Below are positions 1 through 64,000 of a DNA stretch of 64,000 nucleotides, piece after piece. The translations under genes were made by a program, and so were the position numbers. The notes under the pieces were generated by a model. That model ran no database searches. It worked only from the letters and a program-made list of their open reading frames with translations, and was not told where the DNA came from. Source of the DNA: a virus. Within the stretch, counting starts at the first letter, position 1. Every line of letters starts with the position of its first letter. The stretch spans positions 31,823-95,822 of the IMG/VR virus record IMGVR_UViG_3300042922_000911; one strand, written 5' to 3'.

Positions 1-120
1 CCCGGCAACGACTTCCGCATCAAGCCGAGCCTGAACCGCTACAACACCAAGTTCGGCGTCGGCGAGCTGTACCCCTACGAAAAGCTCAAGATCGGCACGA
101 TTACTTGGAGGGCTGACTAA
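1..120 (+). CDS. 3' end of an upstream tail/baseplate-region gene (partial)
   Basis: The first 40 codons are open in frame 1 and end at TAA 118-120, whose last base is also the first base of the next ATG. The translated end is polar with several aromatic residues and finishes in TITWRAD. Only the C-terminus is present, so function cannot be read from it. Its tight coupling to a baseplate-like gene suggests a tail or baseplate component. Confidence 0.6.
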   Translation, partial: PGNDFRIKPSLNRYNTKFGVGELYPYEKLKIGTITWRAD

Positions 121-998
121 TGCCCGAGCAGTTTCTTACACAGGAACAGCGCCAGGATATGTATCGGCGCATCTTTGCGGCGATTCCTCGCACCTTCCTC
201 GACCCCAAGCACCCCGATAACGAGCTGATTGTCGGGGCGATCGCCTACGCCGTGGCCTACACCGAGGCCCACTGGCTCGAAATCGAGCGCGAACAGTTCC
301 TCGACACGGCAACGATCGACGGCCTGACCCGCTTCGGCAACTGGTTCGGCGTGCCGGTCGAGAACGGCGAAGACGTGGAAGTGTACCGGCAGCGGCTTCA
401 ACAGGCGCTTTACGGCCCGCGTCAAACCATCAAGGCGATCGAGAACGTCGTCGGCGCGGCCACGGGGCTGACCGTCAGGGTTCATGAGGTCGGCCGCGAC
501 ATTGTGACCATGAACCGGGGGGCCTGGACCGGCAAGAAGCTCCTGGGCGAAAGGTACTGCTGGGCGGTCTTTGAGGTCGTCACCGAGGGGCAAACGAACA
601 AGGTCGTGAAGTTCATGGACCGCATTCGCGCCGCCGGCACGCGCTGGCGGCACATCGAGCGCGTCTATCACTCGATCCTGCACGACCTCGCGCCCGGCGG
701 CGTGATCAGCCGCGAGCGCACGAAACACTGGTCGCTCGAGTTCCCCGAGATTCCCTTCCCGCTCTTCCCCGCGACGGCCAACCGCGAACACCTCGCGGCC
801 CGTGGCTCGATGTGGGGCCGCGACTTCACGAAGCACTCTTACCGGCACGTCGAGCGGGCGCAGCTCATTCGGCCACTGGACGTTACACAGGAAGAAACGG
901 AACACACAGTCCTGTGTAACTTCTTGCCTGACGACGCCCCGCTCTTCGCCTGGAACGATTCGGCGAGCCTGTGGGATGAATCCCGCTGGGCCAACTAG
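120..998 (+). CDS. baseplate/tail protein (gpJ-like wedge family, tentative)
   Basis: This 292-residue protein starts at an ATG that overlaps the stop of the previous gene. The first ~110 residues are helical with the pattern A..Y..A..E..W..ER.QF.D.A followed by a GVPVENGE segment and YRQRL...PRQT, which resembles the start of baseplate J-type or tail-assembly proteins. The assignment rests on that pattern and on position immediately before fibre genes. Three copies of the dispersed TTACACAGGA repeat lie inside it, at 136, 883 and, inverted, at 910. The last two form a perfect inverted repeat and are translated as VTQE and LCN. No enzymatic motif was seen. Confidence 0.45.
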   Translation: MPEQFLTQEQRQDMYRRIFAAIPRTFLDPKHPDNELIVGAIAYAVAYTEAHWLEIEREQFLDTATIDGLTRFGNWFGVPVENGEDVEVYRQRLQQALYGPRQTIKAIENVVGAATGLTVRVHEVGRDIVTMNRGAWTGKKLLGERYCWAVFEVVTEGQTNKVVKFMDRIRAAGTRWRHIERVYHSILHDLAPGGVISRERTKHWSLEFPEIPFPLFPATANREHLAARGSMWGRDFTKHSYRHVERAQLIRPLDVTQEETEHTVLCNFLPDDAPLFAWNDSASLWDESRWAN

Positions 999-1025
999 GT
1001 TACACAGGAAAGACGTTACACAGGA
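882..1025. repeat. TTACACAGGA repeat cluster: inverted pair plus tandem pair
   Basis: GTTACACAGGA at 882-892 and its complement TCCTGTGTAAC at 910-920 form a perfect 11-base inverted repeat with a 17-base loop inside the coding sequence. Two more direct copies lie in the 36-base gap after the gene, at 1000-1010 and 1016-1025. The last reads TTACACAGGAGG and supplies the Shine-Dalgarno for the ATG at 1035. Confidence 0.85.
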
Positions 1026-1034
1026 GGACGCCCC

Positions 1035-1418
1035 ATGCCGACTACCCATTACGGCCTGCCCTACCAGCCCGCCGGTCAGGGCGATCGCCAGCTCGCGAAT
1101 CAGGCCCTCGACGGCATCGACGAGAACATTCACGCGATCGCCGTCACGCTCTCGACGCTGGTTCAGAACACAAGCCTCGGCGAACACGTCGAGGGCGAGG
1201 CCCTGGTCGGCGCGCTCGACGGCACCAACCGCGTCTTCACGGTCAGCCGCGCGCCCATCACGGGCACCATGCGCGTCTTCGCCTACGGCTGCACCCTGCT
1301 CGAGGGCGAGCATTTGACGCTCTCGGGTGCCGGTAACAAGACGCTGACGTTCAACCCCGGCTTGCAGCCCCGGCCGGGCTACCCCGGCAAAGCCAGCTAC
1401 CGCACGACGGAGGAATAG
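1035..1418 (+). CDS. small tail-associated protein, function unknown
   Basis: This is a 127-residue protein with its ribosome site inside a TTACACAGGAGG repeat. The N-terminal half is helical (MPTTHYGLPYQPAGQGD, then a run like a short coiled region around residues 25-50). The second half is beta-rich and glycine-rich, with a GTNRVFTVS..P..GTMRVF pattern common in fibre-attachment or head-fibre domains. It sits directly before two large fibre genes, which suggests a fibre-base or adaptor role. I do not recognise a named family. Confidence 0.55.
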   Translation: MPTTHYGLPYQPAGQGDRQLANQALDGIDENIHAIAVTLSTLVQNTSLGEHVEGEALVGALDGTNRVFTVSRAPITGTMRVFAYGCTLLEGEHLTLSGAGNKTLTFNPGLQPRPGYPGKASYRTTEE

Positions 1419-1421
1419 CCC

Positions 1422-3626
1422 ATGCCCTACGATCCCGATCAGTCCTACGTCATTCCCAAGTTCGCCTATCAGGCCCCGGTGGCGGCCGACGTGGGCGACC
1501 CTGACGGCGGGGCGTCGGCCAATCTGGCCGACTTGCTCGGCGTGCTGCGGTTCTTCCGGGGCTCTTTCACCGACCAGGCCGACCGCGACGCGCTGACGGG
1601 CCTCGCCGACGGCCACTTCGTCATTCTCAAGACCGACGAGAACAAGCCGCGCATCGACGTGTGGCACACGGGCGCGTGGCGCGCGGCCACCACGACGCAA
1701 ACGAGCGTCACCGGCCGGCTGGTGCCCCTGACGGAGAGCCCGCCGGGCTCGGGCCGCTACCCGCTGCCCTACTCGGGCGAGCATGAGCAGCTCTTCATCG
1801 AAACGATCCCGCAGCACGAAGGCGCAGAGCGCGACTACACCGTTGATGATTCCGACACGCCCATCTGCGCCGTGTTCAATTCGGGCAAGGGGCCGAAGGT
1901 GGGTCAGGTCGTCTACGGCACCAGCGCGATCCTCGGCCTGACCGGCACCGACGCGGCGACCCTCGGCGGCTATGTGCCCTCGACGGCCGTCACGCCGAAT
2001 GCGGTCGTGGTCCGCGGCCCCGACGGCTCGATCGCGGGCGTCGCCGGCTCCAACGCCGAAACGCTCGACGGCCACGCGACGGCCGTCAGCCCGAGCCACA
2101 CCCCCGACACGATCCCGGTTCACGACGGCGACGGCAACCTCGACGCCACCACCCTGACCGGCTTGCTCCCCTCGACGGCCGTTGCGGCCTCGGTCGTCGT
2201 GGTCAGGAACCCCGACGGCACCATTACAGGCATCGTGTCGGGAGGCGGCGGCAACGCCGACACCCTCGACGGCTACAACAGCGCGGTTTCCCCGGCGCAC
2301 ACCCCCAACACGATCCCCGTCCATGACGCATCCGGCGGCCTGGACGCGACCACGCTCGGCGGCGCAGCCCCGGCGACGGCCTCGACCCCCAACACGATCG
2401 TCAAGCGCCTGGGCGACGGCTCGATCACCGGCGTCAGCTCCAACGCCGACACCCTCGACGGCTACAACACGCTCGTCAGCCCCGCGCACGCGGCGAACCG
2501 CATCCCCGTCCACGACGCGAGCGGCGGGCTCGACGCGACGACCCTCGCGGGCGCGGTGGCCTCGAGCGCCGTCACCGCGAACGCCATCGTCAAGCGCGAC
2601 GGCAGCGGGGCGATCGCGGGCGCGGGCAGCAACGCCGACACCCTCGACGGGTACGACACGCTGGTTTCGCCCTCCCATGCGGCCTTCAAGATTCCGGTTC
2701 ACGACGCATCCGGCGGCCTGGACGCCACCACCCTGAACGGCGTGACCGCGACGACCTCGGCAACCGCCGGGGCGATCGTCAAGCGCAACCCAGACGGCAC
2801 CATCACGGGCGTTTCGACCAACGCCGACACCCTCGACGGCTACACGACCGCCGTTTCCCCGGCTCACACCGCAAACACCATCCCGGTTCACTCGGCTTCC
2901 GGCGGGCTCGACGCCACCACCCTCGGCGGCGCGGCCCCGGCCACCACCGCGACGGCCTCGACGATCGTCAAGCGCAACGGCGACGGCACCATTACGGGCG
3001 TCAGCTCCAACGCCGACACCCTCGACGGCTACAACACGGCCGTCAGCCCGGCTCATACCGCAAACACCATCCCCGTCCATGACGCCTCGGGCGGGCTCGA
3101 CGCTACCACCCTCGGCGGGGCCGCGCCCTCGACGGCCGCCACGGCGAACGCCATCGTCAAGCGCAACGCCGACGGCTCGATCACGGGCGTCACGGCCTCG
3201 GGCAAGTGTGAGCTGCACGTCTTCGCCTACAACGCCAGCACGCAGAGCATCACCGGCAACAATTCCAGCCAAACCAAGCTCAATTTCGGCACCGAAACGA
3301 CGGACACCTACAACCAGTTCGCCTCGGGCACGTTCACGGCACTCAGCGCGGGCGAGTACATCGTCGAGGTCGCCGTGCGCCCGGTGCGCGGCACGTCGGG
3401 CTCCAATAACCATTGCCTGATGCTCTACAAGAACGGCGCGGAGTTCATGAGCCACGGCTGGTATGCGGCTTCGGCTGACATTGAATACTACGTCGCGCAT
3501 ACCGTCACGTTCCCGGTCACGCTCGCGGCCGGCGACACGGTGGAGCTGTACCAGCGCGTCACCAACACCGTCACGAACCAGTCGGGCAACAACAAGCAGT
3601 ACGTCAAAATCTACAATGCGGTCTAG
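1422..3626 (+). CDS. tail fibre with NADTLDGY repeats and C1q-like tip
   Basis: This 734-residue protein has an N-terminal attachment domain (residues ~1-170), then about eight imperfect repeats of ~55 residues and a ~140-residue C-terminal beta domain. Each repeat carries NADTLDGY, SPAHTANTIPVHD, GGLDATTLGG and a variant of IVKRNADGTITGV. The tip resembles C1q/TNF-like jelly-roll heads (ELHVFAYN..., SAGEYIVEVAVR..., ITYY-like strands), suggesting a trimeric receptor-binding end. The repeats suit a beta-helical shaft. The next gene is a clear paralogue with the same architecture but a different tip, so the pair probably form alternative or stacked fibres. Start is the ATG after a GGAGGAA ribosome site. 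Confidence 0.8.
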   Translation: MPYDPDQSYVIPKFAYQAPVAADVGDPDGGASANLADLLGVLRFFRGSFTDQADRDALTGLADGHFVILKTDENKPRIDVWHTGAWRAATTTQTSVTGRLVPLTESPPGSGRYPLPYSGEHEQLFIETIPQHEGAERDYTVDDSDTPICAVFNSGKGPKVGQVVYGTSAILGLTGTDAATLGGYVPSTAVTPNAVVVRGPDGSIAGVAGSNAETLDGHATAVSPSHTPDTIPVHDGDGNLDATTLTGLLPSTAVAASVVVVRNPDGTITGIVSGGGGNADTLDGYNSAVSPAHTPNTIPVHDASGGLDATTLGGAAPATASTPNTIVKRLGDGSITGVSSNADTLDGYNTLVSPAHAANRIPVHDASGGLDATTLAGAVASSAVTANAIVKRDGSGAIAGAGSNADTLDGYDTLVSPSHAAFKIPVHDASGGLDATTLNGVTATTSATAGAIVKRNPDGTITGVSTNADTLDGYTTAVSPAHTANTIPVHSASGGLDATTLGGAAPATTATASTIVKRNGDGTITGVSSNADTLDGYNTAVSPAHTANTIPVHDASGGLDATTLGGAAPSTAATANAIVKRNADGSITGVTASGKCELHVFAYNASTQSITGNNSSQTKLNFGTETTDTYNQFASGTFTALSAGEYIVEVAVRPVRGTSGSNNHCLMLYKNGAEFMSHGWYAASADIEYYVAHTVTFPVTLAAGDTVELYQRVTNTVTNQSGNNKQYVKIYNAV
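1945..3195 (+). repeat. coding tandem repeats of the first tail fibre shaft
   Basis: DNA-level repeats of about 165-175 bases contain the phrases 'aacgccgacaccctcgac', 'gacgccaccaccct' and 'atcgtcaagcgc'. They are in frame and translate to the NADTLDGY...GGLDATTLGG...IVKR unit. High identity between units makes unequal recombination likely here and with the matching array in the next gene. Confidence 0.8.
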
Positions 3627-3635
3627 GAGGCGATC

Positions 3636-5894
3636 ATGGCCTACAATCCCGAATCCCCCTTCGCCGTCCCCGGCTTCGCGCTCGAGCCCCTGTTGCTCGA
3701 GGACGTGGGCGACCCCGCTGCGGGGCCGTCGGCCAACCTGAAACAGGCCTTCGACGTGTTGCGCCGGTTCAGGGGCTACCAGACGACGAACGCGGCCAGG
3801 AACGCCCTCGCTGACCCACAGCCCGGCGACTTCGTGCTGATGCTCGCAAGCGGTGCGCGGCTGCGCGTGGACGTGTATTACACAGGAAACGGCTGGACCC
3901 CTTGGGGCGACACCCCGGCCGGGGCGCACACGCGCCTGACGCCGCTCGTCGAGAACCCCACAGGCAGCGGCCGGTACGATCTCTTCGGCTCGGGGTTGCA
4001 TGAGCGCGTCTTCGTCGAGCGCATCCCCCAATTTGAAGGCGTCGAGCGGGATTACACCGTGGATACGGCCACGACCCCATGGCAAGTCGTCTTCAACGAG
4101 GGTAAGAAGCCGCTCGAGGGGCGCACGGTCTTCGGGGCCGTGGCGCAACCGGACCTCACCAGCACGAACGCCGACACGCTTTTGGGCGCGCTCCCCGACA
4201 AGGGGCAGCTCGGCGGGGGCGTGGTCGTGCGCCAGGCCAACGGGACGATCGAGGGCGTCGGCGGCTCCAACGCCAACAGCCTCGACGGCTACGATTCGCT
4301 CGTTTCCCCTGGTCACGCCCCCAACAAGATCCCCGTTCACGACGACGACGGCAACCTCGACGCCACCACCCTCGGCGGCTTCGCGCCCTCGGGCGGCAAC
4401 GTCGGCTCGCGGGTCGTGGTGCGCGGGGCCGACGGCTCGATCGCGGGCTACGGCGGCACCGGCGGCGTCAACGGCGACACCCTCGACGGCTTCGACACCG
4501 TGGTAAGCCCGAGCCACGCGGCCGACAAGGTGCCGGTTCACGACGAGCTCGGCGGCCTGGACGCCACCACGCTCGAGGGCGCTGCGGCCTCGACCGCGGC
4601 AACCGCCGACGCGATCGCCAAGCGCGACGGCAGCGGGGCGATCGCCGGGGCATCGAGCGACAAAGACACCGTGGACGGCTACACGACGGCCGTCAGCCCC
4701 ACGCACACGGCCGACACCATCCCCGTTCACGATGCCGACGGCAACCTCGACGCCACCACCCTCGGCGGCGCGGCCCCCGACACGGCCGCGATCGCCGGGG
4801 CGATCGTCAAGCGCAACCCAGACGGCACGATCACGGGCCTGTCGAGCGACAAGGACACCGTAGACGGCTACACGACGGCCGTCAGCCCCACGCACACGGC
4901 AAGCACCATCCCGGTTCACTCGGCGACCGGCGGCCTGGACGCCACGACCCTCGGCGGGGCCGCGCCCTCGGCGGTCGTCGCCGGCAACACGATCGTCAAG
5001 CGCGACGGGTCGGGCGGAATCGCTGGCGTGAGCAGCGACGCGGCGACCCTCGACACCTTCGACACCGTGGTTTCGCCCACGCACACGGCGAGCCGCATCC
5101 CGGTTCACGACGCCGACGGCAACCTCGACGCCACAACCCTCGGCGGGGCCGCGCCGGCCACGGCCGCCACGGCGAACGCCATCGTCAAGCGCAACGCCGA
5201 CGGCACCATCACCGGGGCGGTTCTGACGACCGTGGACGGCTACAACACGGTCGTTTCCCCGACCCACACCGCCAACAAGATCCCGGTTCACTCGGCTGCC
5301 GGTGCGCTCGACGCCACCACCCTCATGGGGGCGCTCCCCGCCACCAGCGGCCCCGACACGATCCTCAAGCGCAAGGCCGACGGCACGATCGAGGGCATCA
5401 CGGCGAGCCCCGGCAAGCTGGAATTGGTCTATTACGGCTACATGGCGGCCGACAAGCAGATCGCGGCGTCGGGAACCACGGGCTTCCTGTGTAACACCGA
5501 GGTCGTCGATACCCTCGGCCTCACCTGGACGACCAGCGGCGGCAAATACTACTTCACGATGCCATCGGGCAGCACGGGCGAATACCTCGTCGTCTTTGGG
5601 CACGCCATGAACGCCATGAGCTCGGGCGTGATCACCATCGGCATGGGCTTTACGGAGTTTGACACCGGCATGGGCGACTACGACCCGGCGAACGATCGCG
5701 TCATCGGCCATTACAGCTCCAGCCGCGCCGACGCCTGGACATTGAGGTTCATTCAATGCCACCGGGTAAAGCTGACGGCGGGCGAGCGGTGGGGCGTGTT
5801 CAACGCCAATATCACCGGCATCACGCGCGGCATCAGCGTCAAGTGGCTCGCCGGGCAAAACAACACCTTCATTCGCATTTACCGAATCCTGTAA
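3636..5894 (+). CDS. second tail fibre, paralogue of the preceding gene
   Basis: This 752-residue protein repeats the layout of its upstream neighbour. It has a related N-terminal domain (MAYNPESPFAVPGF..., then a PSANLKQAFDVLRRFRG helix that matches ADLLGVLRFFRG), a shaft of about eight DATTLGG/VSPTHTA/IVKR units, and a different C-terminal tip of ~150 residues (KLELVYYGYMAADKQIAASG onward). Shared base and shaft with different tips is what fibre duplication with tip replacement would give. Two copies of the dispersed decamer sit inside, at 3878 and, inverted, at 5484, where they encode YYTGN and FLCN. Confidence 0.8.
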   Translation: MAYNPESPFAVPGFALEPLLLEDVGDPAAGPSANLKQAFDVLRRFRGYQTTNAARNALADPQPGDFVLMLASGARLRVDVYYTGNGWTPWGDTPAGAHTRLTPLVENPTGSGRYDLFGSGLHERVFVERIPQFEGVERDYTVDTATTPWQVVFNEGKKPLEGRTVFGAVAQPDLTSTNADTLLGALPDKGQLGGGVVVRQANGTIEGVGGSNANSLDGYDSLVSPGHAPNKIPVHDDDGNLDATTLGGFAPSGGNVGSRVVVRGADGSIAGYGGTGGVNGDTLDGFDTVVSPSHAADKVPVHDELGGLDATTLEGAAASTAATADAIAKRDGSGAIAGASSDKDTVDGYTTAVSPTHTADTIPVHDADGNLDATTLGGAAPDTAAIAGAIVKRNPDGTITGLSSDKDTVDGYTTAVSPTHTASTIPVHSATGGLDATTLGGAAPSAVVAGNTIVKRDGSGGIAGVSSDAATLDTFDTVVSPTHTASRIPVHDADGNLDATTLGGAAPATAATANAIVKRNADGTITGAVLTTVDGYNTVVSPTHTANKIPVHSAAGALDATTLMGALPATSGPDTILKRKADGTIEGITASPGKLELVYYGYMAADKQIAASGTTGFLCNTEVVDTLGLTWTTSGGKYYFTMPSGSTGEYLVVFGHAMNAMSSGVITIGMGFTEFDTGMGDYDPANDRVIGHYSSSRADAWTLRFIQCHRVKLTAGERWGVFNANITGITRGISVKWLAGQNNTFIRIYRIL
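4170..5395 (+). repeat. coding tandem repeats of the second tail fibre shaft
   Basis: This is a second array of the same ~165-base coding unit as at 1945-3195, translating to DKDTVDGYTTAVSPTHTA and GNLDATTLGG variants. The two arrays are separated by about 1 kb and share long identical stretches. Confidence 0.75.
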
Positions 5895-5934
5895 GGCGGC
5901 AGAAAGCCACGTTGGGCAATAGCCCTTCGGGTGC

Positions 5935-5982
5935 TGGCAGAAACGGGCGGTTGAGCGGCCTCAGAATGCTACGATCGCCCCC
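5935..5982 (+). promoter_or_regulatory. bipartite phage promoter, copy A
   Basis: TGGCAGAAA at 5935-5943 is followed after exactly 26 bases by TACGAT at 5970-5975, preceded by an extended -10 TGC. It lies in the 107-base gap before the gene at 6002, which has a GGAAGGG ribosome site. The same layout recurs at 29633, 46400, 52654, 61453 and 62031; copy F shares the longer phrase GCTACGATCGCCCC. Confidence 0.65.
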
Positions 5983-6001
5983 ATAGCAAGGAAGGGACAC
6001 C

Positions 6002-7264
6002 ATGGCGAACGAGCATCCCGCAAGCACCATGCCCACTACCTTCGCGACTGACGCGGAAGTAGCAGCGGCCATCACCGCGCACAACAACGCCTTTCACGCG
6101 CAGGACATTCCGCAGCGCCCCCGCCGTCGCAACAGCGTCGAGGCGGGGCGCGTCAGCGCGGCCGATGGCCTGCCCAACTTCATCGAGGCGGGCGCGGGCC
6201 TGAAAGCGACCCTGCGCGGTGCCGCCGTGCCGGCGGTCTTCAACTTCGCGGCGGGCTACGACCAGGGGCGACCCGTCGATAACCGCGTGACGATCGACGA
6301 GGACCTGTCGAACCTGTGGACGCTCACGGCGAACGCGACGAATTACCTGTTCCTCGAGCGGCAGAGCGACAACACGCTCGTCCCCTTGGCCTACACCGTC
6401 AGGCCCTCAGACGGCATGACGCTCCCCGCCACGGCGGCGCTCAACCAGCACCACTACGTCATTCCCGAGGGGCGCATGTACGTCTGCACGCAGGCCTCGA
6501 CCGGCGGCGGCAGCTCGAAAGTCAACGCGGCCACCACGGCGAACGCCCAATCGGGCGGCGCGCAGGGCGGCTACCCGGCGTCGAACGCCTACGACACCAA
6601 CGGCGCGAGCGGCTGGCGCTCGTCGCAGCTCGGGACCATGGTCTTCGATCGCGCCTGGATCGGTCAGGTCTTCGCCACGCGCAAGCGCATCACCGAGGTA
6701 GAAATTACACAGGAAACAGCCTCCAACAACCGCATTACGAGCTGCAAGGTCGAGGTGAGCGACAACAACTGGGCCACGGCCACCACGCTCGGGACGTTCC
6801 CCCTGGTCGGCGGCTACAACAAGATCACCATCCCCTCGCCGAGCCTGGGCCAGTCCATTCGCGTGAAAGCGAACGCCAGTACGGGTTCTTCGACGCCCTG
6901 GATCGTCTTCACGGTCAAGTTCAACGAGGACGTGCCGATCGTCGGCAACCCGCCGGTCTTCGCGACCAAGGAGCGCGTCTGCGTGGGCGAGGCCGTCACC
7001 GGCGCGACCTCAGTCACCGGAACGACGGGCTACGCCCTCAACGGCGAGTACGCGACCGGCCGGCGCGCGCTCAGCCCCGGCGTCTTGAACACCATCAAGC
7101 ACGCCCTCGGCACGACCAGCGCGCACCTGACCCTGCGCGGGGCCACGGCTGCCGGCGGCGCGCTCGGGCCGATCACCTACACCAGCATGGACCACCTGAC
7201 GCTCAACCTCACGCCTGACGGCTCGGTCGTCGAGGGCGAGGCGATCGTCACGCGCGGCTATTAG
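6002..7264 (+). CDS. virion protein with F5/8-type (discoidin-like) carbohydrate-binding domain
   Basis: This 420-residue protein follows promoter copy A. The middle of the protein (roughly residues 170-310) has the hallmarks of an F5/8 type C or galactose-binding-like domain: ASNAYDTNGASGWRSSQ, then FDRAWIGQVF, KRITEVEI and KVEVSDNNWATATTL. Such domains in tail proteins bind surface sugars. The N-terminal ~130 residues and the final ~90 residues (beta-rich, GATAAGGALGPITY) are unassigned. A TTACACAGGA copy at 6705 encodes ITQET within the domain. It is likely a tail-fibre or baseplate-decorating protein that helps adsorption. Confidence 0.65.
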   Translation: MANEHPASTMPTTFATDAEVAAAITAHNNAFHAQDIPQRPRRRNSVEAGRVSAADGLPNFIEAGAGLKATLRGAAVPAVFNFAAGYDQGRPVDNRVTIDEDLSNLWTLTANATNYLFLERQSDNTLVPLAYTVRPSDGMTLPATAALNQHHYVIPEGRMYVCTQASTGGGSSKVNAATTANAQSGGAQGGYPASNAYDTNGASGWRSSQLGTMVFDRAWIGQVFATRKRITEVEITQETASNNRITSCKVEVSDNNWATATTLGTFPLVGGYNKITIPSPSLGQSIRVKANASTGSSTPWIVFTVKFNEDVPIVGNPPVFATKERVCVGEAVTGATSVTGTTGYALNGEYATGRRALSPGVLNTIKHALGTTSAHLTLRGATAAGGALGPITYTSMDHLTLNLTPDGSVVEGEAIVTRGY

Positions 7265-7278
7265 AAGGAGCGACGACG

Positions 7279-7794
7279 ATGCCGAATGGATTGCTGCCCC
7301 TCGCGGGCAAGAAGGCGCTCGCGTACCACGCGGGCCAGAACGTCACGCACGCGGCGATCGGCCGCGGCGATTGGGCCGACAAGCAGAACCCGCCGATGGA
7401 AGACTTCAACGGCGACGCGCTCAAAGACGAGATCGGCCGCATCACCATTTCGGAAGTCGCTTACTTGATGGCTGACGCCGAGGGCACGATTCAGTTCTCG
7501 GGCGATTCCAGCCACTACCGCTTCGCCACCGAGGCCGAGATCGACGACGCGGCGCTTGAAGAGCTCGCGCCGTCGAATCAGGTCGTCTTCAAGTTCATCA
7601 TCCCCGAGAACGTGGCGGTCGGCGAGCTCGTCTGCGAAATCGCGCTCATTTACCAGGGCACCACGACCACGGCCGGATTCGCCACTGGCGGCCAAGTCAC
7701 CGACCCCGGCCATGTGTTCTACGTCGTCAACATTCCCGGCAACCCCATCGAGCCCGACAAAGAGCTCGAGCGGTGGGTTCGCGTGATCATGTAA
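7279..7794 (+). CDS. tail-collar / fibre N-terminal-like protein
   Basis: This 171-residue protein begins MPNGLLPLAGKKALAYHAG and carries KDEIGRITISEVAYL and VGELVCEIALIY segments. That pattern matches the N-terminal region of P2 gpH-like fibre or tail-collar proteins, which join fibres to the baseplate. It has its own AGAAGGAG ribosome site 15 bases after the previous gene. There are no repeats or binding tip, so it probably acts as a connector. Confidence 0.6.
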   Translation: MPNGLLPLAGKKALAYHAGQNVTHAAIGRGDWADKQNPPMEDFNGDALKDEIGRITISEVAYLMADAEGTIQFSGDSSHYRFATEAEIDDAALEELAPSNQVVFKFIIPENVAVGELVCEIALIYQGTTTTAGFATGGQVTDPGHVFYVVNIPGNPIEPDKELERWVRVIM

Positions 7795-7807
7795 GGAGGC
7801 CCCGAGA

Positions 7808-10800
7808 ATGACCCGCATTATCAACGACCAGCCGGAAAACGAGCTGAACGAGCTTGAAGTCGCCTTCTCGGGCGATCGCGACCTCGGGGACTACGAGCTG
7901 CGCCGCATTCAGCACAACACCGACCAGAAAATCCGCCGGCTCGGCGATTCGATCTACCCCGAAGGCTTCATCACGCAGGGGCTCGAGGGCACGGTGCAGC
8001 TCGTAACGAACGTGCTGACCCGTTCTGACAACTTCACCCATGCCGACTGGACGAAGGCCAACGGCGCGACCGTCGCGGCCAACGTCGCGGCCGACCGCGC
8101 GGGCGAGCAGAAAATGTCGCGCCTGAACATGGCGGCGAGTGGCGACCCGTACCTCGAGTACGTCGTGAGCGCCGATCCTGCCACCGGCCGGATCGTCTTC
8201 CACCTGGACGCCAAGCTCGAAACGACCCCGCTGCTCAAGCTCTCGTTCTGGGATGGCGTCGAGGAAACCAGCGTCACCAGCTTCACCCTGACGAGCGAGA
8301 TCACCCGCTACACGATCGCCAACGACGACGCCTGGACCGAGGACACCGACACGCTGACCGTGCGCGTGCGCGGCACCCTCGGCGGCACGGTCATTCTCGG
8401 CCGCGCCCAGGTCGAAGAGATCGAGGCCGGTCAGCCCCTCGTCGGCCATACCTACGTGCCGACGGCCGGCGCACCCGCATCTGCCGAGGGCAACGTCGTC
8501 AGCTTCGCCGCGGGCGCGGCCTTCGCGGGTGCCCTGCCCCGACTGGTCGCGGCCCAGACCCTCACCTATGACCCGCTCAAGCTGACGGGCTCGGATACGG
8601 TGTACCTCGAGCTGGCCCAACTCTACATCGACGCCGAAGAGCATCGGCCCGACCTCGACCACCCGATCACCGGCTTCCCCGGCAACGATTCGGTGCGCGA
8701 ATCGACGCAGCTCGTCACGACCGACACCACCAACCCGACGGTTCCCGTCGATCCGGTGGCTGAAAACCCGCAGTACCGCAGCAAGCTCGCGGTTCCCGTG
8801 TACCAGTTCAACCGCGACACGAACACGCTGACGCCTGTCGTGCTGCGGAACAACCTCGACATTTCCAAGATGAACGGCCTGCTCAACGGCCGGCGCATCG
8901 AAACGCAGACCGTGCCCGAAGACGCGCTCGACACGATCGCGACCGAGGGCCAGTACGGCTTGCTCGCGGCCCAGGCGCGGCGCATGTTCAACGCCACGGG
9001 CAATTACGTCAACTTCCGAAACAAGGGCGAGCGGCCGATCGTGCAGGACACGACCGACACCGAGGCCGTCACCCTCAAGATCAACCCGCTCGACGGCTAC
9101 GCCTCGGGCCGCAGCTACTACCTGGAAGAGCCCATCTTCAAGACGCTCTCGCTCGAGGCCACCACCGAAGCGCGCGTGAACGAGGGCCATTCGTACCTGA
9201 CGGCCACCGTGCCGCGCACCTACACCCTTTCCAAGTTCCCCGTCACCGACATTGACAGCCTTTCGGGCATCGTCGAGGTCGTCGATGCCGACGTGGTGAA
9301 GTCGGCCCTGCTGAACCCGCTCGATCCGATCTACACCGGCGGCGAAGAGCGGCCCATCTACCAGATCATCGAGGTCAAGCAGACCGTCGGCGAAACGACC
9401 ACCGTGTTCGTCGCCGGCACCGACTACGTGCAGAACGGCGACTTCGTGGACTGGACGCCAGCGAGCGGCACGGCCGAGCCGGAAGCGGGCAGCACCTACA
9501 AGGTGACGTACCGCTACACGCGCACGTTCGGGGCTGACGAGTACAGCTTCAACGCGACCAGCGTCACGTTCCTCGGCGACGGCACCGACCTCGCGCCGCT
9601 GCCGGTCAACAACACGCCCTTCCAGGTCGATTACCATTACGGGCTCTCGCGCCGCGATCTGATCTACTTGTCCAACCGCGGCACGGCCTCGGGCGGCTCT
9701 ATTGGCGTGGTGACGGGCATCCCCCACTATGCCCCGGTCGCCCCGGCCGAGCCTGCGGGCACCATGCCCTTGTGGGAAGTCCTGGTGCCCTACGACAGCA
9801 CCGCGATCAAGCTGACCGACCGTTACACGCCCGGTGTCTCGATGGCGGAAATGGTCAAGATGCAAAAACTGCTCTACTCGGCGCTTTACGACATTGCGAC
9901 CCTCGCGGCGCACGTCAACTACAAGACCAAGAACACCGGCCTGAAAGAGGTTCAGACCGATCCGTTCATGAACGCTGACCTGTTCGACACCAACGCCGCG
10001 TGGTTTGGCGAGCCGGGCGAGCTGGCCGCGCGCATCGACCTCGACACCGGCACGCTTCGCATGGCGCGCACGCGGGCCGAGGCGGTCTTGAACCTCGACA
10101 CCAGCCGCTCGACGTGCGCGACGCGCGGCGCGTGGGCGGGCCTGCCTTTCGAGGACGTGGCGAAGGCCTCGCAGCTTCAATACAGCTCCCATGAGAGCGT
10201 CAACCCGTTCAGCTCGGTTGTGCTGCCGGTGATCCCGCCCATGATCACGCTCTCGGTCAGCGCCTTCCGCACGACCAACAGCGGCCCGCGCGATCTCCAA
10301 CGCTGGTTCACCTGGGCCGCGGACCGCACGACCCGTACCGAAGTCTTCATCCCCGAGGGTCAGGTCATTTTCGAGAACGACGACGAGGGCTTCAACCGCT
10401 CGAGGCGCAACGGCCGCGACGTGCTGAGCCTGCGTTTCACCACCCGCGGCACCCGGTTCCTGCCCGGCGAGCTCGTCACGATCCGCGTCGATGGCGTGAG
10501 CGTCGGCACGACCAACGCCGACGCCAGCGGCAACTTTGAGTTCACCGTCACCCGCGAGGCCGTCAGCCTGAGTGGCATCGTGACGGCGACCGGCGAGGTG
10601 TCGGGCGTCGCGCGGGCGACCTTCAACATTCCTTTCCGCACGCAGCGCGTCGATCCGCAGGCGCAGACCTTCGTCTTCGACGTGAACGGCGATTGTACGG
10701 GCGTGGACCTGTTCTTCTTCTCCAAGGGCACCACCGAGCCGTGTATCGTCACGATGCGGCCCCTGACGGTCGGCCTGCCTTCCGAAGAGGTGCTTGCCAT

Positions 10801-11692
10801 GCGCGTCTTGATGCCGTCTGAGGTCAAGACCGACGGCACCGCGACCCGCATCAACTGGCCCGAGCCGGTGCCGGTCGTCGGCGGCGAGAGCTACGTCGTG
10901 GTCGCGGCCTCCAATGACGACGCCTACCGCGTCTGGATGGCGCAGCTCGGGAAAGCCAACCTCGGCCCCGGCGGCGGCATCATCACCAAGAACCCGTATG
11001 CCCCCGGCTCGCGCATTGCCTCGGGCGACGGCGTGACGTGGACGCCCTACCAGGACAGCGATCTTCGGTTCAACGCCTACCAGGCGAAGTACGAGCCGAC
11101 GGCAACCGCCTACTTCGACGCTTCCGACTTCTCGGGAAGCGGCGGCGTGACTGGCTTCCAGCTTCACGTTTTCCAGCGCATCGAAGAGGGCGCGGCCCTC
11201 ACCTGGCAGTACAGCACCGACGAAGAGGCCACCTGGACGCCGTTCGACCCGGCCGAAGAGGTCAACTTGCCGATCGTGGCCGACACGCTGATCGTTCGCG
11301 CCATCATGACGAGCGATCCGGCCAACCGCTACGCGGGCGTCGGCATCAATCACGAATCGGTCGTCCTCGAAACCTTCAAGAACGCCACCAAGTCGAGCTA
11401 TGTGACGCTCGAAAAGACGCTCGAGGAAACCACGACGAGCTGCAAGGGCTACGTGCGCTGCAACAAGCCCGTCAACACGACCGTCACGCCCTACATGTCG
11501 AACGACGGCGGGGAAACGTGGATCGCGGGCGCGCTGGTGACTTCGCGCGGCATCACGCCGACGGTGACGGAGTACGAGTACACCTTCACCTTTGGCGGCG
11601 GCGACGACAAGCTGCGCGCCCGCCTCGACCTCGAAACGACCACGGCCGTTCGCGTGCCGTGGGTCGATGAGTGGTCGGCGGTCGTGCTGTAA
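7808..11692 (+). CDS. large tail/virion structural protein (DUF4815-like core, tentative)
   Basis: This 1,294-residue protein is preceded by an AAGGAGG ribosome site. The early part (MTRIINDQPENELNELEVAFSG) and the internal PLWEVLVPYDSTAIKLTDRY and MAEMVKMQKLLY region resemble large tail proteins of the DUF4815 type. Residues ~960-1110 show a motif run common in phage tail structural proteins: DPQAQTF, GVDLFFFSKG, VGLPSEEVL, GESYVVVAASND, YRVWMAQLG and GVTWTPYQDSDL. Residues ~60-210 look like an inserted carbohydrate-binding or jelly-roll domain. Exact role (tail spike, baseplate ring or fibre) is not determined. Confidence 0.6.
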   Translation: MTRIINDQPENELNELEVAFSGDRDLGDYELRRIQHNTDQKIRRLGDSIYPEGFITQGLEGTVQLVTNVLTRSDNFTHADWTKANGATVAANVAADRAGEQKMSRLNMAASGDPYLEYVVSADPATGRIVFHLDAKLETTPLLKLSFWDGVEETSVTSFTLTSEITRYTIANDDAWTEDTDTLTVRVRGTLGGTVILGRAQVEEIEAGQPLVGHTYVPTAGAPASAEGNVVSFAAGAAFAGALPRLVAAQTLTYDPLKLTGSDTVYLELAQLYIDAEEHRPDLDHPITGFPGNDSVRESTQLVTTDTTNPTVPVDPVAENPQYRSKLAVPVYQFNRDTNTLTPVVLRNNLDISKMNGLLNGRRIETQTVPEDALDTIATEGQYGLLAAQARRMFNATGNYVNFRNKGERPIVQDTTDTEAVTLKINPLDGYASGRSYYLEEPIFKTLSLEATTEARVNEGHSYLTATVPRTYTLSKFPVTDIDSLSGIVEVVDADVVKSALLNPLDPIYTGGEERPIYQIIEVKQTVGETTTVFVAGTDYVQNGDFVDWTPASGTAEPEAGSTYKVTYRYTRTFGADEYSFNATSVTFLGDGTDLAPLPVNNTPFQVDYHYGLSRRDLIYLSNRGTASGGSIGVVTGIPHYAPVAPAEPAGTMPLWEVLVPYDSTAIKLTDRYTPGVSMAEMVKMQKLLYSALYDIATLAAHVNYKTKNTGLKEVQTDPFMNADLFDTNAAWFGEPGELAARIDLDTGTLRMARTRAEAVLNLDTSRSTCATRGAWAGLPFEDVAKASQLQYSSHESVNPFSSVVLPVIPPMITLSVSAFRTTNSGPRDLQRWFTWAADRTTRTEVFIPEGQVIFENDDEGFNRSRRNGRDVLSLRFTTRGTRFLPGELVTIRVDGVSVGTTNADASGNFEFTVTREAVSLSGIVTATGEVSGVARATFNIPFRTQRVDPQAQTFVFDVNGDCTGVDLFFFSKGTTEPCIVTMRPLTVGLPSEEVLAMRVLMPSEVKTDGTATRINWPEPVPVVGGESYVVVAASNDDAYRVWMAQLGKANLGPGGGIITKNPYAPGSRIASGDGVTWTPYQDSDLRFNAYQAKYEPTATAYFDASDFSGSGGVTGFQLHVFQRIEEGAALTWQYSTDEEATWTPFDPAEEVNLPIVADTLIVRAIMTSDPANRYAGVGINHESVVLETFKNATKSSYVTLEKTLEETTTSCKGYVRCNKPVNTTVTPYMSNDGGETWIAGALVTSRGITPTVTEYEYTFTFGGGDDKLRARLDLETTTAVRVPWVDEWSAVVL

Positions 11693-11705
11693 GGGGGGGC
11701 GCGTC

Positions 11706-12104
11706 ATGAGCGAGTGCCCAATCGTCGTCACCAACTACGAGCCGGCGGCCGTCACGCCGCCGGTTCTCCCCGTCGGCTACACCGAGCTCGTCGGCATCCT
11801 GCGCGACGGCGCGGGCGATCCGATTACGGGCCTGCTCCTGGTCGAGGTGCCCTTCGCCATGAAGACGACCGAGCCCGCTTTGATCCCGCCGGGCTCGTTC
11901 AGCATCTTCCTCGTCGATGGCGTGCCCTGCAAGGGGCAGGAAGGCACCTCGCCGGCCTGGTTGCCCATCACGGCCACGGCCACCCCGCAGAACAGCTATT
12001 TGAAGCTCAAGGTTCGGTTCAAGCACGGGGCCGAAAAGGACCTCGGCCGCGTGCTGGTGCCCGACGCCCCCGAAACCAATATCGCCGCGATCGTCGGCGT
12101 TTAG
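11706..12104 (+). CDS. small virion or lysis-region protein, unknown
   Basis: This is a 132-residue protein starting at the ATG 14 bases after the previous stop, with an AGGGGG ribosome site. It is proline-rich near the start, and the pattern GYTELVGILRDGAGDPITGLLLVEVP followed by short strands suggests a compact beta domain of the kind seen in small tail-fibre chaperones or decoration domains. No recognised family. Confidence 0.5.
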   Translation: MSECPIVVTNYEPAAVTPPVLPVGYTELVGILRDGAGDPITGLLLVEVPFAMKTTEPALIPPGSFSIFLVDGVPCKGQEGTSPAWLPITATATPQNSYLKLKVRFKHGAEKDLGRVLVPDAPETNIAAIVGV

Positions 12105-12119
12105 AAAGAGAGCTGCCCC

Positions 12120-12608
12120 ATGAGCATCATTGAAACGGTCACGACGGCCGTGCAGGGCCTTTCGGGGTTCCCGCCTTTCCTCGGCCTGATGGCGCTCGCC
12201 GCGCTCGACACCGCCGTTCTCGTCTGGGCCGCGTGGCACGCCCATGAGCTCGACAACACCGAGATCACCGACGGCATGCAGAAGTTCGCGCTGGTCGTGG
12301 GCGTCTTCATCCTCGGCCAGTCGCTCGTCACGACCTCGCCCATGCTCGCGTTCTTCGTCGATCCGCTTTACGCGGCGGCGGCCGTGAACGAGGTGCTGTC
12401 GATCCTCAAGAACGTGCGCCTGGGGCTCGAGGCCCAAGGGAAGCCCGTGCCGATCTTCGTGGGCGTGCTGACCGGCAGGCTCTCGCAGTTCCAAGAAGGC
12501 TTGCTGCCCGCCGACTTCGCGGCCGCCGCGGCGACGCCCGGCCCCACAGCGCCCCCGGCGATCGCCGCCGACCCTGTTACACAGGAAGGGCACGACCAGG
12601 GCGAATGA
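12120..12608 (+). CDS. holin-like membrane protein
   Basis: This 162-residue protein has one hydrophobic stretch at residues ~17-37 (FLGLMALAALDTAVLVWAAW), a second at ~55-75 (FALVVGVFILGQSLV) and a weaker third near 80-95. It ends in a long alanine/proline-rich tail. Position immediately before an amidase, size and membrane topology fit a holin, which would form lesions that release the endolysin. The last residues, VTQEGHDQGE, are encoded by a TTACACAGGAA repeat, so the tail has been altered or extended by that element. Confidence 0.6.
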   Translation: MSIIETVTTAVQGLSGFPPFLGLMALAALDTAVLVWAAWHAHELDNTEITDGMQKFALVVGVFILGQSLVTTSPMLAFFVDPLYAAAAVNEVLSILKNVRLGLEAQGKPVPIFVGVLTGRLSQFQEGLLPADFAAAAATPGPTAPPAIAADPVTQEGHDQGE

Positions 12609-12723
12609 CCGGGCTTCCTGTGTAACACCCGAGAGCGTTACACAGGAAGCCGACCCCGACCCCGCATTACACAGGAAACCCCCGACGCTCGCCGCAAAGA
12701 CGCCCCCGGCTCGTTACACAGGA
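12577..12723. repeat. five-copy TTACACAGGA cluster between holin and amidase
   Basis: Copies lie at 12577 (+), 12615 (-), 12638 (+), 12667 (+) and 12714 (+). The first two form a 13-base perfect inverted repeat, GTTACACAGGAAG with CTTCCTGTGTAAC, spanning the holin stop. The second and third form another pair. The last copy, TTACACAGGAG, acts as ribosome site for the amidase ATG at 12731. Nothing else is visible in the 122-base gap. Confidence 0.85.
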
Positions 12724-12730
12724 GCCGCAC

Positions 12731-13447
12731 ATGACCACCTCGAAAGCCGCCAAGGCCACGACCCCCGCGCCGTTCTCGCTCGCCACTGACCTGACCGACG
12801 AGTTCGCCAAGGGCGTTCAAAACGTCGTCTGGAACGGCGACACGCTGAACCTCAAGCACTCCAACGACCAGAAGGGCATGGCCACGGGCAAGATCCTCGG
12901 GCTGTACTTCCACTGGCCGGTGACGGACTACAACGACATTTACAACAGCTACCACCTGGGCGTGCCCTACTTCCCGAAGCACGACAAGGCGGGTCTGACC
13001 AAGAACCTCAACTTCTCGCAGCTCGGCAAGCAGCTCTGGAAGCGCAACACCGGCCACATCGGCATGAGCCTGTGCGGCATGTGGGATGCCTCGATGGGGC
13101 CTGACGGCAAGCTGCACGCCGGGCCGTTCCCGCTGAAAGACGCTCAGCTCAAGGTCGCCGCGCGCGCCGGCGCGGAGTTCTGCATTCTGCACGGCATCGA
13201 CCCGCGCGGCAGCCACCAGGCCCCCGAGTACGCCTACAAGGGCGGGGCGCTCGTTCCGACGGGCAAGACCATCTGGATTCCCAACGTGACCGATCACGCC
13301 TGGTTCGGCAAGCGCGACGGGTACGGGTCGTGGGATTGCGGCCCCTACACGCCCATCATCTTGCAGCAGCTCTTCAAGGACTACGACGAGCTCAAGAAGA
13401 CCCCCGAGGCCGATCGGAAGTTCCTGTACCGGGAGCTTCTGAAATGA
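12731..13447 (+). CDS. endolysin: N-acetylmuramoyl-L-alanine amidase
   Basis: This 238-residue protein cleaves the amide bond between muramic acid and the peptide stem at lysis. The visible signature is LGLYFHWPVTDYNDIYNSYH near residues 55-75 with the first zinc histidine, HIGMSLCGMWDAS near residue 110, and a C-terminal DHAWF...DGYGSWDCGP segment supplying the second histidine and a cysteine, as in T7/PGRP-type zinc amidases. There is no signal peptide or cell-wall-binding repeat, so export relies on the upstream holin-like protein. Confidence 0.75.
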   Translation: MTTSKAAKATTPAPFSLATDLTDEFAKGVQNVVWNGDTLNLKHSNDQKGMATGKILGLYFHWPVTDYNDIYNSYHLGVPYFPKHDKAGLTKNLNFSQLGKQLWKRNTGHIGMSLCGMWDASMGPDGKLHAGPFPLKDAQLKVAARAGAEFCILHGIDPRGSHQAPEYAYKGGALVPTGKTIWIPNVTDHAWFGKRDGYGSWDCGPYTPIILQQLFKDYDELKKTPEADRKFLYRELLK

Positions 13448-14154
13448 GCGCGCTCGACGAGCTCAAGCGCGCCCGGCTGACCTCGGTTCTGATCGTCGCG
13501 GCCTTCCTCGTCGGCCTGGTCGTCGCCTCGCTGGTCAAGTGCCATCTGCCACCGCCCGGCGATCGCCAGCCCCTTCGCCCCCTGCCCGCTGTGACCGACG
13601 GCCCCGCGCCGTCGGCCACGCCCCCCGCGGCCACCGCGACGGCGGCCGTCAAGACAAGGGTCGTGATCGAGCGGCCCGTGCCCCGGCCGGTTTCCTGTGT
13701 AACAAGCATCCCGCAGAATGTTACACAGGAAGCCTCGAGCGGGGCGCACCTCCCCGACCCGGCGATCGCCCCCGGTGCGTCGGGCATCCTCGCTCAGCCG
13801 CTCGAGGTGGAACGCATCATCATCGAAACCGAGGGCATCAGCACGGCCGTCGCCCCGGTGCCGACCCCGCCTCCCCCTGTGTACGTTACAACGGATGCCC
13901 GGCCGGGTGCCTTCGGCGTCCTGGTCGGCACCATGCCGGGTGTCGTGGCGCTCGACTACCAGTTCGCTCGAGGCGAGCTTTTGGGGCACACCATCGGGGC
14001 CTCAACAATCGTTAACGGGCGAATGTTGGGCGTCGGTGGCGGAATTTCCCTAGTCGAAATCCACGACCGTTTATACTTGGGCGCAGGCGCATACCAAGAG
14101 TATAAGCTGATTCCCGACCCTGGCCTGTACATCGGGGCGGGGTGGCGTTTTTAG
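13444..14154 (+). CDS. spanin-like anchored protein (tentative)
   Basis: This 236-residue protein overlaps the amidase stop by four bases. It has an N-terminal membrane anchor (LTSVLIVAAFLVGLVVASLV, residues ~12-31), a long proline/alanine/threonine-rich linker, and a C-terminal glycine-rich beta region (residues ~160-236) resembling a small outer-membrane-like domain. An anchor, a periplasm-spanning linker and an outer domain next to holin and endolysin suggest a unimolecular or inner spanin. An inverted pair of TTACACAGGA repeats sits in the linker. Family assignment is inference from topology. Confidence 0.45.
   Translation: MSALDELKRARLTSVLIVAAFLVGLVVASLVKCHLPPPGDRQPLRPLPAVTDGPAPSATPPAATATAAVKTRVVIERPVPRPVSCVTSIPQNVTQEASSGAHLPDPAIAPGASGILAQPLEVERIIIETEGISTAVAPVPTPPPPVYVTTDARPGAFGVLVGTMPGVVALDYQFARGELLGHTIGASTIVNGRMLGVGGGISLVEIHDRLYLGAGAYQEYKLIPDPGLYIGAGWRF
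13692..13731. repeat. inverted pair of TTACACAGGA repeats inside the spanin-like gene
   Basis: TTCCTGTGTAACA at 13692-13704 and TGTTACACAGGAA at 13719-13731 form a perfect 13-base inverted repeat with a 14-base loop. It is in frame and encodes SCVTS and VTQEA in the low-complexity linker. Confidence 0.85.
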
Positions 14155-14167
14155 AAGGGGGCCTCCC

Positions 14168-14563
14168 ATGGCGAACGAGAAGAAGTACGACCCGATCCTC
14201 GCTATCTGCGGCTTGGGCGGCGGCCACATGGAAGCCACCATTCAGGGCAAGCGCGCGCTCTTGTCGGTCGTCAACGGCGATCGCGTGAGCCTGAACGTCG
14301 AGGGCACCGTGCCGGCCGATTCGGCCCCGGCGACCTTCCGCCTGGTCGAGGGCGTTCGCACGCTCTCGGTTGTCTCGACGGTCGAGGCCTTCGTCGCCCC
14401 CTACGAAGAGAACGTGGGCACGCCAGCGGCCGGGGCCGTCCACGGCGAGCGGTTCCACTTGCAGGCCGGCGTGCGCCGCGAGCTGCCGTGGGGCACCAAC
14501 ACGATCGCGGTTCAGGCCGTTGGCGCTGTGGCGGGCAAGGTCTACGCCGAAGGTCGCCTGTAA
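14168..14563 (+). CDS. small beta-rich protein, unknown
   Basis: This is a 131-residue protein with a GAAGGGGG ribosome site. It contains alternating hydrophobic residues typical of a beta sandwich (MEATIQGKRALLSVVNGDRVSLNVEG) and ends VAGKVYAEGRL. There is no signal peptide or enzyme motif. Lying between spanin-like and coiled-coil membrane genes, it may be a late virion or lysis accessory. Confidence 0.5.
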   Translation: MANEKKYDPILAICGLGGGHMEATIQGKRALLSVVNGDRVSLNVEGTVPADSAPATFRLVEGVRTLSVVSTVEAFVAPYEENVGTPAAGAVHGERFHLQAGVRRELPWGTNTIAVQAVGAVAGKVYAEGRL

Positions 14564-15057
14564 TGCCGGGGCCGATTGCGCCCGGCGGCGCGGCCCTTTC
14601 GGAGATCACGCCCTACGTTCTGGCCGTCTACGGCCTGATCGGGGGCTTGTTCGTTTTCATCTTCAACGAGCAGAAGAAGCGAATCGACACGGCCGAGGCC
14701 AAGATCACGACGATCGAGCGCGACGCCACCGACAAGCGCGACGCGCTGCGCCGGGAGCTGCGCGACGAGCATGACAAGTTCACCGCCAAGCAGGCCACGG
14801 AACACAAGGAGCTGATCGCCAAGGTCGAGAAGGACCGCAAGGAGCTTGAAGAGAAGCTGGACAGCCACATGAAGACCGTTGTCGAGCGGCTGGACGGCAT
14901 CAAGGAAAGCATGAACACCTGGGCGATCAACCTGACGCGCGACTACGTGACCCGCCAGGAGTTCCGCGAGCTGATCGCCGTGGTTCCTCGGGCCGCTGGC
15001 GGCCACGCGCAACCCGGTCATACCGGCCCGCTCCCCGGATCTGGCCATGGGACCTAA
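14563..15057 (+). CDS. membrane-anchored coiled-coil protein (Rz/i-spanin-like)
   Basis: This 164-residue protein starts at an ATG overlapping the previous stop (TAATG). It has a single N-terminal membrane segment (ITPYVLAVYGLIGGLFVFIF, residues ~14-33) followed by a long charged coiled coil (EQKKRIDTAEAKITTIERDA to ~residue 120). This is the classical layout of an inner-membrane spanin or holin-accessory protein. With the preceding spanin-like gene it may complete lysis. The 3' end overlaps the next gene by 11 bases. Confidence 0.5.
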   Translation: MPGPIAPGGAALSEITPYVLAVYGLIGGLFVFIFNEQKKRIDTAEAKITTIERDATDKRDALRRELRDEHDKFTAKQATEHKELIAKVEKDRKELEEKLDSHMKTVVERLDGIKESMNTWAINLTRDYVTRQEFRELIAVVPRAAGGHAQPGHTGPLPGSGHGT

Positions 15058-15535
15058 AAACGAAGAGCAAATTTACACCGACATTCAAACCAGGCTGGTG
15101 CGCTTTTTTGTCGAGGGCGTGCCGCAGGCGTTCACCCGTCAGATCGCGGTGAACGCCGCTCTTCGTGCGTCTGGGCGCTCAAAGGCGCGTGGCTCGGCCA
15201 TCCCGGCAAAGCTTCGGGAGTGGCGCGACACCATCCAGCTCTTGTACCTCGCGGCCGTCATGGAGGCAGATCCGAAGTATGAAGCGTTCCCGCGAAGTGG
15301 CGAGTTTACAGGCCCCGTCGAGTTAAGCATTGTAATCTGGGGGAGCCAGGCCGACGGCACCAACGTCCTGAAAGAGATCGAGGACGCGCTGAATTTTGTT
15401 GCGTACCCTGACGATAGGGTTATTGTTAAGGGGGGCTTCGCTTTCGGCGACCGTATGCTATCAGAACGAGGGGGTTTGTTGCGTAATGTAACATGTGTGC
15501 GGCAAGGCGTTGACATATCGGTTCAGTTTCGGTGA
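15047..15535 (+). CDS. rusA: RusA-like Holliday-junction resolvase
   Basis: This 162-residue protein shows the RusA pattern: FFVEGVPQAFTRQ at the start, a WRDTIQLL helix, FTGPVELSIVIW, then GTNVLKEIEDALNFVAYPDDR, which holds the catalytic acidic residues and lysine. RusA dimers cut four-way junctions made during replication and recombination. The last ~50 codons use many TTG, TTA, GTT and AGG codons, unlike the G/C-ending codons of its neighbours, and this drift continues into the following noncoding region. It is the last gene before the replication module. Confidence 0.7.
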   Translation: MGPKNEEQIYTDIQTRLVRFFVEGVPQAFTRQIAVNAALRASGRSKARGSAIPAKLREWRDTIQLLYLAAVMEADPKYEAFPRSGEFTGPVELSIVIWGSQADGTNVLKEIEDALNFVAYPDDRVIVKGGFAFGDRMLSERGGLLRNVTCVRQGVDISVQFR

Positions 15536-15806
15536 TAGTAACAGTGTGGCAACGGTTGCTCGTTACCGAATCAGTATTTACAACGGTTTACGCACCAAGT
15601 TAGTGACAAAAAAAGGAGCCGACCTTCGTCTGCCCCTTTCGGAATGACCAGTTTGGTGTTAGCTTTGGTTTACCTTGAACAAATAAAGAAGCCCCCCGCA
15701 TCGGCCCCTTAAACCTGACGCGGGAGACTTCTTCGGAAAAGGCCACCACAAACCCATTCGGTGCAGGATCTAGCGCAAGCTAGGTTCAGCCTCGGACGGC
15801 TTTGTG

Positions 15807-15834
15807 TTGGTTAAACCACAGATCAAGGTATACC
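15807..15834 (+). promoter_or_regulatory. possible operator-promoter of the replication module
   Basis: TTGGTT (15807-15812) and TATACC (15829-15834) are spaced 16 bases apart and fit a weak sigma70-type promoter. The -35 is embedded in the 11-base palindrome TGGTTAAACCA and the -10 in GGTATACC, so a dimeric repressor could bind here. No repressor gene was found in the window. Confidence 0.35.
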
Positions 15835-15875
15835 ACGGCTTCGCGCCAAATTCAACCGTCGATTCAACGAAAAGC

Positions 15876-15899
15876 CGGGGGGCGGCCCCCCGTAAGGAG
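15876..15899 (+). promoter_or_regulatory. G6/C6 hairpin abutting the ribosome binding site
   Basis: CGGGGGG (15876-15882), loop CGG and CCCCCCG (15886-15892) make a very stable seven-base-pair stem that ends one base before TAAGGAG (15893-15899). The start codon is at 15908. The stem could modulate translation of the first replication gene. Confidence 0.5.
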
Positions 15900-15907
15900 T
15901 TCGGAAG

Positions 15908-16225
15908 ATGGCAGATTCGCAAGCGAGCAACCAGGCCTCGGGCAGTTTCGCCCAGGTCAGCAACGAGTTCCTTGCCGCGCTGATGAGCGTGCAGTTCACC
16001 GCCCGTGAGCTGCGCGTCATGCTCTACTGCGTGCGCCAAGGCGGGTACGACAATGACAAGCTCCGGCTGTGTCAGGCAACCTCCCTGTTTCCCCACAACG
16101 CCAAGTCCACCATCGACCGGCTGGTGAAGGGGCGCGTACTGGTCGCCAACGGCAACCGCTACGACCTCAACACCGACCCCTCGACGTGGGCGCTCGACGT
16201 GGTGAAGGCAAGCAGGTCCGCATGA
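15908..16225 (+). CDS. winged-helix replication/regulatory protein (O N-terminal-like)
   Basis: This 105-residue protein has FAQVSNEFLAALMSVQFTARELRVMLYCVRQ followed by a helix-turn-helix-like stretch, CQATSLFPHNAKSTIDRLVKGRVLV. That order is the one seen in the DNA-binding head of phage replication O and related winged-helix proteins. It overlaps the next gene by four bases, so the two are translationally coupled. It could bind the iterons in the next gene or act as a regulator of the module. Confidence 0.6.
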   Translation: MADSQASNQASGSFAQVSNEFLAALMSVQFTARELRVMLYCVRQGGYDNDKLRLCQATSLFPHNAKSTIDRLVKGRVLVANGNRYDLNTDPSTWALDVVKASRSA

Positions 16226-17523
16226 CCGAGCCCCGCTCGCCGGGGCCGCAACGAGAGGACGGATTCACCCCGGTCACACACCATTTGCTTGAGCTTTGGT
16301 GCATGCTCGGCCTCACGTCGCGACAGTGGCCGATCCTGATCCACGTCTGCCGGATCACCTACGGGTGGGACAAGACGGAGCGGGTCACGGATCTGTACTC
16401 GATCGCGGCCGCCGTGAACCAGAAGCCCGACAAGGTGAAAGACACCCTCGCCGTCATGGCCGAAGGGCGTCTGCTCGACCTGGACGGCGTTCCCTACCGT
16501 CGCAACACCTTCACCATCGGCATCAACAAGCACTATCCCGAATGGCGAGGCGACTTTGAGCTGCCTCGGCCGGTTCTGCTGCGCTACGCAGCCGAAGACG
16601 GCTACATGCTCGGCGACACGATCCTCAGTCGGCCCGTCGAGCAAACTCCCCAAAATGGGGAGTTTGAAAGTCCCCAAAATGGGGAGTTTGCCGCCGATCG
16701 CCCTCAAAGCGTGACGGCAAGCGCCTCGGCGGAAAGTCCCCAAAATGGGGAGTTTACTCCCCAAACCGGGGAGTTCCAAAGTCCCCAAAATGGGGAGTTT
16801 GAAAGTCCCCAAAATGGGGAGTTCCTGAAAACCGAAGTCACCAGCCGCATTGCCGGAAGTCCCCAAAATGGGGAGTTTGAAAGTCCCCAAAATGGGGAGT
16901 TTGAAAGTCCCCAAAATGGGGAGTTTGGTGACGGCAAACCCGCTGATAGTGCGGGTTCCAGCTCGCCTAAAGAAAGGTACTTAGTAAGTAGTAACCATCA
17001 TGGCGACGGCGATCGCCTTTCAGGCGCGGGCGATCTCGCGCATGCGGGCGATCCCGCGCATGAGGGAGGCCCGGCGATCGGTCCTAATGGAGCTTGGGCC
17101 AAGGAGGGCTATTCACTTTCAGGCCAACCGGAACCCCCCACCCCCCTACCCCCCGCCCCCCTGGTCGGCTGGAAGCGGCTGTGCGAGGTTTTCGCGAAGC
17201 TTCACGAACGCGGCCCCTACCCGATCGACCCGCATCAAGCCGAGCTGCGTGCGACGTGCGTCGAGTACGAGGTCACGGGCGACGAGTTCGCCGACGTGCT
17301 GGAAGCGTGGGCCGCGAAGCGGCGGGAGCGGCGGGCGGATACCCGCATCGGCTCGCCGGAATTGGCGAAGCGGATTCTTCGCGACGTGTTGAATGAGCGT
17401 GCTGCGAAAGCGCAGCGCGAGGCGAACGGCACCGAGAGGGTGCCGGGCAATAGGCTCACCGCCGAAGACTTCAAGGCTCGCGCCTTGGAGAAGAAGCGGC
17501 GGGCGAAGGAGGGATTGGCATGA
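16222..17523 (+). CDS. replication initiator (lambda O-like) carrying internal iterons
   Basis: This 433-residue protein has an N-terminal winged helix (residues ~15-110: HHLLELWCMLGLTSRQW, RITYGWDK, then a helix and EGRLL..GVPYRRNTF) matching phage replication protein O. Residues ~142-235 are a low-complexity run of nine SPQNGEFE-type octapeptides, encoded by palindromic DNA iterons. The C-terminal ~120 residues hold a WKRLCEVFAKL...RATCVEYEV helical region and a basic end, RALEKKRRAKEG, that could contact the loader. Initiator, iterons inside its gene and a downstream loader mirror lambda O-ori-P. It overlaps both neighbours by four bases. The start at 16222 is chosen because it makes the ATGA junction and excludes an upstream extension without a ribosome site. 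Confidence 0.75.
   Translation: MTEPRSPGPQREDGFTPVTHHLLELWCMLGLTSRQWPILIHVCRITYGWDKTERVTDLYSIAAAVNQKPDKVKDTLAVMAEGRLLDLDGVPYRRNTFTIGINKHYPEWRGDFELPRPVLLRYAAEDGYMLGDTILSRPVEQTPQNGEFESPQNGEFAADRPQSVTASASAESPQNGEFTPQTGEFQSPQNGEFESPQNGEFLKTEVTSRIAGSPQNGEFESPQNGEFESPQNGEFGDGKPADSAGSSSPKERYLVSSNHHGDGDRLSGAGDLAHAGDPAHEGGPAIGPNGAWAKEGYSLSGQPEPPTPLPPAPLVGWKRLCEVFAKLHERGPYPIDPHQAELRATCVEYEVTGDEFADVLEAWAAKRRERRADTRIGSPELAKRILRDVLNERAAKAQREANGTERVPGNRLTAEDFKARALEKKRRAKEGLA
16646..16927 (+). repeat. nine palindromic iterons, candidate replication origin
   Basis: CCCCAAAATGGGGAGTT occurs eight times plus one variant (CCCCAAACCGGGGAGTT). The C4 tracts begin at 16648, 16672, 16738, 16759 (variant), 16783, 16807, 16861, 16885 and 16909. 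Adjacent copies have a 24-base period, and each copy is a dyad around AAAAT (the first reads AAACTCCCC-AAAAT-GGGGAGTTT). They are in frame in the initiator gene. By analogy to lambda ori these are initiator-binding sites. Confidence 0.85.
16939..17000 (+). promoter_or_regulatory. AT-rich unwinding element candidate next to the iterons
   Basis: A CCCGC/GCGGG hairpin at 16939-16955 is followed by the stretch at 16965-17000 (CTAAAGAAAGGTACTTAGTA and on), the most AT-rich piece of the gene. Iterons followed by an AT-rich segment is the standard order of an iteron origin. Confidence 0.55.
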
Positions 17524-18464
17524 CCCCCGAGAAGAAGCCCCCCAAGGGGCGCGTGTTGAAGTTCCCCGGCACCAACCCCGGTGACGTGGTTTCCAAGCAG
17601 CTCCCGCCCGACACGGGCAGCACCCCGGCGACGCCGATCGCCGACCATGCGGTGATGGCGCTGCGCTACAAGGCCCGCATGGACTTGAAGCCCTGCCCCG
17701 ACTGTGGCGAGGCCCCCGTCGAGAAGCCGATCGGCCCCGGCGGCTCCCCGGTGCCGGTGTACTGCGATTGCCGGATGCAGCGGTACGCCGAGGCCGAGGC
17801 CACCCGCAACCGCGAGGTGCGCCGGATCGGCTGGCTGAACAAGTTTGAGCGGGTGCTGCCCGAGCGTCAGCACAAGGGGCTGACCCTCGACGCCCTCGAC
17901 GACCTCCCCGAAACCCGGCGGGGCGTCGTGGTGGCCCAGGCCTTCATTGCCGGGGCCGACGAACACCTCGCCAAGGGCCACGGCCTGTTTTTCTACGGCG
18001 ACCCCGGCACGGGCAAGGGCACGGTCAGCAAGTGCCTCGCCGGGGAGCTGGAAGCGAAGGGCTACCGGGTAGTTTGGGCCAAGCTGGAAGACCTGACGCA
18101 GCGCAGTTTCCGCAAGGACGCCCCCGAGCTGATGGAGGCGCTTTACAGCGCGGATCTCGTCGTGATCGACGAGCTCGGCTACACCGGCGAGAACCGGGCG
18201 AGCCTGAAAGTGTTGTTCCCGGTGATCGACTACCGCTTTGAAACCGGCAAAAGCACTATCTGCACCGCGAATTTCGACGTGTACGCGCTGCAAGCCCGCT
18301 ATCACTCATTCCTGATGCGTGACGAGGGCGAAACCCACGACACGGCGACGGTTCAAGTCGATCGGTGGCGAACCCGCATGAATCCGCCTCGAGCCGTGCC
18401 CTTCAAGTTTGAGGGCCGCGATCTTCGCGACGTGTACGAGTACAACCCTTTCGAGGGGCTGTAA
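17520..18464 (+). CDS. AAA+ helicase loader (DnaC/IstB-like)
   Basis: This 314-residue ATPase overlaps the initiator by four bases and should load the replicative helicase, as lambda P or DnaC do. It has an N-terminal zinc-binding segment (CPDCGEAP...VYCDCRMQRY, residues ~58-85), a Walker A-like GDPGTGKGT near residue 160, Walker B LVVIDELGY near 216, and a sensor-type TANFD. The Walker A has GKG where GKT or GKS is normal; the adjacent threonine may take over. No helicase gene is in the window, so it may recruit the host DnaB. Confidence 0.75.
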   Translation: MTPEKKPPKGRVLKFPGTNPGDVVSKQLPPDTGSTPATPIADHAVMALRYKARMDLKPCPDCGEAPVEKPIGPGGSPVPVYCDCRMQRYAEAEATRNREVRRIGWLNKFERVLPERQHKGLTLDALDDLPETRRGVVVAQAFIAGADEHLAKGHGLFFYGDPGTGKGTVSKCLAGELEAKGYRVVWAKLEDLTQRSFRKDAPELMEALYSADLVVIDELGYTGENRASLKVLFPVIDYRFETGKSTICTANFDVYALQARYHSFLMRDEGETHDTATVQVDRWRTRMNPPRAVPFKFEGRDLRDVYEYNPFEGL

Positions 18465-18524
18465 CAATGACCACCAGACCTTCGGGGCCTGTCGCTGTGG
18501 CCCAAAACGAAGAGGGACGCGACA

Positions 18525-19139
18525 TTGAGCGCAAGGAACAACTGCAACTTCATCTGCCGCCTCGCCACCGACCCCGAGGTGCGCTATTTCGAGAACGGCA
18601 ACAGTGTCACCCGGTTCCGCGTGGCGATCGTCGCCGGGTGGGGCGAGTACGAAGAGGCCAATTTCTTCGATGTGGAGTTCTGGGGCCAGCGCGGCGAAGC
18701 TCTCGCCGAGCGGTTCAAGACCGGCGGGCAGATCGGCATTTCCGGCGAGCTGACGATTAACAAGTTCGACGGCAAGGACGGGGAAGTTCAAAAGCCCCTG
18801 ATCAAGGGCCAGGACTGGACTTTCGCCGGGGAAACCGAGGGCAAGGGCGGCGGCAACGGCGGCGGCGGCGATCGCCCTCAAACCCGCTCGCAGGGCGGTT
18901 ATAACGGTCAAAACCGGGGTAATTCCGATCGCCCCCAACAGCACCAGCGCGGCGGCGGCTCGCAGGGCGGGAACCGGGGCTATAACAACCAGCGCGGCGG
19001 CGGCCGTCAGGGTGGCGGGAACGGCTACCAGCGGGGCGGCCCGCAGCGCGGCAAGAACCTCGACCAGGGCAACGCGGAGGCCGATGCAGCCTTCGCCGGG
19101 ATGCCCGAGGACTTGGGGGCGTGGCCCGAGGCCCGCTAA
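18525..19139 (+). CDS. ssb: single-stranded DNA-binding protein
   Basis: This 204-residue protein starts at TTG (18525), after an AGAGGG ribosome site; no ATG upstream in this frame fits. Residues 1-105 form an OB fold: NFICRLATDPEVRYFENGNSVTRFRVAI, ANFFDVEFWGQRGEALAERF and GQIGISGELTINKFD. A glycine/glutamine/arginine-rich tail of ~75 residues follows. The C-terminus, PEDLGAWPEAR, is not the usual acidic DDDIPF tip, so contacts with host repair partners may differ. It closes the replication module. Confidence 0.85.
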   Translation: MSARNNCNFICRLATDPEVRYFENGNSVTRFRVAIVAGWGEYEEANFFDVEFWGQRGEALAERFKTGGQIGISGELTINKFDGKDGEVQKPLIKGQDWTFAGETEGKGGGNGGGGDRPQTRSQGGYNGQNRGNSDRPQQHQRGGGSQGGNRGYNNQRGGGRQGGGNGYQRGGPQRGKNLDQGNAEADAAFAGMPEDLGAWPEAR

Positions 19140-19155
19140 GCTCATAGGTATTTTG

Positions 19156-19165
19156 TTACACAGGA
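19156..19165 (+). repeat. TTACACAGGA copy serving as thyX ribosome site
   Basis: The copy reads TTACACAGGAG and lies 10 bases before the ATG at 19176. It occupies most of the 36-base gap between ssb and thyX. Confidence 0.8.
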
Positions 19166-19175
19166 GAGCCGGAAA

Positions 19176-20201
19176 ATGGCTGATACCGTTCATTTCGACA
19201 CCTTCCACCAGCCTAGCACGGCGGGGTTCTTGTGCCCCGTCTGTCAGGCGTTCTTCGGGGCCTCGACCCCGAAAGCCGCGCTGGAACAGCACGCTCGCTT
19301 CCACGTTCTCGGCGAGGCCCCCGTGCCTCACCGGGAAACGGCGGCGATCGCCCTGATCGGCCGCGAGATCCCCGTGCTGCCGGATGGCGGGTACGTGAAG
19401 CTCGTTGACTTCATGGGCAGCGATCAGCGCATCATCGACGGGGCGCGGGTGTCTTTGGTCGATGCGGCCGCCAAGAAGACGCAGAGCCTCGCCGGGCTGA
19501 TGGCCTACCTGATCCGCAACGCTCACACCAGCCCGCTCGAGCATGTGGTCTTCACGTTTGAGGTCTACTGCCCGATCTTCATTGCCCGCCAGTGGTTCAG
19601 GCACCGCACATGGTCGTTCTCCGAATGGTCAGGGCGTTACGGCGTGCTGCCCGACGCCTTCCACGTCCCTGACGACGCGCTTCTGTGCGGCCCGTCGGCC
19701 ATGAACAAGCAGGGCTCGGGCGCGCAGCTCGACGCCGGCAGCCGCTCGATGGTTCGCGAGCTGCTGACCCGCGTGCAGCGCGCGGCGTTCGATGCCTATC
19801 ACACCCTGCTCGGCCTGGGCCTCGCTGGCGAGAACGCCCGCATTCTGCTCCCCGTGGGCACCTACACCAAGTTTTACGCGACGGTGGACTTGAACAACCT
19901 GCTCAAGTTCATTGCCCTGCGCGAGGACGGCCACGCGCAGGCGCAAATTCAGGTCTACGGCGCGGCCCTGCGGCAGATTGCCGAGGCCGTGGTGCCGGTG
20001 GCCATGGACGTGTTCAAGCGTCAGGTCCTCAACGGGGCGCGCTTCAACGAGGGGCAGAAGGGCGTGTTGCTCGCCCTCGCGGCCGTCGCCGGCCGTCAGG
20101 CGATCGTCGAGCAGATGGACGCCGCGGGGCTCACCAGCAAGAGCGAGCGCGGCGAGCTGCTGGCGAAGCTCGGCATGGAAGCCGAGGGGGAGGCCGCATG
20201 A
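19176..20201 (+). CDS. thyX: flavin-dependent thymidylate synthase with N-terminal zinc finger
   Basis: This 341-residue protein converts dUMP to dTMP using FAD, NADPH and methylene-tetrahydrofolate. The ThyX signature is at residues 142-155, RHRTWSFSEWSGRY (canonical RHRxxSxNExSxRY with serine for asparagine). The segments TSPLEHVVFTFEVYCPIFIARQ and LPVGTYTKFYATVDLNNLLKF are also typical. Ahead of the core lies a C2H2-type finger (C20, C23, H39, H43), which ThyX proteins do not normally carry; it may tether the enzyme to DNA or a partner. It overlaps the next gene by four bases, heading the deazaguanine operon. Confidence 0.9.
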   Translation: MADTVHFDTFHQPSTAGFLCPVCQAFFGASTPKAALEQHARFHVLGEAPVPHRETAAIALIGREIPVLPDGGYVKLVDFMGSDQRIIDGARVSLVDAAAKKTQSLAGLMAYLIRNAHTSPLEHVVFTFEVYCPIFIARQWFRHRTWSFSEWSGRYGVLPDAFHVPDDALLCGPSAMNKQGSGAQLDAGSRSMVRELLTRVQRAAFDAYHTLLGLGLAGENARILLPVGTYTKFYATVDLNNLLKFIALREDGHAQAQIQVYGAALRQIAEAVVPVAMDVFKRQVLNGARFNEGQKGVLLALAAVAGRQAIVEQMDAAGLTSKSERGELLAKLGMEAEGEAA

Positions 20202-20989
20202 CCGCTTTCCCCGTCCCTTGCCAGCGGATCTACCTCGCCGGGGCGCAAGCGGCCTATGCCGACGACGTGCGCGGCCGGTTGCTGCTGTCGAGCTACGGCG
20301 ACAAGAACGTGACGCGCGTCATGGCGGCGCTCGAGGCGGGCGGCTGGCTGATTGATTCGGGTGCCTACACAGCCTGGTCGAAAGGCCGGGCGATCGACCT
20401 CGACGGCTACATGAGCTTTCTCGATCAGGCGCTCGGGGCCTACCCCGTCGATGGGTACTTCGCCCTGGACGTGATTCCCGGCCGCGTGGGCGGGATGCCG
20501 ACGGCCGACGAGGTTAAGCGGGCGTGGGAAGCGTCCATGGTCAACCTCGACCGGATGCAGGCTCGAGGCTTCGCGCCGATTCCGGTCTTCCACTTCGGGG
20601 CGGATTGGGCACGGCTCGACGAGCTCATAGCCGGGGGGTTCGACGTGATCGCCCTCGGCGGCACAGTCAAGAAGCCCCGGCCCGCCGTGCTGGCGTGGCT
20701 CGACGAGGCGTTCGCCCGCTACCCCGCGCAGAAATTCCACGGCCTCGGCTGCACCAGCGAGGCCCAACTTACCCGAATCCCCTTCTGGTCGTGCGATTCG
20801 ACTTCGTGGCTGACCCTCGCCATGTTCGGCGTGGGCGGCAACGAATGGCTGCTTCGTGGGCGATCGTCGAGGGCTCTTCGCCGCATCGGCCTGGTCGCCT
20901 TCGACGACCTCGCATCGAACGCGGCCCCCCGCAAACCACGCGCCCGGCGCAAGACGGTGACGCAGCTCCCCCTAGCCTTTGAGAGGTGA
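20198..20989 (+). CDS. dpdA: DpdA-like DNA guanine transglycosylase
   Basis: This 263-residue protein resembles the tRNA-guanine-transglycosylase-like DpdA proteins of phages, which swap guanine in DNA for a 7-deazaguanine base. Visible features are a TIM-barrel-like order with IDSGAYTAWSKG (residues ~50-60), a conserved aspartate in GYFALDVIPG (~88), PVFHFG (~130), VIALGG (~153), FHGLGCTS (~186) and FWSCDSTSW (~200). The direct neighbours QueD, QueE and QueC make its substrate preQ0. It is shorter than the bacterial Dpd-island DpdA, which is usual for phage forms. Confidence 0.75.
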   Translation: MTAFPVPCQRIYLAGAQAAYADDVRGRLLLSSYGDKNVTRVMAALEAGGWLIDSGAYTAWSKGRAIDLDGYMSFLDQALGAYPVDGYFALDVIPGRVGGMPTADEVKRAWEASMVNLDRMQARGFAPIPVFHFGADWARLDELIAGGFDVIALGGTVKKPRPAVLAWLDEAFARYPAQKFHGLGCTSEAQLTRIPFWSCDSTSWLTLAMFGVGGNEWLLRGRSSRALRRIGLVAFDDLASNAAPRKPRARRKTVTQLPLAFER

Positions 20990-20993
20990 ACCC

Positions 20994-21446
20994 ATGACCA
21001 CGACGACCCCTTACGTCGCGACCGTGTGGCGAGAAGTCGAGTTTCACGCCAGCCACCAGCTTCCCTACCACGACGGCAAATGCGCGCGGCCCCACGGCCA
21101 CAACTTCAAGATGCGCGTGAGCGTCACCGGCCCCGTGCAGGACGACGACCCCGCGAATCCCGAGAGCGGCATGGTGATCGACCTCGCCAAGCTCGGCGAC
21201 CTGATGAAGACGGCCGGGGAGCTGTACTTCGACCACCACAACATCAACGAAACGACGGGCATCCTGTGCCCGACCTCCGAGCGGCTGGCGTGGTACGTCG
21301 GCATCTACGCCAAGCACCACATCGAGGCCCGCGACGGCGCGGCCTACGTGTCGAGCGTGAGCGTCCAAGAAACCGACCGATCGGGGGCGATCGTCGCCTT
21401 TGTCGGCAAGGGCGTCGAGAGCGGGAGGGAAGCGGCATGGGTGTAA
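20994..21446 (+). CDS. queD: QueD: 6-carboxytetrahydropterin synthase
   Basis: This 150-residue enzyme converts dihydroneopterin triphosphate to 6-carboxytetrahydropterin, the second step to preQ0. Zinc ligands and the catalytic cysteine are visible: H21 in VEFHASHQL, C30 in DGKCARPHGHNF and H34/H36. FDHHNIN (~residue 81) and the late VQETD glutamate complete the active site. The first enzyme of the pathway, FolE (GTP cyclohydrolase I), is absent here, so host FolE is presumably used. It has a GAGAGGTGAA ribosome site and overlaps queE by ten bases. Confidence 0.9.
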   Translation: MTTTTPYVATVWREVEFHASHQLPYHDGKCARPHGHNFKMRVSVTGPVQDDDPANPESGMVIDLAKLGDLMKTAGELYFDHHNINETTGILCPTSERLAWYVGIYAKHHIEARDGAAYVSSVSVQETDRSGAIVAFVGKGVESGREAAWV

Positions 21447-22108
21447 GCGTCAGCTACCCCGTCGCCGAGCTCTTCGCGAGCTTCCAGGGCGAGGGCGTCT
21501 TCGCTGGTCAGGGGGCCTTGTTCGCCCGCTTGATGGGCTGTGACGTGAAGTGCTGGTTCTGCGACCAGGCCGAAACGTGGCGACCCGACGCCGTGAAGCT
21601 CGACGGCATCCGGCACATGCACGGCTACGAGATCGCCGAGGCGCTTCACGCCCTCGTCGGTGGCGACTATGCCAAGATGCCCGAGCGGGTGATCGTCACC
21701 GGCGGCGAGCCGACCATTCACGATCTCGCGCCGCTCTTCCACGCCCTCGACGACATTGGGCTGAACGTCCATGTCGAAACCGCCGGGCACCGGCCGCTGC
21801 CCCGCGGGGCGCATTGGGTGACGGTCGCACCGAAGCTGGTGCCCAAGTACCCCGGCATCAACCGCGACACGCTGCTCGCGGCCCATGAGTTCAAGTGCGT
21901 GGTGACGGAACCCGGCGACATGGCCCGCTATGACACGCTTTTCGCCGAGCATCCGGTCTTTAACCACCTCAAGACGCCCGTTTACTACATTCCCGAGGCA
22001 TCGAAAGTCAACGATGGGGCCATTCTCGCGGCGATCGCCGAGCGGGTCGGCCGGGGCGGCCGGTATCGCGCCGGGGTGCAGCTCCACAAGCAGTTTGCGG
22101 TCAGGTAG
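21437..22108 (+). CDS. queE: QueE: 7-carboxy-7-deazaguanine synthase (radical SAM)
   Basis: This 223-residue enzyme contracts 6-carboxytetrahydropterin to 7-carboxy-7-deazaguanine. The N-terminus is typical (VAELFASFQGEGVFAGQGALF), followed by the cluster motif CDVKCWFC (C35, C39, C42; Cx3Cx2C) that binds a 4Fe-4S cluster and SAM. RVIVTGGEPTIHD (~residue 88) is the GGEP motif, and FNHLKTPVYYIPEA lies near the end. It sits between queD and queC with overlap or short spacing, so all three are co-translated. Confidence 0.9.
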   Translation: MGVSVSYPVAELFASFQGEGVFAGQGALFARLMGCDVKCWFCDQAETWRPDAVKLDGIRHMHGYEIAEALHALVGGDYAKMPERVIVTGGEPTIHDLAPLFHALDDIGLNVHVETAGHRPLPRGAHWVTVAPKLVPKYPGINRDTLLAAHEFKCVVTEPGDMARYDTLFAEHPVFNHLKTPVYYIPEASKVNDGAILAAIAERVGRGGRYRAGVQLHKQFAVR

Positions 22109-22113
22109 GAAGG

Positions 22114-22809
22114 ATGAACCCCATGAACATTCGTCGCAGCGTGGTTGTGCTGTCGGGCGGGCTGGATTCGACGACGTGCGCCCTGATGGCGAACGCCCTG
22201 ACCTCGGTCGCGGCCGTGGTGCATTTCGACTACGGCCAGCGGCACGGCGTCGAGCGGGAATGCTTCGACTATTGGGCCAAGCGGCTCGCCGTTCCGGCCT
22301 ACGTCATTCCCGTGCCCTCGCTCGAGCTGGTGGGGGCGTCGGCCCTCACGGCCGGGCCGTTGGCCCTCGACCCCAACGAGCGGCACCCGCAGAACGCGAC
22401 GCTGCCGGCGAGCTTCGTGCCCGGCCGCAACCTCGTCTTCCTCACCCTCGCAGCCGCGCTCGCCGAAAAGCTCGGCGCGTCGGAGGTCTGGACGGGCGTG
22501 TGCGGCAACGACCACGCGGGCTACCCCGACTGTCGCCCCGACACGATGGAAGCCTTGCAGCTCGCCATCCGGCGCGGCATGGGCACCGACGGAATCAAGC
22601 TGATCACGCCCTTCATTCATCAGGACAAGGGCTCGATCTGGAAGGCGGCCGAAGCCACTGGCCACCTCGCCGAGATCATCGAGCATACGCATACCTGCTA
22701 CCGGGGCGAGCGCAAGCGGCGGCTCCCGTGGGGCTACGGTTGCAGCCGGTGCATGGCCTGCGACGAGCGCCGCGCGGGCTTCAACGCCCATTTCGGCGAT
22801 CGGAGGTAG
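22114..22809 (+). CDS. queC: QueC: preQ0 synthase
   Basis: This 231-residue enzyme uses ATP and ammonia to turn 7-carboxy-7-deazaguanine into preQ0. The PP-loop SGGLDST is at residues 14-20, FDYGQRHGVE near 40-50, and NLVFLTLAAALAE near 110. The zinc cluster is C-terminal: HTCYRGER then CSRCMACDERRAGF. The ribosome site GGTAGGAAGG precedes the chosen ATG. There is no QueF (to preQ1) and no amidotransferase fusion, so preQ0 itself is the expected product delivered to DpdA. Confidence 0.9.
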   Translation: MNPMNIRRSVVVLSGGLDSTTCALMANALTSVAAVVHFDYGQRHGVERECFDYWAKRLAVPAYVIPVPSLELVGASALTAGPLALDPNERHPQNATLPASFVPGRNLVFLTLAAALAEKLGASEVWTGVCGNDHAGYPDCRPDTMEALQLAIRRGMGTDGIKLITPFIHQDKGSIWKAAEATGHLAEIIEHTHTCYRGERKRRLPWGYGCSRCMACDERRAGFNAHFGDRR

Positions 22810-22811
22810 CC

Positions 22812-23045
22812 ATGGACACGCAGATCGATCGGGTTGAAATGACCGTGCATGGTGTCGTTCGCGACGACCACGCCGCCGTTCCTTTCCGCGTGACGTTCTC
22901 GGGGCGCGGGGCGGTGGATGCCTCGCTGTTCTTCCCCGATGGGGTCGATGAAGAGGCCTTGTACCTGCCCATGCTGCACGCGGCCGTCATGGCGGCGTGG
23001 AAAGCCAGGCCCAAGAAGGCGACAGCGGCGAGGGGGGCGGATTGA
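22812..23045 (+). CDS. small protein in the deazaguanine operon, unknown
   Basis: This 77-residue protein starts two bases after queC, with GGAGG upstream, and its stop overlaps the methyltransferase ATG. It is a small beta-then-helix protein (DRVEMTVHGVVRDD...PFRVTFSGRG...FFPDGVDEEALYLPMLHAAVMAAW). It could be an accessory of the modification enzymes, an inference from position only. Confidence 0.5.
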   Translation: MDTQIDRVEMTVHGVVRDDHAAVPFRVTFSGRGAVDASLFFPDGVDEEALYLPMLHAAVMAAWKARPKKATAARGAD

Positions 23046-24358
23046 TGCTACGGAAGGGACTTGTCACCCGAAACGACCGCTGGGAGCTTCATTACGGCGA
23101 TTGCCTGAAAGACGGCATTCTCGCCTCGATGCCCGACGAGAGCGTTCACAGCGTCGTTCTCGACGGCCCGTATGGGTTCGACCCGAAGAAGGACGACTAT
23201 CAGGCCGGCGACGACGCCCCGGCAACCGCTGGCGAGGGGAGCTGGGACCAGGCCGACGCCCGGCGCGACATGTCAGACGCCGCCCAGGCCGACGACCTCA
23301 CCGAGGCCGAGCGCCTGCGGAACCGGCTGACCCGTGGGGTCAACTACCTCGACGGCGGCGATCGCCTCACCACCGACAACGAAACGTGGGGCGTGGATTC
23401 GGTCGTCGGCGGCTACGCGGCCGAGAAGGGCATGGTCGAGCTGCCCCGCTACATCATGCCGCCGGAAGCCATGTTCAACTTTCAGCTTTGGTGCGCCGAG
23501 TGGGCGCGCGAAGACTTGCGGCTGCTCAAGCCCGGCGGCTTCCTGCTCGCCTTCTGCTCGACGAAGTGCTATCACCGGCAGGCCGTGGGCATCGAAGACG
23601 CGGGCTTTGAGGTGCGCGACATGATCCACTGGATCTACGGCCAGGGCATGCCCAAGGGCACCATGGCCTGGAAGGCCTACGAACGCAGCTCCAAGGCCCC
23701 CGCCGGCCTGAAAGCCAAGAAGAAAGGCACGATCCTCACCACGCCCGAAACCGACGAGGGCCGCGCGCTCTTCGGCTGGCACACGGGGCTCAAGCCCGGC
23801 CATGAGCCGATCGTCGTCGCCCGCAAGCCGTTCAAGGGCACCATCTACGGCAACATGCAGGCGCACGGCACCGGGGCGTTCAACATCGAGGGCTGCGCGG
23901 TGCCCGGTGGCCTCGACCAGGACGACCGGCACCCGTCGAACGTGATTGTGACCCACAGCCCCGAGTGTGTGAAGGGCGCGGCGTGCGTGCCGTGGTGCCC
24001 CGTGCCGCAGATGGAGGCGCGCTTCGCTGGCGCGTCGGGCTACTTCAAATGCCTGTATTGGGAGCCGGGCGAGTGGGAATGGCAAGTGGCGAGCCGCTAC
24101 GTGCCCAAGCCCGGCAAGAAAGAGAAGGGCGCGGGCCGGGAACACCCGACCGTGAAGCCCGTGGCCCTGATGAAAGAGCTTACCCGGCTTGTGACCCCTC
24201 GAGGGGGCCGCGTGCTGGATCACTTCGGCGGGTCAGGCACGACGGGCGTCGCTGCCATCGACGAAGGCTTTTACCCCGTGCTGGTTGAGCGTGCCCCCAA
24301 GTACCTACGCATCATCCAGCAGCGTTGCGGGAGCGCACAGCTCCCCCTATTCAAATAG
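23045..24358 (+). CDS. DNA N4/N6-amino methyltransferase (beta class)
   Basis: This 437-residue protein has the motif order IV to target region to I that defines the beta class. The catalytic motif is DGPYGF at residues 40-45 (usual DPPY, here DGPY). LRLLKPGGFLLAF follows, and the SAM-binding end carries HPTVKPVALMKELTRLVTP and VLDHFGGSGTTG near residue 400. It probably methylates adenine or cytosine amino groups in phage DNA. It ends the thyX-dpdA-que run, and no matching restriction enzyme is present. The target sequence cannot be read from the protein. Lengthy inserts between motifs suggest a dedicated recognition region. Confidence 0.8.
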   Translation: MLRKGLVTRNDRWELHYGDCLKDGILASMPDESVHSVVLDGPYGFDPKKDDYQAGDDAPATAGEGSWDQADARRDMSDAAQADDLTEAERLRNRLTRGVNYLDGGDRLTTDNETWGVDSVVGGYAAEKGMVELPRYIMPPEAMFNFQLWCAEWAREDLRLLKPGGFLLAFCSTKCYHRQAVGIEDAGFEVRDMIHWIYGQGMPKGTMAWKAYERSSKAPAGLKAKKKGTILTTPETDEGRALFGWHTGLKPGHEPIVVARKPFKGTIYGNMQAHGTGAFNIEGCAVPGGLDQDDRHPSNVIVTHSPECVKGAACVPWCPVPQMEARFAGASGYFKCLYWEPGEWEWQVASRYVPKPGKKEKGAGREHPTVKPVALMKELTRLVTPRGGRVLDHFGGSGTTGVAAIDEGFYPVLVERAPKYLRIIQQRCGSAQLPLFK

Positions 24359-24385
24359 GCCCGAGGCCGGGCCGGGAGGACCACC

Positions 24386-25033
24386 ATGGAGAACCACAAC
24401 CCCTTAACCCTCGACGAGCTCGCCGAAGAGCTCGCGCAGACGAGAACCGCGTGCGACGAGCTGGAAGCAGCCGCCGGCCGCTACGCGAGCATCTTCGACC
24501 GTTTCATGCTGCCCTTAGCTGCCGCCGCGGGCATCCCCGGCGTGCAAGACCCCGAGGTAGTCTTGCCCGAGGCGATCGCCCGGCTTGTTACACAGGACGG
24601 GATGATCGACCGGCGGAACGACCGGCTAAACCAGCCTGACGACGGCTGGAAGGGTGCATGCATGGCCCTCGCCCAGGTCGTCGCCGACAACCCGCGCTTG
24701 GGCCACCTGATGCCCATAGGGCTCGAGGTCAGCGTCACCGACCTCATTACACAGGCGATCACCTACCTGTCGCGCGACCTCGACAATGCCGAGGCCGAGG
24801 TGAAGAGCCTGCGCGAGCGCCTGCAAAGCGAGCAGCAAGCCCACGGCGGCACGTTCGCGCGCCTGAAAGCGGCGCAACGAGAGGCGGGCGCGGCCTACGA
24901 CATTCTCGGCGACGCCTCGCTCGCGGTGAACGTGGCGAGTGACGTGCTTCGCAGCGTTCGCGACGGCGTGCTGCGCGAAGACGTGCCCGAGGGCGTGGCA
25001 GAAACGGCCGTTCCCGAGGCCCCTGAATCGTAA
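24386..25033 (+). CDS. coiled-coil protein, unknown
   Basis: This is a 215-residue helical protein with a GGAGG ribosome site. Residues ~5-40 and ~125-165 are heptad-rich (LDELAEELAQTRTACDELEA; LDNAEAEVKSLRERLQSEQQ). It holds one exact TTACACAGGA (24588, VTQD) and a one-mismatch copy (24747, ITQA). There is no known family. It sits between the methyltransferase and the ribonucleotide reductase. Confidence 0.55.
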   Translation: MENHNPLTLDELAEELAQTRTACDELEAAAGRYASIFDRFMLPLAAAAGIPGVQDPEVVLPEAIARLVTQDGMIDRRNDRLNQPDDGWKGACMALAQVVADNPRLGHLMPIGLEVSVTDLITQAITYLSRDLDNAEAEVKSLRERLQSEQQAHGGTFARLKAAQREAGAAYDILGDASLAVNVASDVLRSVRDGVLREDVPEGVAETAVPEAPES

Positions 25034-25215
25034 CATAGGGGACAGAAACGCCCCCTTGCTCGACGCCCCAAGCGGCCACAGCAGCGCCTTTCGGCCGCGC
25101 TGGCCGGTTATGTTACTTGCATTGTTGAGCATTGATAAGTTTCCAGTCGAAAGTTTGCATACTAGCGCCTGAGTGTTTTACATTGGGAAACATTCGGCAG
25201 GAAGGAGCCACCCGC
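25034..25215. other. leader region of the ribonucleotide reductase gene
   Basis: This 182-base gap holds a CAGCGC/GCGCTG hairpin inside a larger GGCC-rich inverted repeat (about 25070-25105), then an AT-richer stretch with an extended -10-like TTGCATACT about 60 bases before the gene. The ribosome site GGAAGGAG precedes the ATG. No cobalamin riboswitch consensus could be recognised despite the B12-dependent product. Confidence 0.45.
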
Positions 25216-27648
25216 ATGATCACGGCAAACGCGCAAAGCGTGCTGGAAAAGCGGTATTACCTGAAAGACGACAGCGGCGTTCTGATTGAGAAGACGCCCG
25301 AGGACCTGTGGGGCCGCGTGAGCCGCGCCGTCGCTGAACCCGAGCGGGTTTACAGCGCCGAGGCCTACGACCTGGCCCAAGCCAACTTTTACGGCATTCT
25401 GCTCGCGGGCGACTTCACGCCCAACAGCCCGGCGATCGCCAACGCGGGCGCGCGCACCGGCCAGTGTTCGGCGTGCTTCGTGCTGCCGCTCGAGGACGAC
25501 CTGGGCGGCATCTTCGACACCGTGAAGCACACGGCACTCATTCACCAGACTGGCGGCGGCACCGGGTTCAGCCTGTCGCGCCTGCGGCCGAAAGACGACT
25601 TCGTGCGCTCGACCGGCGGCAAGTCGAGCGGCCCGCTCACCTTCGCCGACGTGCTGAACGCGGCCACCGAGAGCATCAAGCAGGGCGGCATGCGCCGGGG
25701 TGCCAACATGGGCATGTTGCGGATCGATCACCCTGACATTCTCGACTTCATCGAGTACAAAGACGACCTGACCAAGCTCACCAACTTCAACATCAGCGTC
25801 GCCGTTACACAGGCGTTTCTCGACGCCTACGACGCCGGCACCAGCTACGACCTGATCAACCCGCGCACCGGGGCCGTCACCGGAAGCCTCGACGCCCGCA
25901 CGGTCATGAAGAACATCGTTCACCACGCCTGGAAGACGGGCGAGCCGGGCCTTGCCTTCATCGACCGCATGAACGAGTATTGCCCGGTGCCCTGGATGGG
26001 GCAGTACGAGGCGACCAACCCGTGCGGCGAACAGCCCCTTTTGCCCTACGAGAGCTGCAACCTCGGCAGCATCGACCTCGCGAAGTTCGTCGTCGAGACA
26101 CCGACCGGCCCCGCGCTCGACTGGAACCGGCTGGCGTGGGCGATTCACGTCGGGACGCACTTCCTCGACAACATCGTGTCGATCAACCAGTTCCCGATCC
26201 CCGAGCTGAAACGCATGAGCGACCTCACGCGCAAGATCGGCCTCGGCGTGATGGGATGGGCGCGGCTGCTGCTGCTGCTCGGCATCGGTTACGGCAGCGA
26301 CGAATCGCTCTCGCTCGCCCGTCAGGTGGCCTCGTTCCTCGACTACCATTCCAAGCTCGCGAGCATCGAGCTTGCCAAGTGGCGGGGCAGCTTCCCGGCA
26401 CGCGCCGGGCACGAAGACGAGTTCAATGCGTTCTTCGACCGCATCTGCGCCGAGCGTCAGGCCAAGCCCGACCGTCACCCGTCGTGCGACTACATCAGCC
26501 TCGCCGAGCTGCAACGGCAGTACGGCATCAGGAACAGCAACACGACGACCGAGGCCCCCACGGGCACGATCTCGATTATCGCCGGCACCACGGGCGGCAT
26601 CGAGCCGATCTTCGCGCTGGCCTTCAAGCGGTGGCAGGCCGACATGCACATGCTGGATTCGGAACCGACCTTTGAAGCGTTCCTCGCCAAGCGCGGGTTC
26701 GACGCCGAGCGCCTGGTCGAGCTGCTGCGTCAGGTGGACGAGAACCACGGGACGCTGACCGGCCTCGACGTGACCCCGTACAGCGCCCATGAGCAAAGCA
26801 TCATCGACGCGGCCCGCCCCATCTTCACGGTGGCCCATGACGTGACGCCGCGCCAGCACATCGAAACGCAGGCGGCGTGGCAGGACTTCAACGATAGCGC
26901 CATCAGCAAGACCGTCAACTTCGACGAGAGCGCGACCGAAGACGACGTGGAAGAGGTGTACAAGCTCGCCATCCTGCGCGGCTGCAAGGGCGTGACGGTT
27001 TACCGCAACAACAGCCGCAAGCACCAGCCGCTCAGCGTCAGCGAGAAGCCCGCGGCCGACCTTGCGGCCCCCGAGGTGGCGGCGGCGATCGCCCGCGCGG
27101 CCGACCGCATTCTCGCCACCGAGCCCCGCGAGCGTCGCACCGACCTGTACGGGTACACCCGCGAGGTCAAGACCGGGGAGGGTAACTTGTACCTGACGCT
27201 CAACTACGACGAGCAGGGGTTGCGCGAGGTGTTCGGCAACCTCGGCCGCTCGGGCGGCACGCTCCACAGCCTCACCGAGGCGATCGGCCGGCTGGCCTCG
27301 CTCGCCTTGCAGTTCAACGTGCCCCGCGACGAGGTGGCGCGTGCCCTCGTCGGCATCCGAGGCCCCGAGCCGGTCGGGTTCGGCCCTCGACAGATTCTCT
27401 CGATCCCCGACGCCATCGGCAAGGCGATCGCGTCAGCTCCCCGTTCCCTTAACGGTGAGCTGCCCACGATGGAAGCCCCACGCGAGGCGATCGCCAAGCA
27501 GCCGGTTCCCGTCGCTGCCGAGGCCAAACGGCTCGAGGCCGTCGCCGTCTACGGCAAGTCGCCCGATTGCCCTGAATGCAGCTCTCGCCTCGACTTCGGG
27601 GAAGGCTGCATGACGTGCCATTCGTGCGGCTACTCGAAATGTAGCTAG
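25216..27648 (+). CDS. nrdJ: class II (B12-dependent) ribonucleotide reductase
   Basis: This 810-residue enzyme reduces ribonucleotides to deoxyribonucleotides with adenosylcobalamin, in either oxygen condition. Visible are FTPNSPAIANAG, QCSACFVLPLEDDL (first redox cysteine), QTGGGTGFSLSRLRP, the active-site NPCGEQPLL near residues 268-275, and the effector/phosphate loop TEAPTGTISII. The C-terminal zinc ribbon CPECSSRLDFGEGCMTC...CGYSKC is the re-reduction tail typical of class II enzymes. A large ~90-residue domain before it is also typical. The ATG at 25216 is chosen for its ribosome site. Cobalamin must come from the host; no B12 genes are here. Confidence 0.9.
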   Translation: MITANAQSVLEKRYYLKDDSGVLIEKTPEDLWGRVSRAVAEPERVYSAEAYDLAQANFYGILLAGDFTPNSPAIANAGARTGQCSACFVLPLEDDLGGIFDTVKHTALIHQTGGGTGFSLSRLRPKDDFVRSTGGKSSGPLTFADVLNAATESIKQGGMRRGANMGMLRIDHPDILDFIEYKDDLTKLTNFNISVAVTQAFLDAYDAGTSYDLINPRTGAVTGSLDARTVMKNIVHHAWKTGEPGLAFIDRMNEYCPVPWMGQYEATNPCGEQPLLPYESCNLGSIDLAKFVVETPTGPALDWNRLAWAIHVGTHFLDNIVSINQFPIPELKRMSDLTRKIGLGVMGWARLLLLLGIGYGSDESLSLARQVASFLDYHSKLASIELAKWRGSFPARAGHEDEFNAFFDRICAERQAKPDRHPSCDYISLAELQRQYGIRNSNTTTEAPTGTISIIAGTTGGIEPIFALAFKRWQADMHMLDSEPTFEAFLAKRGFDAERLVELLRQVDENHGTLTGLDVTPYSAHEQSIIDAARPIFTVAHDVTPRQHIETQAAWQDFNDSAISKTVNFDESATEDDVEEVYKLAILRGCKGVTVYRNNSRKHQPLSVSEKPAADLAAPEVAAAIARAADRILATEPRERRTDLYGYTREVKTGEGNLYLTLNYDEQGLREVFGNLGRSGGTLHSLTEAIGRLASLALQFNVPRDEVARALVGIRGPEPVGFGPRQILSIPDAIGKAIASAPRSLNGELPTMEAPREAIAKQPVPVAAEAKRLEAVAVYGKSPDCPECSSRLDFGEGCMTCHSCGYSKCS

Positions 27649-27678
27649 AAGACCACCACGACAGGAAAAGACCACCAC

Positions 27679-28509
27679 ATGAAACCCGTTACCCTCAACC
27701 TCGTTAGCTATTCAGGCGGCAAGGATTCCGGCGCGCTTGTGCTGCACCTCATGGAGCAGGGCGTGCCGAATCTGGTGCTGGTGTTCTGCGATACCCATTG
27801 GGAACACCCGGCGACCTACCGCTATGCCTACGAGTTCGCCCAGGCCGTCGGCCTGCGCCTGCGGGTCGTCGATTCCGAGGGCATGGTGAACCTGTGCCTT
27901 CGGAAGAAGCGCGCCCCGTCTACGCGCGTGCGGTTCTGCACCCAGGAATTGAAGCTCAAGCCGTTTGAACGCTACGTCAAGACCCTGCATGAGCAGGGCT
28001 TCGATACGGTCGTCTGGATCGGCGTGCGCGCGGAGGAAAGCCCCGCGCGCGCCAAGATGCCCGAGAGCGAGCATTCGGATTACTACGATTGCGAGGTGCG
28101 ACGCCCCATCCTCGGTTACACCATCGACGACGTGAAGGCCATTCACGCCCGCCACGGCCTCGAGCTGAACCCCTTGTACAAGCTCGGCATGGGCCGCGTG
28201 GGCTGCATGCCCTGCATCATGGCGAATAAGGACGAGCTGAAAAGCATTGCCGACCGCTTCCCCGAGGTGTTCGACAAGGTGGCCGATCTTGAAGACAAGC
28301 TCGGCCGCACGTTCTGGACGGCCGGGGACACCCCGACCCGCTTCTGCTCCAAGGTGGCCGTCACGAAAGACGGCCGCCATGTGCCCGTGCCGACCGCGCG
28401 GGACGTGAGGACGTGGGCGACGACGGAGAGGGGCCAGGCACCGGGGCAAGTCCCGATGTTTGAACCCCCTGTGCCCGCGTGCAGTTCCAAATACAACCTA
28501 TGTGAGTGA
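27679..28509 (+). CDS. PAPS-reductase / DndC-family PP-loop protein
   Basis: This 276-residue protein has the PP-loop YSGGKDSGAL at residues 11-20, VFCDTHWEHPATY at ~35-48, GVRAEESPARAKMPE near 116-130 and NPLYKLGMGRVGCMPC near 165-180. Together with FCTQELK and TRFCSK, the cysteines could ligate a 4Fe-4S cluster, as in CysH and DndC. Phage members of this family are common, and none has a well-settled role in this setting. Assimilatory sulfate reduction, thiolation of nucleobases or a DndC-like step are all possible. Placement next to modification and dNTP genes favours a nucleic-acid role. Confidence 0.75.
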   Translation: MKPVTLNLVSYSGGKDSGALVLHLMEQGVPNLVLVFCDTHWEHPATYRYAYEFAQAVGLRLRVVDSEGMVNLCLRKKRAPSTRVRFCTQELKLKPFERYVKTLHEQGFDTVVWIGVRAEESPARAKMPESEHSDYYDCEVRRPILGYTIDDVKAIHARHGLELNPLYKLGMGRVGCMPCIMANKDELKSIADRFPEVFDKVADLEDKLGRTFWTAGDTPTRFCSKVAVTKDGRHVPVPTARDVRTWATTERGQAPGQVPMFEPPVPACSSKYNLCE

Positions 28510-28514
28510 CGAAA

Positions 28515-28543
28515 GGGAGGCCGGATGCGGCCTCCCTTTTTTT
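28515..28543 (+). terminator. Rho-independent terminator after the modification operon
   Basis: GGGAGGCC (28515-28522), loop GGATGC, GGCCTCCC (28529-28536) and seven T residues (28537-28543). This is a textbook terminator starting five bases after the stop codon. Confidence 0.9.
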
Positions 28544-28553
28544 ACCAATTTAG

Positions 28554-28611
28554 TTACACAGGAAGTGACGACCTTGGTCACTTTTTATTTACCGAAACAG
28601 TTACACAGGAA
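28554..28611 (+). repeat. two TTACACAGGA copies flanking a second small terminator
   Basis: Copies at 28554-28564 and 28601-28611 lie in the intergenic region. The second runs into AAAGCCACCACA, part of a leader phrase also found at 15741 and 37795. Confidence 0.8.
28565..28586 (+). terminator. second, weaker hairpin terminator
   Basis: GTGAC (28565-28569) and GTCAC (28577-28581) form a five-base stem followed by TTTTT (28582-28586). It backs up the stronger terminator 22 bases upstream. Confidence 0.5.
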
Positions 28612-28642
28612 AAGCCACCACACAACCCTTAAGGAGCGCCCC

Positions 28643-29122
28643 ATGCGATTCTACGTCGCCACAACCTTCGACAATTGGGCATTGGCGGAACGCTACGCCA
28701 ACGCCCTGACCTCGGCGGGCTACACTTGCACCTTGCCCTGGTGGAAGTACCACCCGAGCCAGCGGCCCAAGGGCATGCCCGTGGATCTTCAAGCGATTGC
28801 CCGGCAGGAGGTCGAGGCCGTCGAGAAGTCCGATCTGTTGTTCCTGCTGCACCCGGCCAAGGACGGCTCTCACGTCGAGCTGGGCGTCGCCCTCGCCAAC
28901 CGCGCCGAGGTCGTGGTCGTCGGGCCTGACGTGGACGACGAAACGGCGTGCATCTTCTACCGGCACCCGGCGGTCATGCGAATTGCGCTCGAGGCCGAAG
29001 CGTTCCTGACGAGCGGGGGGCCTGCGAAGCTCGCTGACTTCATCTGGCATAACCGGCTCGCCCCGTGGGCCAACGCTGCTTACCACGAGCTCGGCACGGC
29101 CGCCGCGATCGTCGAGGCCTGA
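28643..29122 (+). CDS. nucleoside 2-deoxyribosyltransferase-like protein
   Basis: This 159-residue protein has MRFYVATTFDNWALAERYAN at the start, EVEAVEKSDLLFLLHP in the middle and GSHVELGVALANRAEVVVVGP near residue 90. That is the fold and order of nucleoside 2-deoxyribosyltransferases, including the conserved glutamate of the ELG motif. Such enzymes swap or hydrolyse the base on deoxynucleosides or deoxynucleotides and could recycle or remove unmodified nucleotides. The ribosome site is AAGGAGCG. It lies after a double terminator, so a separate transcript is likely. Confidence 0.7.
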   Translation: MRFYVATTFDNWALAERYANALTSAGYTCTLPWWKYHPSQRPKGMPVDLQAIARQEVEAVEKSDLLFLLHPAKDGSHVELGVALANRAEVVVVGPDVDDETACIFYRHPAVMRIALEAEAFLTSGGPAKLADFIWHNRLAPWANAAYHELGTAAAIVEA

Positions 29123-29126
29123 GCCC

Positions 29127-29279
29127 GTGTGGGCCGGCTGGGAAACTCCGACGCTGGCTTTCTTCACTGTGGCGACCCTGGTAGCCGTCGAGCTGCTGCG
29201 CCCTCGCCTTTCCCCTGACGCCCACAACGACGCCCAAGACCAACATGACGCGCTGCCCGATCACGACGAGAGGGGGTAA
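29127..29279 (+). CDS. very small membrane protein (GTG start)
   Basis: This 50-residue reading frame begins at GTG (29127), five bases after the previous stop, and ends at TAA 29277-29279. It has one hydrophobic segment, PTLAFFTVATLVAVELL, and a strongly charged histidine/aspartate tail (DAQDQHDALPDHDERG). There is no strong ribosome site, so it would depend on coupling. It could be a small holin-like or anti-host membrane peptide. Confidence is limited by its size. Confidence 0.4.
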   Translation: MWAGWETPTLAFFTVATLVAVELLRPRLSPDAHNDAQDQHDALPDHDERG

Positions 29280-29285
29280 GCCGCC

Positions 29286-29588
29286 GTGACGAAAAAGTAC
29301 AAATACGCCACCGCGCCCGCTTCCGTCTGCGAATACTGCGGAAAGCGGCTGCGTAGCTGGTTCAACACCATGCACCGCAAGTGTGAGATCGCTTATTTCG
29401 CGGTTCTCGAAAGCCCCGAGTTCATAGCGACCGAGCCCGAGCCCGTGCATGAGCGCCTGGTCGGCTTCCCGCCCGCCACGTTCTGCGCCTGCTGCCGACG
29501 CCTCGACAACAGCATTCAGCCGAAAAGCGTGTGCCCGTGCGGCTCCCCGATGGGGCCGCCGCCCGTATCTTTCAGAACCGAAAAATAA
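29286..29588 (+). CDS. small cysteine-rich (zinc-binding) protein
   Basis: This 100-residue protein starts at GTG after GAGAGGGGG. It has two cysteine pairs, VCEYCGKRL...MHRKCE near residues 15-35 and FCACCRRLDN...VCPCGSP near 62-85, consistent with two zinc ribbons or a treble-clef fold. There is no catalytic motif. It is the last gene before a terminator and promoter copy B. Confidence 0.5.
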   Translation: MTKKYKYATAPASVCEYCGKRLRSWFNTMHRKCEIAYFAVLESPEFIATEPEPVHERLVGFPPATFCACCRRLDNSIQPKSVCPCGSPMGPPPVSFRTEK

Positions 29589-29622
29589 ACGCTTAATTTT
29601 TCGCGGGTTTATTTTTCTTTTA
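29583..29622 (+). terminator. AT-rich hairpin terminator
   Basis: AAATAAAC (29583-29590) pairs with GTTTATTT (29607-29614) around a 16-base loop and is followed by a T-rich run. The stem overlaps the stop codon of the previous gene. The stem is AT-only at its base, so efficiency is uncertain. Confidence 0.4.
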
Positions 29623-29632
29623 TCAATTTTGG

Positions 29633-29680
29633 TGGCAGAAAACGGCCCTCGATCGGCTCGCATTCTGCATAATCGCCTTA
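29633..29680 (+). promoter_or_regulatory. bipartite phage promoter, copy B
   Basis: TGGCAGAAA at 29633-29641, then 26 bases, then CATAAT at 29668-29673. It would drive the SEC-C protein and the genes up to the terminase. A one-mismatch repeat copy, CTACACAGGAA, lies just downstream at 29684-29694. Confidence 0.65.
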
Positions 29681-29751
29681 ACGCTACACAGGAAATGTTT
29701 CGCCGTTTCGCCCAGGCATGAGCCCTTAACTCTGCTGAAAGGAAAAATAGA

Positions 29752-31554
29752 ATGACCGAGTACGGAACCCTCCCACAGCCGCCCGAGCTTTCCACTTGCC
29801 TGTGTGGCAGCGGCTCGCGGTTCTACCAATGCTGCAAGAAGCACCCCGATCGCCGGTTTCTCGTTCAGATGCTCTTCGGCGACGGGCTCGAGGTGTTCGC
29901 GCGGGCCTCGACCGATGCGAAGGCCCTCGCCGTGGTGGACGCCGCCGAGGCCTACCAGATGCAGAAGATGGTCGAGGAACAGGTCATGGGCCGCGTGCTG
30001 ATTCACGACGACCCGACGCGCTTCCTGTTCGTGCCCAAGGGCGTCTGGTCGCGGGAGCTGCGCGGCCGGTTCCCGTTGTGGGTCGCCCTCGAGCGCATCG
30101 GCTTCCACGCCATGGGCCACCCCGCCGAGGCCGTGAAGCAGCCCCACATGATCGCGCCCCCCGGCCCGCGCGGGCTGGCGCTCGCCATGGCCGCACAGGG
30201 CGAGTACGAGGTCTATACCTACTTGCGCCTGATGGAGAGCCGCGAGGCGAAACAGGTCCTCACGGCCAACGAGATCGCGCTTGAGCTGCGGATCGACTTC
30301 AACGAGGCGATCGCCCTGCTCGACGACGTGGCCGAGAAGGTGCGCGTCGCGAACCTGACGCCCGACGACCAGGCCGAGGCGATCGCCCCCTCGATCGAGC
30401 GGAACGCCCTGCTCGACCTCCCCGACATGGACGAGGCCACCAAGAACGCCGGCCCGCCCATGAGCCTGAGCGACGCCCTCGCCGACGGCATGCCGGGCGA
30501 CGTGCGCGCGGGCCTCGACGCCCTGCTCAAGGACGTGGGCAACGCCATCGAGGCCGACGGCCTGACGCCCACGTTTGAGAGCTGCAACGGCGCGGGCCTG
30601 CTCGAGGTGACGGAGGCCGACGGGGCGATCGCCCTCGACTTCCCCCCGCAGCCGGTGCCCAAGAACCTCGACGAGGACACCGAGGCGGCGATCGCCAGCC
30701 GCACCCGCGCCCTCGCGCGCGAGCTGGCCTTCGCGCTGTACCGGCAGCAAGTCGGCCTGGACGCCGAGATCGTGCGCGCCACGGTCATGGACATTCTGAG
30801 CGAGTACGACAGCGTGGCGGCCGAGCTTGCCGAGGTCGAGGCCGTGCAGGGCGACGGCGAGGTGACGGTCGTCCTGAATGTGCCCCCCGATTCCCCGCTC
30901 GTCGATCTGATGCGCGCGGCCGCCCGGCTCTTGAACGAGGCCGGTGCGCTCGACACGCCCACGATCGACGAGCATGTGATCGTGGATTGGGATGCCGAGG
31001 TGAAGGACCTCGCCGGCCAGTTGGGCATGGCCCCGCTCGACCTGACGAACGCGGTGCGCTACGCGACGACGCAGCTCTTGCGCCATGAGGTCGAGGGTTT
31101 GCCGCTCGAGGCCGGGCATGTGGCGATCGCCCTGAACCTCGACCCCATCACGGCGCGCGAGGTCATGCGCCTCGCCGTGCTGGAAGTCGCCGCCATGGAG
31201 CCGGGCGAGCGCAACCACCTCATGGGCATGATCGGCTCTGTGCTGCCGTGCCGCGACTTCACGCCCCATGAGCGGTCGTATGCGGTGGTGGCCCTGCTGC
31301 GTCACCGGGCGATCGGCGGCATGCTGGCCTGGAAGCACCTCGAAAACGTGTTCGGCCTGCGCGCCTTTGAAGCCTCGCGCCTGGGCGTCGAGGCCATGGC
31401 GATCGCCGACATGCTGACGGTGAAGCGGCCCGACCTGTACGACGAGGCCATGCGCTTCTGGGCGACGCAGCCCCCGACGGGCTCTGACACCTTCCTCGCG
31501 GACCTCGACGAGGTGGTTCGGGCGTGGGTGCCGGAAGGGGCCGCGCATGCCTGA
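29752..31554 (+). CDS. large protein with N-terminal SEC-C zinc motif, unknown role
   Basis: This 600-residue protein opens with STCLCGSGSRFYQCCKKHPD (residues ~13-32), a SEC-C metal-binding motif of the type found at the end of SecA and in many stand-alone nucleic-acid-associated proteins. The rest is largely helical and acidic, with repeated AIA and DEAT segments and no enzyme motif I recognise. It has a GAAAGG ribosome site and promoter copy B upstream, and its stop overlaps the C5-methyltransferase start. GCGATCGC is especially frequent within it (at least six copies). It may be a scaffold or host-takeover protein; this is inference. Confidence 0.6.
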   Translation: MTEYGTLPQPPELSTCLCGSGSRFYQCCKKHPDRRFLVQMLFGDGLEVFARASTDAKALAVVDAAEAYQMQKMVEEQVMGRVLIHDDPTRFLFVPKGVWSRELRGRFPLWVALERIGFHAMGHPAEAVKQPHMIAPPGPRGLALAMAAQGEYEVYTYLRLMESREAKQVLTANEIALELRIDFNEAIALLDDVAEKVRVANLTPDDQAEAIAPSIERNALLDLPDMDEATKNAGPPMSLSDALADGMPGDVRAGLDALLKDVGNAIEADGLTPTFESCNGAGLLEVTEADGAIALDFPPQPVPKNLDEDTEAAIASRTRALARELAFALYRQQVGLDAEIVRATVMDILSEYDSVAAELAEVEAVQGDGEVTVVLNVPPDSPLVDLMRAAARLLNEAGALDTPTIDEHVIVDWDAEVKDLAGQLGMAPLDLTNAVRYATTQLLRHEVEGLPLEAGHVAIALNLDPITAREVMRLAVLEVAAMEPGERNHLMGMIGSVLPCRDFTPHERSYAVVALLRHRAIGGMLAWKHLENVFGLRAFEASRLGVEAMAIADMLTVKRPDLYDEAMRFWATQPPTGSDTFLADLDEVVRAWVPEGAAHA

Positions 31555-33253
31555 GCTGCGTTACCTGAGCGTTTGCAGCGGCATCGAGGCGGCCACGGTG
31601 GCGTGGCACCCGCTCGGCTGGAAGCCCGTGGCCTTTTCCGAGATCGACAAGTTCCCGTGCGCCGTGTTGGCGCACCATTACCCCGATGTGCCCAACCTGG
31701 GCGACATGACGAAGATTCACGAAAGCGAGGTGTTCCGTGGGGCAGCTATCGATCTCTTGGTCGGCGGAACCCCCTGTCAGGCCTTCTCCGTCGCCGGCCT
31801 CCGAAAGGGATTGGCTGATCCGCGTGGTAACTTGGCGCTCGAGTTCCTTCGATTGGCTGACCTCAAGCGTCCCCGGTGGATTGTCTGGGAAAACGTCCCC
31901 GGTGTCCTGTCGAGCGCAGGAGGACGGGACTTTGGTTCCTTCCTCGGGGCGTTGGCTCAGCTCGGGTATGGGTTCGCCTACCGAGTGCTTGACGCTCAAT
32001 TCTTCGGAGTGGCCCAAAGACGCCGCCGTGTGTTTGTTGTCGGCTACCTTGGAGACTGGCGGCGTGCCGCAGCGGTACTTTTTGAGCGCGAATGCCTGCT
32101 CGGGCATCCTGCGCCGAGCCGAAAAGCGGGGCCGCACGCTGCCGCCGTTCCTGCTGATGGCCCTCGAGCAGACGGCAGCGGCCGGGGAAAAGGAAGCGAG
32201 CTGACGCAGGCGCTCACGGGCAGCTTTGGGACCGGCGGGCCGGATGCCGCTCACGCGCAGGCCGGGTGGCTGGTGCCCACGCTCGACGACCAGGCGCACG
32301 CGGGCGACACGATGCTGCCCGAGGTGACGCACACGCTGCGCGCCGACGGCTTCGACGCGAGCGAGGACGGCACGGGCCGCGGCACCCCGCTCGTTCCCGT
32401 GGGCCTGCCCGATACGGCCTACTGCATCACGGCGCGCGAGGGCAAGGGGCCGGATAGCGACGTGACGACGACGTTGGTGCCGGTTCCCTTCGACACCACG
32501 CAGCTCACCAACCCCAACAACCGGCAGAACCCACAGCCGGGCGCACCGTGTCATGCCCTCGCGTCGCACGCGCACCCCCCGGCGATCGCCTACTCGATTC
32601 AGGAGCGGGGCCGCGAGGCCGGGCGCGCGCTCGAGTGGAACGAAGACGTGTCGTATGCCCTCACGGCCCCCGCCGCTGGCGGCCGCGCGAGCGAGCGGCA
32701 AGTCGCCTTCGCGACGCCGGAAGAGCTGGACGGGGCGATCGCCGAGAATACGCCCGAGATCAGCGACCCCATCACGGCCAACGAGGGGCGCACTTACACG
32801 CATGAGGGAACCAACAACTTCCGGTTGCGGAACGTCGTGCCCGCCATGCCCGCCTACGGCGTCAGGACGGCCAACACGGGCAGCAACGGATGGGGCGTGG
32901 CCGAAGAGGCCATGCACACGCTCGACCTCGCGAGCCCCCACGCCGTCGGCTATCGGTTCGGCGTGCGCCGGCTGACCCCTCGGGAGTGCGAGCGGCTGCA
33001 AGGGTTCAGGGACGACTACACGCTGATTCCCGGCTGGCGCGCGAAGCCTGCGAGCCAGGAAGAGCGCGACGAGGTGGCCGCCTACCTGATGGCCGCAGGC
33101 CACCCCCTCGAGCAGGCGCGCGAGCTTGCCACCATGCCCGACGGCCCGCGCTACAAGGCCCTCGGGAACAGCATGGCCGTGCCGGTCATGGCCTACATCG
33201 GGCGCAGGATTGAAGAAGTCGAGGCGGCGATCGCCGCAGGGGAGGGGCAATGA
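31547..33253 (+). CDS. dcm: DNA C5-cytosine methyltransferase
   Basis: This 568-residue enzyme methylates cytosine at C5. Motif I is LRYLSVCSGIEAAT, motif IV GGTPCQAFSVAGL with catalytic C77, motif VI WENVPGV, and motif VIII QRRRRVFVVG. Motifs IX-X are LTPRECERLQGF and RYKALGNSMAVPVM. Between VIII and IX is a ~300-residue variable region, longer than in single-target enzymes, which could hold several target-recognition units. The catalytic core (about 31730-32090) has visibly different codon use from the flanks. No partner endonuclease was seen. It overlaps both neighbours, so it is part of the same operon. Confidence 0.9.
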   Translation: MPELRYLSVCSGIEAATVAWHPLGWKPVAFSEIDKFPCAVLAHHYPDVPNLGDMTKIHESEVFRGAAIDLLVGGTPCQAFSVAGLRKGLADPRGNLALEFLRLADLKRPRWIVWENVPGVLSSAGGRDFGSFLGALAQLGYGFAYRVLDAQFFGVAQRRRRVFVVGYLGDWRRAAAVLFERECLLGHPAPSRKAGPHAAAVPADGPRADGSGRGKGSELTQALTGSFGTGGPDAAHAQAGWLVPTLDDQAHAGDTMLPEVTHTLRADGFDASEDGTGRGTPLVPVGLPDTAYCITAREGKGPDSDVTTTLVPVPFDTTQLTNPNNRQNPQPGAPCHALASHAHPPAIAYSIQERGREAGRALEWNEDVSYALTAPAAGGRASERQVAFATPEELDGAIAENTPEISDPITANEGRTYTHEGTNNFRLRNVVPAMPAYGVRTANTGSNGWGVAEEAMHTLDLASPHAVGYRFGVRRLTPRECERLQGFRDDYTLIPGWRAKPASQEERDEVAAYLMAAGHPLEQARELATMPDGPRYKALGNSMAVPVMAYIGRRIEEVEAAIAAGEGQ

Positions 33254-33546
33254 TGGGTGCCGACATGTATCAGCTTCGCGTGAGCGACGACCTGGGCGCG
33301 ACGTGGCGCGACGTGGTGCCGGTGTTCTCGGTTCGCGTGGCGCGCGAGGCGGCTTTCTGCTACGCCGCCGGCCACCGCGACGCCCACGCCGACAGTCAGG
33401 ACGCCGCGATCGGGTTCTTGGCCCCCGCGCTCGTCTTTGAGCTCGTCAAGGACGGCATCAGCCGGGCGATCGCCCCCCTCGAGCTGCCGCGCAACGCCCG
33501 CGACGTGTGGGAGTGCGACGACCCGGCGGCCGTCGTGGTGAGCTGA
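33250..33546 (+). CDS. hypothetical protein
   Basis: This 98-residue protein is coupled to the methyltransferase by an ATGA overlap. MYQLRVSDDLGATWRDVVPVFSVRVAREAAF suggests a small alpha-beta fold. There are no cysteine motifs or membrane segment. Function unknown. Confidence 0.5.
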   Translation: MMGADMYQLRVSDDLGATWRDVVPVFSVRVAREAAFCYAAGHRDAHADSQDAAIGFLAPALVFELVKDGISRAIAPLELPRNARDVWECDDPAAVVVS

Positions 33547-33547
33547 C

Positions 33548-33802
33548 ATGGACTTGTTCACGCCGCTCAACGGCTCCATGTTGCAGCTCGCCGAGAACAT
33601 CAGCGATCGCGACCACGCCGAGGGCTTCGCGAAAGCGTGGTTCGCGGGCTACTCGCTCGCCTGGACGCTCTACCACCACGGCGGCCGGGAGAACGCCCCG
33701 GCCCCGGCGGATATGAGCTTTGAGCTGCGCCCCCGCAAGGCGGGCGAGGGCGAGGTGCAATCCTTCGCCCTCAAGCCGACGGTTGCGCTCGAGGGGGATT
33801 AG
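33548..33802 (+). CDS. hypothetical protein
   Basis: This 84-residue protein starts one base after the previous stop. It begins MDLFTPLNGSMLQLAENISD, and an amphipathic helix (HAEGFAKAWFAGYSLAWTLYHH) occupies residues ~20-45. No family recognised. It lies just upstream of the putative small terminase. Confidence 0.5.
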   Translation: MDLFTPLNGSMLQLAENISDRDHAEGFAKAWFAGYSLAWTLYHHGGRENAPAPADMSFELRPRKAGEGEVQSFALKPTVALEGD

Positions 33803-33805
33803 CCC

Positions 33806-34756
33806 ATGGGCCGCGTGAACCCCGAAGAGCAAGCGAAGCGCGTCGCGACGGTCGTCGCCATGATGCAAAAGGCCGTCAAGGAAGGCCGCAAGGTCAAGCC
33901 GGATGCCGTCGCGCAGGCGATCGGCGTCAGCGCGCCCACGGCCCGCAAGCTGATCGAGGCGGCCGAGCGGATCGTCGGCACCAACGCCATGGCCGAAATG
34001 ATAGTCAAGAAGCACCGAGAGCCCGGCCCCGCGCCGAAGGCCTCGACCCCGCCTGTTACACAGGAGAAACCAGCCAAGGGCAAGCCGGGCCGCAAGCCCA
34101 AGGGCGTTACACAGGAAGACCGGGACGCGGCGATCGCCGTCGAGGCCGAGGTCGTGCCCCCGGCCAAGGGCGGGAAGCTGGTCGCCCTGGACGGCGGCAA
34201 GAAGGGCAGGAAGGGCGCTCGCGAGCCGGTCGAGGACAAGGGGCACGGCTCGCAGACCGTCGCGCTCCCCGCGGGCGTCACCTCGTCGGGCGTGCCGGCC
34301 GAGCTGCGGGACACGCCTTTCGAGATTCCGGTGCAGCTCGTCGCCATCACGCAGCGATTGAACGCCATGATGGACCGCGCCGAGCTCGACTTGCAGATCA
34401 TGCGTACCTGGGTCTTCGGCAACCCCGAGGGCCAGCGCGTGCCGGGTATGTGCGAGGGCTGCGGGGAGGACTACGCCCGCGCGTTTCCCGATCGCCCCAT
34501 GTCGATGTTCGGCCCCGCCGGCACGCCGACGGACGTTGCGAACATGTACAAGACCTTCACCTCGATCGTGAAGGAGGTGACGAAGGCCCTCGAAACCCAC
34601 AACGACGTGCAGGCGACGTTCTTCACGCTGCAACAGCTCGAGCGGTTCATGGACGACACCGCGCGCGCCGTGCGTGACGTGTGCCCACAGCACGCGCAGG
34701 CGATCGCCGCGAAGATCCGCGAATACCAGATGGAGTACCGCTCCAATGGCCGTTAG
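33806..34756 (+). CDS. probable terminase small subunit
   Basis: This 316-residue protein directly precedes the large terminase. Residues ~28-55 (KVKPDAVAQAIGVSAPTARKLIEAAE) form a helix-turn-helix suited to recognising the packaging site. A basic, lysine/proline-rich linker follows (KGKPGRKPKG, AT-hook-like), and the C-terminal ~160 residues are helical, as in small terminase oligomerisation domains. CEGCGEDYARAF may add a metal site. Two TTACACAGGA copies (34056, 34107) encode VTQE in the linker. Assignment rests on position and the helix-turn-helix. Confidence 0.55.
   Translation: MGRVNPEEQAKRVATVVAMMQKAVKEGRKVKPDAVAQAIGVSAPTARKLIEAAERIVGTNAMAEMIVKKHREPGPAPKASTPPVTQEKPAKGKPGRKPKGVTQEDRDAAIAVEAEVVPPAKGGKLVALDGGKKGRKGAREPVEDKGHGSQTVALPAGVTSSGVPAELRDTPFEIPVQLVAITQRLNAMMDRAELDLQIMRTWVFGNPEGQRVPGMCEGCGEDYARAFPDRPMSMFGPAGTPTDVANMYKTFTSIVKEVTKALETHNDVQATFFTLQQLERFMDDTARAVRDVCPQHAQAIAAKIREYQMEYRSNGR
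34056..34117 (+). repeat. two TTACACAGGA copies in the small-terminase linker
   Basis: Direct copies at 34056-34065 and 34107-34117, both in the frame that reads VTQE, flank a KPGRKPKG basic segment. Confidence 0.8.
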
Positions 34757-34770
34757 GAAGCCGGGCAACT

Positions 34771-36852
34771 ATGGCAGTTAGGAAGACGATCGACCCTGAC
34801 GAGGCTTACACGCGCTTCGCCAACAAGCTCGAGGCGGGCTTAGACCGCACGGGCGAGGTCGTGTCGCTCGTCGAGTTTTTCGAGGGCAAGGAATGGGCGG
34901 GCATGCGCCTGCGCCCCCGGCAACGCCTGCTTTCCAAGGTAATCGACAACGCGGTTAACTTCCGGCCGCTCGAAACCGACATGGCCGTGATCCGGCTCGA
35001 CGAGCAGCACGCGCCCAAGGGCTACAACGCGGATAAGTTTGAGGCCGTCATGCCTCACTGTACCTGTCGCGACGCCGACGGCTACGTGCTGTATGACGAG
35101 CTGGCCGACTACGAACACATGAAGGCGCGCAAAAACGAGTACGCGCGCATTTACGAGAACCTGGACCCTGATTCCGACGACCCGGTGACGATCGTCCTGA
35201 TCATCGGCCGTGGTGGCGGCAAAACCACATGGTCGGCGGGCGTGGCGGGGCACCAGGCGCACCGGGTTCTCTCGCATGACGACCCGCACGGCCTGTTCGA
35301 CCTCGAAAAGCTGAAACCGCTTGCGATTCAGAACGTCGCGACGGCCAAGAAGCAGGCCAACGAGTTCTTTCAGGCGTTCATCAGCCTCATTCGGCGCATC
35401 AAGTGGTTTGACGGGCGCTATCGCCCGCCGACCGCTGATCTCGTCGAGTTCTCCGACGACCTCGCGGCCGAAAAGTCCTCGAGCAACAGCAAATCGGGCC
35501 GTGGCCGCGATACGGTCGTCTACATTCACGACGAGATCGCCTTCTCCGACAAGACCGACGGCCCGCGAAGCGACAAGGCGCTCTTCGACGCCATCTATTC
35601 GGCCGTCAAGACCCGCGCCAAGGGCAAGGGCATCGTGCTTGTGTTCAGCTCCCCGGCAGAGGCCGACGGCGTGCTGTACGAGCTGTACAGCCAAGCCGAG
35701 CGCGGCTTGCTGGAAAACAGCATTGTGGTTCAGATTGCGAGCTGGGAGATCATTCCCGGCGAAACCAAAGACACCTACAAGGCGCAGTACCGGCGGGATG
35801 AAGACGTGGCCGACGCCGAGTTCGGCGCGCAGTTCTACCGGGGCGCTAAGAACCTGCTGCCCTTCGTGCGCGACAAGTTCGCCTCGATGGAGGGGCATTA
35901 CCGGGCGATCGCCGGGTCGTCGTTCCCGCTGGCCTTCAATTGGGTCGAGGCGATCGACGAGGACACGCTTGCCCATTGGGGCCGGAAGCTGAAAGTCGAG
36001 CGCAAGGGCTACGAGAGCGCCGAGCAGTACCGCGTCAAGGTTGCCGAGGCGCTATTCAAGTGGTGGCGCAAGTTCCCGCGCACCATCCATATCGACACGT
36101 CGGAAGGCAGCGATCGCACCGCGCTCGTCATGTGCCACGTCAGGGGCGGGCGCGTGTGCGTTGACCTCGTTCGGGCGTGGGATCGCGAGGTCGGCTATAC
36201 CCTCGAGCTGGTGCCCTTCGTGAAGATGCTCGCGAGCTACCTCGACGTTCAACAGGTCAGCTTCGACCAGTTCGCCTCGATCCAGGCCAAACAGGACTTG
36301 GAAGAGGCCGGGCTGAACGTCATCAAAATGCAGTTCACGGCCCAAACGAACGACGCGATCGCCCGCAATATACGTCAGGTCGTGCTTGAAGACCGGCTCG
36401 CCATGTACCCGATTCCCGAAGAGCTGCGCGATCGCATTCCGCGCCTGCTGGATTCGGGCGAGCCATGGGACGAGGATTCGACGCTGTGGCCCTACGTGAG
36501 CGCCTACATTCTGCGCGAGGAAATGGCCGTCGCCAAGAAGACCATGAAAGGCCGTCTGATCGCCGCCGAGGCCCCCACGGCCGGCATGACGCAGACCGAC
36601 GACACGCTCGACGCGCTCATGGCCTGCGTCTACCAGGCGATCGACCTCGCGGGCGGCGCGGCCAACTTCTTCACCATCCCGCGCACCGCCGCGGGCCTGG
36701 GCGAAGACGACGAGCTGCCCGAGAACCGTCGCCCCGGCCGCGAGCTCGTCGAGGTGGAATGCCCCCACCACGGCGGCCGCGTCCTCGTTGACCCCACGGA
36801 TCGGATCGTGGCCTGCCCCGAGTGCGGCCACGGCATCCAGACCCGCATGTGA
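34771..36852 (+). CDS. terL: terminase large subunit
   Basis: This 693-residue packaging motor has Walker A GRGGGKT near residue 146, Walker B VVYIHDE near 250, and a motif III-like VFSSPAE coupling segment near 292. A C-terminal RNase H-like nuclease follows (HIDTSEGSDRTALVMCHV around 445; VSFDQFASIQ; DTLDALMACV near 615). It ends in a zinc ribbon, CPHHGG...CPECGHG, which is an extra feature for TerL. The chosen ATG is the one in MAVRKTIDPDEAY. A near-duplicate of its start (ATGGCCGTTAGGAAG at 34746) lies 25 bases upstream, out of frame. Confidence 0.9.
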   Translation: MAVRKTIDPDEAYTRFANKLEAGLDRTGEVVSLVEFFEGKEWAGMRLRPRQRLLSKVIDNAVNFRPLETDMAVIRLDEQHAPKGYNADKFEAVMPHCTCRDADGYVLYDELADYEHMKARKNEYARIYENLDPDSDDPVTIVLIIGRGGGKTTWSAGVAGHQAHRVLSHDDPHGLFDLEKLKPLAIQNVATAKKQANEFFQAFISLIRRIKWFDGRYRPPTADLVEFSDDLAAEKSSSNSKSGRGRDTVVYIHDEIAFSDKTDGPRSDKALFDAIYSAVKTRAKGKGIVLVFSSPAEADGVLYELYSQAERGLLENSIVVQIASWEIIPGETKDTYKAQYRRDEDVADAEFGAQFYRGAKNLLPFVRDKFASMEGHYRAIAGSSFPLAFNWVEAIDEDTLAHWGRKLKVERKGYESAEQYRVKVAEALFKWWRKFPRTIHIDTSEGSDRTALVMCHVRGGRVCVDLVRAWDREVGYTLELVPFVKMLASYLDVQQVSFDQFASIQAKQDLEEAGLNVIKMQFTAQTNDAIARNIRQVVLEDRLAMYPIPEELRDRIPRLLDSGEPWDEDSTLWPYVSAYILREEMAVAKKTMKGRLIAAEAPTAGMTQTDDTLDALMACVYQAIDLAGGAANFFTIPRTAAGLGEDDELPENRRPGRELVEVECPHHGGRVLVDPTDRIVACPECGHGIQTRM

Positions 36853-36879
36853 CCCCCCTGCCCTTAACAGGAGAACACC

Positions 36880-37254
36880 ATGAACACCCTGCAAACCCCG
36901 ATTGACACGCAGTTTGAACGCTTCCACGCCGCGAACCCGCGTGTGTTTGAGGTCTTCGTGCAATGCGCGCTCGAGGACGTGGCCGACGGCAAGGCCCCGC
37001 GCGCCAACAGCATCTTTGAGCGCATGCGCGACGACCTGACGCTCAGCACGACCGGCGCACCGTTCAAGCTCCCCAACAACCTGCGCTCGCGGTACGCGCG
37101 CCTCGCCATGGTCGAGTGCCCCGAGCTGGCCGGTGCGTTCAAGATCGCCCGGCTCAAGGCCGACCCCGACGAGCTCGGGTCGCTGGCCGAGGCGATCGCA
37201 CAGGAAGCGAGCATCAATGGTGCTTGCGCCGCCGAGGGTGACGCCCATGCGTAG
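36880..37254 (+). CDS. conserved phage protein, paralogue of 41181-41624
   Basis: This 124-residue protein contains FERFHAANPRVFEVFVQCALE, SIFERMRDDLTL and NNLRSRYARLAMVECPE. The same signature recurs in the protein at 41181. This looks like a widespread small phage family of unknown role, possibly DNA-binding given its basic helical pattern. It has an AACAGGAGAA ribosome site 10 bases before the ATG. Confidence 0.6.
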   Translation: MNTLQTPIDTQFERFHAANPRVFEVFVQCALEDVADGKAPRANSIFERMRDDLTLSTTGAPFKLPNNLRSRYARLAMVECPELAGAFKIARLKADPDELGSLAEAIAQEASINGACAAEGDAHA

Positions 37255-37468
37255 GGCCTGCCAACTGTGCCCCACGGGCCGGGCGTGGGCCTGGGCGACC
37301 CTTTGCTCGAGGTGCGCGGGCATCCGGCGGCAGCTCGGCGCGTCCTACCCGCGCCGGCCGTGGTGGCCGATCGCCGTCGCGGCCGGGCTGCTGGCCCTGA
37401 ACGTCGGCCTGGTCGTGTGGGCCGTGTCGGTGCCGCCGGCCGCGCCTACGGTGCCCCATGCCCCGTGA
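37247..37468 (+). CDS. small zinc-motif membrane protein
   Basis: This 73-residue protein overlaps the preceding gene by eight bases. CQLCPTGRAWAWATLCSRC near the N-terminus could bind zinc, and WWPIAVAAGLLALNVGLVVW at residues ~41-60 is one membrane segment. Layout is a cytosolic zinc head and a membrane anchor. Function unknown. Confidence 0.5.
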   Translation: MRRACQLCPTGRAWAWATLCSRCAGIRRQLGASYPRRPWWPIAVAAGLLALNVGLVVWAVSVPPAAPTVPHAP

Positions 37469-37595
37469 GGCGATCGCCCCGCCAGCGCGTGACCCGCTCG
37501 CGTGCCCGGCGTGTGGGCATAGCCCGGTGCATTCGTACTACGGCAAGAGCTGCCCCGATTGCGGGTGGCGCGAAAGGGGCCTCCCCGACGAATGA
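37458..37595 (+). CDS. tiny zinc-ribbon protein
   Basis: This 45-residue protein, read from ATG 37458 to TGA 37593-37595, is dominated by LACPACGHSPVHSYYGKS followed by CPDCGWRE, a clean two-knuckle zinc ribbon. It overlaps the gene before it. Such mini-ribbons often partner with larger nucleic-acid proteins. Confidence 0.55.
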   Translation: MPREAIAPPARDPLACPACGHSPVHSYYGKSCPDCGWRERGLPDE

Positions 37596-37833
37596 GCGCA
37601 AGAACGCCGGGCGACGCCGATCGCGCGGCGTTCTGACGTTCGGCCCCCGAATGAGCATATATAGAAAAGGCCTGTTGTCTCGGCTGTCGATGTTACACAG
37701 GAAAGTTACAAATCGTTGTGCTGTGTGCCCTAGCGGATATGTGTGGTGGCGGATATTATGGGGAAGTCAGGCGAGGTTGTTGCCCCGCCCGGCAGGCCAC
37801 CACAACCCCTTATCTAAATGGAGGACACCCCTT
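37596..37833. other. intergenic leader with -10-like box and repeat copy
   Basis: This 238-base gap contains one TTACACAGGAA (37693-37703), an AT-rich TATATAG near 37657, a TATTAT at 37754-37759 and the leader phrase GGCCACCACAACCCCTTA at 37795-37812. The lower GC and leader phrase suggest a promoter here; no clear -35 is visible. Confidence 0.4.
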
Positions 37834-38463
37834 ATGTCTATCCGTACTGCTCACGGGCGCGTCGATTCGACCACCGTCAAGTTCCCTATCAACCCGAGCT
37901 TCCAGCTCATGGCCGGTTCCGGCAAGTCGGTTCATTTCGTTCACGACGACGGCGTTTACCTCGCCTGTTGGCTCGACCCCAAGGACAAGCCGCTGATCGT
38001 TCGCGCCACCGACGACGGCGGCATGGAAGCCGGTTACGGCGACGACTTCGGCGAAGACCTCGGCCCGCTGACCATCCCCGAGGGCGCGACCGAGTTTCAT
38101 ATCACCGTGACCGAAACCCACATCAAGTCTGAGTGGTACGGTAACTTCGGCCCCGCGCCCGCGAAGGCTCTAAAGGGCCTGATCGCCCCGAGCGGCCCGA
38201 GCGCCCCCGGCAAGACCCTCAAGACCGTTGCCGAGCGCGACTTGATCGTGCTGCACAAGACCAAGACCGTGAACGGCATTCCCGGCGTCGATGTGCTTTA
38301 CGTGCAGGTCAAGGGCCGCGACGCCAAGGGCCTGATTGAAGGCTACATCACCAACAAGGAAACCAAGGGCGCGTTGAAGCGCGGGACGCTCGTCAAGGTC
38401 GCCGACAAGGACGTGTTCAGCCACAAGCCCGGCCACTTCAAGCCCGCCCCGGCCGCGAAGTAG
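37834..38463 (+). CDS. hypothetical protein with internal leader/promoter region
   Basis: This 209-residue protein has its own upstream region and a GGAGGACACC ribosome site, and its clean codon use suggests good expression. The N-terminal half is beta-rich (VHFVHDDGVYLACWLDPKDKPLIVRATDD). The C-terminal half has a strand-loop pattern KTVNGIPGVDVLYVQVKGRD and a basic end. No family recognised. Confidence 0.55.
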   Translation: MSIRTAHGRVDSTTVKFPINPSFQLMAGSGKSVHFVHDDGVYLACWLDPKDKPLIVRATDDGGMEAGYGDDFGEDLGPLTIPEGATEFHITVTETHIKSEWYGNFGPAPAKALKGLIAPSGPSAPGKTLKTVAERDLIVLHKTKTVNGIPGVDVLYVQVKGRDAKGLIEGYITNKETKGALKRGTLVKVADKDVFSHKPGHFKPAPAAK

Positions 38464-38476
38464 GGAGGGCACGACC

Positions 38477-38824
38477 ATGATCCTGACCGACTACACGATC
38501 ACGCTCGACCTGACCGACACCCGCGAAACCGCCATCAGCGCCACGATCGAGGGCAAGGCGATCGACATGTACGGTCGCCCCAAGCAAACCGGCGCGAACG
38601 GCGTCGAAACGTGGGATTTCTTCGGGGCGATCACCGCCATTCCGACGCCCGACGGCGCGGCCGTCACTTGGTACGCGAACAACCAAGGCGCGCAAAACAA
38701 GCTATACGAGCTTTTCAGCCACGCGCTTAGCTGGACGATGGACGACCCCACGCAGCCCGCGCCCCACGCGCAGGCCAGCGGCAACGCCCCGGCGATCGCC
38801 CCCAAGGAGGCCCGCCATGTCTAA
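38477..38824 (+). CDS. hypothetical protein
   Basis: This 115-residue protein has AGGGAGGGC upstream. The opening MILTDYTITLDLTDTRETAISATIEG is a beta-strand run, then FFGAITAIPTPDGAAVTWY, and a proline/alanine tail. Unknown function. It overlaps the next gene by eight bases. Confidence 0.5.
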   Translation: MILTDYTITLDLTDTRETAISATIEGKAIDMYGRPKQTGANGVETWDFFGAITAIPTPDGAAVTWYANNQGAQNKLYELFSHALSWTMDDPTQPAPHAQASGNAPAIAPKEARHV

Positions 38825-39233
38825 TGCCTTCCCCTCGCTGGTCGGCGGCAACCCCGCCGACAGCCCCGTGACCGACGGCGATCGCCCCGTCGTGCGGGGG
38901 CCGCTTCGCCCCGGCCGCTTCGCCCTCAACGTCTGGGACGGCCCCTCAGACCCCGACTTTGCGGGCTTCACCGACGACACCAAAGACGAGTACGGCAACC
39001 CCCGCGTATTCTACACCCGCGAACAGGCCGACGCGCTCTGCAATTGGCTCGTCGGCCCCGACTACGGCGCAAACGTGCATTTTAATGAGACTTTCGACTT
39101 CTACATGGTCGCGCTCGATCCCGACATTGAAGGCTCTGAATCGATCTACCCGCCCACGACCTTCGGCGGCACCAAGTATTACGCCGTCCTGAGCGATTGC
39201 GCTTGGGAAGAGAGAGAGGCCCCCCATGCGTAA
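38817..39233 (+). CDS. hypothetical protein
   Basis: This 138-residue protein begins MSNAFPSLVGGNPADSP and contains DEYGNPRVFYTREQADALCNWL, an alpha-beta pattern without known motifs. It overlaps both neighbours by eight bases, indicating coupled translation in a string of small genes. Confidence 0.5.
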   Translation: MSNAFPSLVGGNPADSPVTDGDRPVVRGPLRPGRFALNVWDGPSDPDFAGFTDDTKDEYGNPRVFYTREQADALCNWLVGPDYGANVHFNETFDFYMVALDPDIEGSESIYPPTTFGGTKYYAVLSDCAWEEREAPHA

Positions 39234-39645
39234 CCCCGCCCTTCCGTTCCCCGAGTGCTACGACGCCGCGCTCGACCAGCTCGGCACGGCCGCGACCCCG
39301 GCCCTCGTCGCTGCGTTCAACAGCATCCAGCGCGAACAGCTCGCGCTCAACTTCCCCGGCGGCGACCCCGGCGAGGAAATGGTCGGGCGCTTCCTCGACG
39401 ACGGCTTCGGTCAGCCCCGGTGGCTGCGGTGGCTCGACGAGGCCGACGCCGCCACGGGCTTCGGCGTCAAGGAGTGGGAAGGCCGCGAGGAAGACCACGC
39501 CGAGGGCTGGAACCACGGCAAGGGCGACCACAAGCGGGGCGATCGCGACCTCGACGTGTGGGGGCGTGACGGGGCGTATGCCTCGGGCTACCGGGCAGGC
39601 TGGACAGCGGCCGACGAAGCGGCCAAGGGGGCAGCGCAGGCATGA
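39226..39645 (+). CDS. hypothetical acidic protein
   Basis: This 139-residue protein is rich in tryptophan, histidine and acidic residues in its second half (WEGREEDHAEGWNHGKGDHK). The histidine/acidic run could bind metal. There is no family match by eye. It is coupled to both neighbours. Confidence 0.5.
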   Translation: MRNPALPFPECYDAALDQLGTAATPALVAAFNSIQREQLALNFPGGDPGEEMVGRFLDDGFGQPRWLRWLDEADAATGFGVKEWEGREEDHAEGWNHGKGDHKRGDRDLDVWGRDGAYASGYRAGWTAADEAAKGAAQA

Positions 39646-40844
39646 CCCCTGAAACAACCAAGGTATGTAGCTGCTGCGAGATCGCGCGGCCGGTGTCGGA
39701 AGACCCGGCCGTTTCGGGCTTTGCGCGCAAGGGCAAGACCTATCAGACGTGGTGCCGCGAGTGTTCAAGCATCAGCGCGAGCCGCACCAAGGCCAACCGT
39801 GACCGCTCACGGGGCAAGTACAAGCCGATCCAGCGGTGCAACGTGTGCAGGGTCGAGCGCGAATGGCGGGCATTCGACCCTGACCCCTCAGACCCCGCGC
39901 AGCTCTTGCCGACCTGTTGGATGTGCGAGCGCCGCGCGGAGGCCCGCGACAGCTTCACCAAGCGGCGACGCTTCACCCGTGAGGAATTGGCCGCGCTCGC
40001 CGAGAAGAGGCGGCGCGAGCAGTTCGACGAATCCGCGAACGCCGTGCGCCTCGCCGCGCCGATCACGGTCAACCGGCTACAAGTCGAGGACAGCCCGCCC
40101 CGCGTCCCCGATGGGGCGTTCCGCGACGCCGAGGCCCGCGACGTGATCGTGCTTTTGGGTCAGGAGCTTCGCGCGGCCCGTGCCGAGATCAACCGCCTGC
40201 GTGACGAGGTGGCCTTTCGTGACCTCCAAATCGAAGAGCTGCAAGCCACGGCCGCGCCGCCAGCGACGACACCAAGCGCGAGCGAGGCGATCGCCGTCGG
40301 TCACGCCGCAAGCGAGGCCGATCAGGAGGCCGACCAGGCCGACGACCAGGACGACGAGCCGGAAGGCGACTTTGAAGACGCCGCCGACGCGCTCGAGGCC
40401 GAGGCCCGCAGCCTGGGCGTGCTGGAAAATGAGCCGCCCGCGTGGTATGCCGAGGTTGAAAACCTGACGACCGGCCAGCTCCCGCCCAAGCTGAAAGAGG
40501 CGATCGTCGAGGCCTCGCGCGTGCTGGTCGAGGCCGGGCGCGACCCGAAGCTCGCCGTCGATAACGTCGTGGGCGCGGCATTCGGGGCGATCAAGGCACT
40601 CCCCGGCGACGTGGTGAATCAGGCGCGGGTCGTGAAGGCGCTCGCGCGCATCATGCTCGACCCTTACAACGCAGGGGAGCGGCGTCACTGGCCCTATGAA
40701 GGGCAAATGGGCGTCTACAAGGCCCGCGCGGGCAAGGTGCGGATTCTGTACCAGCCCGAGACAGGCATTCAGAAGGTGCCCACAATCCTGAAAATCGGCT
40801 ACCGGAAAGAAGTTTACGGAGGTTCGACCTATGGGAGCAACTAA
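39642..40844 (+). CDS. zinc-ribbon protein with coiled coil and C-terminal domain
   Basis: This 400-residue protein starts VCSCCEIARPVSEDPAVSG...WCRECSSISASRTK and then RCNVCRVEREW...CWMCERR, two zinc ribbons of the type that precede HNH nucleases; no HNH core is visible. A coiled coil (ELRAARAEINRLRDEVAFRD) lies around residues 178-200, followed by an acidic region. The last ~60 residues (GQMGVYKARAGKVRILYQPE) form a separate small domain with a ParE/RelE-like strand pattern. It could be a DNA-bound regulator or a degenerate homing-type factor. Confidence 0.5.
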   Translation: MTPETTKVCSCCEIARPVSEDPAVSGFARKGKTYQTWCRECSSISASRTKANRDRSRGKYKPIQRCNVCRVEREWRAFDPDPSDPAQLLPTCWMCERRAEARDSFTKRRRFTREELAALAEKRRREQFDESANAVRLAAPITVNRLQVEDSPPRVPDGAFRDAEARDVIVLLGQELRAARAEINRLRDEVAFRDLQIEELQATAAPPATTPSASEAIAVGHAASEADQEADQADDQDDEPEGDFEDAADALEAEARSLGVLENEPPAWYAEVENLTTGQLPPKLKEAIVEASRVLVEAGRDPKLAVDNVVGAAFGAIKALPGDVVNQARVVKALARIMLDPYNAGERRHWPYEGQMGVYKARAGKVRILYQPETGIQKVPTILKIGYRKEVYGGSTYGSN

Positions 40845-41067
40845 GAAGCAAGTCGTCGGGCGCGGCCCCGGCCGCCCGCCCAAGGCCGACGCCAAGCGCG
40901 GCAAGAACATGCGCCTGTCGCCGTCGGCCTGGGCGCAGCTCGACGCGATCGCCGACCACTTCGGCGGCAACCGCACCGCAGCCGCCGAGGCCGCTTTCGG
41001 CAAGCTCTTCGCCGAGCTTGTTACACAGGGGAAAGGCCCGGCGACCAAGGCTATTACACAGGATTGA
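40831..41067 (+). CDS. small DNA-binding protein (AT-hook plus ribbon-helix-helix-like)
   Basis: This 78-residue protein has an AT-hook-like GRGPGRPPK at residues ~10-18 and a NMRLSPSAWAQLDAIADHFGGNRTAAAEAAF stretch that fits a ribbon-helix-helix fold. Its last codons, VTQG and ITQD, are two TTACACAG repeat copies (41021, one mismatch; 41054). Two more copies lie just downstream. It is the best local candidate for a protein that binds those repeats; this is inference only. Confidence 0.55.
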   Translation: MGATKKQVVGRGPGRPPKADAKRGKNMRLSPSAWAQLDAIADHFGGNRTAAAEAAFGKLFAELVTQGKGPATKAITQD

Positions 41068-41141
41068 GATCCGGTATGATGGAAAAGCACGGCCCCTTAA
41101 GCCTTTCAGCCTGTTACACAGGGATAGCCTGTTACACAGGA
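41021..41141 (+). repeat. four-copy TTACACAG cluster
   Basis: Copies lie at 41021 (TTACACAGGG), 41054 (exact TTACACAGGA), 41114 (TTACACAGGG) and 41132 (exact), all on the plus strand. The first two are the 3' end of a DNA-binding protein gene and the others are in the gap before 41181. A TATGAT at 41075-41080 and the leader phrase CTTCGGAAAGGAGCCACCAC at 41161-41180 complete a likely control region. Confidence 0.8.
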
Positions 41142-41180
41142 TGGGTGCTTTCCTGACGCTCTTCGGAAAGGAGCCACCAC

Positions 41181-41624
41181 ATGACCACGCGCGCGCCCCT
41201 ACTCGCGGGGCAGGCCGTCAAGGCCAAGGCCACGAAGGCCAAGAAGAAGACACCCGAGCAACGGCAGGCCGAAAGGCGCTTGAAGCGCCAGCGCGCCCGA
41301 TTGGCGCAAGGCCCGCGGCGGCTCGAGGAGGCTTTCGAGCAGTACCACATGGCCAACCCGGCCGTTTTCGAGCTATTTTGCCGCTACTCGTTTGAGCTGA
41401 AAGCCGCCGGCAAGCGGCGCGGCAGCGGCCCCCAAGTCTTTGAGCGCATCCGGTGGGAGTTCGACACGAATCCCGACCTCAAGGGGCAGACGTTCGCGGC
41501 GTCGAACGACTTGCGCGCCTACTATGCGCGCCTCGCCATGGACACCTACCCCGAGCATTTCGCGGGCTGGTTCCGCACCAGCATGACGACCAGCCAACGG
41601 CGCGTTCACGCGCGGAGGATATGA
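41181..41624 (+). CDS. conserved phage protein, paralogue of 36880-37254
   Basis: This 147-residue protein has a lysine/arginine-rich head (KAKATKAKKKTPEQRQAERR) and then the shared signature FEQYHMANPAVFELFCRYSFE, VFERIRWEFD and NDLRAYYARLAMDTYPEHF. The basic head is absent in the paralogue. Unknown role; probably DNA-associated. It ends in an ATGA overlap with the next gene. Confidence 0.6.
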   Translation: MTTRAPLLAGQAVKAKATKAKKKTPEQRQAERRLKRQRARLAQGPRRLEEAFEQYHMANPAVFELFCRYSFELKAAGKRRGSGPQVFERIRWEFDTNPDLKGQTFAASNDLRAYYARLAMDTYPEHFAGWFRTSMTTSQRRVHARRI

Positions 41625-42259
41625 CCATGGAAGTCCTACCCAACAGGGATACAGCCTACCTCGACGCCGCGCTGCTCGACGACCTGGGCCACGTTCGCGT
41701 GGTTCCAGCCGCGCAGCTCCACGACCTCGACCCGCTCGACCTTCGGATCTGGGCGCACCGGCACGGGGTCTATCAGTTCCCGACGGCCGAGCTGGTGAGC
41801 TGGCTCGCGCCCCTGCTCGAGGGCGTCAAGGCGATCGAGATCGGCGCGGGGCACGGGGCGATCGCCCGCGCCCTCGGCATCCCCGCCACCGACAGCCACC
41901 AACAGGCCGACCCGGCGATCGCCGCTATGTACCGGGCCATGGGGCAGCCGGTGATCCAGTACCCGAAAGACGTGAGGAAGATGGACGCGGCCGAGGCCGT
42001 GCGGCGGCTCTCGCCTCACACGGTCGTCGGCGCGTGGATCACGCAGAAGTACAAGCCGGGCGACAAGGACGGCAACATGTGGGGCGTGGACGAAGAATCG
42101 CTGCTTCGCAAGGTCAGGCGCTACATTCTCGTCGGCAACGCCAAGGTTCACGGCGACAAGCGGATCTTGAAGCTGCCTCACGAAGAGCTCACCTTCCCAT
42201 GGGTCGTCAGCCGCGCCAGCTCGCCCGAGCTGAACCGCATTTACGTGTGGGAGGTGTAG
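41621..42259 (+). CDS. SAM-dependent methyltransferase-like protein
   Basis: This 212-residue protein has a SAM-binding glycine motif, VKAIEIGAGHGAIARALGI, near residues 79-97 and VVGAWITQKYKPG near 136, typical of Rossmann methyltransferases. It lacks an obvious DPPY or cytosine catalytic motif, so the substrate is not defined. The start is the ATG that overlaps the previous stop (ATGA) behind CGGAGGAT. Confidence 0.5.
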   Translation: MTMEVLPNRDTAYLDAALLDDLGHVRVVPAAQLHDLDPLDLRIWAHRHGVYQFPTAELVSWLAPLLEGVKAIEIGAGHGAIARALGIPATDSHQQADPAIAAMYRAMGQPVIQYPKDVRKMDAAEAVRRLSPHTVVGAWITQKYKPGDKDGNMWGVDEESLLRKVRRYILVGNAKVHGDKRILKLPHEELTFPWVVSRASSPELNRIYVWEV

Positions 42260-42261
42260 CC

Positions 42262-42504
42262 ATGCACCTCGCCCGCGTCGCCCCGGCCGACAGGTACTAT
42301 CAGGAGCCGTGGCCGTTCGCCTGCCCGAAGCCCGTATACGAGGCCAAGCGGGGCGAATGGCTGGAAGCCGCCCGCATCCTGCGCGAGCGCGGCAGCGGCC
42401 GGTTCGGCCAGCGCACCGCGCAGATTGAGCTTATGCACCTACGGAACGCCTACTATCGGCCGCCCGCGCGCCCCTACCCCTACGCACAGGAGATTCAACC
42501 ATGA
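42262..42504 (+). CDS. small protein, unknown
   Basis: This 80-residue protein starts two bases after the previous stop with GGAGGTG upstream. It contains RYYQEPWPFACPKP and EWLEAARILRERGSGRF, an aromatic and basic composition. No motif recognised. Confidence 0.5.
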   Translation: MHLARVAPADRYYQEPWPFACPKPVYEAKRGEWLEAARILRERGSGRFGQRTAQIELMHLRNAYYRPPARPYPYAQEIQP

Positions 42505-42977
42505 CGCTCGACCTTCAAGCCCTCGACCAGGCGCAGGCCCTCGACCAGGCGCAGACCACCACCAACAAGGCCACCATCCCCAACAAGGCGATCGCCGTCG
42601 AGCCGGTAGACGTGGGCACGCGCGCGGCGGCCGACACGAAGGCGTGCCACAGGTGCGGCATCGTCAAGCCGCTCACCGACTACTGGAAGAACGTCAACGC
42701 GAAAGACGGGCTGCAAGCCGCTTGCAAGCCGTGCCTGAGTGAGCGCAACCGCAAGGCCGCGGCCACGCGCGGCCCCGGTCGCCCGGCGGGCTCGACCGCT
42801 GCCGCGCCGGTTGCTGTCGCGCCCCCGCCCCCGGCTGATGCCGACATTGACCTGTCGCTGCTCACCGACGCGATCGCCCTGCTGCGCGGCCGTGGGGTCG
42901 AGGTCGTGAAGCAAAGCAAGCTGCTGAAACTGCTCGACGCCCTCGACGTGCCCGGCCTGAAAGACACGGTGGGCTGA
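42501..42977 (+). CDS. zinc-ribbon/AT-hook protein
   Basis: This 158-residue protein has TKACHRCGIVKPLTDYWKN then LQAACKPCLSERNRKA, the same two-knuckle ribbon as in the protein at 39642, and an AT-hook-like RGPGRPAG. A proline/alanine linker and a C-terminal helical region with LLDALDVPGL follow. Probably DNA-binding; it resembles the ribbon part of HNH-type proteins without the nuclease. Confidence 0.55.
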   Translation: MTLDLQALDQAQALDQAQTTTNKATIPNKAIAVEPVDVGTRAAADTKACHRCGIVKPLTDYWKNVNAKDGLQAACKPCLSERNRKAAATRGPGRPAGSTAAAPVAVAPPPPADADIDLSLLTDAIALLRGRGVEVVKQSKLLKLLDALDVPGLKDTVG

Positions 42978-42978
42978 T

Positions 42979-43566
42979 ATGGCCCTGACGACACAAGACG
43001 CGCTGGAAGTCGCGCGGGGCATTTCCGACACCGCGCGCCGCCTGCTCGAGCAAAGCGGCTCGCTGATGCCCGTGGCGTTCCTGCACAGCGACTACCCCGG
43101 CCAAAGGGGGCTCGACGTGATTGGGCTCCCCTTTCATAACGAGCGCGAAAAGGCGCTCGCCGCCAGCCACCTACGCAAGGCCGCGAAGAAGAAGAAGGCG
43201 ACCATGGCCGTTCAGGTGCAAGAAGCCTGGCTCGCCGTTCTCGACGAGCAAGAAGCCTACTACGCAGCCGCCGAGGGCGTGTCGGCGTCGAGCCACCCCA
43301 AGCGCAAAGAGGTCGTCTGGTTCATCGTCGAGCTGCCGGGGGCGCTCTACCTCGGTCAGGTGGATATTGTGAGGGACGAGTTCGGCAAGCCGTCGTTCGG
43401 GCCGGTCGAGTTCAAGCCGGTTGAACCCGGCGAAATGGCGGGCCGCTGGATCGGCATCCTCCCCGGCAACGAGGCGTTCAACGAGGTCATAAGCGAGCGC
43501 GTCGAGCAGATGGGGCCGGGCATACGCGAGTTCTACGACCAGGCCCGCGAGGGAATGGAGCCATGA
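42979..43566 (+). CDS. hypothetical protein
   Basis: This 195-residue protein begins with TTQDALEVARGISDTARRLLEQ, has a basic helix with KAAKKKKATMAVQVQEAW, and ends in ISERVEQMGPGIREFYDQARE. Its internal VVWFIVELPGALYLGQVDIV suggests a mixed alpha-beta core. Unknown function. Confidence 0.5.
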   Translation: MALTTQDALEVARGISDTARRLLEQSGSLMPVAFLHSDYPGQRGLDVIGLPFHNEREKALAASHLRKAAKKKKATMAVQVQEAWLAVLDEQEAYYAAAEGVSASSHPKRKEVVWFIVELPGALYLGQVDIVRDEFGKPSFGPVEFKPVEPGEMAGRWIGILPGNEAFNEVISERVEQMGPGIREFYDQAREGMEP

Positions 43567-44084
43567 GGGCGCTCGAGGACCTGTGGCGGCAAGAACCCGA
43601 CCTTGCCACCTGGACGACCCGCGCGGGGTTCAAGGGGCACATTCAGCGCGCAGACGTTACCGGCGCGCTCTGTGGATACGTCGAGCTGCCGCCGGGGCAC
43701 CCGTGGCACGGCGATCGCCACGGGGCCGCCCACGGGGGCATTACATGGGACAGCCCCGGCGGGCCGGGCTCGCCCGCCCCGGCCTCGAGCGCGGAGAGCT
43801 GGCTGATCGGCTTCGACTGTGGGCACGCATGGGACTATCAGCCCATGATGGAGAAGATCATGCGCGCGCTCGGCAGGCAATGGCCCATGCGCTGGGCGCG
43901 CTACCGCCCGATCGGCTACGTGAAGGCCAACGTCGAGGCCTTAGCGGGACAGGCCAAGGGGGCGCTACGCAAGGGCGACCCGCGCCGGCGCGCGTGGTGC
44001 AAGCGCCAGCCCGAAGACTGGACGGCGACGAAGCTCCCGGCGATCGATTGGGATGCGCCGGTGATCGCGCCGCCTCGACATTAA
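43563..44084 (+). CDS. conserved phage protein with HGGIT...GFDCGHAWD motif
   Basis: This 173-residue protein carries GYVELPPGHPWHG, AAHGGITWDS and WLIGFDCGHAWDYQP, then YVKANVEALAGQAKG. That signature recurs in many phages as an uncharacterised protein, and the clustered histidines and cysteine could form a metal or catalytic site. It is the last gene before a short promoter-like gap. Confidence 0.6.
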   Translation: MRALEDLWRQEPDLATWTTRAGFKGHIQRADVTGALCGYVELPPGHPWHGDRHGAAHGGITWDSPGGPGSPAPASSAESWLIGFDCGHAWDYQPMMEKIMRALGRQWPMRWARYRPIGYVKANVEALAGQAKGALRKGDPRRRAWCKRQPEDWTATKLPAIDWDAPVIAPPRH

Positions 44085-44101
44085 AACTTCACATCGGCAT
44101 C

Positions 44102-44149
44102 AGTCAAAAACCCGCATATCGTGCGGCTGGTGCCCGTATTATGATGGCA
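44102..44149 (+). promoter_or_regulatory. weaker relative of the bipartite promoter
   Basis: AGTCAAAAA at 44102-44110 is followed after 26 bases by TATTAT at 44137-44142. The -10 is good and spacing matches the other copies, but the upstream box matches TGGCAGAAA at only six of nine positions. Confidence 0.35.
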
Positions 44150-44162
44150 AAAGGAAGCGCCC

Positions 44163-44417
44163 ATGAACGCTAATGAGATCCGCATCAATCCCGCGCTCGT
44201 CTACACGCCGCTTTGCCTCGCGGGCGTCCTGCATTCGCTCAATGCCCTGTTCTCGGGTACGGCGATCGCCTGGATCAAGGGCGCGGCCTGGGTTCTGATG
44301 CTCGTCGTTCTCGGCATCATGGCGCACCTCATGTTCAAGATGCACCGCTGGATGGCGAGCAAACTCGACGAAGCCCAACAGACATTACAGGAGACACCGC
44401 ATGACGACCGCGCTTGA
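44163..44417 (+). CDS. small two-segment membrane protein
   Basis: This 84-residue protein has hydrophobic segments at residues ~16-36 (LAGVLHSLNALFSGTAIAWI) and ~40-58 (AAWVLMLVVLGIMAHLMF). It is followed by a charged helical tail (KMHRWMASKLDEAQQTLQET). Holin-like in size and topology, but not near the lysis genes. Function open. Confidence 0.5.
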   Translation: MNANEIRINPALVYTPLCLAGVLHSLNALFSGTAIAWIKGAAWVLMLVVLGIMAHLMFKMHRWMASKLDEAQQTLQETPHDDRA

Positions 44418-44562
44418 ACCTCGCCACTTGCCCCACGCCCCCGCGAGCGCCGCGGACCCCGCCCCCGTCACCCGTCGCCCGCTTGTCGAACGCGCCTCAT
44501 GGGCTATCGTGTTCCTGCTCGGCACCGTCGCGGGGCTTTTCCTCGCCTGGTTGTTGCGGTAG
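44401..44562 (+). CDS. small single-span membrane protein
   Basis: This 53-residue protein starts at ATG 44401, overlapping the previous gene by 17 bases, and stops at TAG 44560-44562. It has a proline/alanine-rich head and one membrane segment, SWAIVFLLGTVAGLFLAWLL, at the C-terminus. It reads in a different frame from its neighbours. Confidence 0.5.
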   Translation: MTTALEPRHLPHAPASAADPAPVTRRPLVERASWAIVFLLGTVAGLFLAWLLR

Positions 44563-44564
44563 AA

Positions 44565-44589
44565 TTACACAGGACGTTGTTACACAGGC
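44565..44589 (+). repeat. TTACACAGGA copies in a short gap
   Basis: An exact copy at 44565-44574 and a one-mismatch copy (TTACACAGGC) at 44580-44589, just before the ribosome site GTAGGAGG of the gene at 44612. Confidence 0.75.
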
Positions 44590-44611
44590 TCGTTTCGTAG
44601 GAGGTGCGCTC

Positions 44612-44830
44612 ATGGCCTGGCCTGCAAGCATCCCCCCGATCGTCTGCCCCCGCTGCGGGGAGCGTGACTGGTTGCGAATCTGCGAGATTCAGGGCGCGTT
44701 GTGCGAGTGCTGCAACCGCGTCTTTCACCCGACCGACGAGCAAATGCGGCAGCTCTACGGCCCGGCGATCGCCGTGACCGTGACCCGCTACGAGATAAAC
44801 GAGCGCCTGGAACGCTGCTTGAAGCTGTAA
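44612..44830 (+). CDS. zinc-ribbon protein
   Basis: This 72-residue protein starts at the ATG behind GTAGGAGGTGC. VCPRCGERDWLRICEIQ and LCECCNRVFHPTDEQM form a zinc ribbon. The upstream in-frame extension is rejected because it has poor codon bias. It is one of several mini-ribbons in this stretch. Confidence 0.55.
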   Translation: MAWPASIPPIVCPRCGERDWLRICEIQGALCECCNRVFHPTDEQMRQLYGPAIAVTVTRYEINERLERCLKL

Positions 44831-44839
44831 GGGAGAACG

Positions 44840-45085
44840 ATGGAACCGACACAACTGCAACCGGGCGACGTGGTGCAAATCAGGGGCGACCATGAGACAT
44901 TCGCGGGCTGCTTCATGCTCGTCACCGAGCCCAAGGCCTTCGGCGCGCAGGGCTTCGTGTCCATGCCAGCCGCTCGAGGGGAGCTGCCCGGCCGCGCGTA
45001 CCTGCGGCCCAAGTGGGAAGACATGGAGTATGTCGGCCGCGCCGTCTGGGTGCCAGCCGACGAGATCGACGAGGAAGCGGAATGA
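44840..45085 (+). CDS. hypothetical protein
   Basis: This 81-residue acidic protein has GGGAGAACG upstream. QPGDVVQIRGDHETFAGCFMLVTE suggests a small SH3- or KOW-like beta barrel. Unknown function. It ends ATGA with the next frame. Confidence 0.5.
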   Translation: MEPTQLQPGDVVQIRGDHETFAGCFMLVTEPKAFGAQGFVSMPAARGELPGRAYLRPKWEDMEYVGRAVWVPADEIDEEAE

Positions 45086-45507
45086 ACCGGCAACAGCAAA
45101 CGGCCCTCGGCTACCATTGCCGCCTCGCTGGCGAAACGACGCACCCGCGCTTTCGCTCGCTCATTCGGCCGGGCGTGAGCCTGGTTCTGACGGTCAATTC
45201 CGGCTGGGAGTGAATCGTCGCGGGATTCGGCGGGCCAGTTTGGCACGCTTCTGTCGCGTCAGCGCACCTCACGGCCCCCAACGTCAGGCAGGCGGCTAAA
45301 GAAGCCCTGCAAGGCGTCGGCGATCCGCGCCTCGGCGAGTGGATCGAGGAATACACCAAAAACGGGCTTCGGTTCTGCCACATCAAGCGGCGGCTAAGGC
45401 CCAAGGAACAAAGCCTAATCGGCGAGGCCGTGGACATTCGCGGCACCCCCGAGTATGGCGATCGCCTCGCCAAGTGCCCGTGGCTGCCCCCCGGCTACAA
45501 GGAATGA
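45082..45507 (+). pseudogene. gene interrupted by one in-frame TGA (45211-45213)
   Basis: From ATG 45082 the frame runs 43 codons to TGA at 45211, then continues open in the same frame to TGA 45505-45507. The total is 142 codons. Both halves look coding: SLIRPGVSLVLTVNSGWE before, and IVAGFGGPVWHASVASAHL, LGEWIEEYTKNGLRFCHIKR and IGEAVDIRGTPE after. The second half has no good start codon. A change of TGA to TGG would give a smooth EWIVAGFGG. Options are a nonsense mutation, a sequencing error or programmed readthrough. Confidence 0.6.
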
Positions 45508-45519
45508 AAGGAAACCCCC

Positions 45520-45789
45520 ATGCTGACTGGTTTGGATCTTCAAATGGACGGCGACGGCTGCTGGCCTGACCTCAAGGACAAGCGCGAAGCCGGGCAGCTC
45601 GAGGCGGGCACCCTGGCGGGCGTGGCCTTGCTCCAAAACGGCACGGCGAACGGCAACCATAGCGTTACGTTCCGAATCGACATGCCCGACGGCTCGACCG
45701 TGACGGCCGAAACCACGCTTTCCCTGTTGTGGATGGCCGCCAACGCCTTCAAGACCCGCGCGGCCATGCAGGGCCAGCACCTCGCATGA
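45520..45789 (+). CDS. hypothetical protein
   Basis: This 89-residue protein follows GAAAGGAAA. It contains DGDGCWPDLKDKREAGQL and SVTFRIDMPDGSTVTAETTL, a beta-hairpin-rich pattern. Unknown function. It overlaps the next gene by four bases. Confidence 0.5.
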   Translation: MLTGLDLQMDGDGCWPDLKDKREAGQLEAGTLAGVALLQNGTANGNHSVTFRIDMPDGSTVTAETTLSLLWMAANAFKTRAAMQGQHLA

Positions 45790-46082
45790 CGGGCTGCAAG
45801 CGGTGCCGGGAGGCCGAAGACGAGCTATCCACGGCCAATCTGATCATCGAGGAAAAGACCGCGACGATCGCCCGCTGGGAAGAGCTGGCCGAAGGCTACC
45901 TCGAGCGCGCGCAAAAGGCCGAGGCCGAGGTCAAGCGCATGCAGGCCTGCTTCACCGGGAGCGCGGCGGCGTTCGCCAAGCAGGGCATGCCCGAGCTCGC
46001 CGTGATCATGGAGGCAGCTCGCGACGGCCTCATGCCCCCGGCCCTGATGCCCGAAGACTGGCAGGAGGCCCCCGGCGAATGA
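45786..46082 (+). CDS. coiled-coil protein with CxxC
   Basis: This 98-residue protein starts MTGCKRCREAEDELSTANL and continues as a heptad-rich helix (ARWEELAEGYLERAQKAEAE). It is small and probably oligomeric. No family recognised. ATGA overlaps on both sides show co-translation. Confidence 0.5.
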   Translation: MTGCKRCREAEDELSTANLIIEEKTATIARWEELAEGYLERAQKAEAEVKRMQACFTGSAAAFAKQGMPELAVIMEAARDGLMPPALMPEDWQEAPGE

Positions 46083-46327
46083 AGCTCGATCTGCCGACCC
46101 TCAAAACCTATCTGTGGATGCCGCGCCGGTGCGCCCCCGAGAACAAGCGCCCGGCGGCCGAGGGCTACGACGGCTGGTTCTGCCCCGGCGTCTACATGAA
46201 GGCGCACCCGACCGACCCCGCCCTCGCGCTCTTCATCTGCCCCCATTGCGGCCGGGAGGAATGGACGTATCCGACCTACCAGACCAATGCGAAGCGGTGG
46301 CGGCCCGGCGATCGCGACCTGTATTGA
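46079..46327 (+). CDS. small zinc-binding protein
   Basis: This 82-residue protein has GWFCPGVYMKAHP and FICPHCGREEW, likely a single zinc site. It is the last of the small-gene run before the portal operon. Function unknown. Confidence 0.5.
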   Translation: MKLDLPTLKTYLWMPRRCAPENKRPAAEGYDGWFCPGVYMKAHPTDPALALFICPHCGREEWTYPTYQTNAKRWRPGDRDLY

Positions 46328-46329
46328 CG

Positions 46330-46373
46330 TTCCTGTGTAACGTCGGCCGCGCCTCGCCCGGCTTCCTGTGTAA
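46330..46373 (-). repeat. two inverted-orientation TTACACAGGA copies
   Basis: TTCCTGTGTAA occurs at 46330-46340 and 46363-46373, both on the minus strand, just after the last small gene. They are direct to each other and opposite to most other copies. Confidence 0.8.
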
Positions 46374-46393
46374 CACGGTGTAAATTCTTGGCG

Positions 46394-46424
46394 ACCGCGT
46401 GGCAGAAACGCCGCGCGGTTTTTT
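46394..46424 (+). terminator. terminator overlapping promoter copy C
   Basis: ACCGCG (46394-46399) pairs with CGCGGT (46414-46419), followed by TTTTTT (46419-46424). The loop holds the TGGCAGAAA box of the next promoter, so termination of the small-gene operon and start of the portal operon share DNA. Confidence 0.7.
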
Positions 46425-46446
46425 CGCGCCTGGTATTGTGTTGTTA
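46400..46446 (+). promoter_or_regulatory. bipartite phage promoter, copy C
   Basis: TGGCAGAAA at 46400-46408, 25 bases, then TATTGT at 46434-46439 preceded by TGG (extended -10). It is 40 bases upstream of the portal gene. Spacing is one base shorter than in the other copies. Confidence 0.6.
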
Positions 46447-46478
46447 CCGACCTGACGTTTGGAGGCCGAGAACAAGCA

Positions 46479-48164
46479 ATGGCGCGGAAATACATCAATC
46501 CGCTTTTCAGCGGCCAAGCGAACAAGCAGCAACCGGCGGCCCCCTCGATGGGCGCGCTGAACCCGTTGCACGCCCTGCTGCAAGACCCCAACGCCATGGC
46601 CTGGGCGTCGCAGGGCATGTACCAGCCAGCGGCCAATTCGCTCCACTGGTCAACGCTTCGCGCCATGGCGCGCACCTGTCAGCCGGTGGCGGCAACGGTG
46701 CTGACCCGTCAGGATCAAGTCGCCAACTTCGCCAAGCGCCCGAGCTACCCCGGCGACTGTGGCTTCAAGATTCGCATGAAGGACGAGGAAGCCAAGCCGA
46801 GCAAGGCGGCCATCAAGGCCATGCGCGCGCTCGAGGACATTATTCTTCGTTGCGGTGTCGGCCCCAACCCCGGCCGCGCGCGCCCCGGCTTCGACCATTA
46901 CCTTCGCATGCTGACCCGCGACGGCCTGACCCTCGACGCCATGGCCACCGAGCTGCGGCCCGACCGCAAGGGGCGTCTGTTCGACTTCTGGGCGATCGAC
47001 GGCGCGACCATCCGGCACGCGGCCCCCTCGTATGAGGCCAACCAGGCCGCGAAGACCGGGTACGGCAACTTCGCGGGCATCGTCGGCGACGGCTACGGCG
47101 GCGTCGTGGTGCCGTCTGACGCCGAGATTGCCTTCGTTCAGGTCGTGCAGGGGCAACCGCAAGCCGAGTTCACGCAAGACGAGCTTGCCTACTGGATTCG
47201 CAACCCGCGAACCGACCTGGAAGCCAATGGCTACGGCGAATCCGAGCTTGAATTGCTGATCGAGGTGATCACGGGCTACCTCAACGGCATGAGCTACAAC
47301 ACGCGCTATTTCACCAGTGGCAACATTCCCGAGGGCGTGCTGTCGGTCGTCGGCAAATACTCGAAAGACAACCTCGACGCCTTCATTCGCTATTGGAACA
47401 GTATGGTGCAGGGCGTCGCGAACGCTCACCGCATCCCGATCATGGGCATGGCCGACGGCAAGGGCCTCGATTGGACGCCGATCAAGGCGAACAACCGCGA
47501 AATGCAGTTCTCCGAATGGCTCGACTTCCTCACGACCATCACATGCGCCATCTACCGGATCGACCGCGAAGAGCTCGGCTTCGGCAACAAGGCCAAGGGC
47601 GAGGCCGGCGGGCTGGGCGGCGACGGGAACAACGACACGACCCTGACGCACTCGCAAATCAAGGGCCTGCGCCCCCTGCTGATGCGGATTCAGAACGGCA
47701 TCAATGAGGACGTGATCGCCAAGCTCCCCGGCGCGGAGGACTTTGAATTTGTCTTCACGGGCATCGAGCCCGACCAGGAGGACAAGAAGATCGACCGGGC
47801 GCAGAAGATGATCGCCGCCGGCCTCGCCACGCCCAACGAAGAGCGCGCCAAGTTCGACATGGAGGCCGTTCCCGAGGATCACCTGTGGGGCGACGCCCCC
47901 GGCAACGCGACGCTCTATCAGGCCTGGTCGATGTGGCTTCAAGCCTCGACCGAGGCCGCGAGCGGCGGCGACGAGGGCGACCCGAATGCTGACCCCGATG
48001 CCGAGGGCGACGCCGCGGCCCCCGGCCAGCCGGGCGCAGCTCCCAAGGGTGCCCCTGGCGACGAGGAAGAGGACGACGGCGGCGATCGCCCCGCCGGCCC
48101 GCCCAAGTTCCCCAAGATCGCCGAGGACGGCACCGAATCTGACGACGAAGAAGAAGACCAGTAG
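46479..48164 (+). CDS. portal protein
   Basis: This 561-residue protein forms the dodecameric portal through which DNA is packaged. It has the helical MYQPAANSLHWSTLRAMAR start, LDAMATELRPDRKGRLFDFW, SELELLIEVITGYLNGMSYN and RYFTSGNIPEGVLSV. The EWLDFLTTITCAIYRIDREELGF region is typical of HK97/SPP1-like portals. The C-terminal ~70 residues are acidic and proline-rich (DEEEDDGGDR), like many portals. Its own promoter and terminator (copy C) set it apart from the upstream small genes. Large terminase is 10 kb upstream, an unusual gap. Confidence 0.8.
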   Translation: MARKYINPLFSGQANKQQPAAPSMGALNPLHALLQDPNAMAWASQGMYQPAANSLHWSTLRAMARTCQPVAATVLTRQDQVANFAKRPSYPGDCGFKIRMKDEEAKPSKAAIKAMRALEDIILRCGVGPNPGRARPGFDHYLRMLTRDGLTLDAMATELRPDRKGRLFDFWAIDGATIRHAAPSYEANQAAKTGYGNFAGIVGDGYGGVVVPSDAEIAFVQVVQGQPQAEFTQDELAYWIRNPRTDLEANGYGESELELLIEVITGYLNGMSYNTRYFTSGNIPEGVLSVVGKYSKDNLDAFIRYWNSMVQGVANAHRIPIMGMADGKGLDWTPIKANNREMQFSEWLDFLTTITCAIYRIDREELGFGNKAKGEAGGLGGDGNNDTTLTHSQIKGLRPLLMRIQNGINEDVIAKLPGAEDFEFVFTGIEPDQEDKKIDRAQKMIAAGLATPNEERAKFDMEAVPEDHLWGDAPGNATLYQAWSMWLQASTEAASGGDEGDPNADPDAEGDAAAPGQPGAAPKGAPGDEEEDDGGDRPAGPPKFPKIAEDGTESDDEEEDQ

Positions 48165-48176
48165 GAGGTTTGAGCT

Positions 48177-48317
48177 ATGTATGAAGCAGACTTGATCAAG
48201 GGCCTCGACGACAACGCCGCGCTGCCCGCCGGTTTCGAGGGCCTGTTGCCCGGCGAGCCCCTGAACAAGGGCGTCGGCCTGGAAGAGGACGAAGAAGAGG
48301 GCGACGACGAGGTTTAG
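48177..48317 (+). CDS. tiny acidic protein
   Basis: This 46-residue protein (ATG 48177, TAG 48315-48317) follows a GTAGGAGGT ribosome site 12 bases after the portal stop. It begins MYEADLIKGLDDNAALPAGF and ends in an acidic run, EEDEEEGDDEV, like the portal's own tail. It could act with the portal or head-assembly proteins. Confidence 0.5.
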   Translation: MYEADLIKGLDDNAALPAGFEGLLPGEPLNKGVGLEEDEEEGDDEV

Positions 48318-48326
48318 GCCTCGCCG

Positions 48327-48383
48327 TTACACAGGAAGGCCGTGCCAACAGTGGGCGGGCCAGGACACAGCCGTTACACAGGA
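48327..48383 (+). repeat. two TTACACAGGA copies before a small head gene
   Basis: Copies at 48327-48337 and 48374-48383. The second reads TTACACAGGAGAAG and is the ribosome site for the ATG at 48392. Confidence 0.8.
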
Positions 48384-48391
48384 GAAGAGAC

Positions 48392-48622
48392 ATGACCAAG
48401 CAGCTCACCGTCGAGGTTTACAACGTCCTGCCGATCTCGCAGGGCCTTTCCAACCTGTTCATGCGCCCCAAGCAGGCGCAGCCCAACAAGCCCGCCGACG
48501 GCCCGCATGAGGTCTTCGGCGACAACCTGGGTTCGGGCGTGTTCCGGCTCGAGGTGCCCGACACCGTGGCGGCCGAGTTCAAGGTCGGCGACGAGCTGAC
48601 CGTCACGATCGCCAAGGCCTAG
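48392..48622 (+). CDS. small head-region protein
   Basis: This 76-residue protein has a beta-rich pattern (QLTVEVYNVLPISQ, GVFRLEVPDTVAAEFKVGDELTVTIAK) resembling a small immunoglobulin-like or decoration domain. It sits between portal and the MuF fusion. Decoration or head-completion is possible; not recognised. Confidence 0.5.
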   Translation: MTKQLTVEVYNVLPISQGLSNLFMRPKQAQPNKPADGPHEVFGDNLGSGVFRLEVPDTVAAEFKVGDELTVTIAKA

Positions 48623-48624
48623 CC

Positions 48625-48687
48625 ATGGCGATCGAGGCCATGGGCAAGTGCCCGGTGACGGGGCTTCCCATCTACCGCCCGAGGTAG
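48625..48687 (+). CDS. possible 20-residue peptide
   Basis: ATG 48625 to TAG 48685-48687 encodes MAIEAMGKCPVTGLPIYRPR, starting two bases after the previous stop. Its CPVTGLPIY phrase looks protein-like, but the size prevents proof. Confidence 0.3.
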   Translation: MAIEAMGKCPVTGLPIYRPR

Positions 48688-48691
48688 GCTG

Positions 48692-51600
48692 ATGGGCGCG
48701 CGAGCGAAAGACTGGCGGCTCAAGCCCGGCGTGCGCGTCGTCCTGGTGGACGACGCCGGCCGGGTTCTTTTGCTGCGTCGGCCTGACGCCGAAGAACTGT
48801 ACGGGGGGCATTGGAACCTCCCCGGCGGCGGCCGTGAGGCGAACGAAACGCCCCTCGGCGGCGCGCTCCGAGAGCTGGAAGAAGAAACCGGCCTGACCGG
48901 CACGCCTACGGGCGCATCGGTGCCGTTCACGTTCCCCGGCGGCACGGGCCGCGCGTTCCTGGTCAGGCACCCGGCCGGGCGGCTCAACGTCGAGAAGCGC
49001 GAGAGCGACGCGGCGCAATGGTTCTACCCCGGCGACTTGCCGCATAACCTGATGCCGCCGACCGCCGAGATCGTGACCCTGCTCGCCGGCACCGGCGGCG
49101 ATCGCCCCATGGCCGACCTTCACCTGACCGCCGATCGCCTGCACGTCGAGCAATGGGTCGCCGAGGCCGTGCGCCCCTGGCTCGAGGCGGCCGTCAAGCT
49201 GAAAGCCAAGCGCCTGACCCTGACCAAGGCGCTCGACCAAGAAGGCCTCGACGAGCTCGCCATGCGTCGCATGCGGCAGCTCCGTCGGCCCGGCTATGAG
49301 CCGGTCGAGGGCCGCGATCTTTGGGTGTCGGCCCCCACGGGTGACGACGACGAGGGCGAAGAGGTCCTGTTTCGATCGCTCGTTCGCGCCCGCAAGATGG
49401 GCATGGCCGAGGCTGCGCGGGCGATCCTGACCGACGCGCGAGCGGGGCAGGTTCCCGAGGGGCACCAGCGCGGCTACCGGAAAAAGACCCTCGAGCGGCT
49501 GCGCTCGACGGCCCGGCGCACGGTGCGCCTGGTCAACGCCACGACCGAGAAGCGGCTTGCGCCGCTCGCGCTCGAGGCCGAGGGCGCAGACGTGTTCACG
49601 GTCATGCAGAAGCTCTACGACATGAGCCGCGCCGAGACAATCGCGATCGACGTGGTGGCGCAGGGTTACGCCGAGGGCGTCATGGAAGTCCTCGCCGGCC
49701 ACGGCTACGCCTTCGTCTACCCGCGCACGATGGGTGACGACAAGGTTTGCCCCGTGTGCCGCGCCCGCGAGGGCGTCAAAATGACGATCAAGCGGTTCCT
49801 CAAGGCCTATCCCTTGCACGTTCGGTGTAGATGCTACCCGCACACCAGCCCCCTCGCCGAGCCGCGCGCGCTCAACTGGCGGGCCAAGAAGACCGCCAAG
49901 GTCATTATGAAAGGACTTGCGACCATGGAAACGAGCCTCATGGCCCTTCGCGCCCTCACGGGCGAGCAGCCCCCCATGGCCGATCTGGTCAAGGCCTTCG
50001 GCGGCAAGGCCGACCCCGAGAAGCTGCGCGAGATCGCCAAGAAGCGCACGCGCGGCCCCGGCGGCAAGTTCGCGGCGGGTAAAGTCACGCCCGAAGAGAT
50101 CAAGAACATCAGGCAGAAAGCCGGTATGGACGCCGGTGCGCCCCCGAAGGGCACCAAGGACCACACCATTCACCACCTCGGCAAGGCCGCGAAGCGCGAG
50201 CGCGACGCCCAGGCGGCGGCTGACGCCCCGGTGCCCATGCAGGCCCCCGGCGACCCGACCGACCCCAAGGGGCCGACCGTCGGGCCGCAGGGGCCGAAGG
50301 CCAGCACCAAGGGGGCGATCGACGACAAGAACCCGCAGCACCTCGTCGAGGCGGCGAACAAGGCCCTCGAGCAGCTCCGTACCCTCAAGCCCGGCACGCC
50401 CGAGTTTGAACACGTCAGGACGCAGTACGAGGGCCTGCGGCAGGCCGTGCGCGGCTGGAACAAGTCGAAGGGCGAGAGCGCCAAGCCCAAGCCCGTCGAG
50501 GTGCCTCCCAAGCCCGACCACTTCGACGGCGAGCTGCGAACCCCCCGACAGTTTGAGCTCGCGGCCGCCGCGGCGACCACGAAGGAAGACGCGATCGCCC
50601 TCGGCAAGCATTTCGAGGCCGTGGCGCAGCGCGACAACCTCGGCAGCGACTACAAGGACACCTGGAACGAGATCAAAGCGGCGATCGCCAAGCTCCCCAC
50701 GCGCGAGGAAGTCGAGCATGGGAAGGCCGAGAAGCAAGCCAAGCTGGAAGGCATCAAGGCGAAGAGCGGTGCGCCCTCGACGCCCGCCCCTGGCCCCGCG
50801 CCCAAGCCCAAACCCAAGAAGGAAGACAAGCCCCAAGAGTTCACGGCGGCCGAGCCGACCGAGGAAGAGAAGAAGGCGAACGCCGAGGCGATCGCCGCCG
50901 TGCCGCACGGCCCCGGTGCCGACTTCGCGAGCGCCCCGCCAGCCGAGGACAAGCCCAAGCCGAAGAGCAAGCAGCCCCACGAAATGACGTTCAGCGAGTA
51001 CCGCGACAGCTACCACGCCGACGTGTCGGGTTCCCGACCCGAGAACCACAAGGCGATCATCAGCCGTGCGCTCGAGCGCGGCGAAACCGTTCCCGACCAC
51101 GTTCTCGACGAGCATGGCGGGCACGGCCGCGCGGTCGTCGAGGGCATGAAGACCTACAACGCCCCGCAGACCGAGGAAATGAAGCAGGAAGAGGGCCGCA
51201 TTGCAGCCGCCGAGGCCGCTGACGGCCGCAAGCCCGCGAAGCCCGACCCGGCCGACGGAGGGGGCGAGGGGGCTGCGGCCGAGCTGCCCGAGGGCGTGAC
51301 GCGCAACGGCGACGGCTACGACTTGGGGCCTGACGCTGACGCCTTTGAAGTGCCGGCGACGGTCAAGAAGCCCGACGGCAGCGACTACGAGAGCTTTGGC
51401 GACCAAGCCAGCGACGAAATGCACCTCGGCCGGTATCAGCCGGGCTACGGCTCGGCGGCCTGGTCGGGCTACTACGATCACGACGAGGAAACGGGCGCGA
51501 AGAGCTGGGATCTGGAAGACGCCCGGCAGATCCTCAAGCTCGACCACGCGATCGGCTGGAAGCAGGCGTCGAAATGCCTGGAAGCCGCCAAGAACGACGA

Positions 51601-52621
51601 CGGCACGGTTCACCCCGAGAAGCTGGCCCAGGCCGTCGCCAAGCACATGGACTGGAAGCGGCAGCAACCGGCGGGCCGGCTCTTCCCCGAAGAGTACGCC
51701 CACATGAAGCTGCATGACGCGGCAAGCAAGGAGAAAGACCCCGCGAAGGCGCGCGCCATGCGGTCGGCCGCGAGCCTCGCGGGGAGCTTCCCCACGGGCG
51801 AAGCGCACCACGACGCCCTGCTCGCGCCCCTGATGGAGGAACAAGCCCACAACTACGACCGGGCGGCACAGGCCGACGCGGCCAACGCCGACCCCGAGAA
51901 GCGCGGCAAGCGCGTCGGCAAGGATGCCCAATTCGCCATGCACCACACCGTCGTCAGCTCCAACCTGACGGCGATCGCCAAGCACCGGATCGCGACCGGG
52001 CAAGAGCCCTTCCCCATCCAGTCGGCGGGGTCGGTCAAGCTGCACCGCGCCGCAGGCCACAAGCTGCCCGACAACGCCACGGGCATCGGGGTCGATAAGC
52101 CGAAAGACACCGATAGCGCCCCGGCCGCAGCTCCAGAGCCCAAGGGCGGCGCGGTCGTTCCGGCGGGGCCGCAGGCTGTCGCCCAGGCCGACGCCCCCGG
52201 CGCGGTCGCTACACAGGAAACCGGCTCGAGGGCTGTTACACAGGAAGCCGAGCAGGGTGGCGCGGCCGTTACACAGGAAGACGCTACACAGGAAGCCCCC
52301 GGCGGGGCCGTGGTGCCCGCGCCGAAGCCCGGCGCGGTGACGGAGGGGGGCGCAGATGGCGACGCGGCAGACGTTGGGGGCAATCCTGCTGATGGCGGGT
52401 CTTCTAGCGACGATCGAGGCGCGGGGGAGGACGCCGCACCCGGCGGGGATAGCGGCGGCGATCGCCCTGACGGCGGCCCTGTACCTGGCGGCGGCGTGAA
52501 GCCCGCGGCGGGCAAGAAGGACGACAAGCATGGCCAGCACATCGGCAAGTTCGTCAGCGGCCTCATGGACGTGCTTCGCAAGGTGAACGCCGAGGTGGAC
52601 AGCGAAAACCTCAAGTCGTAG
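48692..52621 (+). CDS. Nudix hydrolase fused to MuF-like head morphogenesis protein
   Basis: This 1,309-residue protein starts with a Nudix domain. The box is complete at residues 46-68: G46 with E52, then R60-E61 and E64-E65, G67 and L68. It should hydrolyse a nucleoside-diphosphate-linked substrate. A MuF-like domain follows: helices to ~residue 350, then CPVCRAREGVKMTIKRF and HVRCRCYPHTSP, the cysteine/histidine end typical of Mu gpF head proteins. A low-complexity linker and a HEMTFSEYRDSYHADVSGS module near residue 766 are shared with the next gene. The final ~130 residues are disordered, glycine-rich and hold four TTACACAGG copies. Being near the portal, it is probably a virion protein carrying an enzyme into the cell. 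Confidence 0.7.
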   Translation: MGARAKDWRLKPGVRVVLVDDAGRVLLLRRPDAEELYGGHWNLPGGGREANETPLGGALRELEEETGLTGTPTGASVPFTFPGGTGRAFLVRHPAGRLNVEKRESDAAQWFYPGDLPHNLMPPTAEIVTLLAGTGGDRPMADLHLTADRLHVEQWVAEAVRPWLEAAVKLKAKRLTLTKALDQEGLDELAMRRMRQLRRPGYEPVEGRDLWVSAPTGDDDEGEEVLFRSLVRARKMGMAEAARAILTDARAGQVPEGHQRGYRKKTLERLRSTARRTVRLVNATTEKRLAPLALEAEGADVFTVMQKLYDMSRAETIAIDVVAQGYAEGVMEVLAGHGYAFVYPRTMGDDKVCPVCRAREGVKMTIKRFLKAYPLHVRCRCYPHTSPLAEPRALNWRAKKTAKVIMKGLATMETSLMALRALTGEQPPMADLVKAFGGKADPEKLREIAKKRTRGPGGKFAAGKVTPEEIKNIRQKAGMDAGAPPKGTKDHTIHHLGKAAKRERDAQAAADAPVPMQAPGDPTDPKGPTVGPQGPKASTKGAIDDKNPQHLVEAANKALEQLRTLKPGTPEFEHVRTQYEGLRQAVRGWNKSKGESAKPKPVEVPPKPDHFDGELRTPRQFELAAAAATTKEDAIALGKHFEAVAQRDNLGSDYKDTWNEIKAAIAKLPTREEVEHGKAEKQAKLEGIKAKSGAPSTPAPGPAPKPKPKKEDKPQEFTAAEPTEEEKKANAEAIAAVPHGPGADFASAPPAEDKPKPKSKQPHEMTFSEYRDSYHADVSGSRPENHKAIISRALERGETVPDHVLDEHGGHGRAVVEGMKTYNAPQTEEMKQEEGRIAAAEAADGRKPAKPDPADGGGEGAAAELPEGVTRNGDGYDLGPDADAFEVPATVKKPDGSDYESFGDQASDEMHLGRYQPGYGSAAWSGYYDHDEETGAKSWDLEDARQILKLDHAIGWKQASKCLEAAKNDDGTVHPEKLAQAVAKHMDWKRQQPAGRLFPEEYAHMKLHDAASKEKDPAKARAMRSAASLAGSFPTGEAHHDALLAPLMEEQAHNYDRAAQADAANADPEKRGKRVGKDAQFAMHHTVVSSNLTAIAKHRIATGQEPFPIQSAGSVKLHRAAGHKLPDNATGIGVDKPKDTDSAPAAAPEPKGGAVVPAGPQAVAQADAPGAVATQETGSRAVTQEAEQGGAAVTQEDATQEAPGGAVVPAPKPGAVTEGGADGDAADVGGNPADGGSSSDDRGAGEDAAPGGDSGGDRPDGGPVPGGGVKPAAGKKDDKHGQHIGKFVSGLMDVLRKVNAEVDSENLKS
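52209..52294 (+). repeat. four-copy TTACACAGGA cluster in the disordered tail
   Basis: Copies at 52209 (CTACACAGGAA), 52236 (exact), 52269 (exact) and 52284 (CTACACAGGAA), all in the frame giving ATQE or VTQE. They sit in a GA-rich, low-complexity segment. Confidence 0.85.
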
Positions 52622-52646
52622 CGCGAAGAGCTGCGAGAAACAACCG

Positions 52647-52685
52647 GGGCGCGTGGCAGAAAACAGGCCTGCCGCGCGCCCTTTT
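52647..52685 (+). terminator. strong terminator overlapping promoter copy D
   Basis: A 13-base stem GGGCGCGTGGCAG (52647-52659) with CTGCCGCGCGCCC (52669-52681), containing one T-G wobble, is followed by TTTT (52682-52685). The loop is AAAACAGGC. The TGGCAG half of the promoter box is part of the stem. Confidence 0.75.
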
Positions 52686-52701
52686 CCGTATGCTGAAAAC
52701 C
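52654..52701 (+). promoter_or_regulatory. bipartite phage promoter, copy D
   Basis: TGGCAGAAA at 52654-52662, 26 bases, then TATGCT at 52689-52694. It would drive the giant polyvalent gene starting at 52741. Confidence 0.6.
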
Positions 52702-52740
52702 ACCATTTGACACCCCGACGGGAACAGGAGAGTTAGCAGC

Positions 52741-55700
52741 ATGAGCCTCGCCCACAACCCCTTTTTGCGCCGCATGTCGGCCACTATCCTCGCGCTTTCG
52801 GTGAACCTGCACCAGGCCGACGAGCAAGACGCCCTCGAAAAGGCGCTCGTCGATGTGAAGCAGCACAGCCGCGTCACGAAGAGCGGCAAGACCGTCACCG
52901 TGAAGCAGCACCAGCGCGCCGTTCTCTCGGGCGCTGAGAAAACCGACGTGGTTCACCACCTCGCGCAGGCCATGGCCGACAAGGCCAACGGCGGCCGCGC
53001 GCGCATCGACCACCACGGCCACGCGCTCACGGCCGCGCACGCGATCGCCAAGAAGACCGGCAAGGCCGTCCACGTCACCAGCCACAAGGACGGCGGCTTC
53101 GTGCTGTCGCACGCGGCCCCCAAGAAGGCGGGCGTCGGCTCGATCGCGGTTCACGGCGACGGCAAGCACGTCATGCACCACCCCGAACACGGCAAGGTCG
53201 AGCTGAGCCGCGATCACGCGGCCAAGGTCTTGAAGGCCAAGCACCGCCCGGTTCAGGTGACGGCCCAGGCCCCCTCGAGCGAGAAGGCCCCGGCCCCCGA
53301 GAAGCCCAAGAAGGCCAGCGCGGCGCTCGCGGCCGTGCCCGTGCAGCCCAAGAAAGCCATCGTCCATTCCGAGGTGCCCGGCGGGCCGAAGTACGCGAGC
53401 CTGCACGCCGACGAGATCAACGTCGATGCCAACGCCTACCAGTTCAAGGACGGCGGCGATCAGCATGGCGTCACCGATCGCTTGAAGAGCGTGACGAGCT
53501 GGGATGCGACTTCCGGCCTCATGAACCCCATCCTGGTTCATGAGCGCGCCGACGGCACGCACTACGTCGTGGACGGCCACCAGCGCACCGGCCTCGCCAA
53601 GCGGCTCAAGGAACAGGGCCACGACATTCCCCCGCTCAACGCCGTGATCTTCAAGGAATCCGACGGCTACACCGTGGACGAAATGAAGCGGATCGGCGCG
53701 CTCGCCAACATTCGGCAGGGCACCGGCACGGCCGTCGATATTGCCAAGGTCATGAAGGTGCGCGCCTTCGACGAGCATGAGCGCGCGACCATCCCCGCCG
53801 GCAGCAACGAGGACTTCAAGGACGGCGAGGCGATCGCCAGCCTGTCGAAGGAAGCGTTCGACTACCTGACCACCGCTGGCGTCCACAAGGACCCCAAGAA
53901 GAACGCGCAGTTCGCGGCGATCGTCGCGCGCAAGATCAGCGACCCCAAGGAACAGGTCGCAGCTCTTCGCGAGCTCAAGAACGACCCGCCCGCCGGCCGC
54001 GAGGAATGCGAAGACGTGGTGGACGAGCTTGCATCCGAGGGGTTCGCCAACAAGCACGTTCAGCGCGACATTTGGGGCAACGAGAAGCAGACCGAGAGCC
54101 TGGCGAAGCCCACGGCCGAGATCAAGGCGACCGTGCGCCGCATGCTGGAATCGGAAAAGAGCGCCCTCGGCAACGCCGTGAGGCACAAGGCCCGGCTCGA
54201 GGCGGCCGGTAACAAGATCGACGAGGCCGCGAACAAGAAGGGTTACGACGCGGCCGATACACTCTCCAAGGTCCTCAAGGAGTTCAGCGGCCGTAACACG
54301 CAGAACGAGGTGAAAGACGCCATCAAGGAGGCAGCGAAGCAGTATGCAACAGGAGAAATCAGCCGGAAACGAGCCGCCGATCGGGTCGTCGAAGCCCTCG
54401 AAAGCTTCTACGCCGGGCATGCGGGTGGCGGCAGCGGTCACAGCGTACCACGAAGCGCATCAGCAGGCCCCGAAACTCTTTTCGAGGCAGACACCCCCAT
54501 CCAAGTAAGCAGCGATCAGCTCGGCTTGCTCGGCGGGGAGGCATCCGGCGCGGGCGTCGGTTCCCCTGGCCCGGCCGGGATGCCCGCCCCGGCCGCGAGC
54601 GAGCGCGATCAACTGGAAGCGGCCGTCGCGGCCAAGCTCGGCGGCGCGGTGCCCAAGGAGGTCGGCCACGTTCTCGACATGGCGGGCAACCCTGACAAGG
54701 TGTATGCCGCGATCCAGCTCGCCGAGAAGCGCGCGGCCGAGTACAAAAATTCCCGGCACGAAGACGAGCGCGCCATGGTCGATGCCTACAAGCACGCCGC
54801 GGCGGCGATTCTCGACACGCCCACGTTCAAGGCCCGCGATAGCGTCATGCGTGCCGAGGACGCGAAGCGCGCCAAGATCGACAACGGCAAGAACGCCCCG
54901 GCGGGCAAGCCGACCCCGCCGGCCCCCAAGGGCGAGCCGTCGGTTCTCGACAAGCTGAAAGCCGAAATGGACACGGCGCAGGATGCCTTCGTGGCCAAGC
55001 ACATGGAAGACCTCAAGCCGCACATGCGCGACGAGCTCGATCACCTGGAAGCCAAGTCGTCGATCAACGCGGCGTTCTCGGCGAACCTGACCGACGCCAA
55101 GCGCCATGACGCCGTGGAATCGGTCAAGCGCCAGTTTGTCGCGGGCGTTCAGGGCAAGGGCGCGCTGACCGACGCCGATCACACCGAGCGCGGCATGCGC
55201 GCCGACGCCATGAAGAAGCAAGCCGCCTACCACGCGGCCTCGACGGCGCACGACGAGGCCCGCTTCAAGGGCGGCGACGCGGCGGGCACCAAGAAGGCCA
55301 AGGAGGACGCTCACGCCGCCTGGAAGGATGCCGAAAACAACCTGACCCGCCACCTGACCGGCAACAAGGCCCCGGCCGCGAGCGAGGCCCCGAAGGCTGG
55401 CGCGTCGGCCGACGAGCTGCACGCTGCCTACCAGGCGGCGGCGTCGAAGGCCAGCCGCGCCATGGGCCGCGATAGCGCGGCGTTTGAGCAGCACATCGGC
55501 GAGGCCAACAAGCACGCCGAGGCCTACAAGCAGCTCACCGGCAAGCCGGTCCTGCACCATGGCAAGGATGCCGGCGGCGATCGCCCGGCGAGCAAGCCGC
55601 AAGGCCCCTCGCTCGAGGGCCAGAAGGGCTCGACGCCCGGCGCTCACGAAATGACGTTCAGCGAGTACAAGAACAGCATCCACGCCGAAATTGGCGGGTC

Positions 55701-58700
55701 CAGGGCCGAGAACCACAAGGCCTACATCGCCCGCGCCCTCGAGCGGGGCGAGAACGTGCCTGACCACGTTCTTTCCGAGCATGGCAACTACGGCCACGAC
55801 GCCAAGGCGGCGATCGCCGAGGCCAAGCAGCCCATGAGCGCCGAGGCCCGCAAGGAAATGGAGGCCGAAGAGCGCCGCATGGGCGCGGCTATGCGTCGCG
55901 GCGGCGGCAGCGGCCCGCGCAAGCCGCGCGGCGAGGCCGCGAAGCTGACGAAGGCGCTCGGCTACTCGACGCTTTCGCCCTTCACCGACATGTTCCTCGA
56001 CATGGTGAAGGCCATGGTCAAGCAGCACACCCGCCGGTCGAAGAGCGGTCAGACCTACGTCGTCAAGGAACACCACCGCAAGACCCTCACGAAGAGCGAG
56101 CGCGAGGATCTGGTGAAGCACCTGGCCGCGAAGCTCGGCGAGGGCGCTCACCCCAAGATCAAGACGGCCGCCGGTGCGATTCGCGCCGCCAAGGCCCTGT
56201 CGAAGCACACCGGCAAGGCCGTTCACGCCTTCAAGGGCGAGGACGGGCATTACCGCGTGTCGCACGACGCCGACCACGCGGGCAAGCACCGCAAGGTCGT
56301 GACCGCGCACGGCGGCAAGGCGATCATCACCGACACCCAGACCAAGGAAGCCCGCGAGCTGCGGAAGACCGATTACATGCCCCTGCATGCGATCCACCCG
56401 AAGCACCTCACGCCGGATGAGGTCGTGAAGCAGCGCGCCCAGATCCGCGAGCGCATCGAGCAGGGCAAGGGCGTGAAGGCCCACGTCCTCGACGCGCACA
56501 AGGACCTCAAGCGGCACAAGGCCCGCCGCGACCAGGCGCAGATGAAGGCCGCGAGCTACCTCAAGGAATCGAAGGCCCGCGCCGCGGCCCTGCGCGCCGA
56601 GAAGAAGCAGGCCAAAGAAGCCGCGCAGCTCTCGGCCGAGCAGAAGAAGGGTTTCGAGAAGGTCGCCGAGCAGTTCATGGCCGACGAGCGCAAGGCCTTC
56701 CCCGACATGGAACACGACGAGCTCGTTGCTCGAGCGACCCGCTCCCTGATGGACGCCACCAAGGACGCCGATCACCCCGGCATCCATGACGCCGTGGCGC
56801 ACGCCATCGAACACATCAAGGGCATGAAGCCCAAGAAGCTGACCCCGAAGCCGAAGACGGCCCCCGGCGAGTTTGCTGCGGCCGAGCCGACGGCGGCCGA
56901 GAAGAACCGCTCGATGCTCGACCGCGCGAAGGGCGTGACCGACTTGCTCGCCGAGCTGGACAAGCACGGCGTTCGCATGTCGCGCGTCGAGCAGCGCGCC
57001 GTCGAGCAGGGGAACGCCGTGGCGATCGCCACCGTGCGCGCCCGGCTCGAGAAGGTCAAGGCCAAGGCCGCGAAGGGCCAGGCCCCGGCCGCGCCCGCCG
57101 AGGCCCCCGGCAGCGGCAAGGCGGCGGCCGAGGCCGACAACGCCAAGCGCCGCAAGCCGAAGTCTGTGTCCCTCGCGAACGTCGAGGTCGGCGATACCCT
57201 GGTTGCGACCAAAGACAGCATTGCGGGCGATCGCGGCACCCTGTTCACCGTGACCGGAACCGACCAGGAAGGTCACATTTCGTACCGCTCCCACGACACC
57301 GGCTCGGTCATGACCGCCAAGCCGGAAGACCTCAAGCGCATTGGCGTCCAACACCAGCAGACCGACGACGGCCCCACGTTTGAGCAGGCGAAGGCCAAGC
57401 AGGCCATGACCGGCAAGGAAGCCGCCGAGGCCGACAATGCGGCCGACAAGGACGAACACGGGCTCAATTCGGCGCAGCGCGCCGCCGTCGAGCGCCTGAC
57501 GGCCCGTGCGGCCGAAATGGGCTCGACCCCGATCGCCCTGGTTCGCAGCAACACCGGGCAATTGCGCTGGATGACCCAATCGGCGCACGGCAACCATGTC
57601 ATGTCGGTCGTCCTGTTCGACAACGGCGAAACGTCGGGCGGCGGCACCCGCGTCATTGGGCCGAACGACACCGTTCTGATCGACTACAAGAAGGGCGAAG
57701 AGCCCGCGAGCGGCAAGAAGCCGGGCGCGCAGCCGGGCAACGACAACGCCAAGAAAGACGGCGCGACCGAAGACGACAAGGCTTTCGGCCCCAACAAGGG
57801 CAAGACGCTCGCCGAGCTGCCCCCGAAGGTCGGCGATCTGATTTACAGCGCCCCCGACAACCCCGAAGACGGCGTGCTGATGGTTACGGGCATCAAGCCG
57901 GGCGGCTACGTGACGGCCGTCGCCGTGTCGCCGTTCAACCCCAACGATGGGTATGACCTCGGCTTCAACACCAACGTCCATTACAGCACCGAATCGGATC
58001 ACGCCGTCTTCGCCCCGGCCGAGCTGGCCGACCTCGCGCACACCGGCCGTCAGGCGAAGGACGTGCAAGCGGTTCTCAAGAAGGCCCCCAAGCTCGACCC
58101 CGCCGACATGGCGAGCGCCGAGCGTGCCCAGGCTCGCGCCGAGCGCGCGGGCGGTGCCCCCGCGGCCCCGGCCGCGCCCGCAGCCCCGGCCCCCGCGCCT
58201 GTGGCCCCGGCCGCGCCGGCCGCGAGCGTCAGCAACCCCCTCGGCCTGGTGCGCCGGAACGAGGCGCTGAACGGCATCGAAGTCCAGTTCTACGAGAAGC
58301 CCCACGCCGACACGCTCGCGGGGCTCAAGGCCGCTGGCTTCCGTTGGCACAAGGTTCAAAAGGTCTGGTACGCCAAGCACTCGCCCGAGCGTGAGGACGC
58401 GGCGCACCTCGCCACCGGCGGGCAGCTCCCGTCGATGAAGCAGACCCCCACGGCCGCGACCGGCGACGAGGACACCGGCCGCAACCCCGGCGGTCAGCCC
58501 GGCAACCAGAACGCCTACAAGGGCGGGCCGAAGGACGAACCCACCTCGAGCAAGGCCCCGGCCGCGCCCGACGAGCCCGCTCACCTGTTCCCGACGCACT
58601 CCGACGACATTCCCGCCGCGAAGGGCGTCACCAGCGAGAGCGTGCATACCGTTCGCCCGCGCTACAACAACGAGCGCATCAAGGTTCGCGCCGAGCGCGG

Positions 58701-61452
58701 CGGCTGGGACTACTACGAGTACCGCGACCCCGCGCACCCGCACGGCGCGACGTTCATGGACGTGGCCGGCGCGGCCAAGGGCCATTGGGAAACCTACGTG
58801 CCCGAGGACGTGAAGGCCAAGCACGAAGCCGACCAGGCCGAGAAGAAGGCCCAGGCCGACGAGCGCGCCGCGAAGCGTTTCGAGGTGCATGAGAACGACG
58901 GCAAGCACTTCGTCGTCCATGCGCCGTCGAAGACCATCATCGACCGGGGCGGTCACGCCACGAAGGAAGAGGCCGAGGGCCTGATCGACCGCCTGCGCGG
59001 CTCGCGCTTCGACGTGGATACGGCCCCCGAGCAATGGATGCCCTACTTGAACGCCGAGGGTAAGAAAGAGCTGGCCGAGCGCATTCGCCCCGGCAGCACC
59101 GCGCCGAAGGCCGAAGAGCCGAAGAAGGACGAGCCGAAGGCCCCCGAAGCGCCGAAAGCCGAGGAAGCCAAGCCCGAAGAGCCGAAGGCCAAGGCCCCGG
59201 CCAAGCCCAAGGCGAAGGCCGAGGGCGCTGCGAAGCCTGCCTCGAGCGAGCCGGCCGACACCGGCCGCGACGCCGAGCGGGCCAAGCTGAAAGAGGCCGT
59301 CGAGAAGGCCGAGGCGGCTTACAGGGACTTCCATTGGGCCTACCCCGGCACCGTGAAGAAAGAAGTCGGCGTGCCCCTGTGGGAGGCGGTCGAGAAGGCT
59401 CGCGCCGCGCTCTCGCGCTTCGATCACCCCGAGAAGGACAAGTCGCACCTCGATTACAAGGACGTGGGCGAGAAGATCGGCGGCGCGCGCAAGGACACCT
59501 GGCGCTCGATCGAGGCCGGTGATTCGACGTACAGCACGATCGATTGGGATTCGCTCGACGAAGAGCCCGACCAGGCGCAGCGGGTGATCACCCGTAGCAA
59601 CCTGCTCGCGCACTCGACCCCGCAGCACATGAAGGACGCCGGCCGACACGCGGGCGTCGCGTACCTGACGCACCACATTCTCATGGCGATCGCCCAGAAG
59701 CCCGCCACCGACACCGCGGCAGCTCGTCGCGCCTACGCGAAGGGCGTCGAGTACGTGCAGCGGTCGCTTCAAAACGCCAACACCTTCCAAGACGTTGTGA
59801 ACGCCGTGAGCTCGATCCGCGACCAGGCGCGCGGCTACCACATGGAGCCGGATGAAAAGATGGAGCATGACCGCCTGAAAGCGGCGTCGAGCGAGGCTTA
59901 CAAGGTCTACAAGTCGTTCGATGCGGGCGTGAACGAGGCCTACCAGGCCTGGCAGGCGGCTGGCCATGCGGTCAACGAGATCAGGTACAACCGCCGTCTG
60001 AAAGACGAGGACAAGCGCGCCGCGCTCATGAAGCCGCTCGAGGTCGAAGCCGAGAAGGCCCGCGCCAAGTGGCAAGCCAAGCTCGACGAGAAGCGGCCCG
60101 CCGAGGCGGCTTACGATGCGGCTTCCAAGGCCTTCGGCGAGTTCGCCAAGGTTCTGCGCGATCGCGACGAGAAGAACCCCGAGGGCTGGAAGAACGCCAT
60201 CGGCATGCTCGGCGATCGCTTCGACACCATGCTCAAGGGCAAGGGCGCGGTCTGGGAGAAGCACAGCCCGCACGCGCAGCGCAAAGTCGCGGCCGACGAT
60301 TGGAGCTGGATGGAGAAGCAGGACGCCGCCGGCAACCCCGAATCGAAGACGCCGCGCGAGAAGAAGGAACGCACCCTTCCCGAGTGGGAGCGGTACGTTC
60401 CCGCCGAGGTCGAGCGCAGCGGCGGCGCTGACGTGGGGCCGGTGAAGCCCGAAGACCTCAAGGCGCGGTTCAACCTGCGCGCGGTCGAGTACGGCAACTA
60501 TGTCTCGCAGGACGAGGCCGCGCACCATACCAAGTGCGCCACCGAGGCCCTTCAAGACATGGCCGACGCCCTCGGCCTCGCGCCCGATCAGGTCAGCTAC
60601 GGTGGCCGCCTCGCGCTCGCCTTTGGCGCTCGCGGCAACGGCCACGGCCTCGCCCACTACGAGCCGGGCAAGAAGGTTATCAACATCACCAAGAACGCCG
60701 GTGGCGGCTCGCTCGCGCACGAATGGGGCCACTTCCTCGACAACATTCTCGCCCAGGTGGCGCATGAGGGCGAGGGCGGTCACAACAGCTTCGGCAGCCA
60801 CGGCAAGCACGGCCCCGCCATGCCCGAGAAGGTGATCCACGCCTTTGAAGAGCTGCGGAACGCCATGATGGCGGGCGACATCAAGCCCACGAAGGCCGTC
60901 AAGCCCGGCAACAAGCAGTACCGCGCACAGGCGGCGATCGACGAGATCATTGCCCAGGCTGGCGGTGACGGGCAAAAGGCCTACGACGCCATGGCCAAGA
61001 ACCCGCGCTTCGCCTACTACCTGGACAAGCCCAAGCACGCCAAGCAGTACGCCGAGTACGTCGCGACGAAGACCGGCCACACCATTCAGGTTCCCACGGG
61101 GGAGCCGGGCCGTTCCGTCTACCTGCACACGGCGACCGAGATGGGCAAGTATTGGGCGCTCGAGCATGAAATGTTCGCCCGCGCGTGGGAATCCTACGTT
61201 CAAGACAAGCTCGAGGCGAAGGGCATCCGTAACAGCTACCTCGTCAGCGGCACCGACATGACCAACGACTTCCGCGACCCCGACAGCAAGAAGGCCTCGG
61301 GATTCGCGTACCCGCAGGGCGAAGAGCGCCAGCGCACCAATGCGGCGTTCGACAAGCTCATGGACGCGGTGAAGGCGACCGGCATGTTGGAAAAGGCGAT
61401 CGCCCTCGCCGACGCCGACCAGGAGCTCGCGTGGTTCCTCGCTGGCGTGTAG
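52741..61452 (+). CDS. giant polyvalent protein (ParB-like plus zincin-like domains)
   Basis: This 2,903-residue protein resembles the polyvalent proteins that phages deliver with their DNA. Residues ~35-130 and ~1085-1180 are a duplicated helical module (VKQHSRVTKSGKTVTVKQH and VKQHTRRSKSGQTYVVKEH). A ddrB/ParB-like nuclease domain lies at ~215-345 with DADEINVDANAYQFKDGGD-type residues and DGHQR at 278. HEMTFSEYKNSIHAEIGGS near 975 repeats a module of the preceding gene. A small FRWHKVQKVWYAKHSPER domain is near 1867. The C-terminal LPD1-like zincin has AHEWGHFLDN, with HEWGH at 2660-2664 giving the HExxH metal motif. Long charged linkers (EKPKK, EEPKA repeats) separate domains. There is no signal peptide. 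A GGAGAG ribosome site precedes the ATG. Confidence 0.75.
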   Translation: MSLAHNPFLRRMSATILALSVNLHQADEQDALEKALVDVKQHSRVTKSGKTVTVKQHQRAVLSGAEKTDVVHHLAQAMADKANGGRARIDHHGHALTAAHAIAKKTGKAVHVTSHKDGGFVLSHAAPKKAGVGSIAVHGDGKHVMHHPEHGKVELSRDHAAKVLKAKHRPVQVTAQAPSSEKAPAPEKPKKASAALAAVPVQPKKAIVHSEVPGGPKYASLHADEINVDANAYQFKDGGDQHGVTDRLKSVTSWDATSGLMNPILVHERADGTHYVVDGHQRTGLAKRLKEQGHDIPPLNAVIFKESDGYTVDEMKRIGALANIRQGTGTAVDIAKVMKVRAFDEHERATIPAGSNEDFKDGEAIASLSKEAFDYLTTAGVHKDPKKNAQFAAIVARKISDPKEQVAALRELKNDPPAGREECEDVVDELASEGFANKHVQRDIWGNEKQTESLAKPTAEIKATVRRMLESEKSALGNAVRHKARLEAAGNKIDEAANKKGYDAADTLSKVLKEFSGRNTQNEVKDAIKEAAKQYATGEISRKRAADRVVEALESFYAGHAGGGSGHSVPRSASAGPETLFEADTPIQVSSDQLGLLGGEASGAGVGSPGPAGMPAPAASERDQLEAAVAAKLGGAVPKEVGHVLDMAGNPDKVYAAIQLAEKRAAEYKNSRHEDERAMVDAYKHAAAAILDTPTFKARDSVMRAEDAKRAKIDNGKNAPAGKPTPPAPKGEPSVLDKLKAEMDTAQDAFVAKHMEDLKPHMRDELDHLEAKSSINAAFSANLTDAKRHDAVESVKRQFVAGVQGKGALTDADHTERGMRADAMKKQAAYHAASTAHDEARFKGGDAAGTKKAKEDAHAAWKDAENNLTRHLTGNKAPAASEAPKAGASADELHAAYQAAASKASRAMGRDSAAFEQHIGEANKHAEAYKQLTGKPVLHHGKDAGGDRPASKPQGPSLEGQKGSTPGAHEMTFSEYKNSIHAEIGGSRAENHKAYIARALERGENVPDHVLSEHGNYGHDAKAAIAEAKQPMSAEARKEMEAEERRMGAAMRRGGGSGPRKPRGEAAKLTKALGYSTLSPFTDMFLDMVKAMVKQHTRRSKSGQTYVVKEHHRKTLTKSEREDLVKHLAAKLGEGAHPKIKTAAGAIRAAKALSKHTGKAVHAFKGEDGHYRVSHDADHAGKHRKVVTAHGGKAIITDTQTKEARELRKTDYMPLHAIHPKHLTPDEVVKQRAQIRERIEQGKGVKAHVLDAHKDLKRHKARRDQAQMKAASYLKESKARAAALRAEKKQAKEAAQLSAEQKKGFEKVAEQFMADERKAFPDMEHDELVARATRSLMDATKDADHPGIHDAVAHAIEHIKGMKPKKLTPKPKTAPGEFAAAEPTAAEKNRSMLDRAKGVTDLLAELDKHGVRMSRVEQRAVEQGNAVAIATVRARLEKVKAKAAKGQAPAAPAEAPGSGKAAAEADNAKRRKPKSVSLANVEVGDTLVATKDSIAGDRGTLFTVTGTDQEGHISYRSHDTGSVMTAKPEDLKRIGVQHQQTDDGPTFEQAKAKQAMTGKEAAEADNAADKDEHGLNSAQRAAVERLTARAAEMGSTPIALVRSNTGQLRWMTQSAHGNHVMSVVLFDNGETSGGGTRVIGPNDTVLIDYKKGEEPASGKKPGAQPGNDNAKKDGATEDDKAFGPNKGKTLAELPPKVGDLIYSAPDNPEDGVLMVTGIKPGGYVTAVAVSPFNPNDGYDLGFNTNVHYSTESDHAVFAPAELADLAHTGRQAKDVQAVLKKAPKLDPADMASAERAQARAERAGGAPAAPAAPAAPAPAPVAPAAPAASVSNPLGLVRRNEALNGIEVQFYEKPHADTLAGLKAAGFRWHKVQKVWYAKHSPEREDAAHLATGGQLPSMKQTPTAATGDEDTGRNPGGQPGNQNAYKGGPKDEPTSSKAPAAPDEPAHLFPTHSDDIPAAKGVTSESVHTVRPRYNNERIKVRAERGGWDYYEYRDPAHPHGATFMDVAGAAKGHWETYVPEDVKAKHEADQAEKKAQADERAAKRFEVHENDGKHFVVHAPSKTIIDRGGHATKEEAEGLIDRLRGSRFDVDTAPEQWMPYLNAEGKKELAERIRPGSTAPKAEEPKKDEPKAPEAPKAEEAKPEEPKAKAPAKPKAKAEGAAKPASSEPADTGRDAERAKLKEAVEKAEAAYRDFHWAYPGTVKKEVGVPLWEAVEKARAALSRFDHPEKDKSHLDYKDVGEKIGGARKDTWRSIEAGDSTYSTIDWDSLDEEPDQAQRVITRSNLLAHSTPQHMKDAGRHAGVAYLTHHILMAIAQKPATDTAAARRAYAKGVEYVQRSLQNANTFQDVVNAVSSIRDQARGYHMEPDEKMEHDRLKAASSEAYKVYKSFDAGVNEAYQAWQAAGHAVNEIRYNRRLKDEDKRAALMKPLEVEAEKARAKWQAKLDEKRPAEAAYDAASKAFGEFAKVLRDRDEKNPEGWKNAIGMLGDRFDTMLKGKGAVWEKHSPHAQRKVAADDWSWMEKQDAAGNPESKTPREKKERTLPEWERYVPAEVERSGGADVGPVKPEDLKARFNLRAVEYGNYVSQDEAAHHTKCATEALQDMADALGLAPDQVSYGGRLALAFGARGNGHGLAHYEPGKKVINITKNAGGGSLAHEWGHFLDNILAQVAHEGEGGHNSFGSHGKHGPAMPEKVIHAFEELRNAMMAGDIKPTKAVKPGNKQYRAQAAIDEIIAQAGGDGQKAYDAMAKNPRFAYYLDKPKHAKQYAEYVATKTGHTIQVPTGEPGRSVYLHTATEMGKYWALEHEMFARAWESYVQDKLEAKGIRNSYLVSGTDMTNDFRDPDSKKASGFAYPQGEERQRTNAAFDKLMDAVKATGMLEKAIALADADQELAWFLAGV

Positions 61453-61500
61453 TGTCAGAAAAGCGGGGAGCTGCCGGGGTCGCCTGGTAGAATGCCCGCA
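61453..61500 (+). promoter_or_regulatory. bipartite phage promoter, copy E
   Basis: TGTCAGAAA at 61453-61461, 26 bases, then TAGAAT at 61488-61493 with an extended TGG. There is no gene directly downstream; a hairpin-rich stretch and a terminator follow within 90 bases. Confidence 0.6.
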
Positions 61501-61580
61501 CCCCTTTCGGCAGGGCGCAAGCCCGGCCGTGGAGCGAGCGAACCGAGAGCGGCCCGACAAGCGATTGTCGGGCCGTTTTC
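61500..61580 (+). ncRNA. candidate ~80-nt small RNA
   Basis: Promoter copy E and the terminator at 61550-61579 bracket about 80 bases without a start codon in a sensible frame. GGGC-GCAA-GCCC (about 61514-61525) is a GNRA tetraloop hairpin, and a CGGCC/GGCCG-type outer stem follows before the terminator. Transcription and function are inferred. Confidence 0.35.
61550..61579 (+). terminator. Rho-independent terminator
   Basis: CGGCCCGACA (61550-61559), loop AGCGAT, TGTCGGGCCG (61566-61575) and TTTT (61576-61579): a perfect ten-base stem. It ends the polyvalent gene transcript and the short RNA from promoter copy E. Confidence 0.9.
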
Positions 61581-61601
61581 GCATTTATGAGAAAATAATG
61601 G

Positions 61602-61630
61602 TTGACTTTAGATTATTCTTACGTTAATAT
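61602..61630 (+). promoter_or_regulatory. near-consensus sigma70 promoter
   Basis: TTGACT (61602-61607), 17 bases, then TAATAT (61625-61630). This is the closest match to a sigma70 consensus in the window and sits in its most AT-rich patch. It has no TGGCAGAAA box, so it should act without the phage-specific signal, for example early. The predicted start is near 61637. Confidence 0.75.
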
Positions 61631-61636
61631 GAGCAA

Positions 61637-61998
61637 GTCGTCAGGACGTGCGGCACAGTCTCAGACGCTTCCCTTTCGGGGCGAGGCGGCGGGGAATGGG
61701 CCGGTGGTTCTCTCGACACCCGGCCGGGTTGGTGCCGTTTCCGCTTTCGGGCGGGCGTGGCGACCAGGGCGGGCAGCTCTCTCCCCTTCGGGCTTTTGTC
61801 GGTGGGGGCCGGGTTGTTCGCTTGAAGCTTCACCGCTTCCCCTGTCACTGGACCCCGTTTCCGGTTCTTCGGTGCCGGTCTTGGCGGTCCTCCCGATTCG
61901 GCCCCCCGTGAGGGGAGCTGAGAACGCCCGCGAGACTTCCGCCAGGTTGGCTCGCGGTGCTACCGACCCCCTCGATGCGTGTTGAGCCGCAAGGCCCG
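61637..61998 (+). ncRNA. candidate structured RNA from a strong promoter
   Basis: About 360 bases downstream of the strong promoter are full of local hairpins: CCGC-TTTCGG-GCGG (61741-61754), GGACC (61850-61854) with GGTCC (61886-61890) enclosing a CCGG/CCGG stem, CCCC/GGGG (61902-61915), GCCA/TGGC (61941-61951), CGGT/ACCG (61955-61965) and GCC-GCAA-GGC (61986-61995). The ATG at 61629 overlaps the -10, so it would lie upstream of the transcript start and cannot open a gene. Codon pattern is unlike the phage genes. It might instead be a packaging or control region. Confidence 0.4.
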
Positions 61999-62030
61999 CT
62001 GCACCGGGGGGATTCTGGTATCTGTGCCCT

Positions 62031-62078
62031 TGGCAGAAACGCGGCCTCGTCGCTTGGCTAAGTGCTACGATCGCCCCT
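62031..62078 (+). promoter_or_regulatory. bipartite phage promoter, copy F
   Basis: TGGCAGAAA at 62031-62039, 26 bases, then TACGAT at 62066-62071 with extended TGC. The downstream phrase GCTACGATCGCCCC is shared with copy A. It drives the fibre-type gene at 62096. Confidence 0.65.
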
Positions 62079-62095
62079 ACGAGGGGGCGTTGAGC

Positions 62096-62434
62096 ATGGC
62101 TGTCACCGAGATCGTCACCGACTTGCAGCTCGCCGACGGCACGAAAGCCCAAGGCGAGCTTTTGGCCGTTCCGTCAGAGGCCGTCACCACGCCCGACGGC
62201 GACACCTTCCTGCCCCGCGTCGCGCATTACGACGTGGTGGACGGCGTTGCGTACATGAAGGGCTCGACGACCGAGCGCATGACGCTGCCCTCGACGGCCG
62301 TCGGCACGCCTGCGGGCGTTGCGATCGCCCTGTCGTTCAAGGCCACCGGCGATCCGCGCACCATCCAGCTCGGCCGCTTCGTGATTCCCTCGAGCGACGA
62401 GCCGATCTTGTTCTCGGCGCTTGTGGCCGAGTAG
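62096..62434 (+). CDS. short fibre-type protein, paralogue of the next gene's head
   Basis: This 112-residue protein begins MAVTEIVTDLQLADGTKAQG and has TFLPRVAHYDVVDGVAYMKG, TTERMTLPST and IQLGRFVIPSSDEPI. The same sequence plan forms the first ~110 residues of the following collagen-like gene, so one arose by duplication of the other. Probably a fibre-base or adaptor domain. Promoter copy F lies directly upstream. Confidence 0.6.
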   Translation: MAVTEIVTDLQLADGTKAQGELLAVPSEAVTTPDGDTFLPRVAHYDVVDGVAYMKGSTTERMTLPSTAVGTPAGVAIALSFKATGDPRTIQLGRFVIPSSDEPILFSALVAE

Positions 62435-62442
62435 GAGGCCCC

Positions 62443-64000
62443 ATGGCGCAAACCGAGATCGTCACCGACTTCCGGCTGCTCGACGGCACCCCGGCCGACG
62501 GCGTGCTGTATGCAGCGCCCGCGCGCATGATGGCGACGCCCGACGGCGAAACGATCTTGCCGCGGACCGTGACCTTCGATGTGGTGGCGGGCGTGGCCTA
62601 CAAGCAGGGCAGCACGACCGAGCGCATGTCGCTGCCGGCGACGGCCGCGTGCGACCCCGTGAACACGACCATTTACCTGTCGCTGCACCGCACGGGCGAG
62701 CGCCGGCCGGTGCCCCTCGGGCACTTCATCATCCCGCAGAGCGCGACCCCGATCGAGCTGGCGTCGATGCTCGAGGCCGAGCCGGGCGCGGCGATCGTCT
62801 TCGACTACGTGCGCGCCATCATGCACGGCGACGATCGGCTCTCGGGCGTGGTTCACTTCGGCGAGGGCTTCGCGCTCGACCTGGACACCGGCACGATTCG
62901 GCTCGCCGCTGGCGTGAACGGCATCGGGGTTCACACGGGCACCGAGCCGCCGGAAGACACCGACGCATACCCGCTGTGGGTGGACGCGGATTCGACGCCG
63001 AACGGGGCGCTTCGCGGCTGGAACGGCACCGAATGGACCGACTTGCTCGCAGGCCCGACCGGCCCGCAAGGCCCCATGGGGCTGACCGGCCCCGCCGGTG
63101 CGCCCGGTGCTGATGGGGCGATCGGCCCGCAGGGGCCGCAAGGCGAGATCGGGCCGAAGGGTGACAAGGGCGACACGGGCGCGGCCGGTGCTGCCGGGGC
63201 GCAGGGCATCCAGGGCGTGCAAGGCCCCGCCGGTGCCGATGGAGCTGCCGGGCCGCAGGGTATCCAGGGCGCGACGGGTGCCGCCGGCCCGAAGGGCGAC
63301 ACCGGCGACACCGGCCCGGCCGGGCCGCAGGGCGTGCAAGGCCCCGCCGGTGCCGACGGCGCACAGGGGCCGCAAGGCATTCAGGGGCCGAAAGGCGACC
63401 CCGGCGACACCGGCCCGGCCGGGCCGCAGGGCGACCCCGGCCCCGCTGGCGCTGACGGGGCGATCGGCCCCGCCGGTGCCGATGGAGCTGCCGGGCCGCA
63501 GGGCGAGCCCGGCCCGCAAGGCATCCAGGGGCCGCAGGGCATCCAGGGCGACACCGGCCCCGCCGGGGCTGACGGCGTGGACGGCGCACAGGGGCCGCAG
63601 GGCTTGCAGGGCATCCAGGGGCCGCAGGGCGAGGTCGGCCCCGCCGGTGCCGACGGCCTCGACGGTGCGCCTGGTGCTGACGGTGCTACCGGCCCGCAGG
63701 GTGAGATCGGCCCGCAGGGGCCGCAAGGCATCCAGGGCGTGAAGGGCGACACGGGCGACACTGGCCCGCAGGGCATCCAGGGGCCGCAAGGTATCCAGGG
63801 CATCCAAGGCCCGGCCGGTGCCGACGGCCTCGACGGTGCGCCGGGTGCCGACGGTGCCACCGGCCCGCAGGGCGAGATCGGCCCGCAGGGGCCGCAGGGC
63901 GAGATCGGCCCGCAAGGCATCCAAGGCCCGGCCGGTGCCGACGGCCTCGACGGTGCGCCGGGTGCCGACGGTGCTACCGGCCCGCAGGGTGAGATCGGCC
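62443..64000 (+). CDS. collagen-like fibre protein (partial, runs off the window)
   Basis: The reading frame starts at ATG 62443 after GTAGGAGGC and is open to the window end (519 codons seen). Residues 1-~115 match the gene before it ([45 protein letters not shown]). An additional ~90-residue domain with [14 protein letters not shown] and [19 protein letters not shown] follows. From residue ~206 it is a long Gly-X-Y collagen repeat ([30 protein letters not shown]). Such repeats form trimeric rods in phage fibres. The C-terminal tip is outside the window. Confidence 0.75.
63060..64000 (+). repeat. collagen-like coding tandem repeats
   Basis: In-frame 9- and 18-base units (GGC CCG CAG, GGC ATC CAG, GGT GCC GAC) repeat to the window end, with a larger repeat of about 130 bases near the end that carries 'gccgacggcctcgacggt' at 63650, 63819 and 63940. 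Such arrays are prone to length change. Confidence 0.8.

Follow-up and report, generated by a model that had tools for sequence, protein, structure and literature searches.

We propose that an array of nine palindromic iterons, together with the O-type initiator gene that harbours it, constitutes the lambda-type replication origin of this phage, a predicted function in which we place high confidence. The array was analysed in a 64,000-nucleotide stretch of viral DNA (the window), which belongs to a source record of 95,822 bases from a phage that is 96 kb or longer. The presence of an in-gene iteron origin is well supported because of the gene family, the position of the array inside the gene, the AT-rich DNA, the genes for a helicase loader and a single-strand DNA-binding protein (SSB) located downstream, and the conservation of the dyad as DNA in other phages. 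Palindromic iterons combined with a PQN-type peptide are an already known design, and for the most part this is an ordinary case of lambda O/ori. What is particular here is the occurrence of nine copies in one frame, a probably coupled 105-aa O-type protein, and the setting in a HIP1-rich phage with an SPO1-like capsid.

The initiator gene (16222..17523, plus strand) encodes a protein of 433 aa with an N-terminal winged helix, a linker encoded by the iterons and a helical C-terminus. Its start is most plausibly the ATG at 16222, with the longest open reading frame beginning at the GTG at 16069. Residues 11-108 matched Phage_rep_O (PF04492; E 7.4e-12, 46.1 bits versus a curated cut-off of 28.7), and a match to the O-like family phrog_277 was also obtained (E 5.6e-13). 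The sequence-only reading had placed the iterons inside an O-like gene, and this was confirmed: PF04492 lies at the N-terminus and the array follows the DNA-binding domain. The model of the N-terminal domain (mean pLDDT 76) showed helices followed by two strands, as in a winged helix, and the PDB entries that it matched were chiefly winged helices of the MarR type (best E 4.6e-3, TM ~0.5), which indicates the fold class only. The full-length model was of low confidence (mean pLDDT 41) and too poor for a fold search; in it, residues 121-314, including the iteron-encoded stretch, were without structure. No close relatives of the full initiator were detected by tblastn in phages or by pattern search in IMG/VR, and the alignment of the N-terminal domain was too divergent to be used as a search query. 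The search for PF04492 in the 385 genomes of a class that was reached via L019 yielded one weak match, below the cut-off.

The nine 13-bp dyads, with the core CCCCA-N3-TGGGG, occupy positions 16648..16921 on the plus strand (eight exact copies of CCCCAAAATGGGG and one CCCCAAACCGGGG). They start at 16648, 16672, 16738, 16759, 16783, 16807, 16861, 16885 and 16909, and form groups of 2, 4 and 3. Since the spacings (24, 66, 21, 24, 24, 54, 24 and 24) are all multiples of 3, every copy reads (S/T)PQ(N/T)GEF. The array had been described earlier as nine in-frame copies of a 17-base dyad; the number of copies and the single frame were corroborated, but the array repeats in units of 24 nt, and full symmetry is confined to the CCCCA-N3-TGGGG core, the 17-mer CCCCAAAATGGGGAGTT as a whole being only partly symmetric. 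The 24-nt units are near-identical, and two stretches of non-repeat DNA interrupt the array. The single frame is a consequence of duplicating 24-nt units within a gene whose reading frame has to be preserved; it is not a requirement of such origins, because the lambda iterons are spaced by 20, 24 and 23. Nine is the largest number of iterons among the O-type genes examined.

When up to two mismatches were allowed, the core of CCCCAAAATGGGG had 9 matches in the 64 kb, which are the array itself, versus a mean of 1.63 and a maximum of 5 in 100 shuffles searched with 2 mismatches; no further exact copy was present in the rest of the 95.8-kb record. The first iteron has perfect arms of 10 bp flanking AAAAT, and the variant iteron CCCCAAACCGGGG (16759..16771, plus strand), whose altered centre changes N to T, retains perfect arms of 7 bp; in the remaining seven copies the arms extend for 5 bp, followed by one mismatch. 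The best candidate for a degenerate iteron in the two gaps of the array matched at 8/13 positions, a value equalled in 24% of shuffles, and none is claimed. The exact core was not reported in the literature searched, and no Rfam family was found in 13000-20000. A hairpin or cruciform role of the array was considered and dismissed: its single strand folds well, but so does any dyad, and this is not evidence.

Next to the array there is an AT-rich segment (16955..17008, plus strand) that represents a candidate unwinding element. Its minimum, 37.5% GC over 40 nt at 16962 versus ~66% for the phage, begins ~35 bp past the last iteron core. The AT-rich DNA anticipated after the iterons is thus present but modest, given that 204 of the 95,783 40-mers in the record are equally AT-rich and that this segment is one of 23 clusters with 40% GC or less (22 peers). 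A perfect 7-bp inverted repeat, AACCCGC-N7-GCGGGTT (16937..16957), with a weak folding signal (z −1.6), follows the last iteron and precedes the AT-rich segment. The minimum of the detrended GC skew was found at 13,877, 2.8 kb upstream of the array, and gene content may account for it. As expected from the sequence-only reading, the next gene after the initiator encodes a DnaC-like helicase loader whose N-terminal part contains cysteine (17520..18464, plus strand; phrog_50, E 7e-29; IstB_IS21, E 4e-10), for which no close relatives were found in IMG/VR and which had only distant relatives among phages. It is followed by the gene for SSB (18525..19139, plus strand; PF00436, E 1e-15), and a RusA-like Holliday junction resolvase (15047..15535, plus strand; PF05866, E 1.5e-5) is encoded in the same neighbourhood.

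A different explanation for the repeats is that they were selected as protein, so that the SPQNGEF-type octapeptides would have a function as a linker or as an interaction surface, with an incidental palindrome. The shared frame and near-identical octapeptide of the nine copies, as well as the occurrence of PQNG or PQDG in the products of other O-type genes, agree with this idea. Several observations speak against it. Among random synonymous codings of SPQNGEF, perfect 5-bp arms arise in only 0.4%, and the codons used (AGT, CAA, AAT, GGG and TTT) are rare in the phage; the probability per copy is 1.3e-6 under the codon usage of the phage, but only ~3e-4 when the frequencies are taken from the rest of the O gene, and the nine matches are not nine independent tests because the copies arose by duplication. 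In a scan of 2.9 million viral contigs, we found eight O-type genes with CCCCA-N3-TGGGG at a 24-nt spacing, and the core was also detected in several other winged-helix genes (HTH_36 in both of the two tested). Other phages use all three reading frames of the core. In each of L009-L011, L014 and L015, a single gene reads it both as IPKMGR (or IPKMGK) and as SPQNGE/D; in L030 it appears as PNWG, PDWG and PQFG; and the identical DNA core yields RPQNGD or SPQNGV in further O-type genes. The variant copy of the array alters the peptide yet keeps the arms.

The outer arms also covary. At the four outer positions, complementarity was seen in 25/30, 22/30, 16/30 and 16/30 distinct iterons, versus 9.8, 10.1, 8.0 and 7.7 expected from shuffling the sides; these iterons are partly kin and were found through a search with the core, and the counts therefore overstate their independence, although the search pattern did not cover the outer positions. 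This signal stems mainly from the other winged-helix genes, since the excess in the O-type group alone is small (6/11 versus 4.2 and 8/11 versus 4.2). Taken together, the reading of the core in three frames, the covariation of the outer arms and the rare codons support the idea that selection acts on the DNA dyad, and this comparison of sequences speaks strongly against a peptide-only explanation, which we regard as very unlikely. Relatives that keep the peptide without the palindrome, a pattern that the earlier reading took as contrary to its proposal, were sought; the opposite turned up, with a palindrome that is retained as the frame and the peptide vary.

It could also be argued that the dyads are operators bound by the O-type protein or by its 105-aa neighbour, controlling transcription of the replication operon while replication starts elsewhere. 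The dyads that directly precede small ORFs with a winged-helix-like product in a number of other viral contigs, and the small winged-helix protein encoded immediately upstream here, would fit such a role; nevertheless, the array lies deep in a coding region and not at a promoter, and it is placed past the DNA-binding domain of the initiator as in ori-lambda, followed by an AT-rich segment and a loader gene, so we consider this role improbable. Even less credible, in our opinion, is that the array is a relic or a plain tandem repeat, expanded by slippage from one ancestral iteron and lacking a present function. Near-identical 24-nt units and the two non-repeat gaps are compatible with recent duplication, but the frame of the initiator is intact, all units keep their arms, even the single diverged one, and the array sits where O-type origins sit in many phages.

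According to the origin model that we favour, the N-terminal winged helix of the initiator would bind, as a dimer, each CCCCA-N3-TGGGG dyad in its own gene. The bound dimers would wrap and bend the iteron DNA and, together with negative supercoiling, may open the AT-rich segment downstream; the C-terminal part of the initiator would then recruit the DnaC-like loader encoded next, which is predicted to load the host DnaB helicase; an informal look brought no phage-encoded DnaB to notice. The repeat octapeptide would be mainly a by-product serving as a flexible linker, and the initiator would stay intact only if the array grew in multiples of three bases, here in 24-nt units.

Immediately upstream of the initiator, a stand-alone O-type winged-helix protein of 105 aa is encoded (15908..16225, plus strand; PF04492, E 3.5e-7, above the curated cut-off). 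Its stop codon overlaps the initiator start as ATGA, and the two proteins are likely translationally coupled. No alignment was obtained by BLASTP between this protein and the N-terminal domain of the initiator. A tentative extension of the model, which we consider rather doubtful, is that paired, coupled O-type winged-helix proteins run the origin of this phage with an SPO1-like capsid and a probable cyanobacterial host, and that the DNA-binding-only 105-aa form competes with the complete initiator, or heterodimerises with it, on the nine dyads, thereby setting the frequency of initiation.

The portal and the major capsid protein are nearest to those of SPO1-like phages, with ~30-35% identity (record G000; L049:13931-15391, window 46479-48164), and a tail sheath is present. 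The phage is a mosaic of an SPO1-like virion and lambda-like initiation. The HIP1 palindrome GCGATCGC occurs 73 times in the window versus 2.4 expected from base composition, for instance around 17008, and 51 of the 73 copies are found as GGCGATCGCC. HIP1 abundance is a pointer to a cyanobacterial host (PMC4390886), and this content suggests that such a host may apply here. The finding of a lambda-type O/ori module in a HIP1-rich phage with an SPO1-like capsid implies that the module travels beyond lambdoid phages.

Other features of the window were also recorded. The dispersed repeat GTTACACAGGAAG has 12 exact copies on both strands, between and inside genes (plus strand: 882, 12576, 12637, 13720, 28553, 34106, 48326, 52235 and 52268; minus strand: 5495, 12626 and 46374), and looser TTACA[CT]AGGA matches number >20 on the plus strand. 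A C5 cytosine methyltransferase of 568 aa (31547-33253) showed a PF00145 match split in two pieces and a phrog_116 match in which 561 residues span 291 profile positions, which suggests that it may carry an insert of ~270 aa. The cluster at 19176-27648 includes genes for ThyX, a PTPS/QueD-like protein, QueC, an N6/N4 methyltransferase and ribonucleotide reductase, and could possibly direct 7-deazaguanine modification of the DNA.

Lambda iterons are inverted repeats to which O binds as a dimer, and this binding opens the adjoining AT-rich DNA (PMC5043065, PMC7466680). The comparison with lambda O/ori-lambda (J02459, 38686-39585) bore out the proposed O-ori-P-like layout: in both cases the origin lies within the initiator gene, past the PF04492 domain, the dyad iterons have a 5-nt A-rich centre (AAAAC in lambda), and an AT-rich segment 3' of the array precedes a loader gene. 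In contrast, lambda has only four iterons, in different frames as a consequence of their spacings, with the half-site TCCCTC; its loader is P and not a DnaC-like protein, and multiple alignment of the C-terminus of lambda O with that of the 433-aa initiator gave no clear match outside the N-terminal domain, leaving no recognisable sequence relation between them. The iteron sequence and the octapeptide had been regarded as distinctive, but neither the palindrome nor the PQN-type peptide is: lambda iterons are already inverted repeats, most O-type genes surveyed have a dyad at this place, and lambda iteron 1 (ATCCCTCAAAACGAGGGA) encodes IPQNEG, with P-Q-N in the same register, besides the RPQNGD and SPQNGV of other O-type genes.

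We surveyed 19 O-type genes, lambda and 18 others, with a detector requiring exact 5-bp arms and a 5-nt spacer. Most of them carry dyads past the N-terminal domain, the centre being 5 nt long and often A-rich, and in most dyad-bearing genes the most AT-rich 40 nt are in or just after the dyad stretch. The half-sites were TCCCTC (lambda, Oslo), TTAGC(C/T) (HK97, phiES15, PSTCR7), GGTAA or TTACC (P22, phiEt88, Midgardsormr38), TCTCT/AGAGA or AGACA/TGTCT (Morganella, Pm34, Pocitis76, Bas106) and TTGGT (GBK2). By this detector, phiARM81mr, R656, MII_001, CBP1, RCIP0034 and SPN3UB gave no clear dyad cluster, and hence the layout is not shown to be universal. An O gene followed by DnaC has precedents in the Morganella, SPN3UB and Bas106 phages.

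The eight O-type genes from IMG/VR (L026, L029, L031, L033, L035, L037, L046 and L047) share with this phage the core, the 24-nt spacing and the PQNG/PQDG frame; PF04492 was confirmed in L026, L035 and L037 (E 3e-23 to 3e-27), and the other five are close in sequence. They differ in having two copies of the core versus nine, a different C-terminus, and variable outer arms, such as GTCCCC/GGGGAC or TCACCCC/GGGGTGA. The dyad repeated in a winged-helix gene is thus a joint signature of a candidate initiator and its origin in several phage groups, which eases calling the origins of uncultivated phages from sequence. As separate observations, eight further contigs (L013, L024, L025, L038, L041, L043, L044 and L045) have CCCCA-N3-TGGGG dyads near or just upstream of small winged-helix-like ORFs of ~100-120 aa, possibly autoregulatory operators or small origins, and two Clostridiales MAG contigs (L020, L021) contain 4-5 copies of CCCCAAAATGGGG in apparently noncoding DNA, possibly plasmid or phage origins.

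Among other known systems, RepA_N plasmid and satellite initiators also have an N-terminal domain that forms a dimer (PMC7145576), but they belong to a different protein family, and the PLE iterons are in a noncoding region. In the origins of lambdoid Stx phages, extra in-gene iterons lengthen O, as in this phage, with six iterons versus four (PMC7466680), although the half-site is that of lambda and the copies are fewer than nine. The initiator of Geobacillus phage GBK2 (KJ159566), a low-GC phage of a Firmicute with a different half-site, likewise contains six TTGGT-N5-ACCAA dyads with A-rich centres, five of which share a frame and encode a VGKTPT-type repeat peptide.

Follow-up and report, generated by a model that had tools for sequence, protein, structure and literature searches.

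A Nudix hydrolase domain fused to a diverged MuF head protein beside the portal gene of a viral contig

The Nudix-MuF gene and its surroundings

The DNA analysed here, which we call the window, is a 64,000-nucleotide stretch (G000:C1:31823-95822) of a 95.8-kb linear viral contig. Just downstream of its portal gene, with one small open reading frame (ORF) between the two, lies a gene that joins a Nudix domain to a MuF domain, which is the position expected of a MuF protein. The features discussed below, with window coordinates and, where recorded, strand, are:

120-998: baseplate-like protein
25132-27648: ribonucleotide reductase
34681..36852, + strand: terminase large subunit (phrog_2, E 1.5e-10)
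46479..48164, + strand: portal protein, 561 aa (PF04860, E 5e-25; phrog_12, E 4e-45)
48392..48622, + strand: 76-aa ORF in the gap between the portal and Nudix-MuF genes, matching no known family
48692..52621, + strand: Nudix-MuF head protein, ORF of 1309 aa, with a homolog in contig L003 and even codon-position GC
48722..49075, + strand: Nudix domain, residues 11-128 (PF00293; model pLDDT 91; PDB Z 17.5 to MutT 4dyw)
48827..48895, + strand: Nudix box GGREANETPLGGALRELEEETGL, residues 46-68, fitting the strict pattern
49373..49843, + strand: MuF domain, residues ~228-384, ending in DDKVCPVC...PLHVRCRC
49985..50785, + strand: C-terminal module, residues ~432-698, matched by blastp to a 631-aa ORF of contig L012
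50978..51211, + strand: repeated segment, residues 763-840, with a copy in residues 969-1050 of the 2903-aa ORF
52741..61452, + strand: 2903-aa polyvalent-type protein (LPD1, PF18796, E 2e-21), with a CLCA_X-like stretch

The gene set fits a contractile-tailed phage. Polyvalent proteins carry several effector or LPD domains in a single polypeptide packaged in the virion; by that measure the 1309-aa protein offers Nudix and MuF, and the neighbouring 2903-aa ORF offers LPD1 together with its CLCA_X-like stretch, which NF041907 matches under its cut-off. Elsewhere in the window, a phosphoadenosine phosphosulfate reductase gene (27679-28509; phrog_424, E 2e-62) is a phage-borne metabolic gene, and a 1294-aa protein without an assigned function (7808-11692) matches phrog_877 over its C-terminal part (E 3e-122).

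The Nudix-MuF fusion is genuine. The ATG start of the ORF is preceded by GAGG seven bases 5' (read by eye), and codon-position GC does not change along 48692-52621, so no frame switch lies within it. Contig L003, from another metagenome, encodes the same Nudix-MuF order with 51% identity across residues 8-410 and an intact box, and the fusion is therefore not the product of a frameshift or start error. That concern had been raised in the preliminary description; the independent homolog, the ATG with its GAGG and the even codon-position GC together rule out a frameshift, assembly or start-site artefact. A 1388-aa antisense ORF was set aside as a by-product of high GC, since protein homology falls on the + strand. 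Among annotated phages no direct relative of the full-length sequence was found at E <= 1e-5 and its N-terminal 403 residues gave weak matches only, genome contigs yielded no relative, and a profile scan of viral contigs with a two-sequence alignment returned the L003 contig alone.

The middle of the protein had been called MuF-like at the outset, and this part is real, if diverged. Pfam PF04233 (residues 306-381, E 0.011) and TIGR01641 (9e-5) both score it under their cut-offs. Residues 228-381 match phrog_19480, 'head morphogenesis', at 8e-5, and hhalign of a two-sequence profile against the minor head protein of phage StB27, which carries a PF04233 annotation, gave 95.8% probability. Searching with the MuF region by tblastn retrieved weak matches (E 0.3-5), most of them to proteins with a minor head or MuF annotation. 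A Cys/His motif, CxxC...H..CRC, occupies residues 349-381 and is kept in L003; it lies within the DDKVCPVC...PLHVRCRC ending, which we take to be the MuF signature. On these sequence comparisons we regard the MuF assignment as secure, though the domain has diverged. Structure prediction of residues 1-403 from two sequences reached a pLDDT of 39.

Beyond the MuF domain, the C-terminus of the protein matched no Pfam family, leaving Nudix and MuF as its only domains. It does hold short modules found elsewhere: residues 432-698 align with the start of the 631-aa ORF of L012 (32% identity, E 6e-22, blastp), and residues 763-840 recur in the neighbouring 2903-aa ORF (~80 residues, 57% identity, E 3e-22). 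A weaker copy of this ~80-residue segment is also held by L012.

The Nudix domain and its substrate type

With Pfam PF00293, whose cut-off is 21.1 bits, residues 11-128 score 62.7 bits (E 4.6e-17), and the box GGREANETPLGGALRELEEETGL fits GX5EX7REUXEEXGU at all positions, in agreement with the complete Nudix box first reported at residues 46-68. A search of the window in six frames gave this single match to the strict pattern, which arose in 0 of 20,000 shuffled versions of the protein. AlphaFold predicts a Nudix fold (pLDDT 91) in a model built from 46 viral Nudix domains, and the matches listed from the PDB, at Z 15.4-17.5, are to Nudix proteins, the top one being MutT 4dyw.

All catalytic box positions are kept in the window protein and in contigs L003, L012 and L020, and the box dead in relatives that the preliminary description had warned of was not encountered. 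Invariance of the box within our 46-row alignment (A5) is no evidence on this point because its rows were picked by the box pattern; conservation was therefore counted only from relatives found otherwise, namely L003 (through the full-length protein) and L012 (through the portal). The Nudix domain thus appears, from its sequence, to be an intact enzyme.

Which substrate such an enzyme would cleave was approached by comparing a profile of the three closest Nudix domains with four single references (RppH, MutT, T4 NudE and NudF). RppH gave the best of the four scores (E 5e-11 over 101 columns), with MutT practically tied (1.3e-10 over 109 columns). T4 NudE showed no similarity beyond the box, hhalign aligning 35 columns around it at E 2e-6, and for NudF (2.4e-5) the alignment was confined to the box and the PGG stretch. 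ADP-ribose pyrophosphatases of the NudF type have a proline 16 residues after the Nudix box. That proline is absent here, residue 84 being glycine and the proline standing at residue 82, 14 after the box. Structure picks out no substrate, because the 50 PDB matches listed, with MutT, Ap4A/Ap6A hydrolases, NudC, NrtR and an ADP-ribose pyrophosphatase among them, fall within ~2 Z units. Together the sequence comparisons, each with a single reference and not decisive, favour a MutT/RppH-like domain over the T4 NudE or ADP-ribose hydrolase types, and the ADP-ribosylated targets suggested at first are accordingly not favoured.

Relatives, other carriers and published precedents

The contig L012, whose portal is 55% identical to that of the window, carries a split version of the arrangement. 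A Nudix ORF of ~135 aa, with an intact box, directly follows the portal from a GTG at 9824 and is followed, with an overlap of four bases, by the 631-aa ORF. Searching the L012 contig with the window's own MuF region gave no match. Nudix, MuF and C-terminal modules are thus separable, since L012 has a separate Nudix, a homolog of the C-terminal region and no MuF that we could find; in the window, MuF sits exactly between the two modules that adjoin in L012. The contigs of the window, L003 and L012 each contain exactly one Nudix domain, which in every case lies a short way downstream of the portal. PF04233 found MuF in 4 of 50 other Nudix-bearing viral contigs, and its absence from the others is weak evidence because, at the threshold used, PF04233 also fails to detect the MuF of the window itself, a caveat that is weaker for L012, given the query used there.

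A further close Nudix domain, 46% identical over the aligned domain and 53% in the best tblastn segment, lies in L020, where it forms the N-terminal part of a fusion with a DUF2213 head maturation protease (PF09979, E 1e-39; phrog_530, E 5e-83). In a maximum-likelihood tree the Nudix domains of the window, L003, L020 and L012 (as L021) group as a single clade (support 100/99), and the branches of the tree with good support require the head-fused label to have changed at least three times. Deposited phages show independent fusions of two kinds: Nudix-protease in Shewanella phage QDWS (gp44), Pantoea phage PdC23 (gp04), Klebsiella phages Chronis, RothC and RothD, and Yersinia phages, and portal-Nudix in Bcep781 (gp17), Bcep43, Bcep1 and BcepNY3. 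L079 likewise encodes a portal with a C-terminal Nudix domain, and L066 a viral Nudix fused to ART-PolyVal. Two other contigs, L056 and L067, encode viral proteins that combine 2H phosphoesterase, Nudix and DUF5661. In L100, a 649-aa MuF protein (1351-3297) lies upstream of a Nudix-protease; its C-terminal region resembles an ADP-ribosyltransferase by eye, which Pfam did not confirm.

Fusions of this kind have been described before. Phage Nudix domains joined to MuF, portal or capsid-processing peptidase are reported in section 3.5.2 of a paper that predicts packaging in the head and injection (Iyer et al. 2022, PMC9503650), and the window protein is therefore a new example of a described fusion type. 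The preliminary description, which knew of no standard phage head protein with this order, was in substance mistaken, although the passages of PMC9503650 on Nudix-MuF fusions give no domain order. As in the window, the fusions treated there place Nudix on MuF in a late head-gene module. They are described as T4 NudE-like, whereas the window domain resembles T4 NudE at the box only and MutT/RppH over most of its length. The idea of packaging is thus already published, and our literature search found no test of it in virions.

Other systems share part of the architecture. In the Nudix-DUF2213 proteases (L020, QDWS gp44, PdC23 gp04), too, the Nudix is N-terminal and its partner is a head assembly protein encoded near the portal, although this partner is a protease/scaffold protein rather than MuF, and the L020 domain belongs to the same clade as the window's. 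The Bcep781-like gp17 proteins likewise put Nudix on a head component; there, in contrast to the N-terminal domain on MuF in the window, it is C-terminal on the portal and comes from a different Nudix branch. MuF and polyvalent effectors have also been described (Iyer et al. 2017, PMC5512222), with MuF as the carrier, as here, where the protein also adjoins an LPD1 polyvalent-type protein. Those effectors are mainly C-terminal to MuF, whereas the enzyme in the window is N-terminal and its protein ends in a C-terminus with short repeated modules and no family match. New in the present analysis are the split relative in L012, the close Nudix on the L020 protease and an indication of a MutT/RppH-like clade.

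A proposed role in infection and its alternatives

We propose that the window encodes a MuF-anchored Nudix hydrolase that would be packaged in the virion, enter the cell and cleave a nucleotide-linked molecule to the benefit of infection, a reading towards which we lean somewhat. The MuF domain would bind at the portal or inner capsid and carry the active N-terminal hydrolase into the virion, from which the full protein or a processed fragment would enter the cell along with the phage DNA. Inside the host, the Nudix domain would cleave a nucleoside-diphosphate-linked molecule, with dinucleoside polyphosphates, other nucleotide alarm signals and RNA 5' ends or caps as candidates, and the effect would favour infection. 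The suggestion of a virion-associated Nudix acting at entry thus survives as the best reading, because the fusion is genuine and adjoins the portal, while its ADP-ribosylated targets are not favoured and its lack of precedent does not hold. Packaging would be in keeping with the occurrence of the same Nudix clade on MuF (L003) and on a DUF2213 protease (L020), of other Nudix domains on the portal (L079, Bcep781 gp17), on proteases (QDWS, PdC23) and on ART-PolyVal (L066), and with the neighbouring LPD1 polyvalent-type protein. Hydrolase function would be in keeping with MutT and RppH matching most of the domain. If packaged and active, the protein would be a compact, testable instance of a nucleotide-cleaving enzyme delivered with the genome before phage gene expression, and the related contigs provide a natural comparison, with one Nudix clade found on MuF, on a protease and alone beside the portal.

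Anchoring by MuF is not essential in the L012 lineage, where the Nudix has a small gene of its own and no MuF is detectable in the contig, and shared late expression could account for the attachment to several different head genes just as packaging could. We considered whether the Nudix acts late in the producing cell, in nucleotide-pool cleaning or RNA-cap degradation, the MuF fusion being a merger of neighbouring genes for which injection is unnecessary. The stand-alone gene in the same slot of L012 and the resemblance to MutT speak for this, as does the ribonucleotide reductase, whose presence indicates that nucleotide-pool functions matter to the phage; repeated attachment to MuF, portal and protease in different phages would, however, be unexpected of a pool-cleaning enzyme, and we judge this alternative unlikely. 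Somewhat less probable, in our estimation, is an injected enzyme that strips host RNA 5' ends or caps in the manner of RppH, destabilised host messages favouring takeover: RppH scores best among the four references, yet MutT is practically tied with it and structural scores are level across many Nudix families. Nudix folds also act as sensors in NrtR regulators, to which the predicted structure is highly similar (Z 15.8), so a non-catalytic role in capsid structure or ligand sensing was weighed as well; with the catalytic box positions intact in all four of the window protein, L003, L012 and L020, we regard it as improbable.

The packaged and injected hydrolase that we prefer can be set beside what occupies the same place in other phages. 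Pseudomonas phage Dolphis and Aeromonas phage ST4, whose portals fall in the same broad family, encode after the portal what by eye is an ordinary MuF-motif protein, although Pfam reported no MuF in either. Directly after related portals, Bordetella phage PHB04 (L008:8566-10047) encodes a RelA_SpoT domain (PF04607, 30.6 bits against a cut-off of 27), and L013:4420-5844 matches the same family below its cut-off. These few cases are compatible with the slot after the portal being a swappable position for nucleotide-signal enzymes. A broader and more tentative proposal, which we hold as doubtful but worth stating, is that a MutT/RppH-like head-associated clade, distinct from the previously described NudE-like group, moves among MuF, protease and stand-alone settings, that it may act on capped RNA or a nucleotide alarm signal and not on ADP-ribose, and that the slot itself is swappable.

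A further motif, V-x-[AQ]-H-x-R...G...V-x-x-H-x-R, recurs in several phages, usually near the start of head-module polyvalent-type proteins. It is found at 52855 and 56017 of the window, both in the 2903-aa ORF, at 9901 in L003, at 12279, 14863 and 16177 in L012 and at 13496 in L008, and may serve these proteins as a common tag for targeting or binding.
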